Below the pieces are notes generated by a model, which was not told the origin of the DNA, did not search any database, and was given only the letters and a program-made list of their open reading frames with translations. Of a DNA stretch of 63,442 nt, positions 1 to 63,442 are shown piece after piece. The DNA is taken from IMG/VR virus record IMGVR_UViG_3300032241_001905, positions 1-63,442 of that record. One strand, written 5' to 3'. Each line of letters starts with the position of its first letter. Positions within the stretch are counted from its first letter, which is position 1. The stretch is from a virus. The position numbers and the translations under genes were made by a program.

Positions 1-1
1 A

Positions 2-586
2 CCTAAACCAATTGATCCATATGGTGTAGCTAAGTATGCTTGTGAAATGGATATTCAAATAGCTAATGAACAACATGGTTTAGATTATTGTATTATTCGT
101 CCTCATAATGTTTATGGTGCTAAACAAAATATTTGGGACAAATATAGAAATGTACTTGGTATTTGGATGTATCAATATATGAATGATGAACCAATGACTA
201 TATTTGGTGATGGTTTTCAAACAAGAGCATTTAGCTACATAGATGATATTATTAAACCACTATGGAACTCAGCTGTATTACCTGAAGCATCTAAAGAAAT
301 TATTAATTTAGGAGGAATCCAATCATATAACATTAGAGAGGCAAATGCTATTTTAAGAAATGTTATAGGCGGTGGTGAAGTAGTGGCTAAAGAAGCAAGA
401 CATGAAGTTAAACATTCTATCCCAACTTATCAAAAATCAGTTGATATTTTAGGATTTGAACATACTACTAATCTACATGATGGTTTAGTTGAAATGTGGG
501 AATGGGCTCAAAAACAACCTAAACGAGACCGTTTTAAATGGCCTAGTTATGAATTAGATAATGGTATTTATAAATTTTGGAAATAA
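2..586 (+). CDS. NAD-dependent sugar epimerase/dehydratase (SDR), 5'-truncated
   Basis: The reading frame is open from the first bases of the window, so the gene starts upstream and only about 194 C-terminal residues are seen. The visible N-terminal part reads PYGVAKYACE, which fits the catalytic YxxxK of extended short-chain dehydrogenases. It is followed by the IIRPHNVYG stretch and the FGDGFQTRAFSYIDD substrate-loop pattern of the UDP-glucose 4-epimerase/GDP-mannose dehydratase group. The Rossmann GxxGxxG motif would lie outside the window. Expected role: interconversion of a nucleotide sugar for the glycan genes downstream. The stop codon overlaps the next start (TAATG). The family call is firm; the exact sugar is unknown. 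Confidence 0.85.
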   Translation, partial: PKPIDPYGVAKYACEMDIQIANEQHGLDYCIIRPHNVYGAKQNIWDKYRNVLGIWMYQYMNDEPMTIFGDGFQTRAFSYIDDIIKPLWNSAVLPEASKEIINLGGIQSYNIREANAILRNVIGGGEVVAKEARHEVKHSIPTYQKSVDILGFEHTTNLHDGLVEMWEWAQKQPKRDRFKWPSYELDNGIYKFWK

Positions 587-1917
587 TGAATTTAGCATTT
601 GAAACTGAAGGCGGTAAATTAAATTTTATAGGATGTGATGATATTAATCAATCTAATATAAAAAGATTTGGTGTACCTCCATTACTTGGAAGTATGCTTA
701 GTACTTTAACTTATGTAAAAGGAGAAGAATTACATGCTGGGTATTATGGATTTAAAATATTTTTTCCTAAAGATACACCAAATCACTATATAATATCTAC
801 TGGAGTAAATCACCATCCTGCTGAATGGGCTGGTGGAGAATTTTCTGATAATCCATTTAATAGAAAAAGTTTATTTGAATTATTAAATGACAAATATTTA
901 AAAGATTTACAAGAAGGTAGAGCGATATTATTATTAGATTCGAGCTTTGAAGGATATCATGAACATTGGTTATGGGATTTCTTTCATAAAGAGTGTAAAA
1001 AACATAATATCCCGCCTCCCGCTGTTGTTTTTATAAGCGGAAATATGATTGTTGAAAGTGAATATAACAAATATGTTCATCAAAATAATATTACTGTTGA
1101 AAATAGAATAAAAACTATAGGATATCCTCATTTTCAAATAGATGTTTTATTAAACGCTGTTAATAGAGTTAATTTATATGAACAACCAAGATTACCTAAT
1201 TTTAATGATCATATAGAATACAAAACAACTAATCCAAACAAAATTAAAACATATGCCTGTTTAAATAAACGCACAAGACCTCACAGAATATGGTTCCATT
1301 CATATTTGTATCATGCTAATTTACTAGATAAAGGATTGGTAAGTATGAATGATTATAATTATTTTGATCAAAATGAATGGGAAGGAAAATTAATACAATC
1401 TGGAGAATGGTTTGATCCTCCTAAAAAATTATTACCTACTTTAGTATATGATACGCCTAATAACACATTAGGAGATCCTTACTATATTACTCGTTACAAT
1501 GATCAGGTATGTTTAGATACTTGGGTTAGCGTTATTCCTGAGGCGGCATATGGTGATAGTGAAGGTACTTTATTTTTAAGTGAAAAAATATTTAAACCTA
1601 TTGTTTGTCATCATCCTTTTATAGTTATGGGGAACAAGGGCAGCTTAGCAAAACTAAGAGAATTAGGTTATAAAACATTTGATGGTTTTATTGATGAATC
1701 TTACGATAACTTATCTACATGGGAACGCTTTGAGGCTATTATAGAAACTATTAAAAAAGTAGATGCTATAAAAGATAAAATAGAATGGTATAAATCAATA
1801 CAAGACATAATTGAACATAATTATGAAGTTATAAGAAAAAATGTATTGACTAATAGACCTCTAGCTTTTACTGAACTACAAAAATACTACTCTAGATACT
1901 TTAAAATATTAATATAA
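586..1917 (+). CDS. Glycosyltransferase-like protein
   Basis: A 443-residue protein. I take ATG 586, which overlaps the previous stop (TAATG), rather than a TTG nine bases upstream. The C-terminal half has EGTLFLSEKIFKPIV, HHPFIVMGNKG and FDGFIDESYD, a pattern resembling the C-terminal nucleotide-sugar-binding half of GT10-like or related transferases in phage and marine bacterial glycan islands. The same blocks recur in the gene at 3612, so the two are paralogues. Its last base overlaps the following SGNH gene. It probably transfers a sugar within the surface-glycan block. The donor and acceptor cannot be read from sequence, and the GT assignment is by motif resemblance only. Confidence 0.6.
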   Translation: MNLAFETEGGKLNFIGCDDINQSNIKRFGVPPLLGSMLSTLTYVKGEELHAGYYGFKIFFPKDTPNHYIISTGVNHHPAEWAGGEFSDNPFNRKSLFELLNDKYLKDLQEGRAILLLDSSFEGYHEHWLWDFFHKECKKHNIPPPAVVFISGNMIVESEYNKYVHQNNITVENRIKTIGYPHFQIDVLLNAVNRVNLYEQPRLPNFNDHIEYKTTNPNKIKTYACLNKRTRPHRIWFHSYLYHANLLDKGLVSMNDYNYFDQNEWEGKLIQSGEWFDPPKKLLPTLVYDTPNNTLGDPYYITRYNDQVCLDTWVSVIPEAAYGDSEGTLFLSEKIFKPIVCHHPFIVMGNKGSLAKLRELGYKTFDGFIDESYDNLSTWERFEAIIETIKKVDAIKDKIEWYKSIQDIIEHNYEVIRKNVLTNRPLAFTELQKYYSRYFKILI

Positions 1918-2810
1918 TGTATAAGTGGCAATATGAAAAAGCTAATATTACAGAGGATTCAAAAATAATTATAGCTTTAGGAGATAGCTTCACTCAAGGA
2001 CAAGGAGCTTGTAAAACAACTATTTGGGATAGATACAATTGGGATTTAAAAGTAATGCAAACCCAAGTTGATAGTAAAATTTTACATCATGAATATGAAG
2101 GAGCATGGGTTAATCAATTATGTAAAAACCATATGCCTGATTGGACTCCTATTAATTTAGGACTCAGAGGTTGTGGTAATAGAGCAACTGTTAAAGAATT
2201 ATATCTTCATCCTAATTTAGGAATAGAAAAAGCTAAAGAAAAAATTGTTATATTTTTAGCAACCGGATTAGAACGATTTGATTTTATAAACAATAGTTTT
2301 GGTGATCATCATCATTTTTTTGCAATGTGGCCTAATCCATGGGATCCAACAGCAACTGATAGAAAATTATGGGAAGCATATGCTGAAAATGTATATAGTA
2401 ATAAATTTGCTTGTATAGAATTCTTATTAAATGTGGCTGAAGTTAAAACATGGTGCAAAGCAAATAATGCTAAATTTATGCTATGTAGTGCCTTTGATAA
2501 TAGAATAAATAAAAAATTCTTTGAAGAACACGTTCCTCCTTATAATAGAGATTTTGCTGGATTATCTGATATTATAGATTGGGATGCTTTAGTTAAATTT
2601 GATGAGCAAAGTATAGCAACTGATATGCTTATGAATTTAGAAGGTAAATTAGATATGGGACAAGGCGCTTTTTATAGTTGGGCTAGAGAATATGAAAGAG
2701 GAACACCTAAAGGATATTTTACGCCTTGTTCTCATCCTTCATATAAAGGACATGGTGAAATAGCAAGATGTTTTTATGAATATATTAATAATAGTTTTAA
2801 AAATAAATAA
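1917..2810 (+). CDS. SGNH/GDSL-family hydrolase
   Basis: A 297-residue protein with the N-terminal block I GDSFTQGQG (nucleophile Ser in GDSF, about residue 24). Near the C-terminus TPCSHPSYKGH supplies a His in the block V position, though the usual DxxH Asp is replaced (CSHP). A central NLGLRGCGNRA could be the block III-like Gly/Asn region. Known roles of this family in glycan loci are removal or transfer of O-acetyl groups on polysaccharides. It sits between two glycosyltransferase-like genes and overlaps both neighbours by one base, which suggests coupled translation. Family membership is fairly secure; substrate is inferred from context. Confidence 0.7.
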   Translation: MYKWQYEKANITEDSKIIIALGDSFTQGQGACKTTIWDRYNWDLKVMQTQVDSKILHHEYEGAWVNQLCKNHMPDWTPINLGLRGCGNRATVKELYLHPNLGIEKAKEKIVIFLATGLERFDFINNSFGDHHHFFAMWPNPWDPTATDRKLWEAYAENVYSNKFACIEFLLNVAEVKTWCKANNAKFMLCSAFDNRINKKFFEEHVPPYNRDFAGLSDIIDWDALVKFDEQSIATDMLMNLEGKLDMGQGAFYSWAREYERGTPKGYFTPCSHPSYKGHGEIARCFYEYINNSFKNK

Positions 2811-3631
2811 TGGTAGATTATAGTAAATTAGTTTATTTTCCTTGGTACTTTGATAAAAAGAATCTATTGCCTTTAAATACAACAGGAGTAAAAGAAACTG
2901 ATTTCTACCCAGCTGACAATGAATATACTTTTAAAAATTCATTAGCAAAAATGCCTGATGATTGGCATTATAAAACAAAAAAAGTTAGATATAAATTAAA
3001 TTCTTTAGGATATAGAGCACCTGAATTTAATACTATAGATTGGAAAAATGCTATAGTTTTATTTGGTTGTTCTTGTACATTTGGAATTGGAGTAGATGAA
3101 AGTGAAACTGTATCTCATTATTTAAGTAATATAACAGGTCGCCCAGTAGTTAATTTAGGATGGCCTGGAGGATCAAATGAAATGATGATGTATAATTCAT
3201 TATTATTAAAACAAAACTACGAAACACCATATGCTGTAGTTTGCTTATGGTCAACCACAGATAGATTTATTATGTTTTCTGATTTCCAACCATATAATGT
3301 TGGTCCATGGAATGAAGTTGAAAATCAATCTAAAGTAAAATATAAAGATTATCGTACTGACGTTTATACAAAAGCTTTTGAAAGTATAAATTTCTTTTCT
3401 GAAAATGAAGGTATACGTAATTATATGACAGCAGAATTAACTAAAGAAATTTGGAAAAATAGTACAATATACGTAAGTAGTTCATTTTTTAGTTATAAAG
3501 ATATATTAAATCTTGATTTAACATTTAGTATAGATAATGAAGCAAGAGACTTAGTACACCCGGGTAGAAAATCTAATCAAGAAGCAGCAGAAAAAATAGC
3601 CAACTTTATCAATGAAAAAAGTAATATGTAG
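2810..3631 (+). CDS. SGNH-like hydrolase (second copy)
   Basis: A 273-residue protein. The central part reads IVLFGCSCTFGIGVDES, a GCSxTFG variant of block I in which the nucleophile is the Ser before Cys. VNLGWPGGSNEMM follows (block III-like, with Gly and Asn). Near the end DLVHPGRKSNQEAAE gives a D-x-x-H-P block V. An N-terminal extension of about 80 residues precedes the fold. The product probably acts on acyl groups of the glycan made by this block. The end overlaps the next gene by 20 bases. It is diverged from the SGNH gene just upstream, so a recent tandem duplication is unlikely. Confidence 0.7.
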   Translation: MVDYSKLVYFPWYFDKKNLLPLNTTGVKETDFYPADNEYTFKNSLAKMPDDWHYKTKKVRYKLNSLGYRAPEFNTIDWKNAIVLFGCSCTFGIGVDESETVSHYLSNITGRPVVNLGWPGGSNEMMMYNSLLLKQNYETPYAVVCLWSTTDRFIMFSDFQPYNVGPWNEVENQSKVKYKDYRTDVYTKAFESINFFSENEGIRNYMTAELTKEIWKNSTIYVSSSFFSYKDILNLDLTFSIDNEARDLVHPGRKSNQEAAEKIANFINEKSNM

Positions 3632-4898
3632 TTTAGAAGAACACGACAGTATTCTTAACTTTAATAGACCTAATGGGTCATCCAAAACATGGTACCTTAA
3701 AGAAAAAGGTGCTATTGAATATCCTATGATGTGGGGTGATTGGAATATATTTAATGATCCTGAAAAGAAAACAAATTTAATTCAAGGTGAACAAGTAAAA
3801 AATGTAGTATGTCCCCTTTATACTAATCCAATAATGGAATATAGAGATGTAACAAAATTAGGTGAATCACCTCATCTTTATATTATAAATGCATTTCGTC
3901 CTTCATTTTTTGAAGACAATAAAGATATTGGGTTTGATTGTGTACACCCACAATATATACTTGATATTAAAAATGGCAAATGCAAAATAATAATTTGTTG
4001 CTACAACGAAGGATACTCAGGAATGCCTGGCAATTTTGATTTTGAAATAATAGAAAGTTGGAGAATAAAAGCAGGATTACCTCCATATTCAGTATGTTAT
4101 GTAACAGCTAATTTATTAGGTAAGCAAATTGTTCAAGATAGAGGATTATTATTAGAAGTAGAGACTATAGGTACGTTTGAACCGTGTGTATTTTTCAATT
4201 ATATGGATGAAAAAATAATTGATTTTAAACCAATAGATGATAAATATCTTTATTTATCTTACAATAGACAACCACGTTTTCAACGTCAACGTTTTATTCA
4301 AGAATTGTTAAAATCAAATTTAATATATAAAGGTTTAATAAGTATTGGACAAGTTAAAATTGGTAATGTGTGTCCTGAATTAGAAGAAGAAACTAAAGAT
4401 TTTTTATTAAATAAAACTCCACTTTCATTAGGGTATAATTTAATACCCAACTTAGCATGTAATATTCACGCTTCTGATTTTGAACAAACGTTTATTTCTG
4501 TAGTTACTGAAACATTGACGTGTTCTGGTACATTATTTTTATCTGAAAAAACATGGAAACCTTTGTTAGTTGGTCATCCTTTTCTTACCTTTGGCAATAA
4601 AGGTACATTAAATTATTTAAGAAATATAGGATTTATAACATTTGATAAGTGGATAGATGAAAGTTATGATGAATTAGATAATGAAGATGATCGATATAAA
4701 GCTGTAGTTGCTGAGTTAAATAAATTTAGCTCTAAATCTATAGATGAATTAACACAAATTAGAAAAGAAATGGAACCCATATTAAATCATAACCAAGTTC
4801 TATTTAGAACAATGTTTAGAGAAAGATATGATTGGAGTAATAACAGTTTATTATTATTAAATTTCTTTCAAAAAATATGGAATAGCATAAATCAATAA
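3612..4898 (+). CDS. Glycosyltransferase-like protein (paralogue of 586-1917)
   Basis: A 428-residue protein whose ATG lies inside the end of the preceding SGNH gene. The C-terminal third repeats the blocks seen in the gene at 586: GTLFLSEKTWKPLLVGHPF, GNKGTLNYLRNIGF and DKWIDESYDELDNEDDR. The N-terminal halves are unlike each other, which would fit different acceptors with a common donor-binding half. The family resemblance is to phage or marine bacterial glycosyltransferases; no DxD motif is obvious. It is separated from the next SGNH gene by one base, and is likely part of one long polycistronic transcript. Confidence 0.6.
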   Translation: MKKVICSLEEHDSILNFNRPNGSSKTWYLKEKGAIEYPMMWGDWNIFNDPEKKTNLIQGEQVKNVVCPLYTNPIMEYRDVTKLGESPHLYIINAFRPSFFEDNKDIGFDCVHPQYILDIKNGKCKIIICCYNEGYSGMPGNFDFEIIESWRIKAGLPPYSVCYVTANLLGKQIVQDRGLLLEVETIGTFEPCVFFNYMDEKIIDFKPIDDKYLYLSYNRQPRFQRQRFIQELLKSNLIYKGLISIGQVKIGNVCPELEEETKDFLLNKTPLSLGYNLIPNLACNIHASDFEQTFISVVTETLTCSGTLFLSEKTWKPLLVGHPFLTFGNKGTLNYLRNIGFITFDKWIDESYDELDNEDDRYKAVVAELNKFSSKSIDELTQIRKEMEPILNHNQVLFRTMFRERYDWSNNSLLLLNFFQKIWNSINQ

Positions 4899-4899
4899 T

Positions 4900-5697
4900 A
4901 TGAAAAGAAGAATATTTACATTTGGATGTAGCTTTACAGAGTATACATGGCCAACATGGGCTGACCAAATATTGTATAAAAATGAAGGTGTTAACTACGG
5001 GATATGTGGCGGTGGATATGAAAATATAATGAACTGCCTAGTTCAATGTGATTTTGATTACAAATTAACCCCAGACGATGTTGTTGTTGTAGTTTACCCT
5101 AATTTATTAAGATGGGATTGTGCTATATATCCTAAAACAAAGGGTTTTGGTAATGCTATTACTTCGCCTTGGATTGATCATAAAGATGATTTATGGAATA
5201 TAGAGGGTATGGTATATAAAAATTTAAATATCATGGTTATGGTAGATACATTTTTAAAATCTAAAGGCGTTATTTACAGATACAGCAGTATTACCAAAAT
5301 ATTTACCTACTTAGAAAACTACTTTAACGATGATTATCAGGTAAATGGTGATGTTTTAGAACATTTAAATACAGTTAAAAATAGTTTACCATTCTTACAA
5401 GATTTTTATACATATCTTTATGATGATCATGATACTGATAATAGATGGGATTGTACTAAAAACTGGAGCAACGGTAGAGGAGAATATCACCCAAGACCAG
5501 AAGGTCATTATAGATGGTTAATGAATGTATTGATGCCTACCTTAGATGCAAGTATTAATATTAATGAATACGATATAAAAGAAATAGAAGATTATTTAGA
5601 TGATAATGATGATTTCAATGCTGTTGAGGATTATTTTTCTAAATCTGAATACGAACAAAATAGAAAAGACTGGTATAAACTGCATAAAAAGAATTAA
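4900..5697 (+). CDS. SGNH-like hydrolase (third copy)
   Basis: A 265-residue protein starting MKRRIFTFGCSFTEYTWP, a block I with GCSFT (Ser nucleophile near residue 11) placed very close to the N-terminus. NYGICGGGYENI is the block III-like segment. GEYHPRPEGHYRWL toward the C-terminus supplies the catalytic His in an H-P-x-P-E-G-H context. A very acidic C-terminal tail (about residues 225-250) is unusual for the family. It is placed between two glycosyltransferase-like genes, with the last base shared with the next start. It could be an esterase or acyltransferase on the same glycan. Confidence 0.7.
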   Translation: MKRRIFTFGCSFTEYTWPTWADQILYKNEGVNYGICGGGYENIMNCLVQCDFDYKLTPDDVVVVVYPNLLRWDCAIYPKTKGFGNAITSPWIDHKDDLWNIEGMVYKNLNIMVMVDTFLKSKGVIYRYSSITKIFTYLENYFNDDYQVNGDVLEHLNTVKNSLPFLQDFYTYLYDDHDTDNRWDCTKNWSNGRGEYHPRPEGHYRWLMNVLMPTLDASININEYDIKEIEDYLDDNDDFNAVEDYFSKSEYEQNRKDWYKLHKKN

Positions 5698-6644
5698 TGA
5701 AAATAGTACATACTTTTGTAAGGCAAGGAATGGGGTATTATCCTGAATATAGAGAATTAATGGATACTTGGAGGTTAAAAGGGATGATATTAAGTTGCAT
5801 TTTAGCTAGAAAACATTATGATGAAGTAGAGCTATGGACTAGTAAAGAAATAGCAGAATTAATTCAAAAATTAGGATTACCTTATACTAAAATTAATGTA
5901 CATGGAAAAGAAGCAATAAGTAATGCTGTATTATTTGGTTTACCTAAATTATATACTTTTTTAGAACAAACTGAACCTTTTGTTCATATTGATGTAGATA
6001 CATTTTTATTTGATAGACTAAATGAATCTAGATTAACTGATATTACTTTCTGCCATCAGGATGTAGTAATAAATAAATTAAGTTCTATTAAAACATACTA
6101 TGAAATTTATGTTGAATCTCTTTTAGAAAACCAAGATAAATTACCAGAGTGGTATGGATCAAATATTGATATTAATGAAATACCAAATATGAATCTTGTA
6201 GCTATAAAAAGCATAAATGAATTTAAAGAAGCAGTACAATTAATTTTAAGTATATATCTTCAAAATAAAGAACATTGGGATAAATTAACATATAATGGTT
6301 CTATGATTATGGAACAATTAGGAACAGGAACCTGTCTTAAACATTTAAATCATAGATTTGATTATTATTTTGATAATCACATACCTAATATGTCTATTAA
6401 AAATAATTTTATGGCTTTTTTTAATCCTTATACTAAAAAGCAACAATTATTCAATACTGATACTCAAATGAATGAAATTGATAATTTTAATTATGACGGG
6501 TATCTACATACTAGCGGATATTGGCTAAGTAATCCCCTTACTCAAAAGATAATAGAGAGTAGGATAGTCAAAGAAGGATACGGAGATTTATTGTCATTAG
6601 TAGATTCGGCAAACGTATACAAAAATTATTTAAAATATATATAA
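5697..6644 (+). CDS. Glycosyltransferase-like protein with DxD motif (DUF6734-like)
   Basis: A 315-residue protein. The N-terminal third (TWRLKGMILSCILARKHYDEVELWT) resembles the nucleotide-binding half of GT-A enzymes. FVHIDVDTFLFDRL (about residues 96-109) carries a D-V-D that could bind metal and nucleotide sugar. The pattern is close to proteins annotated DUF6734 in Bacteroidota glycan loci. Two further genes (11379 and 12122) have a similar layout with DGD in the same place, so the block holds three DxD-type enzymes. Start and stop overlap or abut the neighbours. The glycosyltransferase function is inferred from fold-level resemblance. Confidence 0.6.
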   Translation: MKIVHTFVRQGMGYYPEYRELMDTWRLKGMILSCILARKHYDEVELWTSKEIAELIQKLGLPYTKINVHGKEAISNAVLFGLPKLYTFLEQTEPFVHIDVDTFLFDRLNESRLTDITFCHQDVVINKLSSIKTYYEIYVESLLENQDKLPEWYGSNIDINEIPNMNLVAIKSINEFKEAVQLILSIYLQNKEHWDKLTYNGSMIMEQLGTGTCLKHLNHRFDYYFDNHIPNMSIKNNFMAFFNPYTKKQQLFNTDTQMNEIDNFNYDGYLHTSGYWLSNPLTQKIIESRIVKEGYGDLLSLVDSANVYKNYLKYI

Positions 6645-6645
6645 A

Positions 6646-7806
6646 ATGAAAGTAGGTTTCATTGGAATTGGTAAATTAGGTAAAGATGCTGCGGAAGTTA
6701 TGCATGACGCAGGACATGATGTTTTGGGATATGATATTAAACCAATACTTGATTGTAGAATTTATCAAACAACATCATTAAAAGATGTTTGTAAAGATAG
6801 AGAGATAATATTCATAGCTGTACCAACTCCACATCACCCTGATTATGATGGAAGTCAACCAACTTCACATTTGGAACCAAAAGATTTTGATTATTCAATT
6901 GTTAAGAGTGTATTAAAGGAAATAAATCAATATACCACTAAAGAACAACTAGTTGTTTTAATATCGACTGTTTTACCAGGTACAACAAGACGTGAATTTA
7001 TTCCATTAGTTGAAAATTATCGTTTTATTTATAATCCATATCTTATTGCTATGGGTACTGTTAAAAGTGATATGGTTAATCCCGAAATGTTAATTATTGG
7101 TACGGAAGATGGTACTGAAACAGGGGACGCTAAATTATTAACTGATTTTTATCAAACATTTATAAAACCAAATACAAGGTGTGAAATAGGAACTTGGGAT
7201 GATGCTGAAGCGATTAAAATATTTTATAATACTTTTATATCTGCTAAAATATCATTAGTTAATATGATTATGGATGTTGCAGAAAGAAATGGTAATATGA
7301 ATACCGATGTTGTTACGGGTGCTTTAGAAAGGAGTACATATAGAATCATGGGGCCAGCATATATGAAAGCAGGTATGGGTGATGGAGGAGCTTGTCATCC
7401 GAGAGATAATATTGCATTAAGATATATGTCAAAAGAATATGGTCTAACATATGATTTATTTGATTCTATAATGAAATCAAGAGAAGAACAAGCTAAAAAT
7501 ATTGCTACAAAATTATTGGAATTATACGATGAAAATGATTTACCTATTGTAATTTTAGGTGAGAGTTATAAACCAGGTGTTCCATATGTAGATGGTTCAT
7601 ATACTAAATTAATTGCTCATTACTTAGATTATCCATGGTTATACTATGACCAAATTATTGAACCAGCGATTTATTTATTAGGACATAGAGGTGTTTACAA
7701 TGAAACTGTTTTTCCTGAAGGAAGTATTGTGTTAGACCCTTGGAGAGAAAGATTTAAAAAAGATACAATTTATTACGGAAACAATAACCCACAATGCATA
7801 TACTAG
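6646..7806 (+). CDS. Nucleotide-sugar dehydrogenase (UDP-glucose/GDP-mannose dehydrogenase family)
   Basis: A 386-residue protein. The Rossmann motif GIGKLG is at residues 6-11, followed by an acidic YD at the end of beta2. VLPGTTRREF and the catalytic-Cys block GDGGACHPRDN (Cys250) match the family pattern GxGGxCxPKD, with Arg in place of Lys. The C-terminal part ILGESYKPGVPYVDGS corresponds to the family's (G)x(A/S)YKP...R block, with the usual Arg region altered. Family role: two-step NAD-dependent oxidation of a UDP- or GDP-sugar to the uronic acid. It is slightly shorter than typical (about 430). It overlaps the carbamoyltransferase by 13 bases. Confidence 0.85.
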   Translation: MKVGFIGIGKLGKDAAEVMHDAGHDVLGYDIKPILDCRIYQTTSLKDVCKDREIIFIAVPTPHHPDYDGSQPTSHLEPKDFDYSIVKSVLKEINQYTTKEQLVVLISTVLPGTTRREFIPLVENYRFIYNPYLIAMGTVKSDMVNPEMLIIGTEDGTETGDAKLLTDFYQTFIKPNTRCEIGTWDDAEAIKIFYNTFISAKISLVNMIMDVAERNGNMNTDVVTGALERSTYRIMGPAYMKAGMGDGGACHPRDNIALRYMSKEYGLTYDLFDSIMKSREEQAKNIATKLLELYDENDLPIVILGESYKPGVPYVDGSYTKLIAHYLDYPWLYYDQIIEPAIYLLGHRGVYNETVFPEGSIVLDPWRERFKKDTIYYGNNNPQCIY

Positions 7807-9365
7807 GAATATCAGCATATTATCATGATTCAGCTGCTTGCTTATTTAAAGATGGCAAGTTGGTGTATGCATGTGAAGAAGAAAAATTTACAGGAATTAA
7901 ACACGATTCATCGTTTCCTGTTAACGCAATAAAGTATATTTTTGATCATCTTGTAGATAAAGTAGATATTGTATGTTATTATGAAAAACCTTCTTTAAAA
8001 TTAAAACGAGCATTTAAACATAACATTAAATCAGTACCTCGCATATTGTGGACTAATATTAAATTATGGTTTCAATTAAGGAAGTTAGGCGCTGAAATAC
8101 GTTATTCAAATCACCATAACTCTCATTTAGCATATGCCTATTATACTTCACCATTTGATGAAGCTACTGTAATCAGTATAGATGGTGTTGGTGAAGAAGA
8201 AACAATATGTATTGCTAAAGCCGATTATGGTCGTATAAAAAAAATTAAAACAACAAAATATCCTCATTCATTAGGATTATTTTATTCTGCTATAACAGCA
8301 TATTTAGGATTTAAACCAAATGAAGGTGAATACAAAGTAATGGGTTTAGCATCATATGGAGATCCTTCAGTGTATGCTGGTGCTTTTCATAAATTAATTA
8401 ATCATAGAGATGGTATTAAAATAAACATGAAATATTTTACTTGGAATAAAAGTAACAAAACCATGTTTAATCATCATCTACTAGAAGTACTAGGTGATAA
8501 TAGGCTACCAGATGAACCAATAACTCAACGCCATAAAGACATTGCTGCTGCTTTACAACAAACATATGAGCGATTATTTTTCTATTTATTAAACCAACAT
8601 CCGGGTGAAAATTTATGTTTAGGTGGGGGCTGTGCTTATAATGGAACAGCAAATGGAAAAATTAAAGATAATACCTCATACAAAAATATTTACATACCAC
8701 AAGCCCCCTCTGATGCAGGATCAGCAATTGGTGCTTGTTTAGATTATATAAGATATCATCGTGAAATAGATTTATTTGTAGGTCCTGAATATACCATAGA
8801 TATACCTAATTCTCAACCATTAAATTTAGAAATAATTGCTAAAGAGTTAAATAATGGAAAGGTAGTAGGTTGGTATGAAGGTAAAATTGAATTTGGCGCT
8901 CGCGCGTTAGGGCATAGAAGTATATTAGCTAACCCTACATTACCTGGTATGCAAGACCGCATCAATAAACTCATTAAAAAACGCGAAATGTTCAGGCCTT
9001 TTGCTCCAATGGTAATTTATAATGAACAAAATAAGTATTTTGATTCCGTTGATTATGTGCCTTATATGAATCAAGTAGTTAAAGTTAGAGAGGAATATAG
9101 AGATAAACTAACTGCTGTAACGCACATTGATGGGACAGCCCGTATTCAATCTATAAAATATGAAGACAATAATAAAATGTATATATTGTTAAATATTTTT
9201 AGAATGCATAGTGGATTTCCTATCTTACTTAACACATCGTTTAATATTAAAGATAAAACAATGGTGTTAACTCCTGAAGATGCATTACTAACATTTTACG
9301 AAACTGATATAGATATACTAGTTATTAACAATCAAATGATATTTAAAAATGATAAAACTAATTAA
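7794..9365 (+). CDS. Carbamoyltransferase (NodU/CmcH family)
   Basis: A 523-residue protein. The start MHILGISAYYHDSAACL is the classic N-terminus of the family. NHHNSHLAYAYYTS provides the conserved His residues of the Kae1-like domain, and ISIDGVGEEET and LCLGGGCAYNGTANG are the ASKHA nucleotide-binding loops. EFGARALGHRSILANP opens the C-terminal carbamoyltransferase domain. Known reaction: transfer of carbamoyl from carbamoyl phosphate via carbamoyl-AMP to a hydroxyl of a sugar or other small molecule. Length is a little under the usual 570. In this block it most likely carbamoylates a sugar residue. It overlaps both neighbours. Confidence 0.93.
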   Translation: MHILGISAYYHDSAACLFKDGKLVYACEEEKFTGIKHDSSFPVNAIKYIFDHLVDKVDIVCYYEKPSLKLKRAFKHNIKSVPRILWTNIKLWFQLRKLGAEIRYSNHHNSHLAYAYYTSPFDEATVISIDGVGEEETICIAKADYGRIKKIKTTKYPHSLGLFYSAITAYLGFKPNEGEYKVMGLASYGDPSVYAGAFHKLINHRDGIKINMKYFTWNKSNKTMFNHHLLEVLGDNRLPDEPITQRHKDIAAALQQTYERLFFYLLNQHPGENLCLGGGCAYNGTANGKIKDNTSYKNIYIPQAPSDAGSAIGACLDYIRYHREIDLFVGPEYTIDIPNSQPLNLEIIAKELNNGKVVGWYEGKIEFGARALGHRSILANPTLPGMQDRINKLIKKREMFRPFAPMVIYNEQNKYFDSVDYVPYMNQVVKVREEYRDKLTAVTHIDGTARIQSIKYEDNNKMYILLNIFRMHSGFPILLNTSFNIKDKTMVLTPEDALLTFYETDIDILVINNQMIFKNDKTN

Positions 9366-9456
9366 GCGTTTAATTGACAAATGGACATATAAACGCAAAT
9401 TGAAAAAACGTATGGAGGAATTAAAGAAACACGACCCATTCACTTACAGACATTAA
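9349..9456 (+). CDS. Small basic protein, 35 aa
   Basis: ATG 9349 lies within the end of the carbamoyltransferase gene and the frame closes at 9456, two bases before the next start. The peptide is highly basic, with KR and KK clusters, and ends in DPFTYRH. A short basic peptide with a DPFxY-type ending is often seen directly after carbamoyltransferase genes, which makes it more than a chance ORF. No fold or function can be assigned. Confidence 0.5.
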   Translation: MIKLIKRLIDKWTYKRKLKKRMEELKKHDPFTYRH

Positions 9457-9457
9457 A

Positions 9458-10525
9458 ATGGTTGATTTAAAAAAATATGTTTGTACTGTTCCTTTCATTT
9501 CATTACAACTTCACCAACAAGGACCTTTTTTGTGTTGTGAAGGTTGGTTAAAAAATCACATTCCTAAAGAAACTCCATTAGAAGAAATTTGGAATAGTAA
9601 AGAAGCCATTGAAGTTAGAAAATCAATGATGGATGGCTCATACCGTTACTGTGACAAGAACGGCTGCCCCTATCTTTCTCAACTAATAAATGTTGGTGAA
9701 AGTGGAAATATTGGATATTTTACTAAAGTAGAAAATCTTCCATCTAAAATTAAAAAATTATATGATAACAATTCGGGATACATGGAGGAATTTCCTGAAA
9801 TATTCCAATACTCATATGATAAAACCTGCAACTATAAATGCCCAACTTGCAGAACTGATTTTATAATAGAAAATTCAGACAAAATAAAGGAAATTCAAAA
9901 ATTAACAGAAGATATTGAAATATTATTCGCAAATGAATTAAGAATGCTTTATCTATCTGGCTCAGCAGATCCATTTGCTTCAGTAACATATAGAAATTTT
10001 TTAAGAAACTTTGATGCTAAAAAATATCCTAAATTAGAATCCATACATTTACATACTAATGCAGGGTTATGGAATAAAAAAATGTGGGATAGTATGAAAA
10101 ATATTCACAAATATGTTACTACTTGTGAAATTAGTATAGACGCTGCTACGAAATACACATATGAAAATATTACAAGATTAGGGGGTAATTGGGATACTTT
10201 TATTGATAATTTGAAATTTATTAATTCAATAAAAAAAATAAAATATGTAAAAACATCATTTGTTGTTCAATCTGAAAATTATACTGAAATGAAACCATTT
10301 GTTGATTTAATGAAATCTATATTTGGAAAAAAAGTTGAAATATTTTTTGGTAGATTAGATAACTGGGGAACGTTTGATGAATCAATGTATAAACTTAAAA
10401 ATGTATGTGATGTTAATCATCCGGAGCATGGTTTATTTAAAAAAGAATTAGATAAAGTATGGAAAGATCCACAGGTATTTAGTAATATACATGAATATAT
10501 AGACATTAAAAAGACAATATTCTAA
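9458..10525 (+). CDS. Radical SAM protein with extra Cys-rich N-terminal region
   Basis: A 355-residue protein. The radical SAM motif is the CNYKCPTC segment, with Cys124, Cys128 and Cys131 (CxxxCxxC), preceded by FQYSYDKT. LYLSGSADPFAS takes the place of the GGEP region. CEISIDAATKYTYENITR and FVVQSENYTE are typical TIM-barrel strands. The N-terminal 70 residues contain CTVPF, FLCCEGW and CDKNGCPYL, like the SPASM/twitch auxiliary cluster regions, but placed at the N-terminus. Families of this type modify peptides or sugars. Location inside a glycan block suggests sugar or cofactor chemistry, which is inference. The stop overlaps the next small frame. Confidence 0.8.
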   Translation: MVDLKKYVCTVPFISLQLHQQGPFLCCEGWLKNHIPKETPLEEIWNSKEAIEVRKSMMDGSYRYCDKNGCPYLSQLINVGESGNIGYFTKVENLPSKIKKLYDNNSGYMEEFPEIFQYSYDKTCNYKCPTCRTDFIIENSDKIKEIQKLTEDIEILFANELRMLYLSGSADPFASVTYRNFLRNFDAKKYPKLESIHLHTNAGLWNKKMWDSMKNIHKYVTTCEISIDAATKYTYENITRLGGNWDTFIDNLKFINSIKKIKYVKTSFVVQSENYTEMKPFVDLMKSIFGKKVEIFFGRLDNWGTFDESMYKLKNVCDVNHPEHGLFKKELDKVWKDPQVFSNIHEYIDIKKTIF

Positions 10526-10638
10526 TGGTTGGAATAAGTTTACTAGCATATGGTGATGAACACATTAGTGAAGCAATTTATTTAATTGATAAACTAGAAA
10601 AATACAAATTATTAAATAAAGAAAAAACAATATTTTAA
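10525..10638 (+). pseudogene. Truncated glycosyltransferase-like N-terminus, 37 aa
   Basis: The frame starts with the TAATG overlap at the end of the radical SAM gene. MVGISLLAYGDEHISEAIYL looks like the first beta-strand and helix of a GT-A-type protein, but stops after 37 residues. Its end (coding for EKTIF) resembles the end of the radical SAM gene (KKTIF), with nearly the same bases. A deletion between short direct repeats could have removed the body of a gene. It may be translated as a short peptide. This is a remnant reading, not proven. Confidence 0.4.
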
Positions 10639-10647
10639 ATAAAGCAT

Positions 10648-11379
10648 ATGTACTTTAAAGAACCACTTTTACCTACTGATAAAGATAATTTATTTTATCT
10701 AGCACCTATTCCTGTTTATATGAAAATGTTTGATGATGATATTTCTGATCAAGCATTTGATCTAGGATTAGAAGTATTAAGTGAAAAACAAAAATTAATG
10801 GGTCAAGAATTACCTGATCAATATGATGAGGAAAGACAATCTACTTATAATGTAAATTATAATAAAAGAAATATGTGGGTTGAAAAAACGGAATATAATC
10901 CAATAGGAAGTAGATTTTTTACTCCTCCAAATCGATTTATAGAAAGAACAGAGGATTGTGTTAAGGTAATTAAACAAAGATGTATAAATGGCTTTAATGA
11001 ATTACTAGATGGAATAGGACTAGAACATAACTACAAACCAAATATTTCAGAAAGCTGGATCCAATATTACAATGCAACTTCAGGTAGAGGTCATAACCAA
11101 CATAATCATTGTGATTGGAATGCAATAGGAGCAGAACCACTGTCGTTTGTTGGTGGATACTATTTGAATGATGGCGAACCAATAAATGATCACCCTTATA
11201 GTGGAGCGTTATGTTTTCATATAAGAGGAATGTCTTATTTTATTAAGCCTAAAAAAGGAATGTTATTAATTTGGCCTTATGATATTATCCACTCAGTAAA
11301 ACCTTTTTATGGTAAGAGTGATAGATGTGTTATTAATTTTAATATTAGTGGTTTTCCAAAAGCTACAAAGTTAGTATAA
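10648..11379 (+). CDS. 2OG-Fe(II) dioxygenase-like protein
   Basis: A 243-residue protein. The C-terminal half has HNQHNHCDWN (candidate HxD iron ligands), SFVGGYYLN, a jelly-roll core, and IWPYDIIHSVKPFYGKSDR. In that last segment the His is the distal iron ligand, and the Arg about ten residues later would bind 2-oxoglutarate. This arrangement matches putative 2OG-Fe(II) oxygenases common in T4-like phages. Role in the family: hydroxylation of a protein, sugar or small molecule. It sits between the radical SAM gene and two DxD transferase-like genes. The substrate is unknown. Confidence 0.75.
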   Translation: MYFKEPLLPTDKDNLFYLAPIPVYMKMFDDDISDQAFDLGLEVLSEKQKLMGQELPDQYDEERQSTYNVNYNKRNMWVEKTEYNPIGSRFFTPPNRFIERTEDCVKVIKQRCINGFNELLDGIGLEHNYKPNISESWIQYYNATSGRGHNQHNHCDWNAIGAEPLSFVGGYYLNDGEPINDHPYSGALCFHIRGMSYFIKPKKGMLLIWPYDIIHSVKPFYGKSDRCVINFNISGFPKATKLV

Positions 11380-12125
11380 TGAAATTAATATGGACATACA
11401 ATGATTCTCCTGTTAGTTTAGAAAACGATGATTATAGAAAAATAATTAGAATTAATTTAGCTATTCAATCAATTAAAGCAGCAAAGGGATTAGGTTATTT
11501 TACTTCAATGTACTGTAATAAAGAATCTGCAAATTATTTTATAAAATTTGTAGATGAAATAAACATATTAGAACAATATGATACTCCTTTTTGGGATTGT
11601 TTTAAAATTGATGTATTAGAAAAAGAAACTGGGGAATTTTGCTTAATAGATGGTGACATTATTCTACACAACAGATTACCTGAGTTTACAGAAGATTTAG
11701 TAATTGATTCTTTTGAAAGAAGAACTTGTAAACGATATTACGACTTATTTGATATCATAGATACACTGAATATAAAAAAATATGTTAAAGATTGGGTAAA
11801 CGATAAAAAACTTTTAATTATAAATCATGGAATCATGTATTTTAAAAATGAAAGTTTTAAACAAATATATTTGGAAAATTGGAAAAATTATGGTATCTTT
11901 GTAACTAATAATAAAGACAATATTGATGACATGGTTTACGCAAGTTTAACAAGTCAATATATATTAAGTATTTTAGTAAAAAAATATAGTATAAATGTTA
12001 AAGCATTATCACATTCAATACTAGAAAAAAATGATTACTATATACATTATGCGGGTGACAATAAATTTACAAATCCAATAGTACCAACTAACTACATAAT
12101 TTCAGATAGTAAAGTATTAATATGA
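11379..12125 (+). CDS. Glycosyltransferase-like protein with DGD motif
   Basis: A 248-residue protein. MKLIWTYNDSP and SIKAAKGLGYFTSMYC at the N-terminus and EFCLIDGDIILHNRLP in the middle form a compact GT-A-like pattern, the DGD being a possible metal-binding DxD. The end (YYIHYAGDNKF) keeps a His that could complete a metal site. It is a tandem paralogue of the next gene, with the same blocks in the same order. It is shorter than classic glycosyltransferases. It overlaps the preceding gene's stop and the next start (ATGA). Confidence 0.6.
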   Translation: MKLIWTYNDSPVSLENDDYRKIIRINLAIQSIKAAKGLGYFTSMYCNKESANYFIKFVDEINILEQYDTPFWDCFKIDVLEKETGEFCLIDGDIILHNRLPEFTEDLVIDSFERRTCKRYYDLFDIIDTLNIKKYVKDWVNDKKLLIINHGIMYFKNESFKQIYLENWKNYGIFVTNNKDNIDDMVYASLTSQYILSILVKKYSINVKALSHSILEKNDYYIHYAGDNKFTNPIVPTNYIISDSKVLI

Positions 12126-12880
12126 GGTTAATTTGGACATATGATAGTAAAGGATTTTTACATGATTCTCATAAAGATAGAAGAACTATTTTATTGAATT
12201 ATTACATGCATTCTATAGAAACTGCAAAAAAATTTGGTTACTATACTATAATGTATTGCGACTTAGTTCATATGGATTTATTTAAAAACTTAGTTGATGA
12301 AATACACATATTGGAAAATTATGAAAATTCACCACTATGGGACAGTTTTAAGTTTAAAGCATTAGAAGATCAAGAAGATGATAATTATTGCTTAATTGAT
12401 GGTGATGTTATTCTACATGCCAAACTACCTGAATTGGATACTGATGTTATTTTTGATTCATGGGAAGTATTAAATTGGAAAAGAGAATATAAAAACACAA
12501 TAGATAAATTAACAAAATTAAACATAGCGGATCATATAAAAGAATGGAATTATAAACAAATACCCATAATGTGTTGTGGTATTTTAAATATAAAAACAAA
12601 AATAAATAGGTTAATTTATATCAATAATTGGAAAGTATTTAACAATTTTGTAAAAGAAAATATTGAACAAATAGACACAGACTATGCAACCGCAGTGGGA
12701 GCACAATATTTACTAACTTTAATAACTAAATACAATAATTTTACTTATAAAAACTTATGTGAGCAATTTGGTGAGAATGGTAATTACTACAAACACCACG
12801 CAGGTATCATAAAATACAAAGCACCCATTGTTCCTACTGATCGTTTAATAGGTAAAATGCAAAAAAAAGATATATTTTAA
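12122..12880 (+). CDS. Glycosyltransferase-like protein with DGD motif (tandem paralogue)
   Basis: A 252-residue protein sharing with its upstream neighbour the start M(R/K)LIWTY, the WDSFKFKALE region, NYCLIDGDVILHAKLPEL with the DGD motif, and the end NYYKHHAGIIKYKAPIVPT. Clear tandem duplication followed by divergence. It is the last gene of the first glycan block; an ATATTTATA element follows directly at its stop codon and precedes the virion genes. The likely role is sugar transfer with unknown donor. An inverting or retaining mechanism cannot be told. Confidence 0.6.
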   Translation: MRLIWTYDSKGFLHDSHKDRRTILLNYYMHSIETAKKFGYYTIMYCDLVHMDLFKNLVDEIHILENYENSPLWDSFKFKALEDQEDDNYCLIDGDVILHAKLPELDTDVIFDSWEVLNWKREYKNTIDKLTKLNIADHIKEWNYKQIPIMCCGILNIKTKINRLIYINNWKVFNNFVKENIEQIDTDYATAVGAQYLLTLITKYNNFTYKNLCEQFGENGNYYKHHAGIIKYKAPIVPTDRLIGKMQKKDIF

Positions 12881-12889
12881 ATATTTATA
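12880..12889 (+). promoter_or_regulatory. Putative phage promoter element (AATATTTATA)
   Basis: A copy of the recurrent ATATTTA element, ending 12 nt before the ATG of the Hint-domain gene and right after the stop of the glycan block. It marks the boundary of two functional blocks. Confidence 0.45.
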
Positions 12890-12901
12890 AAAAATAAACT
12901 C

Positions 12902-14758
12902 ATGAAAGGAACATTTTTCTCGGCGGACTTTGCAACGGATAAAGACGAAAACTTAAGACTAATAGAAATAAATACAGATACGGGCATGGTTGCTTCTCAA
13001 ACAACATCGTTTGACTGGAGTGATTTTATTAATGTATTAAGTGGCTCAAATTTAACACAAGTAGATGTAGTTTATAAAACAGAATTACAACAAGTTATAA
13101 TAGACAATTTATCTCAATCGTTAGCACTAGATGCCCCTTTTGTTACAACATTTAATCCGGTTGTTGTTCCTGGAGATTCAATATTCCCTACAGCACCTGC
13201 TGAAAATGGCTCTAATTTTGTATTAAGAATGGCATATGATGAAACATCCATATTAGATTCTGAATATGCTGCTGGCACATTAAATTTATTAACATTATTT
13301 GCTGATAACAGTGATACAGGATCAATTGTTAATTTCTACCATTCTTCTTCTGTTCATGGGTATTATAACACATTAAATACATCAATCATAAATGGAGATG
13401 CGTTACCTGATATTGTTACTAAAACAATAGTAGAAAACCATTTACCACATAGTTTCTATAAAATAGGTAACTCAACATCTGCTTCAGTTGATAGATACAA
13501 TAATTTTATTTCAACAGTTGCAACACAAGATTTAATTTTAGAACAATACCATTTAAATCAATCACAGATGGATGTGAATCAGATTAATAGTATTCGTTCG
13601 TTTCAAATTGTATATGGTGATAATTTAGATTTATGTTATGTTGCACAATATGAAATTCCATCTGTATTCACTTTACCTACCTCTATAAATTATGATGATA
13701 CACAGATTAGTAATTTAATAGATAGTAAACATTATTATGAATACGCAAGCAATACTATTAAAAACCAAAATCACGGAGTATTAGGAGATGAATTAGTAGT
13801 AGATGTAACAGGCAGTGCAGTAGAAATACAAAATTTATCTATTGGAGATACTTATCAAAGTTGGTATATAAATGGCTTACCTGAAACTGATGATTATAAT
13901 GTTTTAGATGAATATTACATTACAGGATCTTCTTTACCATCCGGATCATATTTAACAGCATCTGTTTGTGATTACTTATATAATTCACCTACTTATGCAA
14001 ATGATATGACACGTATTACATTTGTAAATGGTAATGAAATTTTTATTGGTGGTGAAACTAGAATGCTAGTTTATTCAAACTCAAACAATGAAATGCACTA
14101 TGTAAGAGTTGTTGATTTAGATACAACATATTCCGTATTAGGTGAAAATGGTAGTTTAAACCAAATAAGTGCAATTGATGTTGTAATATTTAATGAACCA
14201 CAAAATGTGTGGGTACCAAGTATGGATCCATATGATAACTTTGTTTTAGAAAGTGGTAATTTTTTAACTTTTTATATTACACACAATTCTGGTATATCGG
14301 GTTCATGTTTTCCAAAAGGAACAAAAATATTAATGGCTGATGGTAGTTTAAAAAATATAGAAGATATTGAAATTGGTGATGAAGTTCTTTCCTTTAATGA
14401 ACAAACATTAAAAATTGAAGCTAAAAAAGTAATTGGGTTAAAAGCTCCAATACATGACGATTTAGTTAAATACCATTTCTCAAATGATACAGATTTAATT
14501 TGTACTTTTGATCATCCTATTTACACAAATGGCTTAGCATTATCATCATTTATCCCAGAGTGGACAAATAATAGATATGATATTAATAAAACCGTTGTAA
14601 AAATAAAAACAGGAGATATGGTTAGATTATCAACAGGTAGCATGACTGCAATTAAAGAAATAGAAATATTAAAACCTGAAGATACTCAAACACATATTAT
14701 TACAGTAGAAGATAATCATAATTTCTTTGCAAACAATATTTTAGTACACAACAAATAA
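12902..14758 (+). CDS. Virion-block protein with C-terminal Hint (intein-like) domain
   Basis: A 618-residue protein. The first 140 residues (SADFATDKDENLRLIEINTDTG) resemble an ATP-grasp-like region found in some phage structural genes. The middle is Ser/Thr/Asn-rich and fits no family I know. Residues 469-618 form a Hint domain: Cys469 in SGSCFPKGTKILMADG (block A), CTFDHPIYTNG (block B, with the TxxH-type His), and ITVEDNHNFFANNILVHN (blocks F/G). The domain ends His-Asn, and only one Lys follows before the stop. There is no C-extein and no homing endonuclease insert. Such bacterial-intein-like domains usually self-cleave or attach to nucleophiles rather than splice. Confidence 0.8.
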   Translation: MKGTFFSADFATDKDENLRLIEINTDTGMVASQTTSFDWSDFINVLSGSNLTQVDVVYKTELQQVIIDNLSQSLALDAPFVTTFNPVVVPGDSIFPTAPAENGSNFVLRMAYDETSILDSEYAAGTLNLLTLFADNSDTGSIVNFYHSSSVHGYYNTLNTSIINGDALPDIVTKTIVENHLPHSFYKIGNSTSASVDRYNNFISTVATQDLILEQYHLNQSQMDVNQINSIRSFQIVYGDNLDLCYVAQYEIPSVFTLPTSINYDDTQISNLIDSKHYYEYASNTIKNQNHGVLGDELVVDVTGSAVEIQNLSIGDTYQSWYINGLPETDDYNVLDEYYITGSSLPSGSYLTASVCDYLYNSPTYANDMTRITFVNGNEIFIGGETRMLVYSNSNNEMHYVRVVDLDTTYSVLGENGSLNQISAIDVVIFNEPQNVWVPSMDPYDNFVLESGNFLTFYITHNSGISGSCFPKGTKILMADGSLKNIEDIEIGDEVLSFNEQTLKIEAKKVIGLKAPIHDDLVKYHFSNDTDLICTFDHPIYTNGLALSSFIPEWTNNRYDINKTVVKIKTGDMVRLSTGSMTAIKEIEILKPEDTQTHIITVEDNHNFFANNILVHNK

Positions 14759-14763
14759 TTTTT

Positions 14764-14913
14764 ATGGCAACAATAGATAAAACAATATACAAAGCAATTT
14801 CACTACAGGATTCTAAAAATAGACCTCTTACTCCATTAACGGATACACAAAAAACTAAAGTGCATCAAGTAATTACTAACTTTATAATTTATATGAAAAA
14901 TAAACATTCATAA
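14764..14913 (+). CDS. Small protein, 49 aa, unknown
   Basis: ATG 14764 lies five bases after the Hint-gene stop and the frame ends just before the 2OG oxygenase gene. The peptide begins MATIDKTIYKAISLQDS, then a Pro/Thr-rich turn and a helical end. No family is recognised. Tight spacing on both sides supports it as a real gene. It could once have been the C-extein side of the upstream Hint protein, but there is no evidence beyond adjacency. Confidence 0.5.
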   Translation: MATIDKTIYKAISLQDSKNRPLTPLTDTQKTKVHQVITNFIIYMKNKHS

Positions 14914-14916
14914 ATT

Positions 14917-15462
14917 ATGCTTTTATATAATGGAGTTATATTGACAAAAGACGACTGTGATTATCTTTTAAGTATTGATAATAATTTTAGAAAATCTTCA
15001 TTAAGAGATAACTTACACGGAGTTATTAGAGATGATGTTTATAATGATAATAAAAGAAAATCAACACAATTATCTGGTCAGATATTAAAAGGGGATAGAA
15101 TATATAAAAAAATAGAAGAAATAGTTAATAATACTGATTTTAAATTAACAGGTGATTATTTGTGGTATGATGTTATTAAATACAAAAAAGATGATTTTAT
15201 ATTTAAACATCAAGATAGAGATGAAAATAGATTTATGATCTGTGCTGTACAATTAAGTGACACGGATGACTATAGTGGTGGTGATTTCAAATATTGGATT
15301 GGTGATACTGAAAATGTTCTGAATAGAAATAAAGGTTATGGTATTTTATTTAAACCCGATATGTACCATGAAGTTACAAAAATAGAAGATGGTGAAAGAC
15401 ATTCTTTTATTATATTCATTCCTTTAGAGTCGTTAACTAAGAAAAAACCTTCATTATTTTAA
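14917..15462 (+). CDS. 2OG-Fe(II) oxygenase, prolyl-4-hydroxylase-like
   Basis: A 181-residue protein with DFIFKHQDRDENRFM (HxD iron ligands), LSDTDDYSGGDFKYW (the typical Y-x-G-G-x-F core strand), and a C-terminal MYHEVTKIEDGERHSF (distal His, and Arg binding 2-oxoglutarate). This is the minimal P4H/PhyH-like fold. It probably hydroxylates a protein or small molecule during infection. It sits between the Hint-domain gene and tail genes. It is not closely similar to the other 2OG gene at 10648, so the two were acquired separately. Confidence 0.85.
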   Translation: MLLYNGVILTKDDCDYLLSIDNNFRKSSLRDNLHGVIRDDVYNDNKRKSTQLSGQILKGDRIYKKIEEIVNNTDFKLTGDYLWYDVIKYKKDDFIFKHQDRDENRFMICAVQLSDTDDYSGGDFKYWIGDTENVLNRNKGYGILFKPDMYHEVTKIEDGERHSFIIFIPLESLTKKKPSLF

Positions 15463-15504
15463 ACAAAATATGATATAAAATTTGGTTGTTTCTATTTTCT
15501 TGTA

Positions 15505-15514
15505 TATATTTATA
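15505..15514 (+). promoter_or_regulatory. Putative phage promoter element (TATATTTATA)
   Basis: The element ends 23 nt before the next ATG (15538) in a 75-nt gap with no gene. A TTTG about 20 nt upstream could act as a -33 box, which would make this TAnnTTTA a -7 box of Bacteroidota type. Confidence 0.5.
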
Positions 15515-15537
15515 TCAAACAACAAAAAATCAAAATC

Positions 15538-15765
15538 ATGGGATTATTTACATTTATTAAGAATCTTTTCGCAAAAGCAGAAAACATTGAAAAGCAATTT
15601 GAATCACAAGTTGATACATTTGTGGCTGACGTTAAAAAAATAGACGCTGAAGTAAGCGCTGAAATTTCAACTGGTATTGCTAAAGTAAAAAAAGTTGAAG
15701 CTGATGCTAAAGCAACAGTAGAAAACGTTGAAGCTAAAGTTAAAAAAGCAATTAAAAAGAAGTAA
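15538..15765 (+). CDS. Small Lys/Ala/Glu-rich helical protein, 75 aa
   Basis: After a short MGLFTFIKNLFAKAEN amphipathic start, the rest is a continuous charged helix rich in Lys, Glu, Val and Ala with heptad-like spacing, ending KKAIKKK. It looks like a coiled-coil or phasin-like peptide. The stop is directly followed by the TTG start of the next gene. No function can be named; its place before the tail genes suggests a virion or assembly role. Confidence 0.6.
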   Translation: MGLFTFIKNLFAKAENIEKQFESQVDTFVADVKKIDAEVSAEISTGIAKVKKVEADAKATVENVEAKVKKAIKKK

Positions 15766-15996
15766 TTGAACAAGTTAGTAGAGATAGCTAAAGCTTGGAT
15801 CATCGCGGCTAACCCCGATCCAAAACAAAAAGCATTGGCTGAAAGCCGAGCAAGCATTTGTGAGGAATGTCCTTACAATGCTTATGTTAAGCATTTAAAT
15901 CTACACTACTGTGACAAATGTGGATGTCCTTTAGATAAAAAAATATTTTCACCCGCAGGCCCAAATGCATGTCCAGATGGACGTTGGGAAAACTAA
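15766..15996 (+). CDS. Small zinc-ribbon protein, 76 aa
   Basis: The only plausible start is TTG 15766, touching the previous stop (TAATTG), with no in-frame ATG before the conserved region. The start NKLVEIAKAWIIAANPDPKQ is followed by CEECPYN, then CDKCGCPLDKKIF and ACPDGRW, giving six Cys that can form a zinc ribbon. Proteins with this layout (AxAW..A.NP..Q....R...C..C) are common beside tail genes of T4-like phages. Function is unknown. The rare TTG start may keep expression low. Confidence 0.7.
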   Translation: MNKLVEIAKAWIIAANPDPKQKALAESRASICEECPYNAYVKHLNLHYCDKCGCPLDKKIFSPAGPNACPDGRWEN

Positions 15997-16006
15997 AATA
16001 AAGACT

Positions 16007-16279
16007 ATGGCAGAAAATCAAGTATTAACAGCAGAAGAATTACAGTCAATTAAAGACTTACAACAACAGTACAACAAACTTGTGTTTGATTTAGGTAGTG
16101 TTGAAGCACAACTTCAAAACAACTTATTAAACCAAAAGTTAATTGAAACTGAAAAAGCTAACACCTTATCTGATATTCAGAAATTAGGTGAAAAAGAAAA
16201 AGAATTAGTTACTACGTTACAGGAAAAATATGGTGCTGGAAACATCAACATAGAGACCGGTGAGATAACTCCTAATTAA
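16007..16279 (+). CDS. Coiled-coil protein, 90 aa
   Basis: I choose ATG 16007 (MAENQVLTAEELQSIKDLQ), because the upstream in-frame extension overlaps the zinc-ribbon gene. Residues 10-80 are helical with heptads of Leu/Ile (LQQQYNKLVFDLGSVEAQLQ) and charged residues. The sequence just before the ATG (AAATAAAGACT) resembles the A-rich leaders of other genes here. It is a widespread type of small coiled-coil gene next to tail sheath in such phages. Specific role unknown. Confidence 0.65.
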   Translation: MAENQVLTAEELQSIKDLQQQYNKLVFDLGSVEAQLQNNLLNQKLIETEKANTLSDIQKLGEKEKELVTTLQEKYGAGNINIETGEITPN

Positions 16280-16311
16280 TTATAGGCTTCTGCGTTTTAT
16301 ATGTATCTGTA

Positions 16312-16321
16312 GATATTTATT
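16312..16321 (+). promoter_or_regulatory. Putative phage promoter element (GATATTTATT)
   Basis: Located in the 83-nt gap before the tail sheath gene, ending 41 nt before its ATG. It is the most distant copy, giving the sheath gene a leader of about 30-35 nt if the element acts as a -7/-10 box. Confidence 0.5.
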
Positions 16322-16362
16322 GCTAGGTAATCCAAACAACAAAATAAAACAATACATATAAA

Positions 16363-18075
16363 ATGGCAGAAGTAATTCTTTCTCCTGGTGTATTCCAGAT
16401 TGAATCTGATCAAAGTATATACACAACAGCTCCTGCAGCTTTAGGCGCGGCAATTGTAGGTCCTACAGTAAAGGGCCGTCCTTTCGTACCAACGTACGTT
16501 ACAACACTTAACCAATATTTATCGATTTTTGGCGATATATTTAATAGTGGTAGTTACTACTATGAATATTTAACGTCTCAAGCAGCGAAAGAATATTTTA
16601 GCAATGGTGGTCAATCATTGTTAGTTACTAGAATCATTAGTGGTTCAAGTAATGTTAGTACTTATGCTACTTCTAACATCCCTGCATTTATATCTGCATC
16701 AACATCATTTCAATTAGAAACATTGTCATGGGGTGATCAAATGAATAACAGTGGTAGTGAAGTTAGTGGTGCTTTAGCTAGCGGTTCTTCAATGAACGTA
16801 CGCTGGGAAGTAACTAACGTAAATACAGGTAGCGGTACATTTGCTATTACAATACGTCGTGGTGATGATAGTAACTCTCAAAAGAACATTTTAGAAACAT
16901 GGTCTAACTTAAGTTTAGATCCATTATTACCTAACTATGTTTCTCGTGTAATTGGTGATTTAAAACCAGTATATACTGCAGCAACTGCAACAAGTAATGC
17001 TTACATTACTTATGTAGGTACTTATCCAAACGCATCACAATATGTTCGCGTTTCTTCAGTTCCAACTCCAAACGTTAATTCATTAGATAACAACGGATAC
17101 TTTAAAGCAAGTTTATATAGTGGTAGCTTACCAGTAATTGGTAGCGGTTCATTCTTTGGTGGTGTAGCTGATACAACTAACCAAAAATTAATGAATGAAA
17201 ATATCACTTCAACTAATATTCAAGGGTTTGCACCTTCAGATTATCAAACAGCATTAGCTTTATTAACAAACAGAGACGAATATCGTTACAACGTATTATT
17301 AGCTCCAGGTGTTGGTTTAGATAACGCAGCTGCTTCAACATTAGTATCAACAGTAGAAGGTAGAGGTGATGCAATCTCAATTACAGATGCTGGTGTATTT
17401 GGTACAGCTCCAGTTACAGCAACTACAAACGCTGCTGGTTTCTCAAGTAACTACACAGCTACTTATTATCCTTGGGTTCAATTATACTCAAGTGGTTTAG
17501 GTAAAGCAGTATGGTGTCCTCCATCTACAGTAATTGGTGGTGTATTAGCATTCAACGACCAAGTAGGTGCTGAATGGTTTGCTCCAGCTGGTTTAAACAG
17601 AGGTGGTTTACCAAGTGTAGTACGTGCAGAACGTAGATTACAACAAACAGATAGAGATACATTATATAGCGCTAACGTTAACCCATTAGCTACATTCCCT
17701 GGAACAGGTGTTGTAGTTTGGGGTCAAAAGACATTACAACGTAAAGCTACAGCATTAGATAGAGTAAACGTTCGTCGTTTATTAATCGCTTTAAAATACT
17801 ATATTGGAAATGTTTCTCGTACATTAGTATTCGAACAAAACACTACAGTAACTAGAAATAGCTTTTTATCTAAAGTTAATCCATACTTAGAATCAGTAGT
17901 ATCTAAACAAGGTTTATATGCTTACAAAGTAGTAATGGATGATTCAAACAATACAGCTGATGTAGTAGATAGAAACCAATTAGTAGGTCAAATTTACATT
18001 CAACCAACTAAGACAGCTGAATACATAATCTTAAACTACAACATTCTTCCAACTGGTGCTACATTCCCTGCATAA
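16363..18075 (+). CDS. Contractile tail sheath protein (gp18-like)
   Basis: A 570-residue protein. The start AEVILSPGVFQIESDQS and the following AALGAAIVGPTVKGRPF are the signature of T4-like sheath proteins. The C-terminal half (AVWCPPSTVIGGVLAFNDQ, RRLLIALKYYIGNVSRTLVFEQN) matches the conserved sheath domain, including the region that interlocks neighbouring subunits. Length is near that of T4 gp18 (659), slightly shorter. Codon use is richer in C-ending codons than in the glycan genes, consistent with high expression. It is followed at once by the tail tube gene, as in T4. Confidence 0.95.
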   Translation: MAEVILSPGVFQIESDQSIYTTAPAALGAAIVGPTVKGRPFVPTYVTTLNQYLSIFGDIFNSGSYYYEYLTSQAAKEYFSNGGQSLLVTRIISGSSNVSTYATSNIPAFISASTSFQLETLSWGDQMNNSGSEVSGALASGSSMNVRWEVTNVNTGSGTFAITIRRGDDSNSQKNILETWSNLSLDPLLPNYVSRVIGDLKPVYTAATATSNAYITYVGTYPNASQYVRVSSVPTPNVNSLDNNGYFKASLYSGSLPVIGSGSFFGGVADTTNQKLMNENITSTNIQGFAPSDYQTALALLTNRDEYRYNVLLAPGVGLDNAAASTLVSTVEGRGDAISITDAGVFGTAPVTATTNAAGFSSNYTATYYPWVQLYSSGLGKAVWCPPSTVIGGVLAFNDQVGAEWFAPAGLNRGGLPSVVRAERRLQQTDRDTLYSANVNPLATFPGTGVVVWGQKTLQRKATALDRVNVRRLLIALKYYIGNVSRTLVFEQNTTVTRNSFLSKVNPYLESVVSKQGLYAYKVVMDDSNNTADVVDRNQLVGQIYIQPTKTAEYIILNYNILPTGATFPA

Positions 18076-18090
18076 GGGATTGTAGTTCCT

Positions 18091-18100
18091 AATATTTATT
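18091..18100 (+). promoter_or_regulatory. Putative phage promoter element (AATATTTATT)
   Basis: Lies in the 49-nt gap between sheath and tube genes, 24 nt before the tube ATG. It would give the tube gene its own strong transcript. Confidence 0.5.
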
Positions 18101-18124
18101 AATAGATAAAAACACACATATAAA

Positions 18125-18610
18125 ATGCCAGTATTAAGCCCTAACGAAATCATGTTTACCGCGTTTGAACCAAAGGTTCAGAACCGTTTCATGATGTATA
18201 TCGATGGTATTCCAGCATACTTAATTAAAAAGGCTAGCGCTCCTGGATTTGACGCTGGCGAAGTAGTATTAGATCATATTAACGTTTACCGTAAAATTAA
18301 AGGTAAAGTTAAGTGGAATGATATGACATTAGAATTATACGATCCAATCACTCCAAGTGGTGCTCAATCAGTAATGGAATGGGCTCGTTTGGCTCACGAA
18401 TCAGTAACAGGCCGTGATGGTTATTCTGATTTTTACAAGAAAGATTTAACATTAGATATTTTAGGTCCAGTAGGTGATGTAGTAGGTGAGTGGATAGTTA
18501 AAGGTGCCTATGTTAAAACAGCTACTTTCGGTGATTACGATTGGGCTAGTGAATCATATATCGCATTAGCAGTTACAATCGCTATGGATTATTGCGTCCT
18601 CAATTTTTAG
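18125..18610 (+). CDS. Tail tube protein (gp19-like)
   Basis: A 161-residue protein with PNEIMFTAFEPKVQNRFMMY at the N-terminus, then YRKIKGKVKWNDMTLELYDP and VGEWIVKGAYVKTATFGDYD. This is the layout of gp19-like tubes, which stack as hexameric rings inside the sheath. Length matches T4 gp19 (163). Directly downstream of the sheath gene. A strong hairpin follows its stop, and a homing endonuclease gene has been inserted behind it. Confidence 0.95.
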   Translation: MPVLSPNEIMFTAFEPKVQNRFMMYIDGIPAYLIKKASAPGFDAGEVVLDHINVYRKIKGKVKWNDMTLELYDPITPSGAQSVMEWARLAHESVTGRDGYSDFYKKDLTLDILGPVGDVVGEWIVKGAYVKTATFGDYDWASESYIALAVTIAMDYCVLNF

Positions 18611-18648
18611 ACTTAATTAAAAAAATAGCGATCCAAGTCGCATCTTTT

Positions 18649-18684
18649 AACCCTCTCGTATATTTATTAGTATACAAGAGGGTT
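18649..18684 (+). terminator. Hairpin after tail tube gene, with promoter element in its arm
   Basis: AACCCTCT (18649-18656) pairs with AGAGGGTT (18677-18684). Inside, GTATA (18658-18662) pairs with TATAC (18671-18675) with one C-A mismatch and an 8-nt loop. TCTTTA follows. It probably ends the tube transcript; the ATATTTATT element forms part of the inner arm and loop. Confidence 0.6.
18659..18668 (+). promoter_or_regulatory. Putative phage promoter element (TATATTTATT) inside hairpin
   Basis: The element ends 21 nt before the homing endonuclease ATG and lies in the hairpin described at 18649-18684, so a terminator and a promoter may share the same bases. Confidence 0.4.
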
Positions 18685-18689
18685 TCTTT

Positions 18690-19439
18690 ATGCTTAAAAA
18701 AGACAAAATAATACAAGACAAATATAATGGTATTCACCCAACATGCCAATGTGGGTGTGGTCAACAAACACGCTATGAACCTAATAAAAAGGATTATTGC
18801 AAGTGGATAAGTGGACACCAATCACGTGTAGCTAGTCATTTTGGTGACCCCAAATCTGAAAAACGTGTAAATGCTATTATAAGTACCCGTAAAGCTAAAT
18901 TCGCCTCAGGTGAATACAACCACATATTAGATAAAGTATCACAGAACCGATCTGAAGAAACCAAACAAAAAATTAGTGAAGGAGGTACAGGCGTGTCTCG
19001 CCCTAAAGCTGATGGGTTTGGAATTGGTAGAGTACATAGCCAGGCTACTAAAGATAAAATGAGTAAAACCGCTATCAAAAATATATTAAAAGATGGTAAA
19101 AATAGACGTTCTAAATTAGAATATTTTTTTGAAGGAATATTAGTGTCTTTAAATATAGATTATACTCATTCGTATTATGTAGAAAGTATAAATAAAATAT
19201 ATGATTTTTACCTTCCTAAATATAATATACTGATTGAGGTAGACGGAGATTTCTGGCATTGTAATCCTCAAGAATATGATGTACCTTTATGTAAAACTCA
19301 ACATATTAATATAGAAAATGATAAATTTAAGTCACAATGGGCATTAGATAACGGCTATACATTGTTGCGCTTTTGGGAAAATGATATCAACAATAATATT
19401 AAACAAGTTAAGCAAACATTACTAGAACATTGCAATTAA
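18690..19439 (+). CDS. Free-standing homing endonuclease, Vsr/DUF559-like
   Basis: A 249-residue protein. The N-terminus has a compact Cys-rich unit (CQCGCGQQTRY, with later Cys and His in DYCKWISGHQ). Residues 70-140 hold NUMOD3-like segments (SEETKQKISEGGTG, SQATKDKMSKTA). The C-terminus has RRSKLEYFFEGIL, IYDFYLPKYNILIEVDGDFWH and YTLLRFWENDI, the very-short-patch-repair-like nuclease fold with E, D and D-x-W-H candidates. Such genes spread by cutting alleles that lack them. It sits between tail tube and the next tail gene with its own promoter-like leader. Confidence 0.85.
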   Translation: MLKKDKIIQDKYNGIHPTCQCGCGQQTRYEPNKKDYCKWISGHQSRVASHFGDPKSEKRVNAIISTRKAKFASGEYNHILDKVSQNRSEETKQKISEGGTGVSRPKADGFGIGRVHSQATKDKMSKTAIKNILKDGKNRRSKLEYFFEGILVSLNIDYTHSYYVESINKIYDFYLPKYNILIEVDGDFWHCNPQEYDVPLCKTQHINIENDKFKSQWALDNGYTLLRFWENDINNNIKQVKQTLLEHCN

Positions 19440-19448
19440 ATATTTATA
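19439..19448 (+). promoter_or_regulatory. Putative phage promoter element (AATATTTATA)
   Basis: It overlaps the endonuclease stop and ends only 3 nt before ATG 19452. If transcription starts a few bases downstream, the mRNA would be nearly or fully leaderless. Confidence 0.4.
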
Positions 19449-19451
19449 GCT

Positions 19452-20156
19452 ATGATTAAATTATTAGATTTACTAAAAGAAGCATATATTAATAAACAAG
19501 GAAGTCTTATAAGTAATGCTGAATTTGTGGTTAAACAAACTGATTTTTTTGATTTAATGTTAATAGATTCAGAAAACATAAATATTAATGATTATGTTAA
19601 TTTTCAATCAAATCAAATTAAGTGGAGTAATCAAAAAGTAGCTAATTCTATTTTTAATCAAATAATGGAATTATATAAGGGAACAGCACTTGAAAAATAT
19701 AACAATACCGTTGGGTTTACCCCTTCAAAGAAAATAAATAGTGGTAATAATGTCTTTGATGCTCCAACATTAGATTTATACTTTATGAAAGGGATTGATA
19801 GAGTTGAAAATGATGTATGGAAAGAATGGTTATTATCTCCACTATATATTGAAACTCCTATTAATAAAGAAGAATATTCTTTAGAAGGCAGAACATTTCC
19901 TAGTATTCCTGGTTTTATAGATAAACCTACCACAATAGGTCCTGGTGAGAAAGCAAAAATGACCACTAACCAGAACAGTGAAGAAGGAGATATTGAAAAT
20001 AAATTGATGTATCTAAACGTAACTTATATACCTTTTATTCATGTTCCAAAATATAAAAAATCTTCACCTTCATATGATATCGAAACAAAATCTAATATTG
20101 TTGATATGTTTAATGAAGTAGGATTAGACGCAATTTCCTATACAAAAAATAAATAA
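19452..20156 (+). CDS. Unknown protein in tail block, 234 aa
   Basis: It starts MIKLLDLLKEAYINKQG, a short amphipathic start of the I-K-L-x-x-L-L-x-E type that recurs in virion genes of related phages. The body has PSKKINSGNNVFDAPTLDLY and a Pro/Gly-rich segment (RTFPSIPGFIDKPTTIGPG). No family is recognised and no catalytic motif, signal peptide or membrane helix is visible. The position between tube and gp26-like gene suggests a tail or assembly function. It may have been separated from the tube gene by the homing endonuclease insertion. Confidence 0.6.
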   Translation: MIKLLDLLKEAYINKQGSLISNAEFVVKQTDFFDLMLIDSENININDYVNFQSNQIKWSNQKVANSIFNQIMELYKGTALEKYNNTVGFTPSKKINSGNNVFDAPTLDLYFMKGIDRVENDVWKEWLLSPLYIETPINKEEYSLEGRTFPSIPGFIDKPTTIGPGEKAKMTTNQNSEEGDIENKLMYLNVTYIPFIHVPKYKKSSPSYDIETKSNIVDMFNEVGLDAISYTKNK

Positions 20157-20189
20157 TCCCATCAGCTTGGTTAAAAAATAATCCTTTCG

Positions 20190-20206
20190 TATATTTATAA
20201 ATACAA
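20190..20206 (+). promoter_or_regulatory. Putative phage promoter element with extended match
   Basis: TATATTTATAAATACAA at 20190-20206 is repeated exactly (17 bases) at 35623-35639 before the thioredoxin gene. The core ends 22 nt before ATG 20222. Confidence 0.55.
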
Positions 20207-20221
20207 ACATTATAAAGTTAT

Positions 20222-20965
20222 ATGGCAGAATTAAAGTTACCAACAGAGGTTATATCGTTACCGTCAAAAGGTTTATTGTATCCTAAAGAAAGTCCATTAT
20301 CATCAGGACAAGTTGAGATGAAGTATATGACAGCTAAAGAAGAAGATATTCTTACTAATGCTAACTTCATTAGAAATCAAACAGTAATAGATAAGTTATT
20401 ACAATCTATGGTTATTACTAAAGTAAATTTTGATGATATTTTGGTAGGTGATAAAGATGCTATTTTAGTAGCAGCTCGTATTTTAGGTTATGGTAAAGAT
20501 TACGTTGTTGAATACGGTGGTAAAGAACATACTATCGACTTAACTACATTAGCTGATAAAGAATTAGATGCATCTTTAGTAAAAGATGGTACAAATGATT
20601 TTTTATTTACTTTACCTAGAACAAATAATACAGTCACATTTAAGTTATTGACACACGGTGATGAGAAAAAAATTGAAGCTGAAATTAAAGGTTTACAAAA
20701 AGTAAATCCAAATGGTTCATATGATGTTACAACACGTTTAAAATACATTATTACTTCAATAAATGGAGATCGCGAACCAAAATCAGTACGTGAGTTTGTA
20801 GACACATTATTGTTAGCATCGGACGCTAGAGCGTTACGTGAATATTATTCTAAAATACAACCAGGTATTGATATGAAGTTTATTCCAAACGACGAAAATT
20901 ATACAGGGGAGGGTATAGCGTTCACCCCAGGTATTAACTTTTTTTGGCCTGACGCTGGAGTATAG
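20222..20965 (+). CDS. gp26-like baseplate hub/tail assembly chaperone
   Basis: A 247-residue protein. The start ELKLPTEVISLPSKGLLYP and the segment EMKYMTAKEEDILTNANFI match the T4-type base plate family that includes gp26 (about 208 residues). It lies directly before the tape measure gene, the position of tail assembly chaperones in many phages. The zero-frame product ends NFFWPDAGV. Just before this end is a run of seven T (20939-20945), after which a second long frame continues without its own start codon. The gene therefore probably makes two products, one by +1 frameshifting. Confidence 0.8.
   Translation: MAELKLPTEVISLPSKGLLYPKESPLSSGQVEMKYMTAKEEDILTNANFIRNQTVIDKLLQSMVITKVNFDDILVGDKDAILVAARILGYGKDYVVEYGGKEHTIDLTTLADKELDASLVKDGTNDFLFTLPRTNNTVTFKLLTHGDEKKIEAEIKGLQKVNPNGSYDVTTRLKYIITSINGDREPKSVREFVDTLLLASDARALREYYSKIQPGIDMKFIPNDENYTGEGIAFTPGINFFWPDAGV
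20939..20945 (+). promoter_or_regulatory. Candidate +1 programmed frameshift site (seven T)
   Basis: The zero frame reads AAC TTT TTT TGG. A tRNA-Phe slipping one base forward on the T run enters the frame GGC CTG ACG CTG GAG, which stays open to 21215. The +1 frame has a TAG shortly upstream and no ATG, GTG or TTG start near its beginning. Confidence 0.6.
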
Positions 20966-21215
20966 ACCCCATCTATTTAAACAAATACATGAAATCGTAT
21001 TTCACGGAAATGGTGGATACGATTGGGATACTGTTTATCATATGCCTTTATGGTTACGTCGAACTACATGGAATTTAATGCAAGAATATTATAAAAAACA
21101 AGAAGAAGAACGTGAAAACCAACAAAATGCATTAAAAAACAATAAGGGTAAAAAAATAGATAAACCAAATATAAACACAACACCAGATTATACAACAAAG
21201 GCACCTAGAAAATAG
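20946..21215 (+). CDS. gp51-like tail assembly extension (frameshift product)
   Basis: A 90-codon frame with clear protein-like content: LEYRPHLFKQIHEIVFHGNG, then GGYDWDTVYHMPLWLRRTTW and a charged helical tail rich in Lys, Glu and Gln. The GGYDWxTVYxMPxWLR pattern recurs after gp26-like genes in related phages. The first ATG lies in the middle of the conserved segment (21042) and no other start fits, so the domain is most likely made as a fusion to the gp26-like protein by +1 slippage. The arrangement parallels lambda gpG/gpGT before the tape measure. The gp51 label is positional, not proven. Confidence 0.65.
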   Translation, partial: GLTLEYRPHLFKQIHEIVFHGNGGYDWDTVYHMPLWLRRTTWNLMQEYYKKQEEERENQQNALKNNKGKKIDKPNINTTPDYTTKAPRK

Positions 21216-21222
21216 GTGCTTT

Positions 21223-21232
21223 TATATTTATA
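21223..21232 (+). promoter_or_regulatory. Putative phage promoter element (TATATTTATA)
   Basis: It sits between the frameshift frame's stop and the tape measure ATG, ending 3 nt before the start codon. One of five copies this close to an ATG. Confidence 0.4.
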
Positions 21233-21235
21233 TCT

Positions 21236-23311
21236 ATGAGATTAGACTTTACTCCACGATTACAATACGACCCAACACCGGGAGTACCGACTGCGGATGA
21301 CCTTAAAAACATGGAGACTTTAGCTGAAGAGCAAATTAAATTTAATGATGAATTAAATGCTACTAAAGATATCTATGATAAGATTACAGGAGCTGATAAA
21401 ACCATATTAGATAATTTAGGTAAAAAAATTATAAATGTTGAGAAATTAAACATTAGATATGGTTTAGGTCAAAAAATTCTTGCTGAGGTTAATAAAAAAC
21501 AAATAGATTCTGAGGTAGAGTTAAATTTATTACAAACTCAGAGAGAAAGAATATTAAAAAGAATATCAACCGCTAAAAAGGATGATGTTGTAAAGGATCT
21601 TAAAGCACAGTTAGCAAATAATTCCGCTCAACTTCAAGTTCAAAGAGCATTAGATAGCAACTTAAGATTAATTCAAGAGGCAGCTGAAGCAGAACAGAAA
21701 AAAGCAGATGAATTAAAGAGCCAAAACAGTTTAATTGATATAGCAGCTAAAAAGAGAAAAGATATTGAAGATTCAATAAGTAAATATTTTTCTTTAGCAA
21801 GTATATTTAAAATTATTATTGATGGAGCACTTAACTTTAATAAAGTATCTGTAGATATTGGTAAAAATCTAGGATATAGTGCTAGCCAAGCAGATAGAGT
21901 AGCTTCTGATTTTAAAAATTTAGCAGAAACATCAGGTGATGTATATCTTACCTTAGCTAATATAGCTGAAGCAGCTAATCAAATTAGTGAAGCAACAGGA
22001 TTTGTATCTGAATACTCAGCAGATACACTGAAAACTCAAATAATGTTAACCAAACAATTTGGATTAACAGGAGATGAGGCAGCAGGTATCTACCAATATT
22101 CAGTATTAACAGGTAAAGCTGCATCTGAGGTTAACGAAGCTATGGTTAGAGCATATGTTGCTACTAGGAACCAACTTGGTGTTGGTGTTCCATTTAAAGC
22201 AACAATAGCAGCCGCAGCTAAAGTATCAGGTGAATTAGCAGCTAACTTACAAAATAATCCTGAGGCAATAGTAAGAGCAGTAACGCAAGCTAAAGCATTA
22301 GGTACATCATTAGAACAAGTAAAAGGACAAGGTGATAAATTATTAGATTTTGAATCATCAATTGAAAGTCAACTTAAAGCTCAATTGTTAACAGGTGAAT
22401 CTCTTAATTTAGAAAGAGCAAGAGCAGCTGCATTAGCAGGTGATCAAATTACATTAGCAAAAGAACTTAGCAATCAAGGTATGACTCTTAGTAAGTTTGA
22501 ACATATGAATGTTCTAGCTAAACGAGCATACGCTGAAGCAGTAGGATTAACATCTGATCAATTATCAGATCAACTTAAAAAACAACAATTAGCTATTCAA
22601 AGCGGTAAGTCATTAGCTCAAATTACTGAAGAAGATGCATTACAAGCAGAAAAAAGAGTAGCTGTACAAGATAAATTCAATCAAGCTGTATTAAAACTAC
22701 AAGATTTCTTTGGAAATTTATTAGCAGGTCCTGTAGGAGGTTTACTAGAAGCATTAACTAATATGCTACCTATTATAGAAGATATAGGTGTAGCTTATGG
22801 TGTGTGGTGGACTATTTCTAAAGGTATTGCAATATCTCAAGCACTTTCATCTGGTAGTTTATTAGCTCAAATAAGCGGATTACCAGCATTAATAGGATTA
22901 AAAAGTACAGAAGCCGCTATTGCTACTGAAACAGCAGCCGCTACAACAGTTACTGCAGAAGCAGCAACATTTGGCGCCGCTACATTATGGATTGTAGGCG
23001 GTTTATCAGCAGTATTAGGAGCATTAGCTGGATATGGTGTTTCAAAAGCCGGTGACATGGTTAGTCCGGCAGATGGTAAAACAATGGTTTCAACTAAAGA
23101 AGGCGGATTATTTGAATTAAGTAAAAACGATGATTTGCTAGCAGGCCCTGGATTAGCCAAAGGTGGGGGTGGTGATTTATCACCGTTAGTTAGCGCTATT
23201 AACGCGGTTAAAGCGTCAGTTGATAGATTATATGCTAAAGAAGGTGTAGTTAACCTAGATGGTAAGAGGGTTGGTACATTATTAACACAAGGCTCATATA
23301 AGACAGCCTAA
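21236..23311 (+). CDS. Tape measure/tail core protein (gp29-like)
   Basis: A 691-residue protein. Residues 20-180 are strongly helical and charged (KNMETLAEEQIKFNDELNAT, then QLANNSAQLQVQRALDSNLR). A long Ala-rich helical middle follows. Residues 505-610 are hydrophobic (FFGNLLAGPVGGLLEALTNM and a Gly/Ala-rich stretch near 580-605), as expected for the membrane-interacting part of tape measures. Position after gp26/gp51 and before baseplate genes fits gp29 of T4 (590 residues). The length would set the tail length slightly above that of T4. Sequence alone does not separate a tape measure from a hub protein. Confidence 0.75.
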   Translation: MRLDFTPRLQYDPTPGVPTADDLKNMETLAEEQIKFNDELNATKDIYDKITGADKTILDNLGKKIINVEKLNIRYGLGQKILAEVNKKQIDSEVELNLLQTQRERILKRISTAKKDDVVKDLKAQLANNSAQLQVQRALDSNLRLIQEAAEAEQKKADELKSQNSLIDIAAKKRKDIEDSISKYFSLASIFKIIIDGALNFNKVSVDIGKNLGYSASQADRVASDFKNLAETSGDVYLTLANIAEAANQISEATGFVSEYSADTLKTQIMLTKQFGLTGDEAAGIYQYSVLTGKAASEVNEAMVRAYVATRNQLGVGVPFKATIAAAAKVSGELAANLQNNPEAIVRAVTQAKALGTSLEQVKGQGDKLLDFESSIESQLKAQLLTGESLNLERARAAALAGDQITLAKELSNQGMTLSKFEHMNVLAKRAYAEAVGLTSDQLSDQLKKQQLAIQSGKSLAQITEEDALQAEKRVAVQDKFNQAVLKLQDFFGNLLAGPVGGLLEALTNMLPIIEDIGVAYGVWWTISKGIAISQALSSGSLLAQISGLPALIGLKSTEAAIATETAAATTVTAEAATFGAATLWIVGGLSAVLGALAGYGVSKAGDMVSPADGKTMVSTKEGGLFELSKNDDLLAGPGLAKGGGGDLSPLVSAINAVKASVDRLYAKEGVVNLDGKRVGTLLTQGSYKTA

Positions 23312-23314
23312 TTC

Positions 23315-23324
23315 AATATTTATA
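23315..23324 (+). promoter_or_regulatory. Putative phage promoter element (AATATTTATA)
   Basis: Directly after the tape measure stop, ending 22 nt before ATG 23347. Confidence 0.45.
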
Positions 23325-23346
23325 CAAGACAATAAAATTAACAAAT

Positions 23347-23697
23347 ATGCCAATACTTGATCAATTAACAACCAGTACTTTAAGTTTGAATGGTAATGGA
23401 TTTAACCCACAACGCAACAGCGCTGCTTGGGGTTATATTGATTCTACTAAAAACCTAGACCCAGCACAAAGTAAATTACAAAATACTTACGATGTTAACA
23501 GCATGCCTAATGTAAATCTTAAAGATTTTAACAAAAATGGTAAAACTGTTGTTCCTGCTGAATCTATATTAGATGAATTAGATCCTAGAGGCCCTAAAAA
23601 TTTAAGAGTAGGTGGTGGTTCAGTAGTGTCTCAGATTTACAAATCAGCACCTGGACAAAAATATAAGGACAAAGGACCTAAAGACGGACGTTACTAA
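23347..23697 (+). CDS. Small tail/baseplate-associated protein, 116 aa
   Basis: It begins MPILDQLTTSTLSLNGNGFN and is rich in Asn, Gly, Pro and Lys, with little predicted helix. The C-terminus (GQKYKDKGPKDGRY) is basic and Gly/Pro-rich. There is no recognisable family. It lies between the tape measure and a large baseplate gene with 10 bases to the next start, so a structural role is the simplest reading. Confidence 0.6.
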   Translation: MPILDQLTTSTLSLNGNGFNPQRNSAAWGYIDSTKNLDPAQSKLQNTYDVNSMPNVNLKDFNKNGKTVVPAESILDELDPRGPKNLRVGGGSVVSQIYKSAPGQKYKDKGPKDGRY

Positions 23698-23707
23698 AAT
23701 ATAATAA

Positions 23708-25708
23708 ATGCCTTTAGTAAATTTACAAACAAACTTAAAATCACTTAAGTACGGCACTGATATACCTGGTGGAGGAAGCAGTGGCGAACCTTATGTTCAA
23801 AACGATATAAATAATCCTACTAATTTAGTAGGACTTTATAATGATCAGTTTATTAGAGGTGGAGGAATAGGTGCAATTGAACATTCTTTGTTAGATACTA
23901 AACGTATTGGAAAGTTTTTTTTGGATTCTCCTAAAGGTCCATTATTCATAGCTAAACAAGTAGGTTTACAATTATCTAATCCTAAATTAGAAGTTAAAAC
24001 AGGTAATAATGTAAATGGATTATTAAATAATCTCCTAACAGGAGATTTAGGTAGTCTTACAAATGGTTTATTAGAACCAACTCGCCTATATAATTTAGGA
24101 ATTAACACAATAGCACAAGTACCAGTTGAGGCTTTTGGAGAACATTTTGTTAGACATGGTTTATTACCTGTACAAAATGATAGTACAAAATATGAAGCTG
24201 TTGTAACATATAACAATAATAATGACGCTAATAGATTATTACAATACACTAATAACTTTAGCTTAGGAAATCAACCAGTATCTAGAAATCCTACTCTTAG
24301 TTCATTAAGTAATTTTATTGATTCAATAAATACTTTTACTGGCCTTAATATACCTAATTTTAAAGCAACTGACACTATAATAGACAACTATGTTAGTGGT
24401 CCTAATTCAACTTATGGTATAGGAAATACACTAATTAGTAGAACTACATTTACTGCTGATGCTGATGCTATAAATAAAGCATTTAATACATCAAATCAAG
24501 TTGCCGGTTTAGCATTTAGTCCAGATGGAGATAGAAGAGGTCTTAATTATACTCGTGGATTAGGTATTAATAACCAAATTCAAGATGATGCAAATGCTAT
24601 AAGCAGTTATAGTACAGATATTCCTAATAACAATGCTGTTATTAGTAGCCAATTAAATGCTTTTACTTACAGTAATGTAAATGGAGAATACGTTCCTTTA
24701 TCTAAGACTGGCTTAGCAAATACATTAGTAAAAACTACAAGTCATAATCCATCATATGCTGCTTATCAAAAATTAATTTCAAGTAAAATTCTTACTGATA
24801 ACAGCTATAAAGATACAGATGGTACTATATTAAATCAATTTGATATTTTTAATCGTGATAGCAACGATGTAATACAACGCCCTGCAGTAAATTATCGCAG
24901 TACAAACTCAGCTATAGGATATAGAAATGAATATGGTGAAGTATTTAAAGTACCAGGATCATGGAATAAATTAGCTCGTGAAAATAGAGTAGGTAGTGGA
25001 AGACAAGATTCAATAAATTTAACTCCAATATTTACTACGGGTGCTGGTTCTTTTAAAGACAGAACAGTAACTATTAATGGAAACAAAACTACAGTAAATG
25101 ACTTAGTTAAATTCCAAATTCAAGCATTGCATACTGATTCTCCTAACAATGCTGATTGGATGGTATTTAGAGCATATCTTACTGATTTAAATGATGGAGT
25201 TAATGCATCTTGGACAGATATAAAATATGCTGGTAGAGGTGATAAGTTTTATATATATGAGGGCTTTAGTAGAAAAATGAGCGTTAGTTTTAAAGTAGCA
25301 GCCTTATCACATGATGAAATGAAACCAATGTATCAAAAATTAAATTTCTTAATGAGCAATTTAATGCCTGATTACAGCAGTGATAATTTAATGAGAGGTC
25401 CTCTTGTTAGAATGACAATTGGTAATTATATTGATGGTCAATTAGCTAAATTAGATGATGTATCATATAGAATACCTCAAGATTCACCTTGGGAAATAGC
25501 AATAAATGATACTGAATTAATATTACCTCATATTATTGAAGTAACATTATCATTCACTCCTATTGGTTCACAAACAAGAGATCAAAACTTAATAGCTAGT
25601 AAAACACCGGGTAATACAACTTCTCACATTGCTCAAAACTGGAATGGAGCAAGCGATAAAGCAGGTGAATATATAAACCCAGATAAATCAAGTGTATATT
25701 CATTATAA
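23708..25708 (+). CDS. Large baseplate/tail protein, 666 aa
   Basis: The N-terminal two thirds are Asn/Ser/Thr-rich with repeated short turns. The C-terminal 190 residues are more structured: KFYIYEGFSRKMSVSFKVAA, MRGPLVRMTIGNYIDGQLAK, then PWEIAIND and LPHIIEVTLSFTPIG. These read like beta-strands of a tail-tube-like or gp48/gp54-type baseplate tube domain. There is no enzymatic motif. The order (tape measure, this gene, LysM-like wedge gene, hub gene) supports a baseplate role. The exact T4 counterpart is unclear. Confidence 0.6.
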   Translation: MPLVNLQTNLKSLKYGTDIPGGGSSGEPYVQNDINNPTNLVGLYNDQFIRGGGIGAIEHSLLDTKRIGKFFLDSPKGPLFIAKQVGLQLSNPKLEVKTGNNVNGLLNNLLTGDLGSLTNGLLEPTRLYNLGINTIAQVPVEAFGEHFVRHGLLPVQNDSTKYEAVVTYNNNNDANRLLQYTNNFSLGNQPVSRNPTLSSLSNFIDSINTFTGLNIPNFKATDTIIDNYVSGPNSTYGIGNTLISRTTFTADADAINKAFNTSNQVAGLAFSPDGDRRGLNYTRGLGINNQIQDDANAISSYSTDIPNNNAVISSQLNAFTYSNVNGEYVPLSKTGLANTLVKTTSHNPSYAAYQKLISSKILTDNSYKDTDGTILNQFDIFNRDSNDVIQRPAVNYRSTNSAIGYRNEYGEVFKVPGSWNKLARENRVGSGRQDSINLTPIFTTGAGSFKDRTVTINGNKTTVNDLVKFQIQALHTDSPNNADWMVFRAYLTDLNDGVNASWTDIKYAGRGDKFYIYEGFSRKMSVSFKVAALSHDEMKPMYQKLNFLMSNLMPDYSSDNLMRGPLVRMTIGNYIDGQLAKLDDVSYRIPQDSPWEIAINDTELILPHIIEVTLSFTPIGSQTRDQNLIASKTPGNTTSHIAQNWNGASDKAGEYINPDKSSVYSL

Positions 25709-25718
25709 AATAAAATAA

Positions 25719-26024
25719 ATGAGTCGCTACAGTAATACAAACATATTAAAAACACAAAATAATACACCTTATTATCAAAGTGTAATTTATCCAAACATAC
25801 CTTTGGATATTAGTGATATCTATGTTATTACAACTGTAGGAGATAGATTAGACTACTTAGCATATCAATATTATAGAGATTCGGAATTATATTGGATAAT
25901 TTCAACAGCAAATAATAATGTAACTAAAGGTTCATTATTTCCTGCACCTGGTACTCAATTAAGAATACCAACTAATATTAGTGATATATTAAATCAATAC
26001 AATCAACTAAACAATTCTAGATAA
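25719..26024 (+). CDS. LysM-like baseplate wedge protein (gp53-like)
   Basis: A 101-residue protein. Residues 37-85 read YVITTVGDRLDYLAYQYYRD, SELYWIISTANN and FPAPGTQLRIP, the TxxGDxLxxIAxxYY...W..I..AN...P..L..GxxLxIP pattern of LysM-type tail proteins. Phage P2 gpX and T4 gp53 contain a comparable unit. It lies between the two largest baseplate genes. In such phages the domain helps join baseplate subunits rather than bind peptidoglycan. The family pattern is clear; the gp53 label is positional. Confidence 0.75.
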   Translation: MSRYSNTNILKTQNNTPYYQSVIYPNIPLDISDIYVITTVGDRLDYLAYQYYRDSELYWIISTANNNVTKGSLFPAPGTQLRIPTNISDILNQYNQLNNSR

Positions 26025-26028
26025 TGTT

Positions 26029-28875
26029 ATGTCAATATTCAAAGATACATTTAAACAAGGCGTTCAAGACCAAATAACAGCACGTCAAAATGCTATAGTA
26101 GGTAGGAGTGTAGATTCCATGCAATATTTTAATTCACGCAATGCTTGGATTAAAATGACTTCTGCTGTAAATGTAGGAGGATCTGCTGACTTAGCAGCTA
26201 AATATATTTTACAAGGTGGTATTTTAAATTCAAAATCCAAATTAAGATCAGGACTAGGACAAGATGGTGCTTACAGCAATGTTTCACCTACAGGAAAACC
26301 TTATAGATTAGGTATTAGACCAATGCCTGGTATTAACCATATAGAAGTTAAATCAAAATCAGCATATGGTTCTTTAAGAGAAATTACAGTACATTTTCAG
26401 GCTTGGGATATTAGACAATTAGAAGATTTAGAATTATTATATATGAGACCTGGTTATTCTGTATTAGTAGAATGGGGTTGGTCTCCTTATTTAGATAATA
26501 AAGGTGCTTTACAAACAACTGTAAATTATAATGAAGTTAATATATTAGGTAATAGTGCTCCTAAAACTTCAAAAGAAGATATTTGGAAAGCTATATATAC
26601 TAAAGCCGCTAGAGACGGAAATTATGATGCTGTATATGGCTTTATTAAAAATTATAGCTGGTCAGCTCGCACAGATGGAGGATATGATTGTACTACAACC
26701 ATAATAACAATGGGTGAAATATTAGAATCATTAAAAATAAACTATGGCTCATTTGATACAAATGTAGGACAAATAGGAGCATTTAAAGTATTACCTGTTT
26801 CTTCATTTCAAACTAGTCCAAATAACGCACTTTTACTTAGTGCAGGAGTAGCAGGAGCTGGTTTAAATGGAAGTACAGGTGCTGCCTCTGCTATAGTTAG
26901 TGTTATTAATGAATCTAATTTATCCAAATCATACGCTCAAAACTTATTAGCAGGTATACTTAATGAATTATATTTAATAATGAAAGATAGTAGTCTTTCC
27001 AAGTATGCTATTGCAAATAACTTTAATGAAGGTACATTTACTGATACTACTTCGGGATATAGTTATACTTTCTTTAGATATGATTTAGATATATCTGGAA
27101 ATAATAAATTAGATAAAACTGACTTTCACAATAACACTCAAATTTTTATTAAATTAAAAGATTTTATTAATTTATTAAATACAAAAATATTACTACACGA
27201 CTCAGATCATACAAACCCTAAAGCATTAGTAGAAGTTTCAGTTACAGAAGGAACTATACACCAAACAGGAGCAGATTTATTATGTTTAAGTCACCCATTC
27301 CAATTATCAACTGACCCTTCAGTATGTTTAATAAAAAATAATAAATGGATAGATCCACAAAATAATTTCAACATAACAGTAGATAATGTTAACTTATCTC
27401 AAGTGATGAATGGATTAAAAAGTGATTTTTATAAAGATACAGCTAACGGTAGTGCACAATTAGGTGTTATAGGAAATATTTACGTTAATTTAGGTTATTT
27501 ATATTCTTTAGTTACAAATGAAGATTTAGCATCTAGAGATAAAAAGGAAAAAAATGATATTTCGGTATTTGATTTTCTAAAAAATATGCTAAACGGTATT
27601 AATACCGCTATTGGTAATGTAGCTAACCTTGATATATTTGTAGATCCTGTAGATTCTGTAGCTAGAATAATAGATGTAAACTATGTTGATTCTGCTAAAA
27701 GACAGAAAGCATATGATGATGCCTTTATTATTCAAATGCAAAATATCAAATCAGTAGTAAGATCTTATAAATTAGAATCACAAATATTTCCTGAGCAATC
27801 AACTATAGTTGCTATTGGAGCTCAAGTAAAAGGAGGAGCATTAGGTACTGATGTAAACACATTAATTGATTTTAATCAAAATTTAGAAGACAGAATCATA
27901 CCTAAAAGAGATGCTCCGCTTACTACTATTAAATCTAATCCTTTAGAAGAAGCAGAAACTAAAGTTAAAAATTTAAAAACTAATTTAAATTCTATAACAA
28001 AGTATATAAGCAAACTAGAACCAGGATTTTGGAGTAATACAGGTGACTTTAGTGTTTTAGAAGCATCTAAATATGCTAACTCTTTAAAGGACATTATTTC
28101 ATTCTATAAAGATTTAACACCAGACGACAATAAAAATAGAGCAATTATTCCTACAAAATTATCTATTGATATGGATGGTGTAGGAGGAATTATTATAGGA
28201 AATTTATTTAGAATACCAGATGATATATTACCAAGAGGATATAAAGGTGATGGTGCTGGTCCTAAAAAAATATCTTATGTTGTTACTGGTATAGGTCATT
28301 CAATTCAAAATAATGATTGGACAACTCATTTAGATGCTCAATTTATCATATTAGATGAACCTACAGGAAGCATATCAATAGCAGATGCTAATAAATTAGC
28401 AGCCTCAATAATTGGTTCTGTTAGTAATGGTAATACAATTCAAGCAGCAGCTACGTTAGCTGGTTTAACTTCTACTCCTAATGGATTAGTATATCCTGTT
28501 AAAGGTTTATTTACTATATCTTCTAAATTTGGAACTGTTAGAGCAGATGAAATACATCCTGGAACTGATATATCTGTTGGTTTAGGTACACCTGTAATAG
28601 CAGTTGAAGATGGAACAGTAATAGCATCTACTTTTAATACCCTTAATGGAAACTATATTAGAATTCAACATACAGGACAATTAGCAGGATATGATACTAT
28701 TTATCTTCACATGTCTCAACTTAATGTAAATAAAGGGGATAAAATAACTAAAGGCCAAATAATTGGACTTTCAGGAAATACTGGTAAATTAAGAGGTCCT
28801 CACTTACATTTCCAAATAGACCAAACAGGAGGAACAACAGGAATAAATCCATCTCAATTTTTCCCTGGATTTTAA
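26029..28875 (+). CDS. Baseplate hub protein with C-terminal M23 peptidase
   Basis: A 948-residue protein. The N-terminal region (GINHIEVKSKSAYGSLREIT, DIRQLEDLELLYMRPGYSV, LVEWGWSPYLDN) resembles the gp27-type hub that forms the trimeric ring at the tail tip. From about residue 819 the C-terminus is a LytM/M23 metallopeptidase: EIHPGTDIS has the HxxxD zinc ligands (His843, Asp847) and GPHLHFQI the HxH (His925, His927). This cuts peptide cross-links of peptidoglycan during injection. T4 uses a separate gp5 lysozyme; here hub and lysin are one chain. A short spacing and no SD precede ATG 26029. Confidence 0.85.
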   Translation: MSIFKDTFKQGVQDQITARQNAIVGRSVDSMQYFNSRNAWIKMTSAVNVGGSADLAAKYILQGGILNSKSKLRSGLGQDGAYSNVSPTGKPYRLGIRPMPGINHIEVKSKSAYGSLREITVHFQAWDIRQLEDLELLYMRPGYSVLVEWGWSPYLDNKGALQTTVNYNEVNILGNSAPKTSKEDIWKAIYTKAARDGNYDAVYGFIKNYSWSARTDGGYDCTTTIITMGEILESLKINYGSFDTNVGQIGAFKVLPVSSFQTSPNNALLLSAGVAGAGLNGSTGAASAIVSVINESNLSKSYAQNLLAGILNELYLIMKDSSLSKYAIANNFNEGTFTDTTSGYSYTFFRYDLDISGNNKLDKTDFHNNTQIFIKLKDFINLLNTKILLHDSDHTNPKALVEVSVTEGTIHQTGADLLCLSHPFQLSTDPSVCLIKNNKWIDPQNNFNITVDNVNLSQVMNGLKSDFYKDTANGSAQLGVIGNIYVNLGYLYSLVTNEDLASRDKKEKNDISVFDFLKNMLNGINTAIGNVANLDIFVDPVDSVARIIDVNYVDSAKRQKAYDDAFIIQMQNIKSVVRSYKLESQIFPEQSTIVAIGAQVKGGALGTDVNTLIDFNQNLEDRIIPKRDAPLTTIKSNPLEEAETKVKNLKTNLNSITKYISKLEPGFWSNTGDFSVLEASKYANSLKDIISFYKDLTPDDNKNRAIIPTKLSIDMDGVGGIIIGNLFRIPDDILPRGYKGDGAGPKKISYVVTGIGHSIQNNDWTTHLDAQFIILDEPTGSISIADANKLAASIIGSVSNGNTIQAAATLAGLTSTPNGLVYPVKGLFTISSKFGTVRADEIHPGTDISVGLGTPVIAVEDGTVIASTFNTLNGNYIRIQHTGQLAGYDTIYLHMSQLNVNKGDKITKGQIIGLSGNTGKLRGPHLHFQIDQTGGTTGINPSQFFPGF

Positions 28876-28885
28876 AATATAAATT

Positions 28886-29380
28886 ATGGCAGTAAGAGTA
28901 CCTTCAAATTTAATAATAACAAGTAAATATACCATTGGTAATGAATTTCTATTAGAAAGTGATCATACTAACTATCAAGGGTATTACTATGAATTAAATG
29001 GTGGCACATTTGCAGGTAAAGTATTTGATACAAATGCTCCAACTCTTATATCAGTAACCTCTAGTGCGGTAAATGATTTACTAATTAATCCACAAACATC
29101 AACTTACGGCTCCGTATCAGGGGCTAATGTTAATGTAACTAATTTTAATTCAACAGTTTATATAGGTACAGGTTTAAGATATTTTGCTAAAAGAATAGAT
29201 TCATCTCCTATACTAATAAAAGAAGTAAATGTAGATACTTATACTAAGTTACAATCTGATCCTTTCTATCAAACAATAGCTGTAAACATTCCCTCTACAG
29301 ACTCGGGAGCTGATTCTCCTGCTTTAGATCAAGCGGATCAACAAATGCCTGGATTAAAAGCTTTTGTAAATTTCAGTTAA
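28886..29380 (+). CDS. Putative virion protein, 164 aa
   Basis: The N-terminus is AVRVPSNLIITSKYTIGNEF. The centre has SDHTNYQGYYYELNGGTFAG and a Ser/Thr/Asn-rich section. Near the end DTYTKLQSDPFYQTIAV looks like a helix packing on beta-strands. There is no catalytic motif. It is the last gene of the tail block, separated by about 10 bases from the hub gene and followed by the replication block. It is likely a baseplate or fibre-attachment protein, but no family is recognised. Confidence 0.55.
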   Translation: MAVRVPSNLIITSKYTIGNEFLLESDHTNYQGYYYELNGGTFAGKVFDTNAPTLISVTSSAVNDLLINPQTSTYGSVSGANVNVTNFNSTVYIGTGLRYFAKRIDSSPILIKEVNVDTYTKLQSDPFYQTIAVNIPSTDSGADSPALDQADQQMPGLKAFVNFS

Positions 29381-29404
29381 GGTTGAAGGTCCAGATTTTA
29401 GTCT

Positions 29405-29414
29405 TACATTTATA
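29405..29414 (+). promoter_or_regulatory. Putative phage promoter element variant (TACATTTATA)
   Basis: Located in the 52-nt gap that separates virion and replication blocks, ending 18 nt before ATG 29433. One base differs from the commonest form. Confidence 0.35.
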
Positions 29415-29432
29415 AGATAAAGGTTATAATAT

Positions 29433-30728
29433 ATGTTTTACATAATAGAGAAAAAAGAACAACTAGATCAATTAAGTGACTTTGGAGATTGTTTTATTGA
29501 ATTTATTCAATATAATGATAATTTTCACCCTACGTTAAACCCAACTAGTTTAATTTACATTCGACAACTTACTGATAAAAAAGGATATATATTGTGTATT
29601 GAACACAATGAATCATTTTCATTAAATAGAAAAGACGTTGCTCAGTGGTTATTAAATAATACAAAAAACTTATTTGTACTTAATAAAAAAACATCGCTAT
29701 ATCACTTCCCACATGAACAGAAGTTATTTGATATAAATTTTATTGAACAACCAGATTTAAGTGAAGCCACGAATATCCCCGCTATAACATATTTCTATAA
29801 AAGATTTGTTGATAATCCGGTTACTAATCAAATGATTCCTATTAGTAAACATTACGAAAAAATGGAGCGAATATTTGATGTCATACTGCCAATAATTCGC
29901 AAATACCGAGCAGATAACGCTGTTTATGCGTTTAATAATGGGCCTTTAACGCGTGTATTTCATAAAATAGAATCACAAGGTATTACGGTGGACAAGCAAT
30001 GTTTCATAGATTGCTATGGTGATGATTTACAATACCCTAAATTTAATTTATTTCAAGGTAAAATATACAGCCAATATAATTTGTATACTGTTACTGGAAG
30101 ACCGTCAAACACATACAATAGTATTAATTTTGCTGCATTAAATAAAACAAACGGCGAAAGAACATGTTATAGACCTGAAAATACTAAATTTATTGAATTT
30201 GATATACAGGGTTATCACCCACGTTTAATTGGTGAAATGATTAAATTTGATTTTGGTAATGAAAACACGTATGAATTATTAGGTAAATTATTAAATGTTA
30301 CTACTCAAGAAGCTAAAGAATTAACATTCAAACAATTGTATGGAGGTGTATGGGCTGAATATAGAAACAAACCATTTTTTAAAGATATAGTATCCTTAAC
30401 AGATAATATATGGGATACTTACCAATATGGCAAGTCATATTCAACAGAAAATAAAATATTTAGAACCGATGAAGAAATAACTCAATCTAAATTATTAAAC
30501 TATATTACTCAGAGTAAAGAAACATCAACTAATGTTAAAATATTAGAAAAAATATTAGATTATCTTAAAGATAAAAAAACAAAATTAGTATTGTATACCT
30601 ACGATGCGTTTTTATTTGATTACGCTGAGGAAGACGGTAAAGAAGTATTAGTGAAAATTAAAGAATTAATTGTATACCCGGTTAATATCAAACAAGGTAA
30701 TACATATCATGGTTTGGAGAAAATATAA
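29433..30728 (+). CDS. Compact family A DNA polymerase-like protein
   Basis: A 431-residue protein with the palm/finger motifs of PolA in order. YTVTGRPSNTYNSINF matches the TGRLSS region. EFDIQGYHPRLIGEM is motif A, with catalytic Asp257. EAKELTFKQLYGG is motif B, with Lys295 and Phe299 spaced as Lys758 and Phe762 of E. coli Pol I. YTYDAFLFDY is motif C, with Asp391; the usual HDE is YDA. The N-terminal 110 residues look like a decayed 3'-5' exonuclease without acidic residues. Total length is about half of Pol I. The window also encodes a full family B polymerase, so this may be a repair, bypass or accessory enzyme. Confidence 0.75.
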   Translation: MFYIIEKKEQLDQLSDFGDCFIEFIQYNDNFHPTLNPTSLIYIRQLTDKKGYILCIEHNESFSLNRKDVAQWLLNNTKNLFVLNKKTSLYHFPHEQKLFDINFIEQPDLSEATNIPAITYFYKRFVDNPVTNQMIPISKHYEKMERIFDVILPIIRKYRADNAVYAFNNGPLTRVFHKIESQGITVDKQCFIDCYGDDLQYPKFNLFQGKIYSQYNLYTVTGRPSNTYNSINFAALNKTNGERTCYRPENTKFIEFDIQGYHPRLIGEMIKFDFGNENTYELLGKLLNVTTQEAKELTFKQLYGGVWAEYRNKPFFKDIVSLTDNIWDTYQYGKSYSTENKIFRTDEEITQSKLLNYITQSKETSTNVKILEKILDYLKDKKTKLVLYTYDAFLFDYAEEDGKEVLVKIKELIVYPVNIKQGNTYHGLEKI

Positions 30729-30734
30729 ATATTT

Positions 30735-31157
30735 ATGATGGAACAATTAAATGAATTTTTCGACTTGAACAAGCTTTTCTGTACGTTTACCACTCCCGAT
30801 AAAATAGAAGAAACGGTAACAACAATTAATCGTAAATATTCAATATTATTTAACAAAATTTTCATATTAGAGTCGCCTCAAAGTGACGAATTAATATGCA
30901 CTTATAATATTGATACAGGTAACATGGGTATATCACCTATGGCTAATACCATCTTGCTTCATCGTAAAAAGGAATCCAATACATTATATACTATTAACGC
31001 TTTAAATACATTAATCAAATCATTGAATGGTGGATTTTTAGATAAAAATTATATGGTAAATTGGCAAGAATATAAAAACAGCATACTATTAACTGATGGA
31101 CCTAATCTACGTAAATTAGATACAGCAATCTATAAAATAATAGACTTTAATAAGTAA
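30735..31157 (+). CDS. Unknown protein next to replication genes, 140 aa
   Basis: A second ATG (30738) follows the first, so the start is uncertain by one codon. The sequence has FFDLNKLFCTFTTPDKIEET, an alpha/beta pattern (IFILESPQSDELICTYNID) and LLHRKKESNTLYTINALNTL. No known motif. The gene begins within an ATATTTATG string six bases after the polymerase-like gene, and is followed by the ssDNA-binding protein promoter. It is possibly a small replication or regulatory factor; function unknown. Confidence 0.6.
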   Translation: MMEQLNEFFDLNKLFCTFTTPDKIEETVTTINRKYSILFNKIFILESPQSDELICTYNIDTGNMGISPMANTILLHRKKESNTLYTINALNTLIKSLNGGFLDKNYMVNWQEYKNSILLTDGPNLRKLDTAIYKIIDFNK

Positions 31158-31168
31158 TTTAGTGAGCT

Positions 31169-31199
31169 TTTGTCTCCCGAAATAAAGATCGTATCTTCA
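31169..31199 (+). promoter_or_regulatory. Bacteroidota-type promoter of the ssDNA-binding protein gene
   Basis: TTTG (31169-31172), 19-nt spacer, then TATCTTCA (31192-31199). The same boxes and spacing occur before groES, and a weaker version before 42304. This shape matches the known -33 TTTG / -7 TAnnTTTG consensus of Bacteroidota primary sigma factor. Confidence 0.7.
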
Positions 31200-31201
31200 T
31201 T

Positions 31202-31216
31202 GTGTTCATAGAACAC
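31202..31216 (+). promoter_or_regulatory. Palindrome at predicted transcript start (operator or 5' hairpin)
   Basis: GTGTTC (31202-31207) and GAACAC (31211-31216) are exact inverted repeats with a 3-nt spacer, beginning three bases after the -7 box. On the RNA it would be a hairpin at the extreme 5' end; on DNA it could be an operator. Confidence 0.45.
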
Positions 31217-31238
31217 CTAACAATTAAAACGATAAAAA

Positions 31239-32078
31239 ATGGACTTAAGTCTAATCAAACAGAAGTTGGCCGCTTCTCAAAACAAAGGTCAAAAGAAAAC
31301 TTACGAAAAGATTGATTACTCAACAATCTTCTGGAAACCAAAACCAGGTAAGCATCAAGTTAGAATTTTACCTTCAAAATTCGACAAATCAAATCCGTTC
31401 CGTGAAGTTTATTTCCACTACGGTTTCTCTAAAGGACCTATCTTAGCATTAAACAACTGGCAAGAAAAAGATCCAATTGTAGAATTTGCAAAAAGCCTTC
31501 GTAAATCATCTGACAAAGAAGATTGGCAATTAGCTAAAAAAATCGAACCGAAATTACGCTACTTCGTTCCTGTACTTGTACGTGGTGAAGAAGAAAAAGG
31601 CGCTCGTTTATGGGAATTTGGTAAGTTAATTTATGATCAACTTTTAGGTATTGCTACTGACGAAGATTACGGTGACTACACAGACATTACTGATGGACGT
31701 GACTTTACTATTGAGGCTACAGAAGACATAGTAGCAAATAGAAAAGGTATTAAATGCGTTATTCGCGTTAAGCCAAAAACATCAGCTATCTCTGATAATG
31801 CTGATTTAGTAACTAAAGTTTTAAAAGACCAACCCGACATTTTTTCTATCAACAAGCATTTTACTTTTGATGAATTAAAGGATCTTTTAGACAAATGGTT
31901 GAATCCAACAACAGAAGAAGATACTGAAACTCCAATTGCATCTAAAACAGAAGATGAAGAGGAAGAAGATGATTTCTTAACTGAAATTAACAAACCAGTT
32001 GAACAACACTACCAAGTAGATGTTAAGGCAGCTAAAACGTCTAACACAGACAAATTCAACGATTTATTTAACGATTAA
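31239..32078 (+). CDS. ssDNA-binding protein (gp32-like)
   Basis: A 279-residue protein. It starts with MDLSLIKQKLAASQNKGQKK, a basic N-terminal arm like that used for cooperative binding. The core has YSTIFWKPKPGKHQVRILP and FVPVLVRGEEEKGARLWEFG, the OB-fold pattern of T4-type gp32. The acidic C-terminal stretch (EDEEEEDDFLTEINK) is the partner-binding tail. The T4 zinc-binding His/Cys set is absent, since only one Cys is seen. Length is close to T4 gp32 (301). The gene has its own host-type promoter and is followed after nine bases by uvsX. Confidence 0.88.
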   Translation: MDLSLIKQKLAASQNKGQKKTYEKIDYSTIFWKPKPGKHQVRILPSKFDKSNPFREVYFHYGFSKGPILALNNWQEKDPIVEFAKSLRKSSDKEDWQLAKKIEPKLRYFVPVLVRGEEEKGARLWEFGKLIYDQLLGIATDEDYGDYTDITDGRDFTIEATEDIVANRKGIKCVIRVKPKTSAISDNADLVTKVLKDQPDIFSINKHFTFDELKDLLDKWLNPTTEEDTETPIASKTEDEEEEDDFLTEINKPVEQHYQVDVKAAKTSNTDKFNDLFND

Positions 32079-32087
32079 AACTAAGTT

Positions 32088-33197
32088 ATGTCCAAAGCAA
32101 AAATAGATAAGACATTAACGTCTGTGGTGTCTGCATCTTTGAAACAAGGATTTGATTTAGATAACTTTAAAAAAAGTAAATTTTTAGATCAAGCCTCTAA
32201 GTTCAAAACACAGAGATGGATTCCATTTTCAAATGCTGTTTTAGATGCATTATCTATCCCTGGGGTACCTATGGGACACGTTACTATTGCTAGAGGTGGT
32301 TCTGATACTGGTAAAACTACTCTTATGATTGAAGCAGCAGTTGCTGCTCAAAAGATGGGAGTAATGCCTGTATTTATCATTACGGAAATGAAATGGGATT
32401 TCGCTCATGCTCAAAAAATGGGTTTAGAAATTACTGCTATTCCTGATGAAGAAACAGGTGAAGTAATGGACTATAAAGGATTCTTCCTATATGTAGATAG
32501 ATCATCTTTAAACTCAATTGAGGATGTATCGGGATTCATAGCAGATCTTTTAAATGATCAAGCCAAAGGTAAATTACCATTTGACTTATTATTCCTTTGG
32601 GACTCAGTAGGTTCAATACCATGTCAAATGAGTATTGATCAAGGAAAAAATAACCCAATGTGGAATGCAGGAGCAATGGCTACTCAGTTTGGTAATTTTA
32701 TTAACCAACAGTTTCCATTATCTCGTAAAGAGAAATACCCGTACACAAATACTCTATTTGTAATTAACAAAACAGGAGTACAACCCGCTTTAACACCAAT
32801 GTCTCAACCTAAAATGACAAATAAAGGTGGTAATGCAATGTATTGGGATGCTTCAATTGTAATTACATTTGGTAATGTTACTAACAGTGGTACATCTAAA
32901 ATCAAAGCAGTTAAAAACGGTAGAAACGTTGAGTTTGCTAAACGTACTAAAGTAGCGATAGATAAAATTCACGCTGACTGTGGTATTGCAACTTCATCTA
33001 CTGTAATTGTAACTCCTCATGGATTCATCCCTGATGATGATAAAGCAATCAAAGAGTATAAAAAACAATATGCTAAAGATTGGTTTGAGGGTGTAACTAA
33101 TGCTGATGATCTACAAATTATTGAAGATAATAGCGAATGGGAAGAAAGTAGTAAAATATCTCCAATGATAGAAATAGATAATGATAATGCAGAATAA
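32088..33197 (+). CDS. uvsX: RecA-like recombinase (UvsX)
   Basis: A 369-residue protein. The Walker A motif GGSDTGKTTL has Lys76, and Walker B lies in FDLLFLWDSVGSI. The L2-type region GNAMYWDASIVITFG follows. The C-terminus is acidic. This is the strand-exchange protein for recombination-dependent replication of T4-like phages, acting with gp32 and gp41 encoded next door. Length is near T4 UvsX (391). Its end overlaps the start of the RNase H gene by 17 bases. Confidence 0.93.
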   Translation: MSKAKIDKTLTSVVSASLKQGFDLDNFKKSKFLDQASKFKTQRWIPFSNAVLDALSIPGVPMGHVTIARGGSDTGKTTLMIEAAVAAQKMGVMPVFIITEMKWDFAHAQKMGLEITAIPDEETGEVMDYKGFFLYVDRSSLNSIEDVSGFIADLLNDQAKGKLPFDLLFLWDSVGSIPCQMSIDQGKNNPMWNAGAMATQFGNFINQQFPLSRKEKYPYTNTLFVINKTGVQPALTPMSQPKMTNKGGNAMYWDASIVITFGNVTNSGTSKIKAVKNGRNVEFAKRTKVAIDKIHADCGIATSSTVIVTPHGFIPDDDKAIKEYKKQYAKDWFEGVTNADDLQIIEDNSEWEESSKISPMIEIDNDNAE

Positions 33198-34212
33198 GTA
33201 TGCTGATATTCTCTCTAACATAAACAATGATCAACGTGGAGTCCAAGACTCCATTTTGATTGTTGATGGATTAAATACATTTTTGAGAGCATTTACCATG
33301 ATCAATTATTTAAACTCGGAAGGCCACCACATTGGTGGTCTAACGGGTTTTCTTAAATCATTAGGTTATGCTATTAAATTAATAGACCCAACTAAGGTAA
33401 TCGTTGTATTTGATGGTGTTGGCGGATCAAATAACAAACGTAATTTGTATCCTGAATATAAGGCAAATAGAAATACTAGCCGTATGACTAATTATGCTAT
33501 ATTCACATCTAAAGAAGATGAAAGAGAATCTATTAACAATCAAATGGCAAGATTAATACATTATCTTCAATGCCTTCCCATATCAATGGTTTGTATTGAC
33601 GGGATTGAAGCCGATGATGCAATTGGCTATTTAGCAGGAAAATTAGATAAATTTGAGGCTACTAGAGAAATAACTATAATGTCTGCTGACCAGGATTTCC
33701 TTCAGTTAGTAACAGATAAAACGCAAGTATATTCTCCTACTAAAAAGAAAATATACAAACCGGATAATGTACTAGAAGAATATAAAGTTACTGCTAGTAA
33801 TTTTGTTAATTACAAAATATTAATGGGCGATTCTTCAGATAATTTACCAGGTGTATTAGGGCTAGGACCTAAAAAACTACTAAAATTATTTCCAGATTTA
33901 GCTACAAGTAAACAAGTAACACTAGAGGATATACTGTTAGAATCAGCAGCTAAAGTTAATGAGCATATTTTGTATGCTCGTATAATTGAGCGAACAAATC
34001 AATTAGATATTAATAGACAGTTGATAGATTTAAGAACAATACCTCTATCAACAGAAAATATAGAACAAATACAAGCAGGATTTAAAATGCCGTATGAATT
34101 AAATTCACACGCTTTTATGCAAATGTATATTTCAGATAAATTAGGTGAATCCATACCTAATACACCAAGTTGGATAAATCAAGTATTTGGTCCTCTAAGT
34201 GCTTTTAAGTAA
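33181..34212 (+). CDS. rnh: RNase H/5'-3' exonuclease (FEN-like)
   Basis: A 343-residue protein. SILIVDGLNTFLRAF and VIVVFDGVGGSNNKRNLYP (followed by an EYKANR segment) are the N-terminal acidic motifs of the FEN/PIN superfamily, and GIEADDAIGYLAG and MSADQDFLQLVT carry the metal-binding Asp residues. MGDSSDNLPGVLGLGPKKLL is the helix-hairpin-helix region. It matches T4 RNase H (305), which removes RNA primers from lagging-strand fragments. The start is ATG 33181 (MIMQNKYAD) inside the uvsX end; ATG 33187 is possible. An imperfect 7-bp hairpin sits at 33322-33340 in the coding region. Confidence 0.9.
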   Translation: MIMQNKYADILSNINNDQRGVQDSILIVDGLNTFLRAFTMINYLNSEGHHIGGLTGFLKSLGYAIKLIDPTKVIVVFDGVGGSNNKRNLYPEYKANRNTSRMTNYAIFTSKEDERESINNQMARLIHYLQCLPISMVCIDGIEADDAIGYLAGKLDKFEATREITIMSADQDFLQLVTDKTQVYSPTKKKIYKPDNVLEEYKVTASNFVNYKILMGDSSDNLPGVLGLGPKKLLKLFPDLATSKQVTLEDILLESAAKVNEHILYARIIERTNQLDINRQLIDLRTIPLSTENIEQIQAGFKMPYELNSHAFMQMYISDKLGESIPNTPSWINQVFGPLSAFK

Positions 34213-34231
34213 ATTTAAAAAAATAGGTTAT

Positions 34232-35614
34232 ATGACAACATTAAGTAAGCTTAATCAGTACGGAAATGCATTTCAGACAAAGGTATTAGGCGCTTTATTA
34301 ACACAACGTGACTTTTTATTAAATATTTCAGATTCACTTGACAGTGAATATTTTGAATCACAATCTCATAAATGGATTATTGATTATATTATTAAATATT
34401 TTACTCAATACCATACATTTCCAACAATAGAAACATTAGCAATTGAAATTAAAAAGATTGATAATGAGGTATTACGAATTTCGCTAACAGATTCTATAAG
34501 AGAAGCCTATAAAATGTCAGATATATCTGATTTAGAATGGGTTGAAAAAGAATTTAGTGATTTCTGTAAGAATCAACAGATGAAAAAAGCAATTATGACA
34601 TCTGTTGATTTGTTAAATATGGGTGATTATGATGGTATTAGATCTTTAATCAATACGGCTATGAAAGCAGGTGAAGATAGAAATATCGGTCACGTTTATG
34701 GTTTAGATATTGAAGCAAGATATCGAGATGATAATAGAAATGTTATTCCATTCCCTTGGCCTGTATTTAATGATTTAACTCAAGGTGGATATGGTAAAGG
34801 AGATTTAGTATTAATATTTGGTAATCCTGGTGGTGGTAAATCTTGGGCTGTAATGGCTATGGGTGCTTATGCTGCTACATTAGGTTTTAATGTAGTCCAC
34901 TATACACTAGAATTATCTGAAGGTTATGTAGGTAAACGTTATGATTCTATATTTACTGGAATTGAAGTTGACAAATTACATTTACATAGAGACCAAGTAA
35001 ATGAAACTGTAGCTAAAGTAAAAGGTAAAGTTATTATTAAGGAATATGCTCCTAAAAGAGCATCTTTAGATACAATTGAAGCTCATTTACAACAACTAGA
35101 ACATCAGGAAGAATTTAAACCAGATTTAGTTATTATTGACTACCTAGATCTATTAAAAACAAAAGGTAGATCAGAACGTAAAGATGAAATTGATGATGTT
35201 TATACTGATGCTAAAGGATTAGCTAAAGAACGTAGTATTCCTATTATATCACCATCTCAAGCTAATAGAACAGGAGCTGATGAAGGTATTTTACAAGGTA
35301 AGAATGCAGCTGGTTCTTATGATAAAATTATGATTGGAGATATAATTATATCCTTGGCTAGAGGTCGTTTAGCCAAAGTAAACGGAACAGGTAACTGGCA
35401 TTGGATTAAAAATAGATATGGACCTGATGGATTAACATTTGGTTCACAAATTAATACAGCAAATGGGTATATAAACATATACAATCAACCACTAGATGAT
35501 GAGGAATTTGAAACAAATAAAACAAATAAGCCAACAAATAACTTTTCAGAAGTGGGAATAGAAGATCGTCAGGTTCTTAAAAGTAAGTTTATGAAACTTG
35601 AAGGGGCTCAATAG
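34232..35614 (+). CDS. Replicative DNA helicase (DnaB/gp41-like)
   Basis: I choose ATG 34232 (MTTLSKLNQYGNAFQ), giving 460 residues, rather than GTG 34199, which lies inside the RNase H gene. The Walker A motif FGNPGGGKSWAVM has Lys203, VIIDYLDLL is Walker B, and SQANRTGAD the DnaB H3-type region. The ring helicase unwinds the fork with primase, which is not in this window. Length equals T4 gp41 (475) closely. A 35-nt gap with a promoter-like element separates it from thioredoxin. Confidence 0.93.
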   Translation: MTTLSKLNQYGNAFQTKVLGALLTQRDFLLNISDSLDSEYFESQSHKWIIDYIIKYFTQYHTFPTIETLAIEIKKIDNEVLRISLTDSIREAYKMSDISDLEWVEKEFSDFCKNQQMKKAIMTSVDLLNMGDYDGIRSLINTAMKAGEDRNIGHVYGLDIEARYRDDNRNVIPFPWPVFNDLTQGGYGKGDLVLIFGNPGGGKSWAVMAMGAYAATLGFNVVHYTLELSEGYVGKRYDSIFTGIEVDKLHLHRDQVNETVAKVKGKVIIKEYAPKRASLDTIEAHLQQLEHQEEFKPDLVIIDYLDLLKTKGRSERKDEIDDVYTDAKGLAKERSIPIISPSQANRTGADEGILQGKNAAGSYDKIMIGDIIISLARGRLAKVNGTGNWHWIKNRYGPDGLTFGSQINTANGYINIYNQPLDDEEFETNKTNKPTNNFSEVGIEDRQVLKSKFMKLEGAQ

Positions 35615-35622
35615 TATATACT

Positions 35623-35639
35623 ATATTTATAAATACAAC
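35623..35639 (+). promoter_or_regulatory. Putative phage promoter element with extended match
   Basis: TATATTTATAAATACAA, identical over 17 bases to 20190-20206 before the gp26-like gene. The core ends 17 nt before the thioredoxin ATG. Confidence 0.55.
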
Positions 35640-35649
35640 TACAAAGATT

Positions 35650-35910
35650 ATGATAAAGGTTAAAAGATTCACTGCTACATGGTGCGGTCCGTGTAAGCAA
35701 TTAGCTCCTGCATTTATACAACTACAATCTGAATTTCCAGGTGTTTCATTTGAAACAATAGATGTAGATCAGGACAAACAAACAACCGCAAATTACGCAG
35801 TAACAAGCGTACCAACAGTTATTATTGAGAAAAATGGACAATTTATCCAACGTTATTCAGGAGTACAACCTAAAACAACGTACGCAGGTATTATTAAATC
35901 ACTTATTTAA
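35650..35910 (+). CDS. Thioredoxin
   Basis: An 86-residue protein with WCGPC at residues 11-15 and the cis-Pro loop SVPTVII. FETIDVDQD is the usual central strand. It is shorter than E. coli thioredoxin (109), as is usual for phage thioredoxins/glutaredoxins. It is ten bases before the ribonucleotide reductase gene, so it most likely re-reduces the C-terminal Cys pair of that enzyme. An accessory polymerase role as in T7 is not suggested here. Confidence 0.93.
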   Translation: MIKVKRFTATWCGPCKQLAPAFIQLQSEFPGVSFETIDVDQDKQTTANYAVTSVPTVIIEKNGQFIQRYSGVQPKTTYAGIIKSLI

Positions 35911-35920
35911 AAATTAAAAA

Positions 35921-37771
35921 ATGGATGTAACGCAAGAGATCCTTAGCGAGATTACTACGTACATGAAGTACGCTAAGTTTGTTCCCGCTTTAAACAGAAG
36001 AGAAACATGGCAAGAGTTAGTTACGAGAAATAAAGAAATGCATCAAGCAAAATTCCCGCAATTACAAAATGAAATTGAAGAAGCCTACAAATTGGTATAC
36101 GCTAAAAAAGTATTACCGTCGATGCGTTCATTACAGTTCGCAGGTAAGCCCATCGAGCTTAATAATTCTCGTATATTTAATTGTTCTTTTCTTCCTATTA
36201 ATGATTGGAGAGCATTCAGTGAAATAATGTTCCTATTATTATCAGGATGTGGAGTAGGATATAGTGTTCAAACACACCATGTAGAACAACTACATGAAAT
36301 AACAGTACCAACTAAACACAAACGTTATTTAGTAGGTGATAGTATTGAAGGATGGGCTGATGCCGTTAGAATGCTATGTAAAGCATATTTTACAGGTGGA
36401 GCATTACCAATATTCGATTTTAGAGACATTAGAGCTAAAGGCGCTCAGTTGATTACTGTAGGTGGTAAAGCACCTGGTCCTGAACCACTAAAAGAATGTT
36501 TATTTAATCTACAAAAGATATTTGAACGTAAACAAAACGGCGAGAAACTTACATCAGTAGAAGTACATGATATGGCTTGTCATATTGCAGATGCAGTATT
36601 ATCAGGTGGTATTAGAAGAGCAGCATTGATTTCCTTATTCGATTTAGATGATGAAGATATGTTGACTTGTAAATTCGGTAACTGGTGGGAAGAAAATCCA
36701 CAACGCGGCCGTGCAAATAACTCAGCAGTAGTATTACGCCATAAGATTGATGAAGAAGAATTCCTTAAACTATGGAAGAAAATTGAATTAAGTGGATCTG
36801 GAGAACCAGGCATCTACTTCAGCAACGATAAAGATTGGGGAACTAACCCATGTTGTGAAATCGCTTTGAAACCATTCCAATTCTGTAACTTATGTGAGGT
36901 GAATGTATCAAACATTGAATCGCAAGAAGATTTGAATGAACGCGTGCGTGTAGGAGCGTTTATAGGCACTTTACAGGCCGCATACACTGACTTCCATTAC
37001 CTAAGGGACATATGGCAGAAAACAACAGAGAAAGAAGCATTATTAGGTGTTGGTATGACAGGTATTGGATCTGGAGCTATTTTAGCTTATGATTTAAAGA
37101 AAGCAGCTGATTTAGCTAAAACAGAAAATGCTCGTGTTGCAGATATTATTGGTATTAACAAAGCAGCTCGTGTAACTACAGTTAAACCATCAGGTACTAG
37201 TTCATTAGTATTAGGAACATCAAGTGGTATTCACGCTTGGCATAATGACTTCTATATTAGAAGAATTAGAGTAGGTAAAAATGAAGCTATTTACAATTAC
37301 TTAGCTATCAATCATCCTGAATTAGTTGAAGATGATTTCTTCAAACCAACAATTCAAGCTGTAATTTCAGTACCACAAAAAGCTCCAGCTGGATCTATTT
37401 TAAGAAACGAAAACGTAATTGATATGTTAGAACGTGTTAAACGTTTCAACGTACAATGGGTTAAAAAAGGTCATAGAAAAGGTGCTAATACAAACAACGT
37501 ATCTGCTACAGTATCAATCAACGAAAACGAATGGGAACAAGTAGGTAATTGGATGTGGGAAAATAGAGATACATTCAACGGATTATCAGTATTACCTTAC
37601 TTTGGAGGTAGTTATACACAAGCTCCATTTGAAGATATTACTGAAGAACAATTCAATGAAATGGCTACTCATTTACATGGTATCGATCTATCACAAATTG
37701 TTGAATTTAGTGACGATACAGCATTGATGGATCAAGCAGCTTGTAGTGGAAATGCCTGCGAAATAGTGTAA
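35921..37771 (+). CDS. nrdJ: Class II (B12-dependent) ribonucleoside-triphosphate reductase
   Basis: A 616-residue protein. FNCSFLPINDWRAFSEIMFL and LLSGCGVGYSVQT are typical of monomeric adenosylcobalamin-dependent reductases (Lactobacillus RTPR type, 739 residues). NPCCEIALKPFQFC carries the thiyl-radical Cys311, Glu313 and redox partner Cys322; the other partner is Cys88. The C-terminal ACSGNACEIV has the Cys pair (608, 613) that takes electrons from thioredoxin. It makes dNTPs from NTPs without a radical-generating subunit. It needs cobalamin from host or medium. The partner thioredoxin is directly upstream. Confidence 0.9.
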   Translation: MDVTQEILSEITTYMKYAKFVPALNRRETWQELVTRNKEMHQAKFPQLQNEIEEAYKLVYAKKVLPSMRSLQFAGKPIELNNSRIFNCSFLPINDWRAFSEIMFLLLSGCGVGYSVQTHHVEQLHEITVPTKHKRYLVGDSIEGWADAVRMLCKAYFTGGALPIFDFRDIRAKGAQLITVGGKAPGPEPLKECLFNLQKIFERKQNGEKLTSVEVHDMACHIADAVLSGGIRRAALISLFDLDDEDMLTCKFGNWWEENPQRGRANNSAVVLRHKIDEEEFLKLWKKIELSGSGEPGIYFSNDKDWGTNPCCEIALKPFQFCNLCEVNVSNIESQEDLNERVRVGAFIGTLQAAYTDFHYLRDIWQKTTEKEALLGVGMTGIGSGAILAYDLKKAADLAKTENARVADIIGINKAARVTTVKPSGTSSLVLGTSSGIHAWHNDFYIRRIRVGKNEAIYNYLAINHPELVEDDFFKPTIQAVISVPQKAPAGSILRNENVIDMLERVKRFNVQWVKKGHRKGANTNNVSATVSINENEWEQVGNWMWENRDTFNGLSVLPYFGGSYTQAPFEDITEEQFNEMATHLHGIDLSQIVEFSDDTALMDQAACSGNACEIV

Positions 37772-37800
37772 CGGAGGAGCATGTGAAATTATACTCCTGC

Positions 37801-37820
37801 TATATTTATTGTAAACGATA
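37801..37820 (+). promoter_or_regulatory. Promoter-like leader shared by two homing endonucleases
   Basis: TATATTTATTGTAAACGATA differs at one of 20 bases from 52168-52187, the leader of the HNH endonuclease gene 14.4 kb away. It ends two bases before the ATG of this GIY-YIG gene. Confidence 0.55.
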
Positions 37821-37822
37821 TT

Positions 37823-38410
37823 ATGGCAGGAGTTATTTATAAAATTACCAATCCTAAAGATAAAATCTATATAGGATGTACTATTGATTTCAAACGAAGA
37901 CTATCAGAATATAGACGATTAAGTATGGCTGGACAGGTTAAATTGTATAACAGCTTAATTAAATATGGGTATGATAATCATAAGTTTGAAATTATAGAGG
38001 AATGTAGTGATGAAATATTACATGAACGTGAAATATACTTTATAAAACACTACAACTGTATAGAAGAAGGATTAAATATTAGATTAGGGAACAGAACAGG
38101 AGCATTAACTGAAGATACAAAACAAAAAATATCTGCAGCTTTAACAGGAAGAAAAGTAACATGGCATTCTAAAGGACCTAAAGGTTATAAGTATACTGAG
38201 GAACAAAAACAAAAATTGAGTAATGGTTTAAAAGAATATTATCAACATAATTCTGCTAAACCAAAACCTAAATTAGTACCACCACACATAGTAGAAGAAA
38301 TTAGATTAAAGTATAAAAATGGACATAAACGTTCATCTTTAAGTAGAGAATATAATGTAAGTTGGGGTACTATCAAAAATATAACAGACCATATAAATTC
38401 ATATGAGTAA
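37823..38410 (+). CDS. GIY-YIG homing endonuclease
   Basis: A 195-residue protein. The N-terminal catalytic domain begins AGVIYKITNPKDKIYIGCT (the GIY...YIG motif), with the conserved Arg in DFKRRLSEYRR and Glu in the ILHEREIYFI segment. Residues 100-145 hold NUMOD3-like DNA-binding repeats (TEDTKQKISAALTGRK, TEEQKQKLSNGLKEYY). The C-terminus (KYKNGHKRSSLSREYNVSWG) is a helix-turn-helix. It is free-standing, inserted between the reductase gene and the deazaguanine block, with its own leader. It overlaps the DUF5522 start by eight bases. Confidence 0.92.
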   Translation: MAGVIYKITNPKDKIYIGCTIDFKRRLSEYRRLSMAGQVKLYNSLIKYGYDNHKFEIIEECSDEILHEREIYFIKHYNCIEEGLNIRLGNRTGALTEDTKQKISAALTGRKVTWHSKGPKGYKYTEEQKQKLSNGLKEYYQHNSAKPKPKLVPPHIVEEIRLKYKNGHKRSSLSREYNVSWGTIKNITDHINSYE

Positions 38411-38621
38411 AGACTTAAAAAATAATGTTGATTATTATACAGAGGGAGAGCGCGTGATTTTCACTGCGCTCTTCCATATCAAGAGAGGCCATTGTTGTGG
38501 CAATGGATGCAGACACTGTCCTTATGAGCCAAAAAGTACCAAAGGAAGAGTGGTTTTATCAGAGAAAATACTTAAATTTACAAATAATGAATCTAGAACA
38601 ATTAGTAGAAGAAACGAATAA
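38403..38621 (+). CDS. DUF5522-like small Cys-rich protein
   Basis: A 72-residue protein. RVIFTALFHIKRGHCCGNGC, completed by RHCPYEP, carries four Cys and two His in the GxCCGNGCRHCPY signature of DUF5522, a family frequent in Bacteroidota chromosomes. It probably binds a metal or cluster; function is not known. Presence in a phage supports a Bacteroidota host. The end overlaps the next small gene by 35 bases. Confidence 0.8.
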   Translation: MSKDLKNNVDYYTEGERVIFTALFHIKRGHCCGNGCRHCPYEPKSTKGRVVLSEKILKFTNNESRTISRRNE

Positions 38622-38748
38622 TCTACAACAACTAAACATTGCTAGTTTAACTCCAGAACAACTAGAACAATTATTAACTAAAATAAGTTCTATTATTGAG
38701 ACAGGCGAAAAACAATTATCAGAAATAAAAATAGAGACAAATGAGTAA
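38587..38748 (+). CDS. Small acidic helical protein, 53 aa
   Basis: I use ATG 38587 (MNLEQLVEETNNLQQLNIAS), since a longer in-frame extension to 38497 lies wholly in the DUF5522 gene. The peptide is helical and acidic, ending EIKIETNE, with the last bases overlapping the QueD-like start. No family is recognised. It could be a small binding partner. Confidence 0.5.
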   Translation: MNLEQLVEETNNLQQLNIASLTPEQLEQLLTKISSIIETGEKQLSEIKIETNE

Positions 38749-39205
38749 GTTTCAATCAACTAAACTATTTGACGGTTATAGCTGTGTGTTCCGTCAATGG
38801 AAAGCAGAAGGCACACACTGCAGATTTCTTCATGGATATGGAATATCATTTAGAGTATGGTTTGAAGGCGAATTAGACGAACGCAATTGGGTTTGGGATT
38901 TTGGAGGTATGAAGCGTGCTAAAGGCAATATTGATGGTATGAATCCTAAAGAATGGATGGATTATATGTTTGATCATACATTATTAGTAGCAGAGGATGA
39001 TCCATATCTAACTGGTTTTAAAGCAATGGGGGATCATGGGTTATGTCAAACTAGAGTATTACCTGCTGTAGGTGCTGAACAATTTGCTAAGTATGTTTTT
39101 GAAAAAATAAATACATTTGTTCAAGAAGAAACTAATGGTAGAGTTAATGTTGTAAGAGTAGAATTTATGGAAAATAGTAAAAATACAGCTATATATGAAG
39201 GTTAG
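38741..39205 (+). CDS. queD: 6-carboxytetrahydropterin synthase-like protein (QueD family)
   Basis: A 154-residue protein. TKLFDGYSCVFRQWKAEGTH and the following CRFLHGYGISF align with the QueD start, where Cys lies four residues before HGH. VWDFGGMKRA, FDHTLLVAEDDP and VRVEFMENSKNTAIY match the DF, DH and Glu positions. Family role: 7,8-dihydroneopterin triphosphate to 6-carboxytetrahydropterin, step 2 toward preQ0. The usual zinc ligand HGH reads HGY and the first His is missing, so the metal site differs. I recall a bacterial subfamily with a similar GYSCxFRQW start. It sits in a block with FolE, QueE and QueC. Confidence 0.8.
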   Translation: MSKFQSTKLFDGYSCVFRQWKAEGTHCRFLHGYGISFRVWFEGELDERNWVWDFGGMKRAKGNIDGMNPKEWMDYMFDHTLLVAEDDPYLTGFKAMGDHGLCQTRVLPAVGAEQFAKYVFEKINTFVQEETNGRVNVVRVEFMENSKNTAIYEG

Positions 39206-39563
39206 TCATGAGTTCATTCCATATGAACAAGCATTAAAACTTAAGGAGTTAGGATTTGATGAACCATGCATTGCTATTGCTTTATGGGAAAATGATTTTT
39301 GCCTAGTTGGTGATGGTAAGGTTTGGAACAATTCAGATATAGACATCATCTATTTGCCACTCTATGAACAATCATTCAGATGGTTTAGAGAGAAACATGG
39401 TTTAGCTTGCTGGATTTACCCATCTCCACAAATAGGCGAAACTATTAAATGGTGTTATGATACAACAGACTTTAAAAAAATGAGTTTTACCCCACCTATT
39501 TTTGATACATACGAAGATGCCCAATTAGCTTGTCTTAAAAAATTAATTGAATGTTATATATAA
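39195..39563 (+). CDS. Conserved phage protein of unknown function, 122 aa
   Basis: It starts MKVSHEFIPYEQALKLKELG and continues FDEPCIAIALWENDFCLVG, a start often seen in small proteins of Bacteroidota phages and prophages (YEQALxLKELGFDEPC). FRWFREKHGLACWIYPSP and the end (FDTYEDAQLACLKKLIECYI) fit a small alpha/beta fold. The start overlaps QueD by 11 bases. It could be involved in the deazaguanine block only by position. Downstream there is a remnant of a homing endonuclease. Confidence 0.7.
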   Translation: MKVSHEFIPYEQALKLKELGFDEPCIAIALWENDFCLVGDGKVWNNSDIDIIYLPLYEQSFRWFREKHGLACWIYPSPQIGETIKWCYDTTDFKKMSFTPPIFDTYEDAQLACLKKLIECYI

Positions 39564-39640
39564 ATCATAAAAGTATAAACAACTGTGTTGTTGGTTTAGC
39601 TAAAACAGCAGGTGGGTTTATTTGGAAGTATAAAAATTAA
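39551..39640 (+). pseudogene. C-terminal remnant of a homing endonuclease
   Basis: In the gap before the DpdA-like gene, a 29-codon frame reads NHKSINNCVVGLAKTAGGFI followed by WKYKN and a stop. This is the usual C-terminal specificity unit (S.IS.CC.GK..TAGGFIWKYK) of GIY-YIG or HNH homing endonucleases. The intact gene at 41536 ends with a similar SAISECCSGKRQSAYGYIWK. The nuclease part is absent, so an element was inserted here and then deleted. Confidence 0.6.
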
Positions 39641-39656
39641 ATATTAACTTAATAGA

Positions 39657-40454
39657 ATGAAAATTTCACATGAAGTGCCTTTATGTTTTTTAAAGGAAAG
39701 TTTAAAATGGAATGACTACCAATATGTTCTTCCACATTTAATAGACCAATACCCTCAGTACAAAACCCATATGTTAGAGTACAGAGAAAAACCAGGTTCA
39801 TTTATAATATGTGATAATGGTCTTTTTGAGGGAGTAACTCATACTACTGAAGATCTAATTAGCAAAATTGAATTAATACAACCAGATGTGTTTATAGTTC
39901 CTGATGCTTGGAATGATTCAACTACAACACTTAGAAGTGCTAAGCATTGGATGATAAATTATAAGAAAAATTTACCTGAAGGAGTTGAGTTAATGGCTGT
40001 ATGTCAAGGTGAAGATATACTTGAATTAATAACTACATACCAAAATTTAGTAGATTTAGGATACACACACATTGCTTTTAACCATTCCAGCTGTGCTTAT
40101 TTAGAAATGAATCCTACATTTGCAGGAAGTAATCAGTTAAAAGCACAAATGTATGGTAGAATGGAGTTTATTAGAAAATTAGTTGAAAGAGATATAATTA
40201 GACCTACATTTTATCATCATTTACTAGGATGCTCTTTACCACAAGAGTTTATGTCTTACAAAGATTGGGACTTTATTAAATCAGTAGATACATCTAACCC
40301 AATTTTAGTTGGAGCAGAAGGAAAAAGATACACTAATGAAGGTATTGATTGGAAACCTAAAGAAAAATTAGAGCATTATTTTGAAAAAGATTTGAGTGGT
40401 CAAGTAGAAGATATTATATTTAATGTAAATAAATTTAAAAGTTATGTTCAATAA
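39657..40454 (+). CDS. dpdA: DpdA-like DNA 7-deazaguanine transglycosylase
   Basis: A 265-residue protein with a TGT-like TIM-barrel pattern: SFIICDNGLFEG (Asp53), FIVPDAW (Asp83), MAVCQGED (Gln117), TFYHHLLGCSLP (His187, Gly191) and KSVDTSNPILVG (Asp211). These parallel the base-recognition and nucleophile Asp residues of tRNA-guanine transglycosylases. No CxCxxC zinc site of tRNA enzymes is visible, as expected for the phage DpdA branch. Known role of that branch: exchange of guanine in DNA for a deazaguanine base. Neighbours queD, queC, queE and folE would supply the base. Product identity cannot be read from sequence. Confidence 0.75.
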   Translation: MKISHEVPLCFLKESLKWNDYQYVLPHLIDQYPQYKTHMLEYREKPGSFIICDNGLFEGVTHTTEDLISKIELIQPDVFIVPDAWNDSTTTLRSAKHWMINYKKNLPEGVELMAVCQGEDILELITTYQNLVDLGYTHIAFNHSSCAYLEMNPTFAGSNQLKAQMYGRMEFIRKLVERDIIRPTFYHHLLGCSLPQEFMSYKDWDFIKSVDTSNPILVGAEGKRYTNEGIDWKPKEKLEHYFEKDLSGQVEDIIFNVNKFKSYVQ

Positions 40455-40620
40455 TTATGAAGAATTTAAACAGCATGTTAATGATGAATGGGAAAGTGGT
40501 GCTATTAATGAATTAGAACAAGATGGTTTCCTAGTAATTGATACTGTAAATGAAGAAACAGGAGATATATTATATAGAATATTAACTGAAGAAGAATTTC
40601 AACGCTTGAATGAGAAGTAA
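40444..40620 (+). CDS. Small acidic protein, 58 aa
   Basis: The ATG at 40444 overlaps the end of the DpdA-like gene. FNNYEEFKQHVNDEWESGAI and VIDTVNEETGDILYRILTEE make a small alpha/beta unit with many Glu. It is followed by a 42-nt A-rich leader before queC. It resembles small phage proteins with a D(T/P)...TGEILYR ending, but no function is known. Confidence 0.6.
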   Translation: MFNNYEEFKQHVNDEWESGAINELEQDGFLVIDTVNEETGDILYRILTEEEFQRLNEK

Positions 40621-40662
40621 GCGTTTAATAAATAAATACTTTCTCAAAAAAATAAAAAACAA

Positions 40663-41493
40663 ATGTCAAAGAAAGCAGTTTTAAGTTTATCTGGTGGAAT
40701 GGACTCAAGTACATTATTACTCCACTTATTAGCAAATGGTTACGAAGTTACAGCTCTAGGCTTCGATTATGGTCAAAAACACAAAGTAGAATTAGAAAGA
40801 GCTAAATCGTTAGTTGAATACATCAACAGTCAGTTTGATAAAACAGACGGAACAGCCCCTTTAACTTACTCTAAAGTAAAGCATCAAATTATTAAATTAG
40901 ATGGTTTATCTCAGCTATTAAACTCAGCATTAGTAGAGGGTGGTAATGAACTTCCAGAGGGTCACTATGAACAATCTAATATGTCTTTATCGGTTGTTCA
41001 AAATCGTAACAAAATATTTAGTTCTATTATTCAAGCAGTAGCATTGTCTGTTGCTGAAAAAGAAAATACTGAAACTATTATTGCTATGGGGATTCATGCT
41101 GGCGATCACTTAATTTACAAAGATTGTAGACAAGAATTTCGTGATGCTGATTATCAAGCTTTTTTAGAAGGTAATGAGAATGGGTATTTAGTTACTTATT
41201 ATACACCCTATCTTAAAGTTAATAAGTTTGAAATTTTAGAAGATGGATTGAAATCATGTGAGAAACTGAGTTTAGATTTTGACGAAGTATATAAACGCAC
41301 AAGCACTTCCTACAAACCTTACCCATCAGGAAACAGTGATTACAAATCAGCTTCATCGGTTGAACGTGTAGAAGCATTCATAAAATTAGGTCGCCCAGAC
41401 CCAGTAATTTATGAAGATGAAAATGGTATAGCTTCTTGGGATACTGTAGTAACTCATGTTAAGCAAGTATTAGAAGATTTTCAATCATCTTAA
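40663..41493 (+). CDS. queC: 7-cyano-7-deazaguanine synthase-like protein (QueC)
   Basis: A 276-residue protein. AVLSLSGGMDSSTLLLHLL is the PP-loop ATP-binding motif, and ALGFDYGQKHKVELERA and VVQNRNKIFSSIIQAVAL are highly typical of QueC. Known reaction: CDG to preQ0 through ADG, using ATP and ammonia. The four C-terminal Cys that bind zinc in cellular QueC are absent: the aligned stretch (residues 213-235) has Ser at these places (TSTSY, SGNSDYKSASSVER). It is about 45 residues longer than E. coli QueC. A homing endonuclease gene follows. Confidence 0.9.
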   Translation: MSKKAVLSLSGGMDSSTLLLHLLANGYEVTALGFDYGQKHKVELERAKSLVEYINSQFDKTDGTAPLTYSKVKHQIIKLDGLSQLLNSALVEGGNELPEGHYEQSNMSLSVVQNRNKIFSSIIQAVALSVAEKENTETIIAMGIHAGDHLIYKDCRQEFRDADYQAFLEGNENGYLVTYYTPYLKVNKFEILEDGLKSCEKLSLDFDEVYKRTSTSYKPYPSGNSDYKSASSVERVEAFIKLGRPDPVIYEDENGIASWDTVVTHVKQVLEDFQSS

Positions 41494-41500
41494 ACTTTAT

Positions 41501-41510
41501 GATATTTATA
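41501..41510 (+). promoter_or_regulatory. Putative phage promoter element (GATATTTATA)
   Basis: In the 42-nt gap after queC, ending 25 nt before the GIY-YIG ATG. Another mobile endonuclease with its own copy of the element. Confidence 0.45.
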
Positions 41511-41535
41511 GTAGTACCACATAATACTCTATAAT

Positions 41536-42240
41536 ATGAAAGTTTATATATATTGCCTATTTGATGAAAATGATATTCCATTATATGTAGGTAAAACTAA
41601 AAATAATCTTACATTAAGAGAATATCAACATCAAAGAAGATTAAATAGATTAGTAAAGATATTTGAATTAGATTATGTAGAATCAAATAATTGGAAATTT
41701 TGGGAATCATATTGGATTGAACAATTTAAAACATGGGGATTTAATTTATTAAATCAAAATAAAGGTGGTGGTGGAGTTTCAAACCATACTAAAGAATCAT
41801 GTTTAAAAATGAAATCAACTATTAGACCTAACACTTCAATTAAATTAAAAGGGATTAAACGTCCTGATGTAAGTAAAAGATTTAGTGGGGTCAAATTATC
41901 AAAAGAAACTTGTGATAAAATTAGCAAAAGTAAAATAAATCATATTTGTTATAAAGACTCAAAAAGAACAGAAAAAATATTAGAATCTAATAAACATAAT
42001 TATGAATTAGGTTCTAATAGAAATAAAAAAATATCTTCTAAACTTTTAGGAAGAGAAGCAGAATGGATGAAACAGAGAAGTAAAAATATAATACAATACA
42101 CTAAACAAATGATTCTTATCAAAGAATGGACAAGTGCATCCGAGGCAGCATTATCTTTTAATAAACAACCATCAGCAATTTCAGAATGCTGTAGTGGTAA
42201 AAGACAATCAGCTTATGGTTATATTTGGAAATTCAAATAG
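41536..42240 (+). CDS. GIY-YIG homing endonuclease (second)
   Basis: A 234-residue protein. KVYIYCLFDENDIPLYVGKT is the GIY-YIG start in the form YIY...YVG, with Arg in LTLREYQHQRR and Glu in FWESYWIEQF. The middle has NUMOD3-like repeats (TKESCLKMKSTIRP, SKETCDKISKSK). The C-terminus (ASEAALSFNKQPSAISECCS, then AYGYIWKFK) is a specificity unit like the remnant at 39551. Only distantly related to the GIY-YIG gene at 37823. It is inserted between queC and a small HTH-like gene. Confidence 0.9.
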   Translation: MKVYIYCLFDENDIPLYVGKTKNNLTLREYQHQRRLNRLVKIFELDYVESNNWKFWESYWIEQFKTWGFNLLNQNKGGGGVSNHTKESCLKMKSTIRPNTSIKLKGIKRPDVSKRFSGVKLSKETCDKISKSKINHICYKDSKRTEKILESNKHNYELGSNRNKKISSKLLGREAEWMKQRSKNIIQYTKQMILIKEWTSASEAALSFNKQPSAISECCSGKRQSAYGYIWKFK

Positions 42241-42243
42241 AAG

Positions 42244-42274
42244 TTTATTTGGCAAAATAAAGATAGTATATTAA
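42244..42274 (+). promoter_or_regulatory. Probable host-type promoter of 42304 gene
   Basis: TTTA (42244-42247), 19-nt spacer and TATATTAA (42267-42274). The spacer holds AAATAAAGAT at the same distance from both boxes as in the promoter at 31169, which makes chance similarity less likely. Confidence 0.5.
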
Positions 42275-42303
42275 ATCATTGTAATCAAAAACCAAATATA
42301 GTC

Positions 42304-42540
42304 ATGAGTTATCAAACTAAAGTTCGTGCAAACAACTTAAACAAAACAGCAAAATTAGCATTTTACAAAGCTCGCAATCGTCAAGGCGATACAGCTCGTT
42401 TAGCTGAGGCTACAGGATTTACAACTCGTTTTGTAAATTATGTATTAGCTGATGAAAGAAATGTTAATGATGTATTAGCAAACGCGATGTACAATATTGC
42501 TCGTCGTAGAACTAAAAACAGTGAATTAGCAAAAGCCTAA
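42304..42540 (+). CDS. Small basic HTH-like protein, 78 aa
   Basis: SYQTKVRANNLNKTAKLAFY is a basic N-terminal helix. GDTARLAEATGFTTRFVNYV has the spacing of a helix-turn-helix (helix, GF turn, recognition helix), followed by an Arg-rich end (NIARRRTKNSELAKA). It could be a DNA-binding regulator. It is preceded by a host-type promoter and followed by the strongest terminator of the window, so it forms a separate one-gene unit. Function is inferred. Confidence 0.6.
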   Translation: MSYQTKVRANNLNKTAKLAFYKARNRQGDTARLAEATGFTTRFVNYVLADERNVNDVLANAMYNIARRRTKNSELAKA

Positions 42541-42557
42541 TTCTATACCCCAACCCT

Positions 42558-42586
42558 AAGATCCTGTCGAAAGGCAGGATCTTTTT
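42558..42586 (+). terminator. Rho-independent terminator
   Basis: AAGATCCTG (42558-42566) pairs exactly with CAGGATCTT (42575-42583), loop of eight bases, followed by T residues. It closes the single-gene unit at 42304. Confidence 0.85.
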
Positions 42587-42612
42587 CTTATCTTTAACAA
42601 AATAAAAAACAT

Positions 42613-42617
42613 GGAGG
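42613..42617 (+). promoter_or_regulatory. Rare strong Shine-Dalgarno site (GGAGG)
   Basis: GGAGG lies seven nt before ATG 42625. Almost no other gene in the window has such a site. The site is itself part of a six-codon frame (ATG 42611 to TGA) whose stop overlaps the start codon. Confidence 0.55.
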
Positions 42618-42624
42618 AAAAACT

Positions 42625-42873
42625 ATGAAGTGTTTAAAAAGTTCAAAAACAGGAGAAATTATCAGAGTATCTGATGAACAAGCTAACAAAGCTACAAGTG
42701 AATGGAAATTTGTACCTAAATCAGAATGGAAAGCTTTACGTGCACCAGTCTCAGAAAAGCAATTAGTAGAAACAGAAGCTAAAGCTGAAACAATTAGCAA
42801 GAAAGCTCTACGTCGTTCTAAGTTAAAAGAAAAACAGCGTCCTGCTGAATCAACTGATAAAATTTTAAAGTAA
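42625..42873 (+). CDS. Small basic protein with SD site, 82 aa
   Basis: It begins MKCLKSSKTGEIIRVSDEQA, and TSEWKFVPKSEWKALR follows. The C-terminal half is charged (SKKALRRSKLKEKQRPAEST) and could bind nucleic acid. No family is recognised. The strong Shine-Dalgarno site is unusual for this host group, in which SD use is rare and mostly seen for special genes. The stop overlaps the next start (TAATGA). Confidence 0.6.
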   Translation: MKCLKSSKTGEIIRVSDEQANKATSEWKFVPKSEWKALRAPVSEKQLVETEAKAETISKKALRRSKLKEKQRPAESTDKILK

Positions 42874-43067
42874 TGACTCAAGAAAAAATTAACACAATCT
42901 TTCAGAGTTCTTTAGGACAGCAATTAACTGAAATATTTGTAACTCCTGATGATGGGTGTTTTATAAGACTGAGGGAAGCTCAGAACCACTGTCGTGATGT
43001 TTTAAAACAAGGTGATGATGCTAGTAAGTATGAGATTACAATATGGTATAACGAAAATGAATTTTAA
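42873..43067 (+). CDS. Small unknown protein, 64 aa
   Basis: TQEKINTIFQSSLGQQLTEI, then TPDDGCFIRLREAQNHCRDV and a C-terminal DASKYEITIWYNENEF. It appears to be an alpha/beta unit with two Cys. It is coupled to the upstream gene by start/stop overlap and lies two bases before queE. No function can be assigned; adjacency to queE is the only clue. Confidence 0.6.
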   Translation: MTQEKINTIFQSSLGQQLTEIFVTPDDGCFIRLREAQNHCRDVLKQGDDASKYEITIWYNENEF

Positions 43068-43069
43068 TT

Positions 43070-43924
43070 ATGAGTAAAATAGATCCAAATAAATTACTTA
43101 TCTCATCTGACTTTTATACAGTACAGGGAGAAGGTATAAGTAGCGGTATTCCCGCTTACTTCGTTCGTTTAGGTATTTGTAACCTAACCTGCGGAATGTC
43201 TCGTGCATTTACTAACCAATTAGCTAAAGAGCAAAAATTAGAAGACGGAGAAATTTTCGTTGGTGATTTACATGCTGAAGGTAAGGCTACTTGGACTTGT
43301 GATTCTACAAGTCAATGGTTATGGAGAGGCGAAGATAAAGAATTTCAATATTTAATCAATCGTTGGAAAGAAGAAGGTGTATATGAAGATATCAAGAGTG
43401 GTTTAGTTCATATTATTTGGACTGGTGGTGAACCAACAATTAAAGGTCATCAAGAAGCAATTGTTAATTTCTGGAAATATTTTGAAAATAAAGTTAGTTG
43501 GTTAGACCATTATGATGATGAGTTTCTGGAGGCATTCAATGAAATAGAAACTAACGGTACTAACTATATTGAAGATGATTTATTTCATATGTTAGATCAA
43601 ATCAACTGCTCACCTAAATTAACTAATTCAGGTATGACAGAAAAACAACGTATTGTTCCTAAAGCAATTGAGCGTATTATGGAACATTCAAACTATCAAT
43701 TTAAGTTCGTTATCAGCACAGAAGATGATGTTAAGGAAATATTCCGCGACTTTGTTGAACCATTTAATATACCGCTTAAAAACGTTGTTTGTATGCCTGG
43801 TTTAGATGATGCTGCTAATTTTGAAGAACGTACTCGATTTGTAATGGAGATGGCTAAAAAATATAGATTTAGAGGATTAACGCGTTTGCACATTGCAGCG
43901 TGGAATAAAACATTAAACGTATAA
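43070..43924 (+). CDS. queE: 7-carboxy-7-deazaguanine synthase-like protein (QueE)
   Basis: A 284-residue protein. FYTVQGEGISSGIPAYFVRL is the classic QueE start, and HIIWTGGEPTIKG is the radical SAM GGEP motif. The cluster Cys are GICNLTCG (Cys37, Cys41) and WTCDST (Cys77). Normally the third Cys is three residues after the second; here 35 residues intervene, an insertion between Cys 2 and 3. Known reaction: CPH4 to CDG. ETNGTNYIEDD and CSPKLTNSG are the usual substrate and Mg regions. It stands between small unknown genes and two tiny membrane peptides. Confidence 0.88.
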   Translation: MSKIDPNKLLISSDFYTVQGEGISSGIPAYFVRLGICNLTCGMSRAFTNQLAKEQKLEDGEIFVGDLHAEGKATWTCDSTSQWLWRGEDKEFQYLINRWKEEGVYEDIKSGLVHIIWTGGEPTIKGHQEAIVNFWKYFENKVSWLDHYDDEFLEAFNEIETNGTNYIEDDLFHMLDQINCSPKLTNSGMTEKQRIVPKAIERIMEHSNYQFKFVISTEDDVKEIFRDFVEPFNIPLKNVVCMPGLDDAANFEERTRFVMEMAKKYRFRGLTRLHIAAWNKTLNV

Positions 43925-43927
43925 TAT

Positions 43928-44050
43928 ATGTTAGAAAATACACTTTTAGTACTTATAGTGGTTATAATGCCATTATGCTTAATATTTGCAATTAGATATT
44001 TTAAAAAATGGGATAAAGAAACATTTATAGAAGATGAAAGTGAAAAATAA
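43928..44050 (+). CDS. Small single-span membrane protein, 40 aa
   Basis: LENTLLVLIVVIMPLCLIFA is a membrane-spanning helix, followed by a basic then acidic tail (IRYFKKWDKETFIEDESEK). It lies three bases after queE. No holin or antiholin family is recognised, though the size and shape are compatible with a small inner-membrane effector. The end overlaps the next tiny frame. Confidence 0.5.
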   Translation: MLENTLLVLIVVIMPLCLIFAIRYFKKWDKETFIEDESEK

Positions 44051-44126
44051 AGATATAATATTGGTAATAATATCTACTATTTTAGGATTCTTCTTAGCAT
44101 CTTTAATGGTAAGATTTGGACTTTAA
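44034..44126 (+). CDS. Tiny membrane peptide, 30 aa
   Basis: Start ATG 44034 lies inside the preceding small gene. KVKNKDIILVIISTILGFFL and ASLMVRFGL form a positively charged start plus one membrane span. Two overlapping membrane peptides in a row suggest real genes rather than noise, but support is only by sequence shape. Confidence 0.4.
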   Translation: MKVKNKDIILVIISTILGFFLASLMVRFGL

Positions 44127-44172
44127 TTGAAATTTTATTAAATTTAACAATAAAATAGAAATAAACTAATAA

Positions 44173-44901
44173 ATGGAAAACAAACGCAGACAAACAACAA
44201 ATCTTGAGACACTAGAATTAGCAAAAGCAGGTTTTGCAAATGGTATATCCCAACAACTAAAATCACTAATTGAAGATGGTTATCATCGTTCATTAACTGA
44301 TGATGAAAAATGGGGTATAGTAAAAAATGCAGAAGAAGCATATGGTAAATTTCTAGATGCTTTAGGTGTAGATTGGAGAAATGACCCAAACAGTATGGAA
44401 ACACCTCGTCGTGTAGCTAAAAAACTAGTATTCGATATGTGGGCTGGTAGATATAATTTACCTACTGATATTACTTCATTCCCTAGTGATGGATATAATG
44501 GTATAATTTTAGAAAAAGATATACCTGTGGTGAGTATGTGCTCACATCATCATGAAACTATACTAGGTAAAGTACATATTGCATACGTGCCTAGCAAAGA
44601 TGGAAAAGTTATTGGCTTGAGTAAACTAAATAGAATAGTTGAACACTTTGCTAGACGAGGAGCAATCCAAGAACAGCTTACGATGGCCATTCATAATGCT
44701 TTGGATAAAATAATAGAAGGCAACGAAGGTATCATGGTAATGATGCAAGCTACTCATAACTGTGTATCATGCAGAGGTATTAAACACATGGGAGCCAGTA
44801 TGATTACTAGTGAAGTATCTGGTGTATTTGCTGATCATACCAAAACTGCTAAACAAGAGGTAATGAGCATGATAGGGTATAAAATGGATGCTTATAGATA
44901 A
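44173..44901 (+). CDS. folE: GTP cyclohydrolase I (FolE)
   Basis: A 242-residue protein. VVSMCSHHHETILGKVHIAY holds zinc ligands Cys123 and His126, and MQATHNCVSCRGIKHMG the third ligand Cys197. VIGLSKLNRIVEHFARR and QEQLTMAIHNAL are standard. Known reaction: GTP to 7,8-dihydroneopterin triphosphate, the first step of both folate and 7-deazaguanine routes. With QueD, QueE, QueC and the DpdA-like gene, the deazaguanine route is the likely use. Length is near the family norm (about 222). Confidence 0.95.
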   Translation: MENKRRQTTNLETLELAKAGFANGISQQLKSLIEDGYHRSLTDDEKWGIVKNAEEAYGKFLDALGVDWRNDPNSMETPRRVAKKLVFDMWAGRYNLPTDITSFPSDGYNGIILEKDIPVVSMCSHHHETILGKVHIAYVPSKDGKVIGLSKLNRIVEHFARRGAIQEQLTMAIHNALDKIIEGNEGIMVMMQATHNCVSCRGIKHMGASMITSEVSGVFADHTKTAKQEVMSMIGYKMDAYR

Positions 44902-45009
44902 GAAACACTAAGAAGTGGTAATAAGGTCGATTAAAATAAGTAAACGAAAGATGTTTGAATTTTTAAAACAAGAACAAGAATATAAATACATTAATAAAAA
45001 CTATTGGAA

Positions 45010-45537
45010 ATGTTAAACGCAAAACAAATTGTAGATGAAGATCTACTGTTATTAGAAAATACACAAGGAAAACCAGCTCAAGTTGGTTACGACTTATCAC
45101 TTAAAGCAATAAGTAAAATAGGTACTAGAATAGGATATAATATGTTTAACGAAGGTGCTATAGGTAAAGTACTAAAAGATAAAACAATATTAACTAAATA
45201 TACTCCTAAAGATACTGTAATGTTAGATGGTGTTGAAGGTTGGATGTTACCTGAAGGTGTTTATGATATTACATTTAATGAAGGTTGTAAAATACCTAGC
45301 AATCGTGTAGCATTTATTAAACAACGCTCATCTTTATACCGCAATGGAGCTATTATTAATAGCCCAGTATTTGATCCAGGATTTGAAACAGAAAATATGG
45401 GTACATTACTATATGTACACGAACCAATATTCATTGAAATTAATGCTCGTGTAGCACAAATTTACTTCCATGAATGTAATGGCGCCGATCTCTATAATGG
45501 GCAATGGCAAAATGATAAGCAAAGAGCTTCACTTTAA
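45010..45537 (+). CDS. dCTP deaminase/dUTPase-superfamily protein
   Basis: I use ATG 45010 (MLNAKQIVDEDLLLLEN), not the TTG two codons upstream; 175 residues. GYDLSLKAIS, AFIKQRSSLYRNGAIINSPV and DPGFETENMGTLLYVH are the superfamily motifs (the RSS motif and the D-x-G-F strand), with INARVAQIYFHEC near the end. Enzymes of this fold make dUMP or dUTP from dCTP, or hydrolyse dUTP. Which activity applies is not clear from sequence. It is placed between folE and the polymerase, followed by a strong terminator. Confidence 0.8.
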   Translation: MLNAKQIVDEDLLLLENTQGKPAQVGYDLSLKAISKIGTRIGYNMFNEGAIGKVLKDKTILTKYTPKDTVMLDGVEGWMLPEGVYDITFNEGCKIPSNRVAFIKQRSSLYRNGAIINSPVFDPGFETENMGTLLYVHEPIFIEINARVAQIYFHECNGADLYNGQWQNDKQRASL

Positions 45538-45541
45538 AAAT

Positions 45542-45563
45542 GTGGGAACTGCAAAGTTCCCAC
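45542..45563 (+). terminator. Terminator hairpin with GCAA tetraloop
   Basis: GTGGGAACT (45542-45550) pairs exactly with AGTTCCCAC (45555-45563) around a GCAA loop, four bases after the deaminase-like gene. The run of T is short (CTTATATTT). Confidence 0.8.
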
Positions 45564-45565
45564 CT

Positions 45566-45574
45566 TATATTTAA
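45566..45574 (+). promoter_or_regulatory. Promoter-like element 2 nt before polymerase ATG
   Basis: TATATTTAA directly follows the terminator and ends two bases before ATG 45577. It leaves almost no room for a leader. Confidence 0.45.
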
Positions 45575-45576
45575 GC

Positions 45577-48156
45577 ATGTATCAATCAATTTATTACGAT
45601 CGACCTACTTACACTTATTACTTACGTGATGATGAAAAAGGATGGTTAGATTTCAAATATACTCCTGAGTTATATAAAATAACACCTGATGGACCTTTAG
45701 AAACATTAGATGGTAAACGTGCTGCTCCTACAAGTAAGTACGAATGGAGAGATATTTCATTATATGAACAAGATGTTGATAAATGTACTCGTGTATTAAT
45801 TGATTTATTTAAGGATAGTGATGATGCTCCTATATACCACAATGTAGTTTATTTTGACATTGAGTGTGAAATTGGAGGAACATTAACATCTGAATATATT
45901 AAAACAGCACCTATGAAGATTACTTCAATTGCTGTTTATGATCAAACACTACAACAACACTATTGTTTAATTTTGGATGAAAAACAAGAATTAAAAAACA
46001 TAAGTGAAAATAATAGAAAGATTGTCCCATTTACTAATGAACGAAGTTTATTAGAAGGATTTTTAATATTATGGGAACGTATTGACCCAACTATTATTAC
46101 AGGATGGAATAGTGGATTCTTCGATGTACCTTACTTATATTATAGATTATGTAATGTATTAGGTAAAGAGGAAGCATCTAGATTATCTCCAATACGTAAA
46201 TTGAATTTTACTGAATGGGATACTTCTCAACCAATTGAGTTGGGAGGTATTAACCATTTGGATTATATGTTGTTATTTAAGAAGTTTATTGTAAAACAAG
46301 AACCATCTTATAAATTAAACGATATAGGAGAGAAATACGTTAAATTAGGTAAAGTAGAATATGAAGGATCATTAGATAAATTATTTAAGGAAGATGTAAA
46401 TAAGTTTATTGATTATAATATTCGTGACGTTGAAATTATTATTGCACTAGAAAAGAAACTTAAATTTATAGAATTAACAGTTGCAATTTGTCATTTATGT
46501 CATGTGCCTTATGAACAAATTTATTTATCAACTGTATTAAATGATGGAGCTATATTAACATACCTAAAACGTCAAGGTATAGTTTCACCAAACAAACCAA
46601 CTACAATTAACCCTTCACTTAAAGAAAGTAATAATGATGAATACGCAGGTGGGTATTTAAAAGATCCAACACCTGGTCTTTATGAATGGGTTATTGACTT
46701 GGACTTTACATCGCTTTATCCGTCCATTATTCGTTCTTTAAATATTGGAATTGAAACGCTTATAGGTAGAATAGTTAATAGTGGTAAGTACGATAACCAA
46801 TGGACTTATGCTGAGTTAAAAGAAATGAATCCTGATGATTTAGTAGTAATTGAGCGTTTAAAACCTGATTTTACAACAGTTAGAACACAAGTTGCTGTAA
46901 GCAAAATAATTCAAATGATTGAATCAAATCAATGGATTACTGCTGCTTCTGGAGCTATATTTCAAACAGATAGATCATCAGTAGTTTGTGATGTATTAAC
47001 TGACTGGTTTAATAAACGTGTTGAATATAAAAATTTAATGAAAACAGCTAAAAAAGCTGGTGATCATGTTAAAACTGAATTTTACGATAGACGACAACAC
47101 GCTTATAAAATTAAATTGAATGATGTTTATGGCTGTTATGCAATTAATGGATGGCGCTATACTGATGGACATAAAATTATTTCATCTGCTATTACATTAA
47201 CAGGTCAACGTGTAACACAAGAATCAATTAAGTTTGTAAATAAATGGATGAATAAAAAGTTAAATACAATAGATAAAGACTATGTTGTAACTTCAGATAC
47301 TGACTCATTATTTATTCAAGTTAAAGATTTATTATTAGCTAAAGGCGTTGATATTAATAATAAGGAAGAATGCGTTAAAGCTATATTAGAAACTGCTACT
47401 GAGGTACAAAAAGCAGCGAATGAAAATATATCTCAATTTGCTAAAACTGCTTTTAATTTAAATGATAGACAACATTATTTTGAATTAAAGCAAGAGGTAG
47501 TTATTGAGAGAGGATATTTTGCTGGTAAGAGACGTTATGCAATGTTAATTGTAAATAAGGAAGGTGTACCTGTAGAAGAAATGATAATGATGGGACTTGA
47601 TTTGATGAAATCAAATATGCCTCCATTGTATAAGAAATTTGGACAAGGTTTATTAACAGAAATTATGTCTGGTAAACCTAAACCAGAAATAGACAAACGC
47701 ATAGTAGATTTTAAGAAATCATTAGATCAATTACCTTGGATAGATTTAGCCAAACCAACAGGAGTAAAACAAATTAACTCATATATTGCTAAACGTCCAT
47801 CGCCTGGTGAAATATTTAGTGAATTTAAATTAAAAGCACCTATTAATACTAAAGCCGCTGTTTACTATAATGACTTACTTAAGTTTAAAAGAGCAGGTAA
47901 ACAGTATTCTCAATTTACAGAAGGTGATAAAATAAAGTACGTATCTTTAAAACCAAATCCATTTAATATTGATGTAATAGGTTTCAATGGTTTTAACGAT
48001 CCTGATTTTATTATTGAATTTATAGATAAATACGTTGATAGAGAAGATGCATTTAACTCTGTATTACTAAATAAATTAACAGGTGTATATGAAGATTTAG
48101 GCTGGGACTTTCCAGTATTAAATGAAAAAATAAATAGATTCTTTAAGTTTGGGTAA
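45577..48156 (+). CDS. Family B DNA polymerase (gp43-like)
   Basis: An 859-residue protein, close to T4 gp43 (898). The exonuclease motifs are VVYFDIECEIGG (Asp94, Glu96), ITGWNSGFFDVPYL and YNIRDVEIIIAL. The polymerase motifs are VIDLDFTSLYPSIIRSL (motif A, Asp376), KIKLNDVYGCYAING (motif B) and VTSDTDSLFIQ (motif C, Asp574 and Asp576). It is the replicative polymerase with proofreading. The C-terminus ends KINRFFKFG, resembling a clamp-binding tail. The clamp gene follows. Confidence 0.97.
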   Translation: MYQSIYYDRPTYTYYLRDDEKGWLDFKYTPELYKITPDGPLETLDGKRAAPTSKYEWRDISLYEQDVDKCTRVLIDLFKDSDDAPIYHNVVYFDIECEIGGTLTSEYIKTAPMKITSIAVYDQTLQQHYCLILDEKQELKNISENNRKIVPFTNERSLLEGFLILWERIDPTIITGWNSGFFDVPYLYYRLCNVLGKEEASRLSPIRKLNFTEWDTSQPIELGGINHLDYMLLFKKFIVKQEPSYKLNDIGEKYVKLGKVEYEGSLDKLFKEDVNKFIDYNIRDVEIIIALEKKLKFIELTVAICHLCHVPYEQIYLSTVLNDGAILTYLKRQGIVSPNKPTTINPSLKESNNDEYAGGYLKDPTPGLYEWVIDLDFTSLYPSIIRSLNIGIETLIGRIVNSGKYDNQWTYAELKEMNPDDLVVIERLKPDFTTVRTQVAVSKIIQMIESNQWITAASGAIFQTDRSSVVCDVLTDWFNKRVEYKNLMKTAKKAGDHVKTEFYDRRQHAYKIKLNDVYGCYAINGWRYTDGHKIISSAITLTGQRVTQESIKFVNKWMNKKLNTIDKDYVVTSDTDSLFIQVKDLLLAKGVDINNKEECVKAILETATEVQKAANENISQFAKTAFNLNDRQHYFELKQEVVIERGYFAGKRRYAMLIVNKEGVPVEEMIMMGLDLMKSNMPPLYKKFGQGLLTEIMSGKPKPEIDKRIVDFKKSLDQLPWIDLAKPTGVKQINSYIAKRPSPGEIFSEFKLKAPINTKAAVYYNDLLKFKRAGKQYSQFTEGDKIKYVSLKPNPFNIDVIGFNGFNDPDFIIEFIDKYVDREDAFNSVLLNKLTGVYEDLGWDFPVLNEKINRFFKFG

Positions 48157-48171
48157 TCATAATAAAAAATA

Positions 48172-48180
48172 TATATTTAC
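48172..48180 (+). promoter_or_regulatory. Promoter-like element 3 nt before clamp ATG
   Basis: TATATTTAC in the 27-nt gap between polymerase and clamp genes, ending three bases before ATG 48184. Confidence 0.4.
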
Positions 48181-48183
48181 AAT

Positions 48184-48909
48184 ATGAAAAAGTTATACGT
48201 AGAAGACGTCATTGAAAAATATCACTTAGGTGGTTTAGTTGAACGTGTTAAAATAACAGTTAGTGATAAAGTATTAACTACTAAGTTCTTAGCTAATAAG
48301 AAAAATCTAGTAGGTACTATTACTGCTCCTAACATAGAATTAGAAGATTGCGAATTTGGTGTATATGACACTACTCAACTACTTAAATTAATTGGTATTA
48401 CAGATCACTTTATTATATTAGGAGTTGACAAGAGAGGTAAAGTAGCCAACAAGTTACTAATTTCAGATAACGAATTTAATTTAGAATATATTTTAGCAGA
48501 TGTAATGTTAACACCATCAGTACCTAGTATTGATGAACCAGAATATGACATGGTAGCTGATGTAGATGATGATTTTGTATCACGTTTTCTAAAAGCATCA
48601 AAAGCATTAAGCACAGACGTGTTTATTGTTGAACAATCAAAAGATGTTGAAGATGAACAAGCAATTAAATTTACATTAGGTGGTACCGAAAATTACACTA
48701 ATAAAATTAACTTCACATTAAAAACACTAATACACGGCAAACCAGGTAAAATTACTAAGTTCCCATTAGAAGAATTTAACGAAATATTAGCAGCAAATAA
48801 AGAATTCAAAGCAGGTAAATTAAGCATTAGTGTAGATGGATTATTAAAGATTGAATTTGCTAATGAAGAAGGCGTTATAGTTAGCTATATATTAGTTGGA
48901 AAAGAATAA
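48184..48909 (+). CDS. Sliding clamp (gp45-like)
   Basis: A 241-residue protein (T4 gp45 is 228). EFGVYDTTQLLKLIGI and DDDFVSRFLKASKALSTDVF match the two structural repeats of the phage clamp, and LLKIEFANEEGVIVSYIL is the last beta-sheet. It forms a trimeric ring that tethers the polymerase. It sits directly behind the polymerase gene, with its clamp loader genes 4-6 kb further on. A small hairpin follows the stop. Confidence 0.85.
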   Translation: MKKLYVEDVIEKYHLGGLVERVKITVSDKVLTTKFLANKKNLVGTITAPNIELEDCEFGVYDTTQLLKLIGITDHFIILGVDKRGKVANKLLISDNEFNLEYILADVMLTPSVPSIDEPEYDMVADVDDDFVSRFLKASKALSTDVFIVEQSKDVEDEQAIKFTLGGTENYTNKINFTLKTLIHGKPGKITKFPLEEFNEILAANKEFKAGKLSISVDGLLKIEFANEEGVIVSYILVGKE

Positions 48910-48910
48910 A

Positions 48911-48924
48911 CCTCCCGAAGGAGG
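48911..48924 (+). terminator. Short hairpin after clamp gene
   Basis: CCTCC (48911-48915) and GGAGG (48920-48924) enclose CGAA. No T run follows, so termination may be weak. The next 120 bases hold no gene. Confidence 0.5.
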
Positions 48925-48981
48925 CTTCGTGTGGAGATATAAATAACCATATATGTATATACGACATAACAACAGATACAT

Positions 48982-48991
48982 GACAGGTCTC
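48982..48991 (+). repeat. 10-bp inverted repeat flanking hsp20, left copy
   Basis: GACAGGTCTC here is the exact reverse complement of GAGACCTGTC at 49661-49670. It lies in the 136-nt gene-free leader upstream of hsp20, which also contains ATATATGTATATA and a TACCTTAG (49016-49023) that could be a -7 box. Confidence 0.4.
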
Positions 48992-49045
48992 ACGTTATGA
49001 CATTAATAAACCGCTTACCTTAGGGGAGCACAAAAACATAAAAAC

Positions 49046-49648
49046 ATGAACAACAGCAACAGCGTGTTCGTAGTTACCGAAGGCTTATCGCTTACAAGTG
49101 GTACTACAGGAACAGCAACATTCACAACAGGTATTTCAACACCCACTATATACAATGGTGGATTTGTAGCAAGTAATATAGGCACAACAACCCTAGCTAC
49201 ATTAGAGTACAGACAACCAACTTACAACGACTTTTGGAAATTTGATGAAGAATTTGATCTTCTTTGGAAATCATTCTTCGATCCAAATGCACTTTACAGA
49301 CCAATCAAAGAAAAAGCAGTATCTCACCCTTGCGATATCCAAGAAACGGATAACGGCCTACGCATTGAAATTGCAGCAGTAGGATTAGATAAGGAAGATC
49401 TTGACATTATTACCGATTCAGAAACACTTCGTGTTGCATATCGCAAACCAACGAGTGAAGAGGAAGAGGAAAAAAATGAATACAGATATTTCCAACGCTC
49501 AATTAAGAAAGCAAGTTTTGATATCGCTTGGAAAATTTCAAGCAAATTCGATTTAGCTAAATTAGAGGCTAAATTAGATAAAGGATTATTAACTTTAGAC
49601 GTACCATTTGCTAAAGAAAATAAACCTAAGAAAGTTACAATTAAATAG
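49046..49648 (+). CDS. Small heat shock protein (Hsp20)
   Basis: A 200-residue protein. Residues about 92-195 form the alpha-crystallin domain: CDIQETDNGLRIEIAAVGLD (strands 2-4), DSETLRVAYRKP, FQRSIKKASFDIAWKIS and AKLEAKLDKGLLTLDVPFAK, ending KKVTIK as the C-terminal I-x-I-like anchor. The first 60 residues are Thr/Ser/Gly-rich (TSGTTGTATFTTGISTPTIY), unlike usual Hsp20 N-termini. It holds unfolding proteins for refolding. It is followed by groES and groEL in the order expected of one chaperone module. Confidence 0.92.
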   Translation: MNNSNSVFVVTEGLSLTSGTTGTATFTTGISTPTIYNGGFVASNIGTTTLATLEYRQPTYNDFWKFDEEFDLLWKSFFDPNALYRPIKEKAVSHPCDIQETDNGLRIEIAAVGLDKEDLDIITDSETLRVAYRKPTSEEEEEKNEYRYFQRSIKKASFDIAWKISSKFDLAKLEAKLDKGLLTLDVPFAKENKPKKVTIK

Positions 49649-49649
49649 T

Positions 49650-49680
49650 TTTGAAATTAAGAGACCTGTCCGTATCTTCA
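49650..49680 (+). promoter_or_regulatory. Bacteroidota-type promoter of groES
   Basis: TTTG (49650-49653), 19-nt spacer, TATCTTCA (49673-49680): same boxes and spacing as at 31169-31199. The right copy of the 10-bp inverted repeat (49661-49670) lies inside the spacer. ATG is 16 nt downstream. Confidence 0.7.
49661..49670 (+). repeat. 10-bp inverted repeat flanking hsp20, right copy
   Basis: GAGACCTGTC, exact reverse complement of 48982-48991, lying between the -33 and -7 boxes of the groES promoter. It could be a regulator site shared by the chaperone genes. Confidence 0.4.
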
Positions 49681-49696
49681 CTAAATAAACTTTAAT

Positions 49697-49987
49697 ATGA
49701 ATATAAAACCGTTACACAACCACGTTGTTATTAAACAACAAGATGAAACAGAAACGATGTATGGAAACATCATTGTACCCGATGCTGGTAAAGAAAAACC
49801 ACTAATGGGTGAAATTATTGCTACCGGACCTGGTATCATAAACATGAATGGAATTTTAATTCCAAACAATTTAGAAGTAGGACAAACAGTAGTATTCCCG
49901 GCCTTTGGAGGACAACGTATAACCGTTGAGGGAGAAGAGTATTTAATTTATAAAGAGCAAGACATATTTGCAATACTAGAAAAATAA
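49697..49987 (+). CDS. groES: GroES co-chaperonin
   Basis: A 96-residue protein, standard length. NIKPLHNHVVIKQQDETETM is the conserved start. The mobile-loop region TMYGNIIVPDAGKEKPLMG matches the cpn10 pattern, with an Ile-Ile-Val anchor. PGIINMNGIL and EYLIYKEQDIFAIL are typical. It closes GroEL rings. T4 uses gp31 instead; here the gene is of the cellular type and stands next to a phage-encoded GroEL, five bases upstream. A host-type promoter precedes it. Confidence 0.95.
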   Translation: MNIKPLHNHVVIKQQDETETMYGNIIVPDAGKEKPLMGEIIATGPGIINMNGILIPNNLEVGQTVVFPAFGGQRITVEGEEYLIYKEQDIFAILEK

Positions 49988-49991
49988 AATT

Positions 49992-51611
49992 ATGAGTAAA
50001 ATAATCAGTTTCGACCGCGAAGCAAAAGAAAAGCTAAAAGCCGGTATCGATAAAGTAAATAAAGCAGTATCAGTAACAATGGGTCCATTTGGACGTAATG
50101 TATTGATTGAAAAAGACCATGGACAAGTAGCATCAACAAAAGATGGTGTAACTGTTTCAAGAACAATTACATTGGAAGATCCAATTGAAAACATGGCAGC
50201 AACAGTAATTAAACAAGCAGCTGAAAAAACAGTTAATGCAGCAGGTGATGGCACAACAACATCAACTGTGTTAGCACACAGTATTGCTTCTCAAGCATTA
50301 GAGGCAACAGCGTATGCTTCAACAAATGCAACTCAAGTAAAACGTGGTATTGAAGCTGCTGTTAAAGAGGTAATTGCAGAATTGAAAACTATGTCTCAAC
50401 CAGTTGCTAGTGAAGATCAAATTAAACAAATTGCAACATTATCAGCTAATGGTGATACCGAAATTGGTGAATTAGTAGCTACTGCTTTAGATAAAGTAGG
50501 TAGAGATGGAGTTGTAACAGTTGAAGAATCACGTACTGGGGAAACTAGTTTAGAGGTAGTAGAGGGTATGCAATTTGATAGAGGTTATAAGTCACCTTAT
50601 ATGGTTACAGATAACAATACTATGACTGCAGTATTAAACGATCCTTTATTATTATTAGTAGATGGTAGAATTAGTGCAGTAAAAGATTTATTACCAATCT
50701 TAGAATCAGTTTCAAGTGATAACAAATCGTTATTAATTGTAGCTGAAGATATTGATGGTGAAGCGTTATCTACTCTTATTGTAAATAAGATGAGAGGTAT
50801 TTTAAAAGTAGCTGCTGTTAAGGCACCTGACTTTGGAGAACGTAGAACATTGATTTTAGAAGACATCGCTACATTAACAGGTGGTACTGTAGTATCACAA
50901 CAAAAAGGTATGCGTTTGGATAAATTCAATAAAGCTTGGTTTGGTAATGCTCGTACAATTACTGTAGGTAAAGAAACAACTACAATTGTAGATGGTAAAG
51001 GTGATACTACATTAATTACAGAACGTATTACAGAATTAAAATCTCAAATTGATAAATCTTCATCGCCATATGAAATTGAAAAATTACAAGACCGTTTAGC
51101 TAAGTTAATTGGTGGCGTAGCAATTATCAATGTAGGTGGTGGTACTGAGATTGAAATGAAAGAGAAGAAAGATCGTTTAGATGATGCTTTACAAGCAACA
51201 CAAGCGGCTTTAGATGAAGGTATCTTACCAGGTGCTGGTACAGCATTATTGCGTGCTAGAAATGCAATTAGTCAACGTACTAATATTAATGACTTTGGTA
51301 AAGGTGGTAGTATTATTTTTAAAGCATGTGAAACACCATTTAACCAAATTCTTAAAAATGCAGGTGAAGATGTTAATCAATGGTATAATGCTTTAGCTAA
51401 TACAACTAATAAAGTACCTAATATTGCATCTGATGTAATTGTAGATGCATTTGAAGCAGGTATTATCGATCCAACTAAAGTAGTACGTTCAGCATTAGAA
51501 AATGCAGCTGCAGCAGCGGTTACATTATTAATGACAGAATGTGTAATCCATGATAAGCCTACAGATAAGAAAAAGACAGACGATTTTGATATGTCAGGAT
51601 TAGGGATGTAA
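49992..51611 (+). CDS. groEL: GroEL chaperonin
   Basis: A 539-residue protein with full-length equatorial, intermediate and apical domains. [20 protein letters not shown] and [15 protein letters not shown] are the nucleotide-binding motifs, including the DGTTT segment. [20 protein letters not shown] and [10 protein letters not shown] are also typical. The usual C-terminal GGM repeats are replaced by DFDMSGLGM. It likely folds phage proteins such as capsid or tail proteins together with the phage GroES. It could also replace a host chaperonin lost or limiting in infection. Confidence 0.97.
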
Positions 51612-51620
51612 TTTTATTCT

Positions 51621-51950
51621 ATGAAAAAATTATACTTAGACGATATTCGCACTCCTCAAACAGAGGGGTGGGATATCGTTCGTAGTTATACTGCATTTGT
51701 AGATTGGATTCGTTTAAAAGGAATCCCTAATGAAGTGTCGTTTGACCACGATTTAGGAGAAGAAACAGATAAAACAGGATATGATGCCGCTAAGTGGTTA
51801 GGAAATTTATGTATTGATACTAATACACCTTTACCTAAATATAATGTTCATTCTGCAAATCCTGTTGGTAAGGCAAATATAGAAGCTTACCTTTCAAATG
51901 TAATTAAACATCAAAATAAGTTATGGAAGAACAAGAACAAACAGCAGTAG
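51621..51950 (+). CDS. cREC-like receiver-fold protein
   Basis: A 109-residue protein. KKLYLDDIRTPQTEGWDIV has the LYLDDIR start, and EVSFDHDLGEETDKTGYDAA the FDHDLG motif of the cyclic-phosphate-processing receiver family. Members resemble response-regulator receivers but have extra acidic residues, and are thought to act on cyclic phosphates or related nucleotides, a prediction in the literature. In phages these are frequent small genes of unknown effect. It overlaps the next gene by 28 bases. Confidence 0.75.
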   Translation: MKKLYLDDIRTPQTEGWDIVRSYTAFVDWIRLKGIPNEVSFDHDLGEETDKTGYDAAKWLGNLCIDTNTPLPKYNVHSANPVGKANIEAYLSNVIKHQNKLWKNKNKQQ

Positions 51951-52144
51951 AATGGCTAGTAGAACAACTAACAAATGAAAAACTCGGAAGTGAGCGTCAC
52001 TTTGAAATTATTGAAGAAGCTAAGCAGATGTTCAAATGGCAAATAATCAATGCAGTAAATACAGGCGATAGTACAAACTTTTGGGATGCTTATGATAGTG
52101 CTGAAGATTATTACAATCAAAGTTATAATAAAAGCAACCAATAA
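51923..52144 (+). CDS. Conserved small phage protein, 73 aa
   Basis: EEQEQTAVEWLVEQLTNEKL, FEIIEEAKQMFKWQIINAVN and AEDYYNQSY form the pattern (TAxEWLxEQL...EIIExAKxMxKxQI...AExYYNxxY) seen in many small proteins of flavobacterial phages and prophages. Helical and acidic. Function is not known. It overlaps the cREC-like gene and is followed by an HNH endonuclease insertion. Confidence 0.75.
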   Translation: MEEQEQTAVEWLVEQLTNEKLGSERHFEIIEEAKQMFKWQIINAVNTGDSTNFWDAYDSAEDYYNQSYNKSNQ

Positions 52145-52167
52145 AGTCGATATTTTTCTAGCTTTCA

Positions 52168-52187
52168 TATATTTATTGGAAACGATA
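52168..52187 (+). promoter_or_regulatory. Promoter-like leader shared by two homing endonucleases
   Basis: TATATTTATTGGAAACGATA, 19 of 20 bases identical to 37801-37820. It ends five bases before ATG 52193. Confidence 0.55.
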
Positions 52188-52192
52188 ATAAT

Positions 52193-52756
52193 ATGGAAGC
52201 TAAAAAATGTTTTAAATGTAAATCTGAATTGCCTATAGGTAGAACAAGCAATTATTGTACTACTTGTAAAAGTAAAATGGATAAAGATTCATACCATAAA
52301 CATAAAGAAAAACGACTAAAATACTTTAAAGAATATAAAGAACAAAATCCAGAATTCAAACAAAAACAAAACGATCAAATTAAACAATGGTTAAAAGATC
52401 GTCCTGGGTATATGAATGGATGGTATAAAGAAAAATTATCCACTAATATAGAATATAGGATAGCACATAACTTAAGAGAACGTTTAAGAGCTGCTCTTCA
52501 TACCAATTCTAAGGGTGCTAAAACAATGGATATGTTAGGATGCAGTATGGAGGAATTTAAACAACATATTGCTTCTAAATTTACTGAAGGTATGAATTGG
52601 GATAATTATGGCAGAAAAGGGTGGCATATAGATCATATATTACCCTGTGCTTCATTTGACCTATCTGATTATGAACAACAAAAACAATGCTTTCACTATA
52701 CTAACCTTCAGCCATTATGGTGGAAGGATAATTTAGAAAAGTCGGCTAAATGTTAG
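52193..52756 (+). CDS. HNH homing endonuclease
   Basis: A 187-residue protein. The N-terminus has CFKCKSELP and YCTTCKSKMD, a two-CxxC zinc unit. A basic helical linker follows. The C-terminal half carries KGWHIDHILPCASFDLSDYE and FHYTNLQPLWWKDNLEKSAK, the HNH motif (DH, N, and final N). Typical of free-standing phage HNH endonucleases. It lies between two conserved genes just before the clamp loader, with a leader matching that of the GIY-YIG gene at 37823 although the proteins are unrelated. Confidence 0.93.
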   Translation: MEAKKCFKCKSELPIGRTSNYCTTCKSKMDKDSYHKHKEKRLKYFKEYKEQNPEFKQKQNDQIKQWLKDRPGYMNGWYKEKLSTNIEYRIAHNLRERLRAALHTNSKGAKTMDMLGCSMEEFKQHIASKFTEGMNWDNYGRKGWHIDHILPCASFDLSDYEQQKQCFHYTNLQPLWWKDNLEKSAKC

Positions 52757-52776
52757 GATGATCAAAATAAAAATTA

Positions 52777-52785
52777 TATATTTAA
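52777..52785 (+). promoter_or_regulatory. Promoter-like element 3 nt before clamp-loader ATG
   Basis: TATATTTAA in the 32-nt gap, ending three bases before ATG 52789. Same form as before the polymerase gene. Confidence 0.45.
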
Positions 52786-52788
52786 GTT

Positions 52789-53712
52789 ATGAAAAGAGAA
52801 CATACATTATGGATTGAAAAGTTTCGTAGCCAAACATTAGATCAATATATAGGCAACGATGCGGTTAAAGACCGCATCGCTGACTGTATAGTTAAAAACG
52901 ATATACCGCATTTTATCTTTAGCGGTACAGCTGGTACAGGTAAGACTACACTAGCTAAATTAATTGTAAATAATATCAAATGCGATTACTTGTATTTAAA
53001 TGCAAGTGACGAGAATGGTATTGATATGATTAGAGAAAAAGTAAAGGGTTTTGCATCATCTGCATCTTTTAATCCTATTAAAATAGTAATATTAGATGAG
53101 GCTGATTTCTTAACTCAACCTGCTCAAGCTGCACTTCGTAATATTATTGAAGAATACTCAATGAATACACGTTTTATTTTAACTTGTAATTATATTGAGC
53201 GTTTAATTGAACCTTTACAATCACGTTGTGAGGTTAATATTTTAAAACCACCTACTAAAGGTTCCGTTGCAAAACACATCTGTACTAATATTTTAGATGT
53301 TGAAGAGATTGAATATGATATTAAGGATGTAGCTAAAATTATTAATGAATATTACCCTGATATTCGTTCTGTTATTAAAGTGTTACAACAAAATGTTAAA
53401 GATAACAAATTAACAGTTATTGTTATAAATGATAGTTGGTGCAAACAATTAGTTCAAATACTAAATAAACGCGAAAAAAACGCGTGGTACCAAATACGCC
53501 AATTAGTAGCCGACTCGCAAGTAGACGATTTCCAAATCGCTTATCGCTATATGTTTGATAACTTGACCGAATTTAGTTATGGACATGACGCAGAAATATC
53601 AGTTGTATTAGATGATTTTATTTGGAGAGCAGGGGTTGTGCCTGACAAGGAAATAAATGCAATGGCTTGTATTGCTAAGATACTTGAGACTACTAAGAAA
53701 CAAGTATTATAG
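52789..53712 (+). CDS. Clamp loader ATPase subunit (gp44/RFC-like)
   Basis: A 307-residue protein (T4 gp44 is 319). LWIEKFRSQTLDQYIGNDAV is the RFC box start. Walker A GTAGTGKT is at 46-53, Walker B ILDEAD around 101-106, and IEPLQSRCE the arginine-finger SRC motif. It opens the sliding clamp with the gp62-like partner encoded at 54514. A perfect 9-bp hairpin (52857-52879, arms CGATGCGGT and ACCGCATCG) sits at codons 23-31. A small hairpin follows the stop. Confidence 0.95.
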   Translation: MKREHTLWIEKFRSQTLDQYIGNDAVKDRIADCIVKNDIPHFIFSGTAGTGKTTLAKLIVNNIKCDYLYLNASDENGIDMIREKVKGFASSASFNPIKIVILDEADFLTQPAQAALRNIIEEYSMNTRFILTCNYIERLIEPLQSRCEVNILKPPTKGSVAKHICTNILDVEEIEYDIKDVAKIINEYYPDIRSVIKVLQQNVKDNKLTVIVINDSWCKQLVQILNKREKNAWYQIRQLVADSQVDDFQIAYRYMFDNLTEFSYGHDAEISVVLDDFIWRAGVVPDKEINAMACIAKILETTKKQVL

Positions 53713-53725
53713 TCCCCGACGGGGA
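53713..53725 (+). terminator. Short GC hairpin after clamp loader gene
   Basis: TCCCC (53713-53717) and GGGGA (53721-53725) around GAC, starting one base after the stop. AATATATTCTTC follows. The 65 bases up to 53790 hold no convincing gene. Confidence 0.5.
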
Positions 53726-53790
53726 ATATATTCTTCATTGAAGAGATAATAGAAAACTATAGACAATTACTAAGAAATAAATAAAGATAT

Positions 53791-53979
53791 ATGGAAAGTT
53801 ACTACATAGAAGTTAAGTGTGAGGGGTGTGGTACTGTACAAGAAATCTACTACGGACAGTTTAGCGGATTTGATGGTAATTTTGATGCAATGCCTAGAGG
53901 AGAGTGTTTAAAGTGCGGTAACCTAATACAACTAGATTTGAATACTAATCAGTACGATATAATTACGTACGTACATTAA
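53791..53979 (+). CDS. Small zinc-ribbon protein, 62 aa
   Basis: IEVKCEGCGTVQEIYYGQFS and GECLKCGNLIQL give two CxxC knuckles, enough for one zinc. There is an acidic DGNFDA between them. Small zinc-ribbon proteins are common among T4-like small genes. No partner is known. It is the first of three small genes between the two clamp loader subunits. Confidence 0.65.
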   Translation: MESYYIEVKCEGCGTVQEIYYGQFSGFDGNFDAMPRGECLKCGNLIQLDLNTNQYDIITYVH

Positions 53980-54011
53980 AAAAATATAATAAACAAAAAA
54001 CAAGTATTATA

Positions 54012-54260
54012 ATGCAACAGCAACAACAAGAAATACGATTAGACTTAAATCAAACGTCTAAAACAGTATGCCCTAAATGCGATAATGAAACATTCCAAGA
54101 AATGCTATTATTACGTAAATGGTCTCGTTTAGTATCAGGCTTACCTAATGACCAATATGTTCCAGTATCTGTATTCGTATGTACAGAATGTGGAACTGCA
54201 CATCAAGATTCAATGCCTCCACAATTGAAGGCATTACTAGACAAAGAAAATGAAGAATAA
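54012..54260 (+). CDS. Small zinc-ribbon protein, 82 aa
   Basis: The start MQQQQQEIRLDLNQT is followed by VCPKCDNETFQEMLLLRKWS, a conserved strand region, and VFVCTECGTAHQDSMPP, two CxxC pairs. The pattern CPKC...F.E...LRK.S......VPV.VF.C..CG is widespread in phages of Bacteroidota. Function unknown. The last base overlaps the next start (TAATG). Confidence 0.75.
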   Translation: MQQQQQEIRLDLNQTSKTVCPKCDNETFQEMLLLRKWSRLVSGLPNDQYVPVSVFVCTECGTAHQDSMPPQLKALLDKENEE

Positions 54261-54514
54261 TGTTTAATATATTTAAACAAATAAAACAACTAAAAATGAC
54301 AAAACAAGAATTAGAACAGCAAGTGACTGAAATGCAAGCAGCATTAGTTAGAACAAACACAGCTAATAAAGAATTAGTTGATCAATTAAACAAAATGGAT
54401 GAACAATTGAGCGAAGCTATTGCTCGAGTTAAACATTTAGATGGACAAATCAAAATGATGGATGCTCAAAGAATAGCAGCAACTAAATACAGTGACACTT
54501 CAAAAAATTACTAA
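54260..54514 (+). CDS. Coiled-coil protein, 84 aa
   Basis: Residues 10-70 (QLKMTKQELEQQVTEMQAAL, then NKELVDQLNKMDEQLSEAIA) have clear heptads and high charge, predicting a coiled coil. The C-terminus is short and polar. It could be an adaptor of the replication apparatus, by position only. Starts and stops are shared with both neighbours, so translation is probably coupled to gp62. Confidence 0.65.
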   Translation: MFNIFKQIKQLKMTKQELEQQVTEMQAALVRTNTANKELVDQLNKMDEQLSEAIARVKHLDGQIKMMDAQRIAATKYSDTSKNY

Positions 54515-54888
54515 TGACTATATTTGATCATTTAAAAAACATTACTACAACTAAAGGAGAATACCTAGGTGATGAAGGGTGGAATAACTGGATGATCAAT
54601 CGTTATCTTAGTATGGATTCTGATTACTGTGAAGTAGTTAATTTAGTACAAAAGAATACTTGGCAAATGAAGGGAGAGTACCTGTACAATTTGTACAGGG
54701 ACCTCATCCCTAAACAATATAAGTATCTTAAGTATGTTAAATCTACTAAAAAGAAGGATTATAAACTTGAAGAAGTAGAAGCTATACAAGCATATTTCGA
54801 AGTTAGTAAGAAAGAGGCTAAGGAATATATTAATATGTTACCTAAAGCAGAATTAGAAAATATAATATCACAAATTAATGGAAAGTAA
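54514..54888 (+). CDS. Clamp loader small subunit (gp62-like)
   Basis: A 124-residue protein. The start TIFDHLKNITTTKGEYLGDE, NWMINRYLSMDSDYCEVVNL and the C-terminal VEAIQAYFEVSKKEAKEYIN fit the pattern of gp62 proteins of T4-like phages (start FxxLxxI, FxINRxLS, YxxSxxxAxxYxxxL). It is shorter than T4 gp62 (187). It would form the clamp loader with the gp44-like ATPase. An 8-bp perfect hairpin (54681-54699) lies inside the gene. The assignment is by pattern and neighbourhood. Confidence 0.65.
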   Translation: MTIFDHLKNITTTKGEYLGDEGWNNWMINRYLSMDSDYCEVVNLVQKNTWQMKGEYLYNLYRDLIPKQYKYLKYVKSTKKKDYKLEEVEAIQAYFEVSKKEAKEYINMLPKAELENIISQINGK

Positions 54889-55138
54889 CATCAAAGAATT
54901 TAGCCTAATTGCAGATACAGTAACACCACCTCAACTAGATTCAATAGTAACCTCTGTTATAAACCAATTTACGAGTAGAGCCCAAATGGGTAAAACAAAG
55001 TATGGTGTTGATCTTGATCGTACAGATTTAACATTATTAGAATGGATTGAACATGCTAAACAAGAGCATATGGATGCTATCTTGTATTTAGAAAAAATAA
55101 AACAAACAATAGAAAGTGGCGAGAAAAAAATCTACTGA
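54878..55138 (+). CDS. Small phage protein, 86 aa (MazG-like helix possible)
   Basis: LDSIVTSVINQFTSRAQMGK, YGVDLDRTDLTLLEWIEHAK and EHMDAILYLEKIKQ recall the KYGV.LDR.DL...EWL.HA.EE.MDA..YLEKL pattern of small phage proteins. Its acidic helices (EW..H..E..MDA) resemble those of MazG-type pyrophosphohydrolases, but an active metal site is not evident. It overlaps both neighbours. Function is uncertain. Confidence 0.6.
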   Translation: MESNIKEFSLIADTVTPPQLDSIVTSVINQFTSRAQMGKTKYGVDLDRTDLTLLEWIEHAKQEHMDAILYLEKIKQTIESGEKKIY

Positions 55139-56060
55139 TATTGAACTTAAAATTAAAGGATATAAGCCACCTGAAATTAATCATTCCTATCAACGCAGTG
55201 TATCTTATTCTCAATATTCGATGTGGGCCAAGTGCCCACATCAGTGGTATCTTACTTACATAGAGAATAAGCAACCATACCAAGCCAGTATTCATACTGT
55301 ATTTGGAACTGCATTTCATGAAACATTACAAGACTATATTACAGTAATGTATAATGAAAGTGGAGCTGCAGCTGATAGAATGGATTTAATTGAGCTATTT
55401 CAAGATAAATTTAGAGAAGTATATTCTAAAGAATATAAAGCGGCTGGTGCTCATTTTAGTGATCCTGTTCAAATGGGTGAATTTTTTGAGGATGCTGTTG
55501 CCATATTAGATTTCATCAAGAAAAACCGAAATAAATTATTTACCATACGCAAAATGCGCTTATTAGGTATAGAGATACCTTTATTATTAAATGTAGCTAA
55601 TAATGTATTTTTAAAGGGATTTATTGACTTTGTACTGTATGATGAAGAATTAGATAAAATTTATATATATGATATCAAAACATCAACAAGAGGATGGAAC
55701 GACACTGACAAAAGAGATGATGTTAAAGTCTCTCAAATATTGTTATACAAGCAATTTTTTGCGAAGCAATTTAATGTTGATGTGGAAAAAATTGAAGTTG
55801 AATTCTTTATCGTTAAACGAAAAATCTGGGAACAATCAGAGTATAGTATCCCCAGAACTCAATCCTTCAAACCAGCAAGCGGAAAGAATAAACGTAAACA
55901 AGCCGTAGATAGTTTTAATAGTTTTATTAAAGATTGTTTTGATGAAAGTGGAAAACCACAAGTAAAAGCGTACCTTAAAAATATAGGTGAAAGTAGCTGC
56001 AAATGGTGCCCATATAGAGATAGACCAGATCTTTGTGATAAAGTTGCTGTTTCTGCCTAA
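55116..56060 (+). CDS. RecB-family PD-(D/E)xK nuclease with Fe-S cluster
   Basis: A 314-residue protein. GTG 55116 is the only start before the conserved region. SVSYSQYSMWAKCPHQWYLT holds the first cluster Cys (Cys40), and SSCKWCPYRDRPDLCDK the other three (Cys295, Cys298, Cys307): the four-Cys 4Fe-4S layout of AddB/Cas4-type nucleases. FGTAFHETLQD, FLKGFIDFVL and IYIYDIKTSTRG give the His, Asp and DxK catalytic set, and KVSQILLYKQFF the QxxxY motif. It is possibly a recombination or DNA-end processing exonuclease. A 9-bp hairpin (55220-55242) covers the Cys40 region. Confidence 0.88.
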   Translation: MARKKSTDIELKIKGYKPPEINHSYQRSVSYSQYSMWAKCPHQWYLTYIENKQPYQASIHTVFGTAFHETLQDYITVMYNESGAAADRMDLIELFQDKFREVYSKEYKAAGAHFSDPVQMGEFFEDAVAILDFIKKNRNKLFTIRKMRLLGIEIPLLLNVANNVFLKGFIDFVLYDEELDKIYIYDIKTSTRGWNDTDKRDDVKVSQILLYKQFFAKQFNVDVEKIEVEFFIVKRKIWEQSEYSIPRTQSFKPASGKNKRKQAVDSFNSFIKDCFDESGKPQVKAYLKNIGESSCKWCPYRDRPDLCDKVAVSA

Positions 56061-56065
56061 TTGTA

Positions 56066-56075
56066 TATATTTATA
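56066..56075 (+). promoter_or_regulatory. Putative phage promoter element (TATATTTATA)
   Basis: In the 30-nt gap after the nuclease gene, ending 15 nt before ATG 56091. Confidence 0.5.
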
Positions 56076-56090
56076 TGCAAATATACTATT

Positions 56091-56282
56091 ATGGCAAAAA
56101 TGCAATTAACATCCGTGAAGATTCCTGAGGACTTGTTTGAACAATTCAAAATCGCCTGCGTAAAGTATAAATTCAGCGTTCAAAAATTAACAGAAAGAGG
56201 CATGTTTTTATACCTAACAGATGAAGAATTTAGAAAAAATATCCACAATACACTAGACACACAAATTACAGGAAGTTTTTAA
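56091..56282 (+). CDS. Ribbon-helix-helix-like small protein, 63 aa
   Basis: I use ATG 56091 (MAKMQLTSVKIPEDLFEQFK) rather than an upstream TTG. TSVKIPEDLFEQFKIACVKY and SVQKLTERGMFLYLTDEEFR have the short strand and two helices of Arc/MetJ-type DNA-binding proteins. It may regulate nearby genes; targets are not known. It is at the border between replication genes and the second glycan block. Confidence 0.6.
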   Translation: MAKMQLTSVKIPEDLFEQFKIACVKYKFSVQKLTERGMFLYLTDEEFRKNIHNTLDTQITGSF

Positions 56283-56291
56283 AACAGTTAC

Positions 56292-57782
56292 ATGAAAGAA
56301 GGTTATATTCCGCGTGAAAAACGCAAAAAGATTTTATTATTATGTGATGATATCAGAATGACATCTGGTATATCAACAATGGCTAGAGAAATAGTTATTG
56401 GTACAGCTCACCGATTTAATTGGGTGAATGTTGGTGGTGCTATTAACCATCCTGACCAAGGTAAACGATTTGATATCAATGATGACACTAGCAAGAATGC
56501 AGGTATTCCTGATGCTAGTGTTACATTATATCCTATAAATGGATATGGTGATCCTATGTTTTTAAATCAAATGATTGCACTGGAAAAACCAGATGCATTA
56601 ATGATGTTTACTGATCCAAGATATTGGATTTGGTTATTTCAAATGGAACAAGAAATTAGGAAGAAAATGCCTATTATCTATTTAAACATTTGGGATGATT
56701 TACCTTATCCAATGTATAATAAACCATACTATGAGTCTTGTGACGCATTGTTAGCAATCAGTAAACAAACTGAAAATATTAATAGAGCTGTATTAGGCCC
56801 AGAATTAACAGCTGAAAAAGTAATTAAATACGTACCCCATGGGATTAATGACAAAATTTTCTTCCCAATTACTACAGAACAACCTGAGTATTTGGCTTTA
56901 CAAGAATTTAAAAATAACTTATACAGAGGAAAATCATATGATTTTGCTTTATTATATAATGCGCGTAACATCCGTCGTAAATCTGTTCCTGATTTAATGC
57001 TAGCATGGAAGTTATTTATTGATGAACTTCCAGTAGAAAAAGCAAATAAATGCGTTTTAGTAATGCATACTCAAATGTCAGACGAAAATGGTACTGACTT
57101 AAGAGCAGTAAGTGAAATGTTATTTGGTAATAATCCTCAATACAATGTTGTATTTGATGAAGGAAGGTATCCGGCTAATGTAATGAACTTATTGTACAAT
57201 GCTACAGATGCAACTGCATTAATTAGTAGCAATGAAGGTTGGGGATTATCATTAACAGAAGCAATGATGTGTGGTAAACCAATTATATCTACTGTAACAG
57301 GTGGTATGCAAGATCAAATGCGTTTTGAAGACGAAAATGGTGAATGGATTAAGTTTACGGAAGAATTTGGTTCAAATCATAGAGGTAAATATAAGAAACA
57401 TGGTAAATGGGCTTTCCCAATATTCCCATCTAATTTATCAATTGTAGGATCTATTCCAACACCTTATATATTTGATGATAGAGCTCAACCTGAAGATGTT
57501 GCTGATCAAATTATGGAAATATATTCTTTAAAAACAAATCAAGTTGAAGAATATGGATCTCATACTAGAGGTATTGAAACATATGATGAAATATGTAAAG
57601 CAGCCTATGAATGGGTTACTTCAGAAGAATCAATGATGACAGCAGAAGCAATGTCTAAAAATGTAATTGATGGAATTGAAGCAACATTTGATAAATGGGA
57701 ACCAAGACATAAATTTGAATTAATCCAGGTAACAACACCTGATCAACCAAAACATTACGTAAAACACGTTATCGCAAAATAA
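56292..57782 (+). CDS. Glycosyltransferase (GT-B, family 1/4-like), 496 aa
   Basis: KKILLLCDDIRMTSGISTMA is a GT-B N-terminal start. The C-terminal half has FALLYNARNIRRKSVPDLML and LISSNEGWGLSLTEAMMCGK, the E-x(7)-E motif region that binds nucleotide sugar (SNEGWGLSLTEAM), then PIISTVTGGMQDQM. There is no signal peptide. It starts nine bases after the RHH-like gene and ends one base before the next glycosyltransferase, so a shared transcript is likely. Donor and acceptor unknown. Confidence 0.88.
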   Translation: MKEGYIPREKRKKILLLCDDIRMTSGISTMAREIVIGTAHRFNWVNVGGAINHPDQGKRFDINDDTSKNAGIPDASVTLYPINGYGDPMFLNQMIALEKPDALMMFTDPRYWIWLFQMEQEIRKKMPIIYLNIWDDLPYPMYNKPYYESCDALLAISKQTENINRAVLGPELTAEKVIKYVPHGINDKIFFPITTEQPEYLALQEFKNNLYRGKSYDFALLYNARNIRRKSVPDLMLAWKLFIDELPVEKANKCVLVMHTQMSDENGTDLRAVSEMLFGNNPQYNVVFDEGRYPANVMNLLYNATDATALISSNEGWGLSLTEAMMCGKPIISTVTGGMQDQMRFEDENGEWIKFTEEFGSNHRGKYKKHGKWAFPIFPSNLSIVGSIPTPYIFDDRAQPEDVADQIMEIYSLKTNQVEEYGSHTRGIETYDEICKAAYEWVTSEESMMTAEAMSKNVIDGIEATFDKWEPRHKFELIQVTTPDQPKHYVKHVIAK

Positions 57783-57783
57783 T

Positions 57784-59079
57784 ATGAAACAATTATTAGT
57801 TATAAGTTGCCCCATTGACACCTTTAGTGGATATGGTGCACGCTCAAGAGATATAGTTAAATCTTTATTAACATCAGATAGATTTGATGTAAAAATTGTA
57901 CCTCAAAGATGGGGTTCTACACCATTTGGATTTTTAGATGAAAATAATTCTGATGATAAAAAAATCATAGATTGTTATTTATTAGAACCTCAGTTACCTA
58001 AACAACCAGATATTTGGATTCAAGTAACAGTACCTAATGAGTTCCAACCTGTTGGAAAATATAACATTGGTATTACTGCTGGTATTGAAACTACAGTAGC
58101 AGATGCTACTTGGATAGATGGTATTAATAGGATGAATTTAACATTAGTATCTTCAGAACATGCTAAAAAAGTATTTGAACAATCTACATTCCAAGAAAGA
58201 AATCAACAAGGACAACCTGTAAGAGAAATCAAACTAGAAAAACCAATTGAGGTATTATTTGAAGGAGTAAATACAAATATCTATAAAAAGATAAATACAT
58301 TAACTACTGATGTAAAAGATGTACTAGATAGTATAGATGAAGATTTTAATTTCTTATATGTTGGTCATTGGTTACAAGGTGACTTAGGACAAGATAGAAA
58401 AGATACAGGTATGTTAGTTAAAACATTCCTTGAAACATTTAGAGGTAAAGGAAAGAAACCAGGTTTAATACTTAAAACAACTTGTGGTACTTACTCTATT
58501 ATGGATAGAGAAACAGTATTAGATAAAATTGAAGGTATTAAAAACTTAGTTGGCGGTACAGATTTACCAAACATTTATTTGTTACATGGTGAGTTAAGCG
58601 ATGAAGAAGTAAATGAATTATATAACCACCCTAAAGTAAAAGCACACGTTACATTTACTAAAGGTGAAGGATATGGTCGCCCATTAATTGAAGCATCAGT
58701 AAGCCAAAAACCAGTAATTGCTCCTAATTGGAGTGGCCATACAGATTTCCTTGATGCTAACATGTCAATCTTATTACCAGGTCAAGTAACTCAAATTCAT
58801 CCATCAGCAGTAGTAAAAAATATGTTATTAGCTGAAAGTGGATGGTTTACAGTTGATTATAAAAAAGCATCTGAAACATTAGTAGATGTTTATAAAAATA
58901 ATAAAAAGTATATTGATGGGGCAAAGAAACAATCATACCGTTCACGTACTGAATTTAGTTTAGATAAAATGACTGAAAAGTTATTAGCTATAATAGATGA
59001 GAAAGTACCTAAACAAGTAGCTCTTAAATTACCTACATTAAAGAAAGTTGAATTACCAAAGCTTAAAATAGCAAAATAA
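57784..59079 (+). CDS. Glycosyltransferase family 4-like, 431 aa
   Basis: CPIDTFSGYGARSRDIVKSL is the glycine-rich N-terminal loop of GT-B enzymes. FLYVGHWLQGDLGQDRKDT begins the C-terminal Rossmann domain, and VTFTKGEGYGRPLIEASVSQ holds the E-x(7)-E type donor-binding segment, followed by KPVIAPNWSGHTDFL. The C-terminal tail is Lys/Leu-rich (KLPTLKKVELPKLK), unusual and possibly membrane-peripheral. The stop overlaps a tiny frame (TAATG). Confidence 0.9.
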   Translation: MKQLLVISCPIDTFSGYGARSRDIVKSLLTSDRFDVKIVPQRWGSTPFGFLDENNSDDKKIIDCYLLEPQLPKQPDIWIQVTVPNEFQPVGKYNIGITAGIETTVADATWIDGINRMNLTLVSSEHAKKVFEQSTFQERNQQGQPVREIKLEKPIEVLFEGVNTNIYKKINTLTTDVKDVLDSIDEDFNFLYVGHWLQGDLGQDRKDTGMLVKTFLETFRGKGKKPGLILKTTCGTYSIMDRETVLDKIEGIKNLVGGTDLPNIYLLHGELSDEEVNELYNHPKVKAHVTFTKGEGYGRPLIEASVSQKPVIAPNWSGHTDFLDANMSILLPGQVTQIHPSAVVKNMLLAESGWFTVDYKKASETLVDVYKNNKKYIDGAKKQSYRSRTEFSLDKMTEKLLAIIDEKVPKQVALKLPTLKKVELPKLKIAK

Positions 59080-59159
59080 TGAATAATACAGGCGCTGTAA
59101 TATTTACATTTCAAAATAATACCGGAAACTATGAAAGAATCACTTATAATATGTCCTAG
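59079..59159 (+). pseudogene. 26-codon frame, possible remnant
   Basis: NNTGAVIFTFQNNTGNYERI looks like the first strand and helix of a T4-like phage transferase start, but a stop follows. It overlaps the zinc-ribbon gene start. It may be a coupling leader peptide or the leftover of a deleted gene. Support is weak. Confidence 0.25.
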
Positions 59160-59523
59160 ATGCTCTTCAAATGCATGTAGCGAAGTATCAAATGACAAAT
59201 TAACTGTTTGGAATTGCTTCGGATGTGGATTTACTTCTAATTCTACAATGATAGATGAAAATTCAGCAGCTACTGAGGAAGTATTACCTAATCTGTATGT
59301 CGCTTTAAAGTTTAAAGATGATAAAGGATATAATTGGTACCCAACAGCTGTAACATTAGAAGATAAATCAATGTTGTTTGCTGAAGGTAAATCAACTGAA
59401 GAATGGAACTGGTCAGCAGTACAAGCTAAAGGTGGTAAACCTGATATGACAACTAAAAAAGAATTTGTTGAACGCGACTTTATGGAAGCGTTAGATTATA
59501 TTGGTTATTTTAAACAACAATAA
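59131..59523 (+). CDS. Zinc-ribbon protein, 130 aa
   Basis: The N-terminus KESLIICPRCSSNACSEVSN and WNCFGCGFTSN give CxxC and CxxC for one zinc. The rest (LPNLYVALKFKDDKGYNWYP, then a C-terminal FVERDFMEALDYIGYFKQ) is a second small domain with conserved Trp/Tyr. This two-part protein is commonly found in marine T4-like phages, without known function. It lies between glycosyltransferase genes. Confidence 0.7.
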   Translation: MKESLIICPRCSSNACSEVSNDKLTVWNCFGCGFTSNSTMIDENSAATEEVLPNLYVALKFKDDKGYNWYPTAVTLEDKSMLFAEGKSTEEWNWSAVQAKGGKPDMTTKKEFVERDFMEALDYIGYFKQQ

Positions 59524-59524
59524 C

Positions 59525-60130
59525 ATGCCATCAATTAGTTATGCAATTACAGCTCATAATGAGCACGTTGAATTAGATCGTTTATTAGATCAATTAACTT
59601 CGTGGATTAGTGATGAAGATGAAATAGTAGTACAAATGGATATTACTGCTACTGATGAAGTTAAAGCAGTAGTTTATAAGCATAAATTAATGAGTTACTT
59701 CCATCCGTTAAATAACGATTTTGCTACTTTTAAAAATAATCTTAAAAGTTTATGTACTAAAGATTATATATTTCAAATTGATGCTGATGAATACTTATCA
59801 AACGAATTGCTAACATGGCTTCCAGATATATTATTTGATAATAATACTGTTGAAATGTTTTCATTACCACGTATTAATACAGTTGAAGGACTAACTGAAC
59901 AACACATTAAACAATGGGGTTGGAATGTAAATGAAGACGGCTGGGTTAACTATCCTGATTATCAAAATCGTATATTTAAAAATAAACCTGAAATCCATTG
60001 GGTGAATAAAGTACATGAAAAAATAATTGGTGCTAGAAGCATAGCATCCCTTCCTCCAGGATTTGATTTAGTACATCCTAAAACAATAGAAAGACAAGAA
60101 CGCCAAAATAACTACTATAATACTATATGA
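59525..60130 (+). CDS. Family 2 glycosyltransferase
   Basis: I take ATG 59525 (MPSISYAITAHNEHVELDRL), since the longer frame to 59501 overlaps the zinc-ribbon gene. The start ISYAITAHNE and YIFQIDADEYLS (DxD) are hallmarks of GT2. GWVNYPDYQNRIFKNKPEIH and VHEKI are typical of the small phage/bacterial GT2 subgroup. 201 residues, a minimal GT-A enzyme. It overlaps the FkbM gene by four bases (ATGA). Confidence 0.9.
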   Translation: MPSISYAITAHNEHVELDRLLDQLTSWISDEDEIVVQMDITATDEVKAVVYKHKLMSYFHPLNNDFATFKNNLKSLCTKDYIFQIDADEYLSNELLTWLPDILFDNNTVEMFSLPRINTVEGLTEQHIKQWGWNVNEDGWVNYPDYQNRIFKNKPEIHWVNKVHEKIIGARSIASLPPGFDLVHPKTIERQERQNNYYNTI

Positions 60131-60849
60131 TATCAGAAATATACAAAAACAACGATGGTACGTTTATAGTATTTCCTAACGATGCTATTGCTAATCATCT
60201 TAAAACAATTGGTACATGGGAACCTCATTTTAAAATAGTTGTAGATAACTTTATTAACGAGGATGATGTAGTAATAGATGCCGGTGCTAATTTCGGATAT
60301 AATTCCGTTATCATGGGTAAAAAAATAGGATCGGATGGTACCTTGATTTCATTTGAACCTCAAAGAATAATTTACCAACAAATGTGCGGTAACTTAATCT
60401 TAAATAACATATATAACGGACATCCTATTAATGCCGCTGTTGGACAAGAAGAATCAACTGCTAATTTAGTTCCAGTTTATTATGAAGCAGGTTGGGTTAA
60501 TATTGGAGATACATCTATTGGTGATGGAGGTGAAGAGATAAGAGTATGTAAAATAGATGATATAATTGATACTAGAGTAAACTTTATTAAAATAGATGTT
60601 CAAGGATTTGAATTAGATGCTTTAAAAGGAGCTAAAAATATTCTTACTAATTATCAACCTGATATCTTCATTGAAGTAGAACCTCATCAATTAGCTAAAT
60701 TTAATACTACAGACGAGGATTTATTTAATTATATAAAATCATTTGGATATGATATATATAAAATTAATAATGATTATCCTTGTGATCACATTTGTACTAC
60801 TAAAGATGTAAGTCATTTAACTGAAATATTAAAATTAGTTAAAATCTAA
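60127..60849 (+). CDS. FkbM-family methyltransferase
   Basis: A 240-residue protein. VVIDAGANFGYNSVIMG is the SAM-binding motif I, TLISFEPQRIIYQQM the motif II region with Glu, and VNFIKIDVQGFELDALKGAK the signature KIDVxGxE of FkbM. SAM-dependent O-methylation of a sugar is the usual role in glycan loci. Coupled to the neighbouring transferases by overlaps at both ends. The sugar position is unknown. Confidence 0.93.
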   Translation: MISEIYKNNDGTFIVFPNDAIANHLKTIGTWEPHFKIVVDNFINEDDVVIDAGANFGYNSVIMGKKIGSDGTLISFEPQRIIYQQMCGNLILNNIYNGHPINAAVGQEESTANLVPVYYEAGWVNIGDTSIGDGGEEIRVCKIDDIIDTRVNFIKIDVQGFELDALKGAKNILTNYQPDIFIEVEPHQLAKFNTTDEDLFNYIKSFGYDIYKINNDYPCDHICTTKDVSHLTEILKLVKI

Positions 60850-61769
60850 TGAAAACTGTTTTGTTTTATGATCCCAATTTAAACGAAAGGGGTACTAGCA
60901 CAGCTGTATATGATTATGCACATTACAATGAAGTTATATTAGGAAATAAATCTATAATTGCTGCTCCTAAAACAGCAGAAATGACTAGCCTAGATAAATT
61001 CTCAGCTCGATTCCCCGTACATATAGTTGATAAATTTACAGATTTATCTAAAATACCAACAGAATACTTACATATATTAAAATATGGATTTAATGATGGA
61101 AATATATTACCAAATGTAAAAAATTTGGTTCATACTGTTTTCCCATCAAATGATCCACATGGTGATGTTTATGCTTATATTTCTAAATGGTTAGCTAATA
61201 GTATTAAAGAAGGAGCATTATATGTTCCTCATATGGTATCATTACCTGATTCCGATTTAGATTATAAAGAAACATTTGACATACAAGACGAAATAGTGAT
61301 TGGGTGGTATGGTGGAAATAATTTTGAACTTTCGTTTGCTAAACAAGCCGTTATAGATATAGCTCAAAAAAGAAAGGATATCAAATTTTTATTTATGAAT
61401 CAAGATCCCTTTTGTAATTTGAAAAATGTATATTTTATAAGTGCTACAACTAACTTAGAAGAAAAAGTAGCATTTATTAATACATGCGATGCTATGATTC
61501 ATGCTCGTGAACGAGGTGAAACATTTGGTTTAGCAATAGCTGAATTTTCATCTAAAAATAAACCAATAATTACCTATCTTAATTCACCAGAAAGAAATCA
61601 TATTGAAACACTAAAAGATAAAGGATTATATTATAATGATTATAATTCTCTTTATTCTTTACTTTTAAATATAAATAAACAAAATATACAAGGTAAAGAA
61701 TGGAATGCATATCAAGATTACACCCCAGAAAAAGTAATGGAACAATTTAATAAAGTATTTTTATCATGA
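60849..61769 (+). CDS. Glycosyltransferase (GT-B-like), 306 aa
   Basis: KTVLFYDPNLNERGTSTAVY is a compact GT-B start with the RGTSTAVYDYA loop. VIGWYGGNNFELSFAKQAV starts the C-terminal domain, and IHARERGETFGLAIAEFSSK is the donor-binding E-x(7)-E region. KPIITYLNSPERNHIETLKD follows. Similar single-chain transferases are frequent in phage and marine bacterial glycan loci. It overlaps the next gene by four bases. Confidence 0.8.
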   Translation: MKTVLFYDPNLNERGTSTAVYDYAHYNEVILGNKSIIAAPKTAEMTSLDKFSARFPVHIVDKFTDLSKIPTEYLHILKYGFNDGNILPNVKNLVHTVFPSNDPHGDVYAYISKWLANSIKEGALYVPHMVSLPDSDLDYKETFDIQDEIVIGWYGGNNFELSFAKQAVIDIAQKRKDIKFLFMNQDPFCNLKNVYFISATTNLEEKVAFINTCDAMIHARERGETFGLAIAEFSSKNKPIITYLNSPERNHIETLKDKGLYYNDYNSLYSLLLNINKQNIQGKEWNAYQDYTPEKVMEQFNKVFLS

Positions 61770-62632
61770 AGATATTATATATAACAGATCACATAGATAT
61801 AGGACGTGCTGGTGGTTTTATTAATGACTACCAAAACGATTTATTATTCTATGGATTGAGAGAATTATATGGTGATGATGTAGTAGATAGTACTCAAATA
61901 CTTTCATTGTATAAAGAATATGAAGGTAGAATTAATCCACAAGTTATGTGGGGAAAAATGACTTCATTTTGGTTAATAGGAGAAAATAATATTGATAGAA
62001 CTAATATTGAAGAAAAAATTAGAGATAGATATTATGACTTAATTATATATGGTTCTATTAAACGATGTAAACAATATTATGAGTTGGTATCTAAAATATA
62101 CCCTGATAATAAAGTAATATTGATTGATGGTAATGATGAATCTGAATTAAATCCATTATATTTAAAACATCCATATTTTAAACGTGAATTAGTTGAAAAA
62201 CATCCTAATTTAATTCCTATTACGTTTGCTATTCCTACTTCTAAATTAGCAGAACCAACATTAGATAAAGTACAAGATTTTGCTACTTGCATTCCAGGAC
62301 AACCTGAAACATATATCTTTAAAGAAGAAAAAACATATTATGAAGATTATCAAAAATCATATTATGGGGTTACAATGAAAAAAGCAGGTTGGGATTGTAT
62401 GAGACATTATGAAATATTAGGTAACTATTGCATACCATATTTTATTGGATTAGAAGACTGTCCTAAAGACACATTAGTTAATTTTCCTAAAGAGATGTTA
62501 CTTGAAGCAAGAGAATTAGCGAACGACTTTGATGAGCAAAGATACTTTAGTATCTTAAATGATATATTTGAACACACTAAACAAAACTTAACTACTAAAT
62601 CGTTAGCTAGTTATGTACTATCTAAAATATAA
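61766..62632 (+). CDS. Glycosyltransferase-like protein, 288 aa
   Basis: KILYITDHIDIGRAGGFIND is a Rossmann-like start. KSYYGVTMKKAGWDCMRHYE and CIPYFIGLEDCPKDTLVNFP (Y.x.T.KKAGWDCxRHYE...PxF...CP..T) match a group of transferase-like proteins in phages and bacterial glycan loci resembling exostosin/GT47-type. No classical DxD. Function inferred. It is followed three bases later by the RfbH-like gene. Confidence 0.6.
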   Translation: MKILYITDHIDIGRAGGFINDYQNDLLFYGLRELYGDDVVDSTQILSLYKEYEGRINPQVMWGKMTSFWLIGENNIDRTNIEEKIRDRYYDLIIYGSIKRCKQYYELVSKIYPDNKVILIDGNDESELNPLYLKHPYFKRELVEKHPNLIPITFAIPTSKLAEPTLDKVQDFATCIPGQPETYIFKEEKTYYEDYQKSYYGVTMKKAGWDCMRHYEILGNYCIPYFIGLEDCPKDTLVNFPKEMLLEARELANDFDEQRYFSILNDIFEHTKQNLTTKSLASYVLSKI

Positions 62633-62635
62633 AAA

Positions 62636-63397
62636 ATGGTTAAATTAGAAAACATCCAGTCCTTAGTTAGCAACCACGTTTCACCTTACATTTATAATGC
62701 TAAGGTATTTGAACCTGGTAAAACACCAATTTATTATTCTGGACCTTATTGGGACAATAAAGAAACAGAGGCAGCTATCGATTCGTTCTTAAATGGTAAA
62801 TGGATTACTGCTGGTGAAAAAGTACATAAGTTTGAAAGTCAATTTGGTAAGAGATTTAATACTAAGCATTCACATATGGTGAACTCTGGTTCATCTGCTA
62901 ATTTAATATTAATTGCTGCTTTAAAGAGAAGATTTAATTGGGCGGATGATGATGAAATTATTGTATCGCCTGTTGGATTTGCAACTACAATTTCAGTATT
63001 ATATCAAAATAGATTAAAACCAATATTTGTAGATATTGAATGGGATACTTTAAATTTTGATGTAGATCAAATTGAAGCTAAAATTACACCTAAAACAAAA
63101 GGAATATTCATATCACCTGTATTAGGTAATCCTCCAGACATGGATAAATTACAAGCAATCGCTGAAAAATACAATATCCATTTAATTGGGGATAATTGTG
63201 ATAGTTTGGGTTCTAAATGGAAAGGTAAATACTTAAACGAATATTATGTAGCATATTCAAACTCATTTTACCCAGCACACCATATTTCAACAGGTGAAGG
63301 TGGAATGGTTTGTACAAACGATGATGAATTAAAGAAATTATTTGTTAGTTTGAGTTGGTGGGGTAGAGATACAAGTATGAATCAATTGGATTCATAG
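62636..63397 (+). CDS. RfbH/DegT-type PLP-PMP sugar 3-dehydrase, incomplete
   Basis: A 253-residue frame with the fold type I aminotransferase pattern: HMVNSGSSANLILIAAL, SPVGFATTISVLYQN and LIGDNCDSLGS. In NSFYPAHHISTGEGGM a His (His215) stands where aminotransferases have the Schiff-base Lys. This is known from RfbH/ColD-type dehydrases that use PMP to remove the 3-hydroxyl of a sugar. The frame stops after LSWWGRD (TSMNQLDS then TAG), where family members continue with a Cys-rich loop and about 180 more residues. It is truncated, interrupted by an insertion, or mis-assembled at the window end. Confidence 0.75.
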   Translation: MVKLENIQSLVSNHVSPYIYNAKVFEPGKTPIYYSGPYWDNKETEAAIDSFLNGKWITAGEKVHKFESQFGKRFNTKHSHMVNSGSSANLILIAALKRRFNWADDDEIIVSPVGFATTISVLYQNRLKPIFVDIEWDTLNFDVDQIEAKITPKTKGIFISPVLGNPPDMDKLQAIAEKYNIHLIGDNCDSLGSKWKGKYLNEYYVAYSNSFYPAHHISTGEGGMVCTNDDELKKLFVSLSWWGRDTSMNQLDS

Positions 63398-63442
63398 AAT
63401 TCCAAGCAGATGGTCCGTTTACACTATTATTAATATCCTGTA

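Follow-up and report, generated by a model that had tools for sequence, protein, structure and literature searches.

Frameshifting in the tail assembly chaperone (TAC) genes of phages and +1 shifting at UUU_U or CUU_U are both known. In the lambda type of TAC frameshift, the overlapping frames lie between the genes of the tail tube and of the tape measure (PMC5009743). A review of 2016 describes the G-T shift as widely conserved in long-tailed phages "except T4", and a +1 shift at the position of the tail chaperone as very likely in HSTV-2, a haloarchaeal myovirus (PMC5009743). Regarding T4, the summary of a 2022 study given in PMC10885494 states that some T4-like phages carry a short gene and a fused long gene instead; the 2022 Virology paper is cited there for the view that T4-like phages make both products by means other than frameshifting. 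As for prfB, a survey reports poly-T exceptions in 21 genomes (PMC12421855).

The locus that we describe here lies in a virus record of 63,442 bases, a partial genome that, over its whole length, is referred to below as the window (Table 1). We infer that it represents a TAC frameshift with a site of the prfB type (CUU_U/UUU_U) lacking both the stop codon and the adjacent Shine-Dalgarno (SD) sequence. Comparison with relatives makes it very probable that a programmed +1 frameshift at a run of T's yields a long product, TAC-NC, beside the short one, TAC-N.

The two frames are arranged as a preliminary description of this DNA had claimed, down to the stop codons that delimit them. The TAG on the 5' side closes the +1 frame upstream, so that entry into this frame must come after position 20918. 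From there the frame is open (20919-21215), and the first ATG, GTG or TTG that it contains is the ATG at 21042, which is within the conserved part of the product; no such start precedes that part, as had been remarked. The run of seven T's was confirmed to the base. It is read TTT TTT TGG in the zero frame, and after a +1 shift the sequence across the junction is ...GINFFGLTLEYRPH..., as it had been written.

Table 1. Features of the TAC locus and of the neighbouring tail genes, in coordinates of the window.
Feature	Position	Strand	Remarks
Tail sheath gene	16363..18075	+	PHROG 23, E 4.9e-71
Tail tube gene	18125..18610	+	PHROG 4542, E 1.2e-21
TAC-N (gp26-like), zero-frame ORF	20222..20965	+	247 aa, ends ...NFFWPDAGV*
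Predicted fusion TAC-NC, by a one-base forward shift	20222..21215	+	330 aa (translation)
GGAGG element	20908..20912	+	29 nt before the shift codon
TAG shutting the +1 frame on the 5' side	20916..20918	+	
C preceding the T run	20938..20938	+	
Putative shift site TTT TTT T (family consensus TTT YTT T)	20939..20945	+	shift codon 20942-20944, UUU_U
TAC-C in the +1 frame (GLTLEYRPH...)	20946..21215	+	gp51-like C-terminal part
Zero-frame stop TAG, closing the short form	20963..20965	+	24 nt 3' of the first T of the run
Tape measure protein gene	21236..23311	+	691 aa; BLASTP match (E 2e-26) to the protein annotated as tape measure in Flavobacterium phage immuto

Judging by sequence comparison, the zero frame codes for a gp26-like TAC-N and the +1 frame for the corresponding TAC-C. 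In a profile search, TAC-N matches PHROG 150 (baseplate hub, gp26 family; E 2.5e-7); its match to Pfam T4_baseplate is weak (E 4e-4), and the N protein of a relative, Streptococcus phage GXN1, directly matches KVP40 gp26. The family matches of TAC-C are weak: the +1 frame of the window matches PHROG 634 (gp51 family) with an E value of 0.024, and among 49 TAC-C relatives six match this family (best E 5e-4) and eight match PHROG 32580, "tail assembly chaperone". Nine of the 49 TAC-C sequences (relatives of window 20940-21212) match Pfam DUF6760, a family of unknown function, with a best E of 1.5e-4, and DUF6760 may be a TAC-C-like family. A search of NCBIfam returned no family. The PHROG matches, together with the tape measure homologue downstream, bear out the earlier proposal of a gp26-like and gp51-like chaperone ahead of the tape measure gene.

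The 330-aa fusion was modelled with AlphaFold2 (mean pLDDT 88.6) on an alignment made of N rows only, which makes the C part of the model less certain. By Foldseek the model matches gp26/gp51-like proteins of phages (E 4.9e-16 for the hub of SP-15), and Foldseek alone gave no significant match in the PDB. When residues 1-94 of the model were compared with 573 aligned solved chains by VIA-align, the top two were YqbN 3klu (Z 5.8 over 87 residues) and HK97 2ob9 (Z 4.7 over 80 residues), both with Z below 8; unrelated rows had Z 2.7 in the same comparison. Both chains are described as TACs (PMC9603447). The model thus suggests a modest similarity of the short product to the TAC fold, Z alone being below a convincing level.

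The tape measure homologue begins 20 nt past TAC-C, and the sheath and tube genes are upstream of the TAC; the order in immuto is also sheath, tube, TAC and tape measure. The TAC of immuto directly follows the tube gene, whereas in the window a probable homing endonuclease gene (NUMOD3/Vsr-like, DUF559) occupies 18690-19439, between tail tube and TAC. An ORF of 234 aa at 19452-20156, just 5' of TAC-N, has no significant match in PHROG or Pfam, and immuto has no gene at the same place. Downstream of a baseplate wedge-like gene, window 26029-28875 codes for a protein of 948 aa whose C-terminal domain is metallopeptidase-like (matches to PHROG peptidase/endolysin families). No tRNA gene was found in the window.

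The preliminary description had suggested that the same arrangement be sought in relatives. We gathered loci from viral contigs, mainly via the N protein and partly via the C frame, and located TAC-C in each of them by its own profile; those in which it could not be placed are contig ends or belong to distant groups. TAC-C is in the +1 frame in all of the distinct junctions, 114 out of 114 in a first set and 251 out of 251 in the full set. Six loci with TTT TTT TGG or TTT TTT TTC were found in bacterial genome bins, several of them labelled Flavobacteriales or Winogradskyella. Along with the cultured Flavobacterium phage immuto, these labels point to Bacteroidota hosts, and judging by the sequences the same +1 arrangement appears to be common to hundreds of mostly uncultured Bacteroidota phages. 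The complete genomes of the immuto phages and of Microcystis phage Mel-JY01 contain a single match each for N and for C, and no second, in-frame long copy, as in the T4 arrangement, was found in them.

This frame relation bears on two other readings. An error of sequencing or assembly in the T run, which would have split one gene in two, had been named beforehand as the artefact to fear, and the run is indeed a homopolymer within a metagenomic contig. However, the identical frame break occurs in more than 250 distinct junctions, including those of the cultured phages immuto and Mel-JY01, and also where the run is TTTCTTT; a break shared by relatives excludes such an error, whose probability we consider negligible.

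According to the second reading, TAC-C is a separate protein made from a non-standard or internal start. The records of KVP40 and Bellamy do list a short gene of its own here, and in 101 of 248 loci the +1 frame has some ATG, GTG or TTG ahead of the site. The other 147 have none, however, and in 29 of the 248 a stop lies so close that only one +1 codon is left before the site. Downstream, the first ATG, GTG or TTG is most often 32 codons in, beyond conserved residues. The CTG at 20949, the only candidate at the site and a start codon of the kind that the preliminary description had set against its own reading, is CTA in Mel-JY01, and in about a fifth of the clusters the codon at this position ends in a base other than G. 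The CTG of GGC CTG was rejected as a start codon, not being universal among relatives. A separate start moreover gives no reason for the synonymous constraint that extends across the junction, including that on YTT_T, or for the avoidance of T before it (see below), and we regard it as quite improbable.

A programmed +1 shift is in line with the conservation of the site itself. The consensus TTT YTT T is found in 248 of the 251 distinct +1 junctions, and YTT_T, that is, a P-site codon of the prfB type (CUU or UUU followed by U), in 250. The commonest forms are TTT TTT TGG (205), TTT TTT TAC (25) and TTT CTT TGG (15), followed by TTT CTT TAC (3), TTT TTT TTC (2) and TTT TTT TAT (1), counts which also take in three loci without a placed TAC-C. 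The exceptions to TTT YTT T are TTC TTT T in two loci (L255 and L251) and TTT CTA TTC in one (L161). The base 3' of the shift codon is T in all main-clade junctions but one, as re-pairing in +1 requires, while the codon that follows YTT_T varies between TGG, TAC, TAT and TTC; no stop codon is found in the A site of the +1 junctions.

Synonymous conservation was tested on 85 clusters sharing less than 70% amino-acid identity, over 245 columns. Synonymous-codon identity has a median of 0.507, and the five columns where it is highest are exactly those of the junction: 0.998 at the shift codon, 0.976 at the following Pro, 0.954 at the preceding Phe, 0.895 at the Asp and 0.877 at the residue ahead of the run. 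The conservation of CCT GAC can be put down to dual coding, which fails to account for the avoidance of TTC at the Phe codons or for the acceptance of CTT. At the second Phe codon, TTC occurs in none of 78 clusters, compared with 102 cases of 518 in the remaining Phe columns (p 2e-7; the independence of clusters that these site statistics assume holds only approximately). TTT and CTT interchange at the shift codon by six changes on the tree, at least four of which are on well-supported branches. These data support the idea that the essential element is YTT_T, with CTT_T as a recurrent natural alternative, rather than seven T's as such. The forward slip of tRNA-Phe that the preliminary description had proposed thus gains comparative support, but the seven T's to which it was attached are not essential.

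The same variants help in judging two further readings. If RNA polymerase slipped on the T run, a mixed mRNA population would result, and a homopolymer of seven T's is a plausible place for it. Yet in the TTTCTTT variants a C leaves no more than three T's on either side. These variants have several origins and still have TAC-C in +1; the cultured immuto carries one of them. Relatives in which the T run is broken therefore disfavor transcript slippage, which is highly improbable in our opinion.

Alternatively, ribosomes could shift back by two bases. The tail chaperone of phage Mu uses such a -2 shift. It leads to the same frame as +1, the T run permits the re-pairing, and the CTT variants alone are compatible with it. 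However, TTC TTT T in L255 and L251 would put the -2 re-pairing on TCT, and so would TTC TTT C in GXN1. Only a +1 shift requires the fixed T that follows the shift codon, even if a constraint on the aromatic residue may contribute to it. We hold a -2 shift to be very improbable.

The base before the run also argues for a +1 shift. Of 248 relatives, 188 have C here, 46 have G, 13 have A and a single one has T; counted by clusters, T is found in only 1 of 82. Elsewhere in these genes, 28% of the in-frame TTT codons are preceded by T and 7% by C, so that T is clearly avoided before the run (p 7e-10). A T at this position would create a -1 heptamer, T_TTT_TTT, and its absence avoids a -1 site.

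On the contrary, the cyanophage-type junctions read NNT TTT TTC G, and the downstream frame is open in -1, never in +1, in 78 of 78 distinct junctions. The downstream frame is also in -1 in KVP40, in Atu_ph07 and in a 595-kb uncultured phage. T_TTT_TTC is present at or near the end of TAC-N in the cyanophages, KVP40, Atu_ph07 and the 595-kb phage (L168, L332-L411, L166, L167 and L165). All of these are apparently classic -1 frameshift sites. The cyanophage and KVP40-type relatives appear to use -1 at the same two Phe codons, which agrees with the preliminary remark that -1 is used elsewhere. The KVP40 and Bellamy records annotate separate genes at the -1 junction. Bacillus phage SP-15, Listeria phage LIS04 and GXN1 are in +1; the second codon of their Phe pair is TTT, and the base ahead of the pair is other than T. 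In the tree of N proteins, the members of the main +1 group form a single clade (SH-aLRT 99), and the trio of SP-15 groups with the -1 phages (85). This separation suggests that the direction of the shift has probably changed two or three times, a tentative conclusion given that the deep branches are long.

Another conserved element lies upstream of the site: a GGAGG/GGGGAGG that is fixed in position and synonymously selected, at window 20906-20913 and at the same place in relatives. Out of 82 divergent clusters, 34 have a GGAGG that starts exactly at -31, and 61 have a strong SD-like match within 50 nt upstream, compared with 0-5 in control stretches; about a quarter of the clusters lack the element. 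Codons -11 to -9 before the run have a strong synonymous bias, with G or C as third base, and for Glu at codons -12 to -9, GAG prevails by 81 to 29, compared with 42 to 157 upstream (p 1e-19). To our knowledge, 29 nt is too far for SD stimulation as it has been described, and we know of no stimulator that acts at such a distance. These phages make hardly any use of SD sequences at gene starts (in the window, 1 of 46 long ORFs). This scant use is in keeping with the occlusion of the anti-SD in Bacteroidia (PMC8710568).

At prfB spacing an SD is absent from the +1 junctions: at spacer 3, the 82 clusters together have three SD-like 4-mers. For 50 junctions RNAalifold predicts no pairs that would form a downstream stem or pseudoknot, and folding of single sequences downstream of the junction is only mildly stable (mean z -0.97).

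It is conceivable, if rather doubtful, that all these observations belong together: in a single chaperone family, the direction of the shift would have been switched with the two Phe codons kept and the two flanking wobble bases changed (NNC TTT YTT T for +1, NNT TTT TTC for -1), and in Bacteroidota GGAGG 29 nt upstream would have become a new long-distance stimulator, in ribosomes that normally hide their anti-SD.

The mechanism that we propose for the +1 shift is the following. Most ribosomes would terminate at 20963 and release TAC-N. In a minority of them, tRNA-Phe on the P-site UUU (20942-20944) would re-pair one base forward, with the UUU at 20943-20945; GGC would be read next, and the 330-aa TAC-NC would result, with a predicted junction peptide ...GINFFGLTLEYR. 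In relatives with CTT, tRNA-Leu on the P-site CUU would re-pair to UUU, in the same way as for bacterial release factor 2. If the analogy with lambda G/GT holds, TAC-N would serve as a coat for the tape measure protein, which the rarer TAC-NC would connect to the subunit of the tail tube. The comparison of sequences itself shows which genes these are, how their frames are related, that the site is conserved and that a -1 site is avoided; the shifting of ribosomes at this site, its efficiency and the role in assembly are what we infer.

Annotations of the +1 arrangement currently miss TAC-C. Within it, the records of immuto (L159, 3839-3949) and SP-15 (L164, 3321-3440) have only a "hypothetical protein" of 36 to 39 aa, that of LIS04 has no annotated ORF, and none of the records that we examined annotates a frameshift for this arrangement. 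The T4 superfamily, which is the exception to TAC frameshifting in the review cited above, now gains a large clade with strong comparative evidence for +1. More than 250 natural variants of UUU_U/CUU_U on a sense codon, with no adjacent SD, make the minimal requirements of +1 slippage testable, and the mirror-image -1 site of the cyanophages offers a clean test of how the flanking wobble bases set the direction.

Compared with T4, the proteins are of the same gp26/gp51 family by PHROG profile and by fold, although hhalign to the single T4 gp26 and gp51 sequences gave nothing significant. When the sequences are read by eye, T4 gp51 looks like TAC-N plus TAC-C, and gp26 like TAC-N alone. The difference is that T4 has two separate genes where a single frameshift locus is found here. 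In T4 (L247) they are at 3803-4429 (-) and 4480-5229 (+); gp26 ends ...GLKEFFELL, with a Phe pair that resembles the shift site of the relatives, and gp51 reads like an in-frame TAC-NC.

The gp26-type TAC of cyanophages and KVP40 has its site at the same position and, where TAC-N ends, on the same pair of Phe codons; it differs in having NNT TTT TTC G with -1, in place of NNC TTT YTT T with +1. HSTV-2, likened here from its published description, has an unrelated host. With prfB CUU_UGA the locus would share the re-pairing at CUU_U, more rarely at UUU_U, and both codons occur here. Unlike prfB, it has a sense codon in the A site instead of UGA, and GGAGG 29 nt upstream instead of an SD three bases upstream.

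Last, the locus resembles lambda G/GT in its place between the tube and tape measure genes, in its overlapping frame with a conserved, shift-prone site just 5' of the stop of the short form, and in the short and long products that are predicted from it. It is not a canonical TAC heptamer, the base before the run being C and the second frame +1: where lambda shifts by -1 on X_XXY_YYZ, the site here is YUU_U, with a predicted shift of +1, and the protein belongs to the gp26/gp51 family.

Follow-up and report, generated by a model that had tools for sequence, protein, structure and literature searches.

Gene content and conservation of the locus

The DNA analysed here, referred to as the window, is a viral record of 63,442 bases. 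It is probably a fragment, and the primase and other genes that lie outside of it were judged from relatives. An uninterrupted reading frame with an ATG start, at 29433..30728 on the plus strand, encodes a 431-residue homologue of family A DNA polymerases of the compact divPolA1 type. The assignment of the protein to divPolA1 is close to certain.

The polymerase gene is part of a conserved gene order that consists of an M23-peptidase tail gene, a 164-aa ORF, divPolA1, orf140, gp32, a recombinase, a flap nuclease, and a DnaB helicase. In the window, the tail-region protein (26029-28875) is 948 aa long and carries a C-terminal Peptidase_M23 domain (residues 842-934, E 1.3e-26). Downstream of divPolA1, all on the plus strand, follow orf140 (30735..31157), a conserved partner-candidate ORF that starts after 6 bp; a gp32-like single-strand binding protein (31239..32078; PF08804, 3.8e-15); a UvsX/RecA-family recombinase (32088..33197; PF00154, 1.7e-8); a 5'-3' exonuclease or flap nuclease of the family that includes T4 RNase H and the Pol I N-domain (33181..34212; PF02739, 4.9e-33); and a DnaB-family replicative helicase (34199..35614; phrog_19, 7e-73). 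Among loci with enough flank, the same-strand order was kept downstream in 110-111 of 111 and upstream in 179 of 179. When loci with enough upstream flank were anchored on the flap nuclease, divPolA1 was present in all 44; it showed at once in 43 and lay farther upstream in the contig in one. An apparent loss in contig L377 was due to the limited stretch viewed, as the gene lies at 4870-6219 there, and contig L375 may end before it. Promoter and terminator consensus scans gave matches at chance level.

The recombinase is the least constant of these neighbours. In Microcystis phage Mel-JY01 its relationship to the window UvsX is no more than remote (L003 15660-16805), and in the 484-kb record LR756508 the window recombinase was not found by tblastn (L002 11773-12948). 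In both phages, orthology is still recognisable for the flap nuclease, gp32, helicase, and orf140, and the recombinase may have been swapped. The orf140 protein is 57% identical to its immuto counterpart, against 33% for the polymerase, and contains the motif HRKKxxNTLYTINALNxLI. Its AlphaFold2 model (pLDDT 87) gave no significant fold match in a structure search against the PDB. In the phage collection, orf140 occurs in exactly the six records that carry divPolA1, a co-occurrence that may reflect shared ancestry.

Fold of the polymerase

As a single sequence, the protein has no meaningful match in Pfam, PHROG, or PDB, and none to DNA_pol_A. Its Pol I homology emerged only with a family profile. 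The Klenow part was reached at E=4e-4 by a 24-member profile and at E=5e-4 by a diverse profile of 79 members, and 21 of the 79 relatives matched the Pfam DNA_pol_A family (PF00476; best 7e-13). A profile comparison of divPolA1 with the full PolA of immuto was weak (E 0.011, probability 4%, 4 template sequences) and aligned motifs A, B, and C. An AlphaFold2 model built on the 79-sequence alignment (pLDDT 95.3, pTM 0.92) matched Pol I structures along its entire length in Foldseek, with a best E of 1e-15. The TM score was ~0.6-0.7 by query length and the rmsd ~7-11 Å, as expected for a model with missing or shifted domains. Profiles and model together show a family A polymerase homologue with a predicted Pol I fold that comprises an exonuclease-like domain, a palm, and fingers. 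Thus, the reading frame, the profiles, and the structure comparison that a preliminary description of this DNA had named as a check all agree with its claim of a 431-residue family A-like polymerase.

What is missing from this fold is mainly the thumb. Its remnant spans residues 180-223 (29970..30101, plus strand) and ends in motif 1, TGR. The distance from G183 to R223 is 40 residues, compared to ~124 in E. coli Pol I, and the model has one 11-residue helix in this region. Alignment and model thus show a thumb that is mostly deleted and nearly gone. The fingers are also shortened relative to E. coli Pol I.

The N-terminal exonuclease-like domain covers approximately residues 1-156 (29433..29900, plus strand) and has apparently lost its DEDD acids. 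No recognisable set of these acids was found with a profile alignment that places the domain weakly. On this same weak alignment, the strand that should carry a DxE pair has none, and nearly all members are hydrophobic at position 25. Residues H32, H58, K86, and D100 of the domain are near-invariant. It appears from the sequences that the proofreading site of divPolA1 is lost, which agrees with a structure-based statement in the published account of divPolA1 (PMC11348598). The suggestion of an exonuclease-like N-terminus without its acidic residues therefore stands insofar as no conserved DEDD set could be placed, but the mapping of the domain itself by profile is weak.

Active-site residues

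Residues were mapped by alignment with E. coli Pol I, T7 gp5, and the Muddy, Twort, and full immuto PolA enzymes. Equivalent positions in the window polymerase and E. coli Pol I are R223 and R668, D257 and D705, H262 and E710, R264 and R712, K295 and K758, F299 and F762, Y303 and Y766, N356 and N845, Q360 and Q849, Y390 and H881, D391 and D882, and A392 and E883. On the plus strand, motif A (residues 257-264, DIQGYHPR; 30201..30224) contains the catalytic D257 and, at the steric-gate site, H262. Motif B, or the O-helix (residues 295-304, KELTFKQLYG; 30315..30344), lacks an equivalent of R754, where T291 is found. Motif C (residues 390-392, YDA; 30600..30608) contains the catalytic D391.

Conservation was assessed in 216 distinct divPolA1 homologues, down to ~24% identity. 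D257, H262, K295, F299, Y303, G304, and Q360 are invariant in all of them, and D391 is present in 215, the remaining sequence being gapped there. The three motifs with D257, D391, K295, and F299 are thus in register with E. coli Pol I, as the preliminary description had proposed, and are unvarying apart from that gap. The canonical O-helix pattern R-x3-K-x3-F/Y-x3-YG keeps its K, F, and YG in divPolA1 and is missing its Arg. The R754 site is mostly Tyr across the 216 homologues, with Arg absent from the common residues. Motif A departs from the canonical D-x4-E, in which Glu is the steric gate, because every one of the 216 members has His in place of the Glu that gates ribose (E. coli E710). 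All five canonical Pol I enzymes in the residue map keep this Glu.

Motif C had been singled out for reading YDA instead of HDE. The YDA reading is confirmed, but the change of E883 to Ala is not unusual, as residues other than Glu are also found here in ordinary phage Pol I: Muddy has HDA, Twort HDS, and immuto HDQ. The odd residue of YDA is therefore the Tyr. Judged by alignment, the real departures from Pol I are the change of E710 to His262, the change of H881 to Tyr390, the loss of R754, and the cut of ~84 residues from the thumb; among these, the His in motif A is a larger departure than the motif C Tyr.

Relatives and selection

A tblastn search of 50,697 phage records gave six matches: four Flavobacterium phage immuto records, LR756508, and Mel-JY01. 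The immuto homologue is 32.7% identical over 98% coverage (E 1e-60) and is annotated in its record as 'DNA polymerase family A'. In IMG/VR, at least 576 relatives of the window polymerase were found in one scan, and 312 and 109 in two scans that used other divPolA1 members as query; a scan of this type with the LR756508 protein as query found no relatives. The search for relatives in other phages that the preliminary description recommended has thus yielded six phage records and hundreds of IMG/VR sequences. The largest records with divPolA1 relatives are mostly 150-190 kb, and one is 484 kb.

The median dN/dS over 67 independent divPolA1 pairs was 0.088, with a maximum of 0.2, a sequence-based measure that indicates strong purifying selection. 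Seven bacterial MAG contigs (L290-L296), assigned for example to Rickettsiaceae, Winogradskyella, and Flavobacteriales, also carry the gene and may be phage contigs binned with their hosts. In one locus (L036 4717-6071), the divPolA1 match is split in two and the open frame is shorter (322 aa), which may be due to a frameshift or sequencing error.

Replicase, primase, and other phage genes

The regular replicase of the window phage is a family B enzyme encoded at 45577..48156 (PF00136; phrog_262, 1.5e-163), which bears out the earlier claim of a full family B replicase beside the compact polymerase. Also on the plus strand are genes for a sliding-clamp-like protein (48184..48909; phrog_223, 2.5e-5) and a clamp loader subunit (52789..53712; phrog_168, 1.4e-74). 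Each of the 15 divPolA1-bearing records that reach 150 kb or more has a single replicase type, which is family B in nine of them and a full family A enzyme in the other six. Ten records were searched for a family C replicase, and none was found. The family B polymerase is in short or separate frames of 596 and 301 aa in one record (L074, G005:C1:93355-95419), and its match lies in a 556-aa frame in another (L101, G007:C1:86123-86770); these are possibly split genes or contain an intron. All 15 large records also encode a DnaG primase, and for this reason a role of divPolA1 as the only primase of the phage was rejected as a first choice.

The window also carries genes of the deazaguanine pathway, namely QueD (38741-39205), QueC (40663-41493), QueE (43070-43924), and a FolE-like GTP cyclohydrolase (44173-44901). 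GroES (49697-49987) and GroEL (49992-51611) lie beside an Hsp20-like protein (49046-49648). A homing-endonuclease-like gene (37823-38410), whose PHROG matches include GIY-YIG, is found just downstream of a ribonucleotide reductase-like gene.

Proposed role in gap filling and alternatives

What might a second polymerase do in a phage that already has a replicase? The low dN/dS and the invariant active site argue for a working enzyme, and on sequence and model evidence polymerase activity is very likely. Without E710, R754, and H881, this activity could be reduced or redirected. The earlier proposal of a second, compact family A polymerase beside the replicase is supported, and the enzyme is probably active and apparently without proofreading. 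divPolA1 is kept with either a family A or a family B replicase, so it probably does something that the replicase cannot. Priming is already covered, because DnaG is present in each of the large records, and the surrounding genes speak for a part in replication and Okazaki processing.

The best explanation as a whole, to which we give a little less than an even chance, is that divPolA1 is an accessory family A polymerase that works beside the replicase on short patches and forms a split Pol I with the flap nuclease. A catalytically active divPolA1 that lacks a thumb and proofreading would make short patches. It would act at gp32-coated gaps after the flap nuclease encoded in its cluster has removed primers, so that nuclease and polymerase on separate proteins would constitute a 'split Pol I' for Okazaki-fragment maturation and related gap filling. 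The helicase would also be among the working partners, lagging-strand gaps would be the probable substrate, and bulk synthesis would be left to the replicase, which is of family B in this phage and of family A in some relatives. Gap filling as the specific role is a tentative proposal that we infer from these observations. Since all genes of the cluster are kept together, context does not point to the flap nuclease in particular as the partner. T4 relies on RNase H and its own replicase to mature Okazaki fragments and is not known to have a divPolA1-like enzyme, which also counts against a gap-filling role. Likewise counted against it is a family C replicase in some published divPolA1 phages (PMC11348598), a type not found in our sample.

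Could the invariant His262 point to a different function? In PolA, E710 is a highly conserved residue that keeps ribonucleotides out (PMC9324360). With His at this site in the whole family and Glu kept by the canonical enzymes and a divPolA2 representative, sugar selection may be relaxed, permitting rNTP insertion or extension, for example in extension of DnaG primers, at RNA-DNA junctions, or in RNA synthesis. We consider this unlikely, as the bulk of His may also be enough to exclude the 2'-OH, the residues Y303 and F299 (Y766 and F762) are kept as in DNA polymerases, and with DnaG so regularly present no missing priming function calls for rNTP use. A broader version seems still less probable, in which the clade-wide loss of the Glu gate reflects natural use or extension of ribonucleotides, for example of hybrid RNA-DNA primers beside DnaG, with orf140 possibly supplying the thumb.

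An equally unlikely role is that of a repair or lesion-bypass polymerase of low processivity that passes damage or modified bases in the manner of Pol nu or Pol theta. Such a role would suit the absence of a proofreading site, the reduced thumb and fingers, the neighbouring gp32 and recombinase, and the QueC/D/E and FolE-like genes of the phage. However, most repair genes are sporadic, whereas divPolA1 is universal and locked in the replication cluster. Furthermore, no relative of the immuto DNA-guanine transglycosylase (DpdA) was found in three large records (G012, LR756508, and Mel-JY01), and divPolA1 is equally conserved there. The option of a modified-base-tolerant polymerase, raised in the preliminary description, is weakened accordingly.

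There is a rather slim chance that divPolA1 acts as a strand-exchange partner that extends D-loop intermediates made by UvsX in recombination-dependent replication. The gp32 and recombinase genes are near divPolA1 in all loci examined, but the polymerase is kept where the recombinase is remote (Mel-JY01) or undetected by tblastn (LR756508), which is mild evidence against such a partnership. Least probable, given a catalytic Asp pair and O-helix Lys, Phe, and Tyr that do not vary across diverse sequences and that a dead scaffold would not need, is a catalytically dead structural or regulatory protein, such as a helicase-loading or fork-protection factor that replaces T4 gp59; it is suggested by the position upstream of gp32 and by the absence of matches to the gp59 N-domain (PF08993) in the 15 records with T4 as a matching positive control, although a divergent gp59 was possibly missed.

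Comparison with known systems

The window shares with the T4 gp32 region a T4-type gp32-like single-strand binding protein and a UvsX-like recombinase. T4 has gp59, encoded directly upstream of gp32, which is the protein whose N-domain was not found in the divPolA1 records. The expectation that T4-like phages have only a family B enzyme holds, to our knowledge, for T4 itself, which is without a PolA-like gene, but not for the clade described here, in which the extra gene is universal in the loci examined. This clade of T4-type phages is large and occurs in fresh water and the sea, and divPolA1 is universal in the part of it that was sampled. The window polymerase shares its fold, as well as motifs 1, A, B, and C, with the Klenow part of E. 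coli Pol I (PF00476). It differs from that enzyme in the ~84 missing thumb residues, the shortened fingers, the unrecognisable exonuclease acids, His for E710, Tyr for H881, and the lack of R754.

divPolA1 is already published, and the window gene adds another member. It was described in 14 phages including immuto, with genomes of 155-190 kb (Yutin et al. 2024, Virol J 21:200, PMC11348598; preprint PMC11188092). According to that paper, the palm catalytic residues are kept, the thumb is truncated, the exonuclease is inactivated, the phages also have a regular DNAP, which belongs to family A, B, or C, and conserved replication genes lie downstream. The window polymerase is homologous to immuto gp001 (named members MW353175-MW353177) over 98% of its length, and it shares the palm residues, the truncated thumb, the presence of a regular DNAP, and the downstream replication genes. 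The main text of PMC11348598 makes no mention of the terms steric, E710, histidine, or Okazaki, so that the invariant steric-gate His appears to be undiscussed in that text, and no discussion of the R754 loss or the H881 to Tyr change was found in its passages. A search for literature on the biology of immuto or Mel-JY01 found nothing on the divPolA1 gene. What is added to divPolA1 here is the hundreds of IMG/VR relatives, the purifying selection, the invariant His, the H881 to Tyr change, the R754 loss, and the co-occurrence with replicase and DnaG. As a minimal family A enzyme with little thumb and an unusual sugar-selecting residue, divPolA1 should be simple to express and assay, and it could reveal what a phage gains from two DNA polymerases.

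A second family, divPolA2 (Vibrio phage 1.063.O AUR84708; barbaviruses), is likewise an extra PolA-like protein of ~430 aa with no normal thumb, in phages where another DNAP is present. AUR84708 has no homology detectable by the divPolA1 profile (-1.7 bits) and keeps Glu at the steric gate. Unlike divPolA1, divPolA2 has a variable gene context (PMC11348598).

Follow-up and report, generated by a model that had tools for sequence, protein, structure and literature searches.

Does the locus examined here allow an uncultured phage to replace guanine in its DNA with a 7-deazaguanine, and which base would be inserted? It lies in a 63,442-nucleotide stretch of viral DNA (IMG/VR record IMGVR_UViG_3300032241_001905, positions 1 to 63,442; hereafter, the window). 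The genes of this phage very probably specify a 7-deazaguanine DNA-modification cassette, a prediction based on the five genes listed below, their conservation, the DpdA/TGT fold and aspartates of one product, the motifs retained in QueC and the lack of any QueF match over cut-off. On paper, a route from GTP to a 7-deazaguanine appears complete, together with a base-exchange enzyme. In the chemistry that we infer, at every step, FolE would open GTP, QueD would make carboxytetrahydropterin, QueE would rearrange it to 7-carboxy-7-deazaguanine (CDG), and QueC would convert CDG in two steps, each requiring ATP, first to ADG and then to preQ0. Acting on phage DNA, the DpdA-like enzyme would cleave the glycosidic bond of guanine via an aspartate-linked intermediate and insert the deazaguanine base, which, by analogy with known phages, may shield the DNA from host restriction enzymes (PMC6884629). 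The passage of QueC through ADG is described in PMC13329287, and the set of FolE, QueD, QueE, QueC and DpdA goes with dPreQ0 in phages CAjan and Rosebush (PMC6884629).

Organization and conservation of the cassette

The interval contains the following features:

38741-39205, + strand: QueD-like 6-carboxytetrahydropterin synthase, 154 aa (Pfam PTPS 1.7e-15, above cut-off; phrog_2389 2.3e-39)
39195-39563, + strand: small ORF, 122 aa, no known function (phrog_25117, also of no known function, 7.2e-7; match in only 2/84 loci)
39657-40454, + strand: predicted DpdA-like DNA-guanine transglycosylase, 265 aa, CP220/immuto group (AlphaFold2 fold and conserved residues)
40444-40620, + strand: small ORF, 58 aa, no known function (match in 1/84 loci)
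40663-41493, + strand: QueC-like PF06508 enzyme, 276 aa (PF06508 1.1e-34; four zinc cysteines replaced)
41536-42240, + strand: GIY-YIG homing-endonuclease-like gene, directly 3' of queC (PF01541 2.1e-4, just below the curated cut-off; TIGR01453 4.4e-7, below cut-off)
42304-42540, + strand: small conserved ORF, 78 aa (match in 54/84 loci)
42625-42873, + strand: small ORF, 82 aa (match in 33/84 loci)
42873-43067, + strand: small ORF, 64 aa, without a PHROGs family
43070-43924, + strand: QueE-like radical SAM 7-carboxy-7-deazaguanine synthase, 284 aa (phrog_2076 1.4e-37)
43928-44050, + strand: small ORF, 40 aa
44173-44901, + strand: FolE GTP cyclohydrolase I, 242 aa (PF01227 7.9e-45, 152.9 bits against a cut-off of 27; CSHH and HxCxxxRG)

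The preliminary description had placed five 7-deazaguanine genes in 38741-44901, and all five are there, complete, on the + strand and at the positions claimed. It had also called them scattered, which is not borne out: queD, the dpdA-like gene, queC, queE and folE form a mostly collinear cassette with insertions between its members, all five being present in 44 of the 80 IMG/VR relatives, with order and strand identical in each of the 44. This conservation indicates that the five genes are not chance ORFs. Of the remaining 36 relatives, 26 are represented only by short segments around dpdA, and the 10 longer ones are without a match for queD (3), folE (7) or queE (1, also without queD). The order is not universal, queD following dpdA in 6 of the 74 loci that show both, none of the six being among the 44 five-gene loci. 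Median dN/dS values of 0.14-0.26 across the five genes (for FolE, from 18 sequences only) point to purifying selection. Four of the five proteins match NCBIfam models, in each case below the curated cut-off set for the best-matching model.

Between the five genes we counted six small ORFs of at least 40 aa, rather than the "at least seven" small genes suggested earlier. Two homing endonuclease traces had been described as interleaved with the cassette; two GIY-YIG genes do exist, but both are open reading frames, and only that at 41536-42240 lies inside the interval, the second (37823-38410) being located just upstream of it. In one relative (L075), a GIY-YIG gene 58% identical to the former is likewise found directly 3' of queC. 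The window yielded no Rfam match and no tRNA, and the repeats detected in its 37.7-45.1 kb region were limited to imperfect pairs of copies in AT-rich sequence, taken as chance.

The DpdA-like protein

The 265-aa protein was formerly the doubtful member of the cassette. It has no match in Pfam, NCBIfam or, by sequence, the PDB, and matches only PHROGs of no known function; two weak matches from a PDB sequence search with its profile, both unrelated, were discarded. Its AlphaFold2 model (pLDDT 95.5) predicts a TGT-type barrel fold, with Foldseek E values of 1.5e-7 against a TGT and 1.9e-7 against DpdA 7UI4. In VIA, the model aligned with the DNA preQ0 insertase DpdA 7UI4 over 230 residues (Z 17.8, rmsd 3.2 A), and tRNA-guanine transglycosylases were tied with it (Z about 17). 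The preliminary description had held that a best structural match to an unrelated TIM-barrel family would count against its assignment; the best matches are DpdA 7UI4 and TGTs. The kinship with TGT families that it had proposed to look for is apparent in the fold and not in sequence profiles: the TGT family PF01702 had no match within the window and none over cut-off in the window and 13 relatives (14 phage records; one weak match, E 0.0093), and the formal hhalign probability against six TGTs was only 0.1%, yet the motifs align.

Seven residues (H5, E6, D53, D83, Q117, H188 and D211) are invariant in all 52 DpdA-like sequences. D211 aligns with the second Asp of the TGT motif VDMFDCV (hhalign, at low formal probability), and we take D53 to correspond, by motif, to the Asp of DSGGFQ. 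Enzymes of the TGT superfamily use two catalytic aspartates, one as general acid/base and one as nucleophile; the invariant D53 and D211 (52/52 sequences) would provide these two. Because of its fold and residues we classify the protein as DpdA-like, and with the model in hand this assignment can be considered firm. That it falls outside curated families is a matter of profile-library coverage, not of mechanism. The protein appears to be a divergent DpdA: within a set of eight sequences, the clade profile detected the proteins of immuto (3e-57) and CP220 (gp056, 2e-49) and, barely, the DpdA of CAjan (E 0.0085), and by sequence it groups with gp056 of this Campylobacter phage and with the protein of the Flavobacterium phage immuto.

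Enzymes of the predicted route to preQ0

GTP cyclohydrolases of the FolE (GCYH-IA) type carry the metal-site motifs CxHH and HxCxxxRG, and the window protein, which passes the Pfam cut-off, contains both. The QueD/PTPS-I signature is CxxxHGH, according to PMC5041015; the window protein has CRFLHGY instead, retaining the signature Cys. It is therefore designated QueD-like, even though the Pfam PTPS match passes its cut-off. In the alignment, HGY is also found in the proteins of immuto, phiST, phi38:2 and Cysteiniphilum, and the window protein is without two of the usual metal-binding histidines. The radical SAM cluster motif of QueE is CX3CX2C. In the window protein, which has no Pfam match, the second motif cysteine is separated from the third by 35 residues, an arrangement (CX3C-X35-C) shared by 55 of the 61 QueE sequences, the spacing being X22 in HVTV-1, X6 in phi38:2 and X2 in CAjan. 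Since dPreQ1 has been measured in HVTV-1 (PMC6884629), a functioning system can contain a spaced motif, and the protein is classed as QueE-like.

The definition of QueC includes a C(x)8CxxCxxC zinc site, said in PMC13329287 to be required. In the window the four cysteines are replaced by S, D, S and S, and none of the four remains in any of the 74 clade sequences long enough to include the motif; the 82 QueC sequences considered comprise these 74 (all S, D, S, S; window included), seven from outgroup phages with CCCC and one (L050) that ends before the motif. Thus, the QueC of the window clade is apparently zinc-free. At the same time, its AlphaFold2 model matches QueC 3BL5 (Z 17.8), and the SGGxDS loop and YxQxHxxE motif are present (SGGMDS and YGQKHKVE in the window) and conserved in 13 aligned clade members. 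The clade consensus also has VPNRN and YPDC, which in the window read VQNRN and YKDC, with R, N, Y, D and C unchanged; two of the seven substitutions of the window protein at positions at least 97% conserved (P113Q and P153K) fall in these motifs. Because the zinc motif is lacking, we designate the protein a QueC-like PF06508 enzyme, which probably works like QueC.

The zinc-free form is common to the phage clade, Planctomycetes, Poseidoniales and Fastidiosibacteraceae. Among the cellular genomes searched with this form, all 10 have it as their sole full-length QueC, 8 also carry QueF and all 10 a TGT, so the zinc-free enzyme should reach preQ0. No description of a zinc-free QueC clade was found in the mostly open-access literature searched or in the available part of PMC13329287.

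Predicted base and relation to known systems

The preliminary description had seen neither queF nor a later tailoring gene in the window. Here, the QueF family PF14489 gave 17 matches across all 15 phage records searched (the window and 14 long relatives), none over cut-off; the match in the window falls in folE, as do, by coordinates, 12 of the other 16, and the last four comprise one in G003 and two in G011, stretches without a folE match, and one in a 30-aa frame with a stop in G013. Formyltransferase PF00551 had no match in the window or the 14 relatives. These negatives support the earlier prediction of preQ0 or an earlier intermediate, and make dPreQ0 the likeliest base, somewhat favoured overall, with dADG second and distinctly less probable; another or further tailored base is a slightly weaker candidate. 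The window is a fragment, relatives reaching 183 kb, so the sequence beyond it might include a tailoring gene.

Three known phages are instructive. Flavobacterium phage vB_FspM_immuto (MW353175) is annotated with QueD, QueE, FolE, DpdA, QueC and QueF, its QueC, QueD, FolE and DpdA being 58%, 69%, 61% and 34% identical to those of the window, and it is the nearest cultured phage to share the zinc-free QueC and FRQW/HGY QueD. It differs in carrying a gene annotated as QueF and, close to dpdA, one for a formyltransferase, two families for which the window and 14 relatives gave no match over cut-off; in addition, its queC precedes queD by some 10 kb. In CP220 (Firehammervirus), gp056 shares 33% identity with the DpdA-like protein across 99% of the latter, and QueC, QueD and GTP cyclohydrolase are annotated; however, the genes are dispersed over some 55 kb, and its QueC has the zinc cysteines and altered YxQxHxxE and YPDC motifs. 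In CP220 and CPt10 DNA, 100% of dG is reported to be replaced by dADG (PMC8306585), and CP220-type Campylobacter phages were placed in a group without DpdA (Hutinet 2019). Escherichia phage CAjan carries the same minimal set of DpdA, FolE, QueD, QueC and QueE as the window, and dPreQ0 was both predicted and measured (PMC6884629), whereas its barely detected DpdA, QueC with a zinc site and QueE with CX3CX2C set it apart.

Other uses of the five genes have to be weighed. FolE, QueD, QueE and QueC also feed tRNA queuosine, and the tie between DpdA and tRNA TGTs in the fold comparison would suit a phage that raises preQ0 for host tRNA, with the TGT-like protein acting on tRNA. The lack of PF01702 matches over cut-off, and the grouping of this protein both with gp056 of CP220, a phage whose DNA is reported to contain deazaguanine, and with the annotated DpdA of immuto make this reading very improbable. 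We give equally little credence to a route in which a deazaguanine dNTP, made by the TGT-like protein or some other enzyme of the phage, is incorporated by the polymerase, as was once proposed for Campylobacter phages (PMC6884629), although complete substitution as in CP220 would be easier to picture that way. In CP220 and CC_R7 the dpdA-like gene adjoins one for a thymidylate kinase, which in immuto lies three genes downstream, but no thymidylate kinase exceeded the cut-off in the window or 14 relatives, the weak match in the window sitting in a clamp-loader gene. Moreover, the predicted fold is that of DpdA and TGT, enzymes acting on polymers, and in 2019 Crippen reportedly saw no dADG phosphates after infection, which counts against incorporation of a dNTP.

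Within the DNA-modification reading itself, the zinc-free QueC might make only ADG, giving dADG as in CP220. The ADG intermediate of QueC, the base reported for CP220 (PMC13329287 and PMC8306585, respectively) and P113Q and P153K in the window enzyme speak for this variant, which we nevertheless consider unlikely. The CP220 QueC keeps its four zinc cysteines and departs instead at YxQxHxxE and YPDC, which are intact in the window clade except for the window's own YKDC and VQNRN, and the zinc-free form is the sole full-length QueC alongside TGT and, mostly, QueF in the cellular genomes. On these grounds, zinc loss as the cause of a stop at ADG was rejected as the main reading.

Returning to the modification cassette with dPreQ0 as its favoured product, very extensive or complete replacement of guanine is plausible by analogy, because the DpdA-like protein groups with CP220 gp056. 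We expect gp056, and hence the window protein, to belong to DpdA3, the subfamily said to have been described by Cui et al. in 2023 as allowing complete guanine replacement.

Collectively, this is a system of a known kind, distinguished by the divergence of its DpdA and by a QueC that is apparently zinc-free. The DpdA-like subfamily was recovered from 91 IMG/VR stretches and, by a different search method, from 20 deposited phage records that include duplicates, which suggests that it is common in uncultured phages. The confident model of one member links relatives annotated as "hypothetical", CP220 gp056 among them, to the DNA-guanine transglycosylase fold. If the zinc-free QueC makes preQ0, the zinc requirement stated for QueC would not be general. 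Tentatively, and on balance doubtfully, uncultured phages of a widespread lineage, whose genomes reach about the size of T4, may have most or all of the guanine in their DNA replaced by preQ0, made by a zinc-independent QueC; if so, the zinc site regarded as essential to QueC would be dispensable.

Organization of the deazaguanine cassette

The window is a virus record in IMG/VR and, judging from a tail-sheath match, comes from a contractile-tailed phage; phage DNA polymerase, clamp loader, GroEL and Hsp20 are also matched. Gene calls and family matches place the five pathway genes, queD to folE, at 38741-44901 on the + strand:

38741-39205, +, queD
39657-40454, +, dpdA-like transglycosylase gene
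40663-41493, +, queC
43070-43924, +, queE
44173-44901, +, folE

The presence of five deazaguanine genes in this interval, claimed in the preliminary description, is confirmed by Pfam or PHROGs for four of them and by a structural model for the DpdA-like protein, and its reading as a phage 7-deazaguanine DNA modification system is supported. QueD, QueC and FolE are each backed by both Pfam and PHROGs and QueE by PHROGs alone; none of the four reached the curated NCBIfam cut-off of its best model.

Scanning IMG/VR with the DpdA-like protein yielded 91 relatives, the best 80 of which were analyzed. Within the stretch analyzed, 44 of the 80 carry all five genes, invariably in the order queD, dpdA, queC, queE, folE on a single strand (44/44), with a median of 4.7 kb from first to last match start. 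The five genes are a conserved cassette with insertions, and their earlier characterization as scattered is not borne out. The other 36 relatives comprise 26 short stretches around dpdA and 10 longer ones, among which no match was found for queD (loci L027, L066 and L078), queE (L078) or folE (L019, L029, L031, L035, L062, L079 and L080). Among the 74 loci having both genes, dpdA precedes queD in 6. Median dN/dS, for pairs with dS of 0.2-1, is 0.14 for QueD, 0.24 for DpdA, 0.25 for QueC, 0.19 for QueE and 0.26 for FolE (the last from 18 sequences only), with single pairs reaching 0.4-1.05.

FolE at this position is of two kinds, about ten relatives being 70-76% identical to that of the window and most about 40-45%, as if folE had been displaced more than once. 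Upstream of queD, a small cysteine-rich DUF5522 protein (38403-38621; PF17653, 1.2e-17) has a match in 66 of the 84 loci searched, and 35921-37771 encodes a ribonucleotide reductase of the adenosylcobalamin-dependent triphosphate type (TIGR02505, 2.3e-80, under its cut-off). Consecutive glycosyltransferase, methyltransferase and aminotransferase matches at 56292-63397, the window end, resemble a surface-sugar cluster.

QueD and QueE depart from familiar motifs. Where the PTPS-I signature has been published as CxxxHGH (PMC5041015), the window QueD has CRFLHGY, with Phe at the first metal-histidine position; both departures are common to Flavobacterium phage vB_FspM_immuto (hereafter immuto), phiST, phi38:2 and Cysteiniphilum. 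In 55 of 61 QueE sequences, 35 residues lie between motif cysteines two and three; in HVTV-1, a virus described as carrying dPreQ1 (PMC6884629), the gap is 22. The gap is only 7 residues in phages L079-L081, in which queD follows dpdA, and a similar 8 residues in the Cysteiniphilum QueE encoded beside a zinc-free queC.

The DpdA-like transglycosylase and the predicted base

In PHROGs, the 265-aa candidate transglycosylase matches phrog_19058 and one weak family, both of unknown function, and a PDB sequence search gave no match. An AlphaFold2 model built from the window sequence and 51 relatives (pLDDT 95.5, pTM 0.92) has the DNA preQ0 insertase DpdA (7UI4) as its top VIA-align 2 match (Z 17.8; rmsd 3.2 A over 230 residues), tied by that program's own rule with TGTs at Z of about 17, in agreement with the assignment of 39657-40454 to DpdA/TGT rather than to an unrelated TIM barrel. 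The first matches in a viral structure library are a Caudovirales protein (TM 0.93) and a 259-aa protein of Cellulophaga phage phiST (TM 0.84). Residues H5, E6, D53, D83, Q117, H188 and D211 are invariant in 52/52 sequences. In a profile alignment to six cellular TGTs (formal probability of the alignment 0.1%), VPDAW aligns with CFDEC, AVCQG with GIIQG, HHLLGCSLPQEF with RYLMGVGKPQDL, and D211 with the second Asp of VDMFDCV; these TGT positions we take to be catalytic.

In a set of eight sequences including the window, the clade profile matches immuto at 3e-57, Campylobacter phage CP220 gp056 at 2e-49, and Youna2, CC_R7 and phiST at 4e-17 to 3e-15, but phi38:2 at 0.34 and CAjan, an Escherichia phage with dPreQ0, at only 0.0085. 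By these scores, the window protein belongs with CP220 rather than CAjan. Reportedly, Cui 2023 named a DpdA3 with complete replacement. In CP220, gp056 (10001-10777) is flanked by an HD-domain/AAA ATPase gene and a thymidylate kinase gene. Every dG of CP220 and CPt10 is reported to be replaced by dADG (PMC8306585, citing Crippen 2019); Hutinet 2019 had assigned these phages to its DpdA-lacking group and weighed insertion independent of DpdA (PMC6884629).

Across the window and 14 relatives of 119-183 kb, none of 17 QueF (PF14489) matches exceeded the cut-off, 13 of them, including the window's, falling within folE and 4 not being assigned to it; formyltransferase PF00551 gave no match in the same set. 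This accords with the earlier statement that no queF or later tailoring gene is seen in the window. For the TGT family PF01702, 14 phage records gave one weak match and none over the cut-off. Given these three results, dPreQ0 is the likeliest predicted base, with dADG ranked second.

A QueC clade lacking the zinc cysteines

QueC is described as a zinc enzyme with the motif C(x)8CxxCxxC, the zinc being termed required (PMC13329287). Among 82 QueC sequences longer than 200 aa (3 shorter ones were left out), 74, including those of the window and immuto, carry S, D, S, S at the four cysteine positions; CCCC occurs in the 7 outgroup phage sequences (CAjan, CP220, CP21, CC_R7, phi38:2, Youna2 and HVTV-1). 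The one remaining sequence, the L050 QueC (8833-9492, 221 aa), stops short of the motif inside a 16.8 kb stretch, through a frameshift, an early stop or an assembly error. Because the motif region of the window QueC is as long as that of zinc-bearing relatives (L147, for example), each replaced position can be identified directly. The clade consensus retains SGGMDS, YGQKHxxE, VPNRN, YPDC, the lysine, and the tyrosine that follows the first lost cysteine, and in structural comparison the window model still scores Z 17.8 against QueC 3BL5, a tie to within 1 with QatC and Cap9.

Zinc-free QueC also occurs in cellular genomes. Among the best 80 of 547 loci from bacterial and archaeal assemblies, 75 have none of the zinc cysteines, one has a single cysteine and 4 have all four, counts that do not estimate frequency because the loci were selected for resembling zinc-free QueC. 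Their sources are Pirellulaceae, other Planctomycetes, Verrucomicrobiota, Poseidoniales and related archaea, Cysteiniphilum and Thiotrichales. Several assembly loci with a dpdA-like match besides QueC (L108, L110, L114, L117 and L124) resemble phage contigs placed in host bins. In a tree of 96 QueCs, 87 rows without the full motif form one group (96/93) and zinc-bearing sequences fall outside it; the tree has long branches and an unsettled bootstrap. In 10/10 genomes searched, draft assemblies among them, zinc-free QueC is the only full-length PF06508 match, one genome having a second, partial match; TGT is present in 10/10 and QueF in 8/10. The simplest reading is that zinc-free QueC makes preQ0 without zinc at the cysteine motif.

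The window queC allele

Seven residues of the window QueC differ from the rest at sites with at least 97% conservation, among them those that turn VPxRN into VQNRN and YPDC into YKDC; DpdA, QueD and QueE have no such departures and FolE has 5. The activity of the window QueC may be reduced. Only L075 has more QueC departures (9), sharing T110S and W172E and being changed at K108 and P153 too. The two are sisters in the QueC tree (100/100), and directly 3' of queC each has a GIY-YIG gene (41536-42240 in the window, 2631-3326 in L075; 58% identical). The L075 DpdA, in contrast, ranks only 74 of 83 by similarity to that of the window. These observations point to joint transfer of queC and the endonuclease gene, a pattern resembling intron-less homing accompanied by co-conversion of queC. 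Another GIY-YIG gene (37823-38410), which bears a NUMOD3 motif, lies between the ribonucleotide reductase and DUF5522 genes, a short way upstream of the cassette.

Cassettes of this kind are already known: the same genes are present in immuto isolates, and T4-like Bacteroidetes virus genomes with que genes have been published (PMC7198788). Its interest to specialists lies in the zinc-free QueC clade and in the possibility of near-complete guanine replacement.
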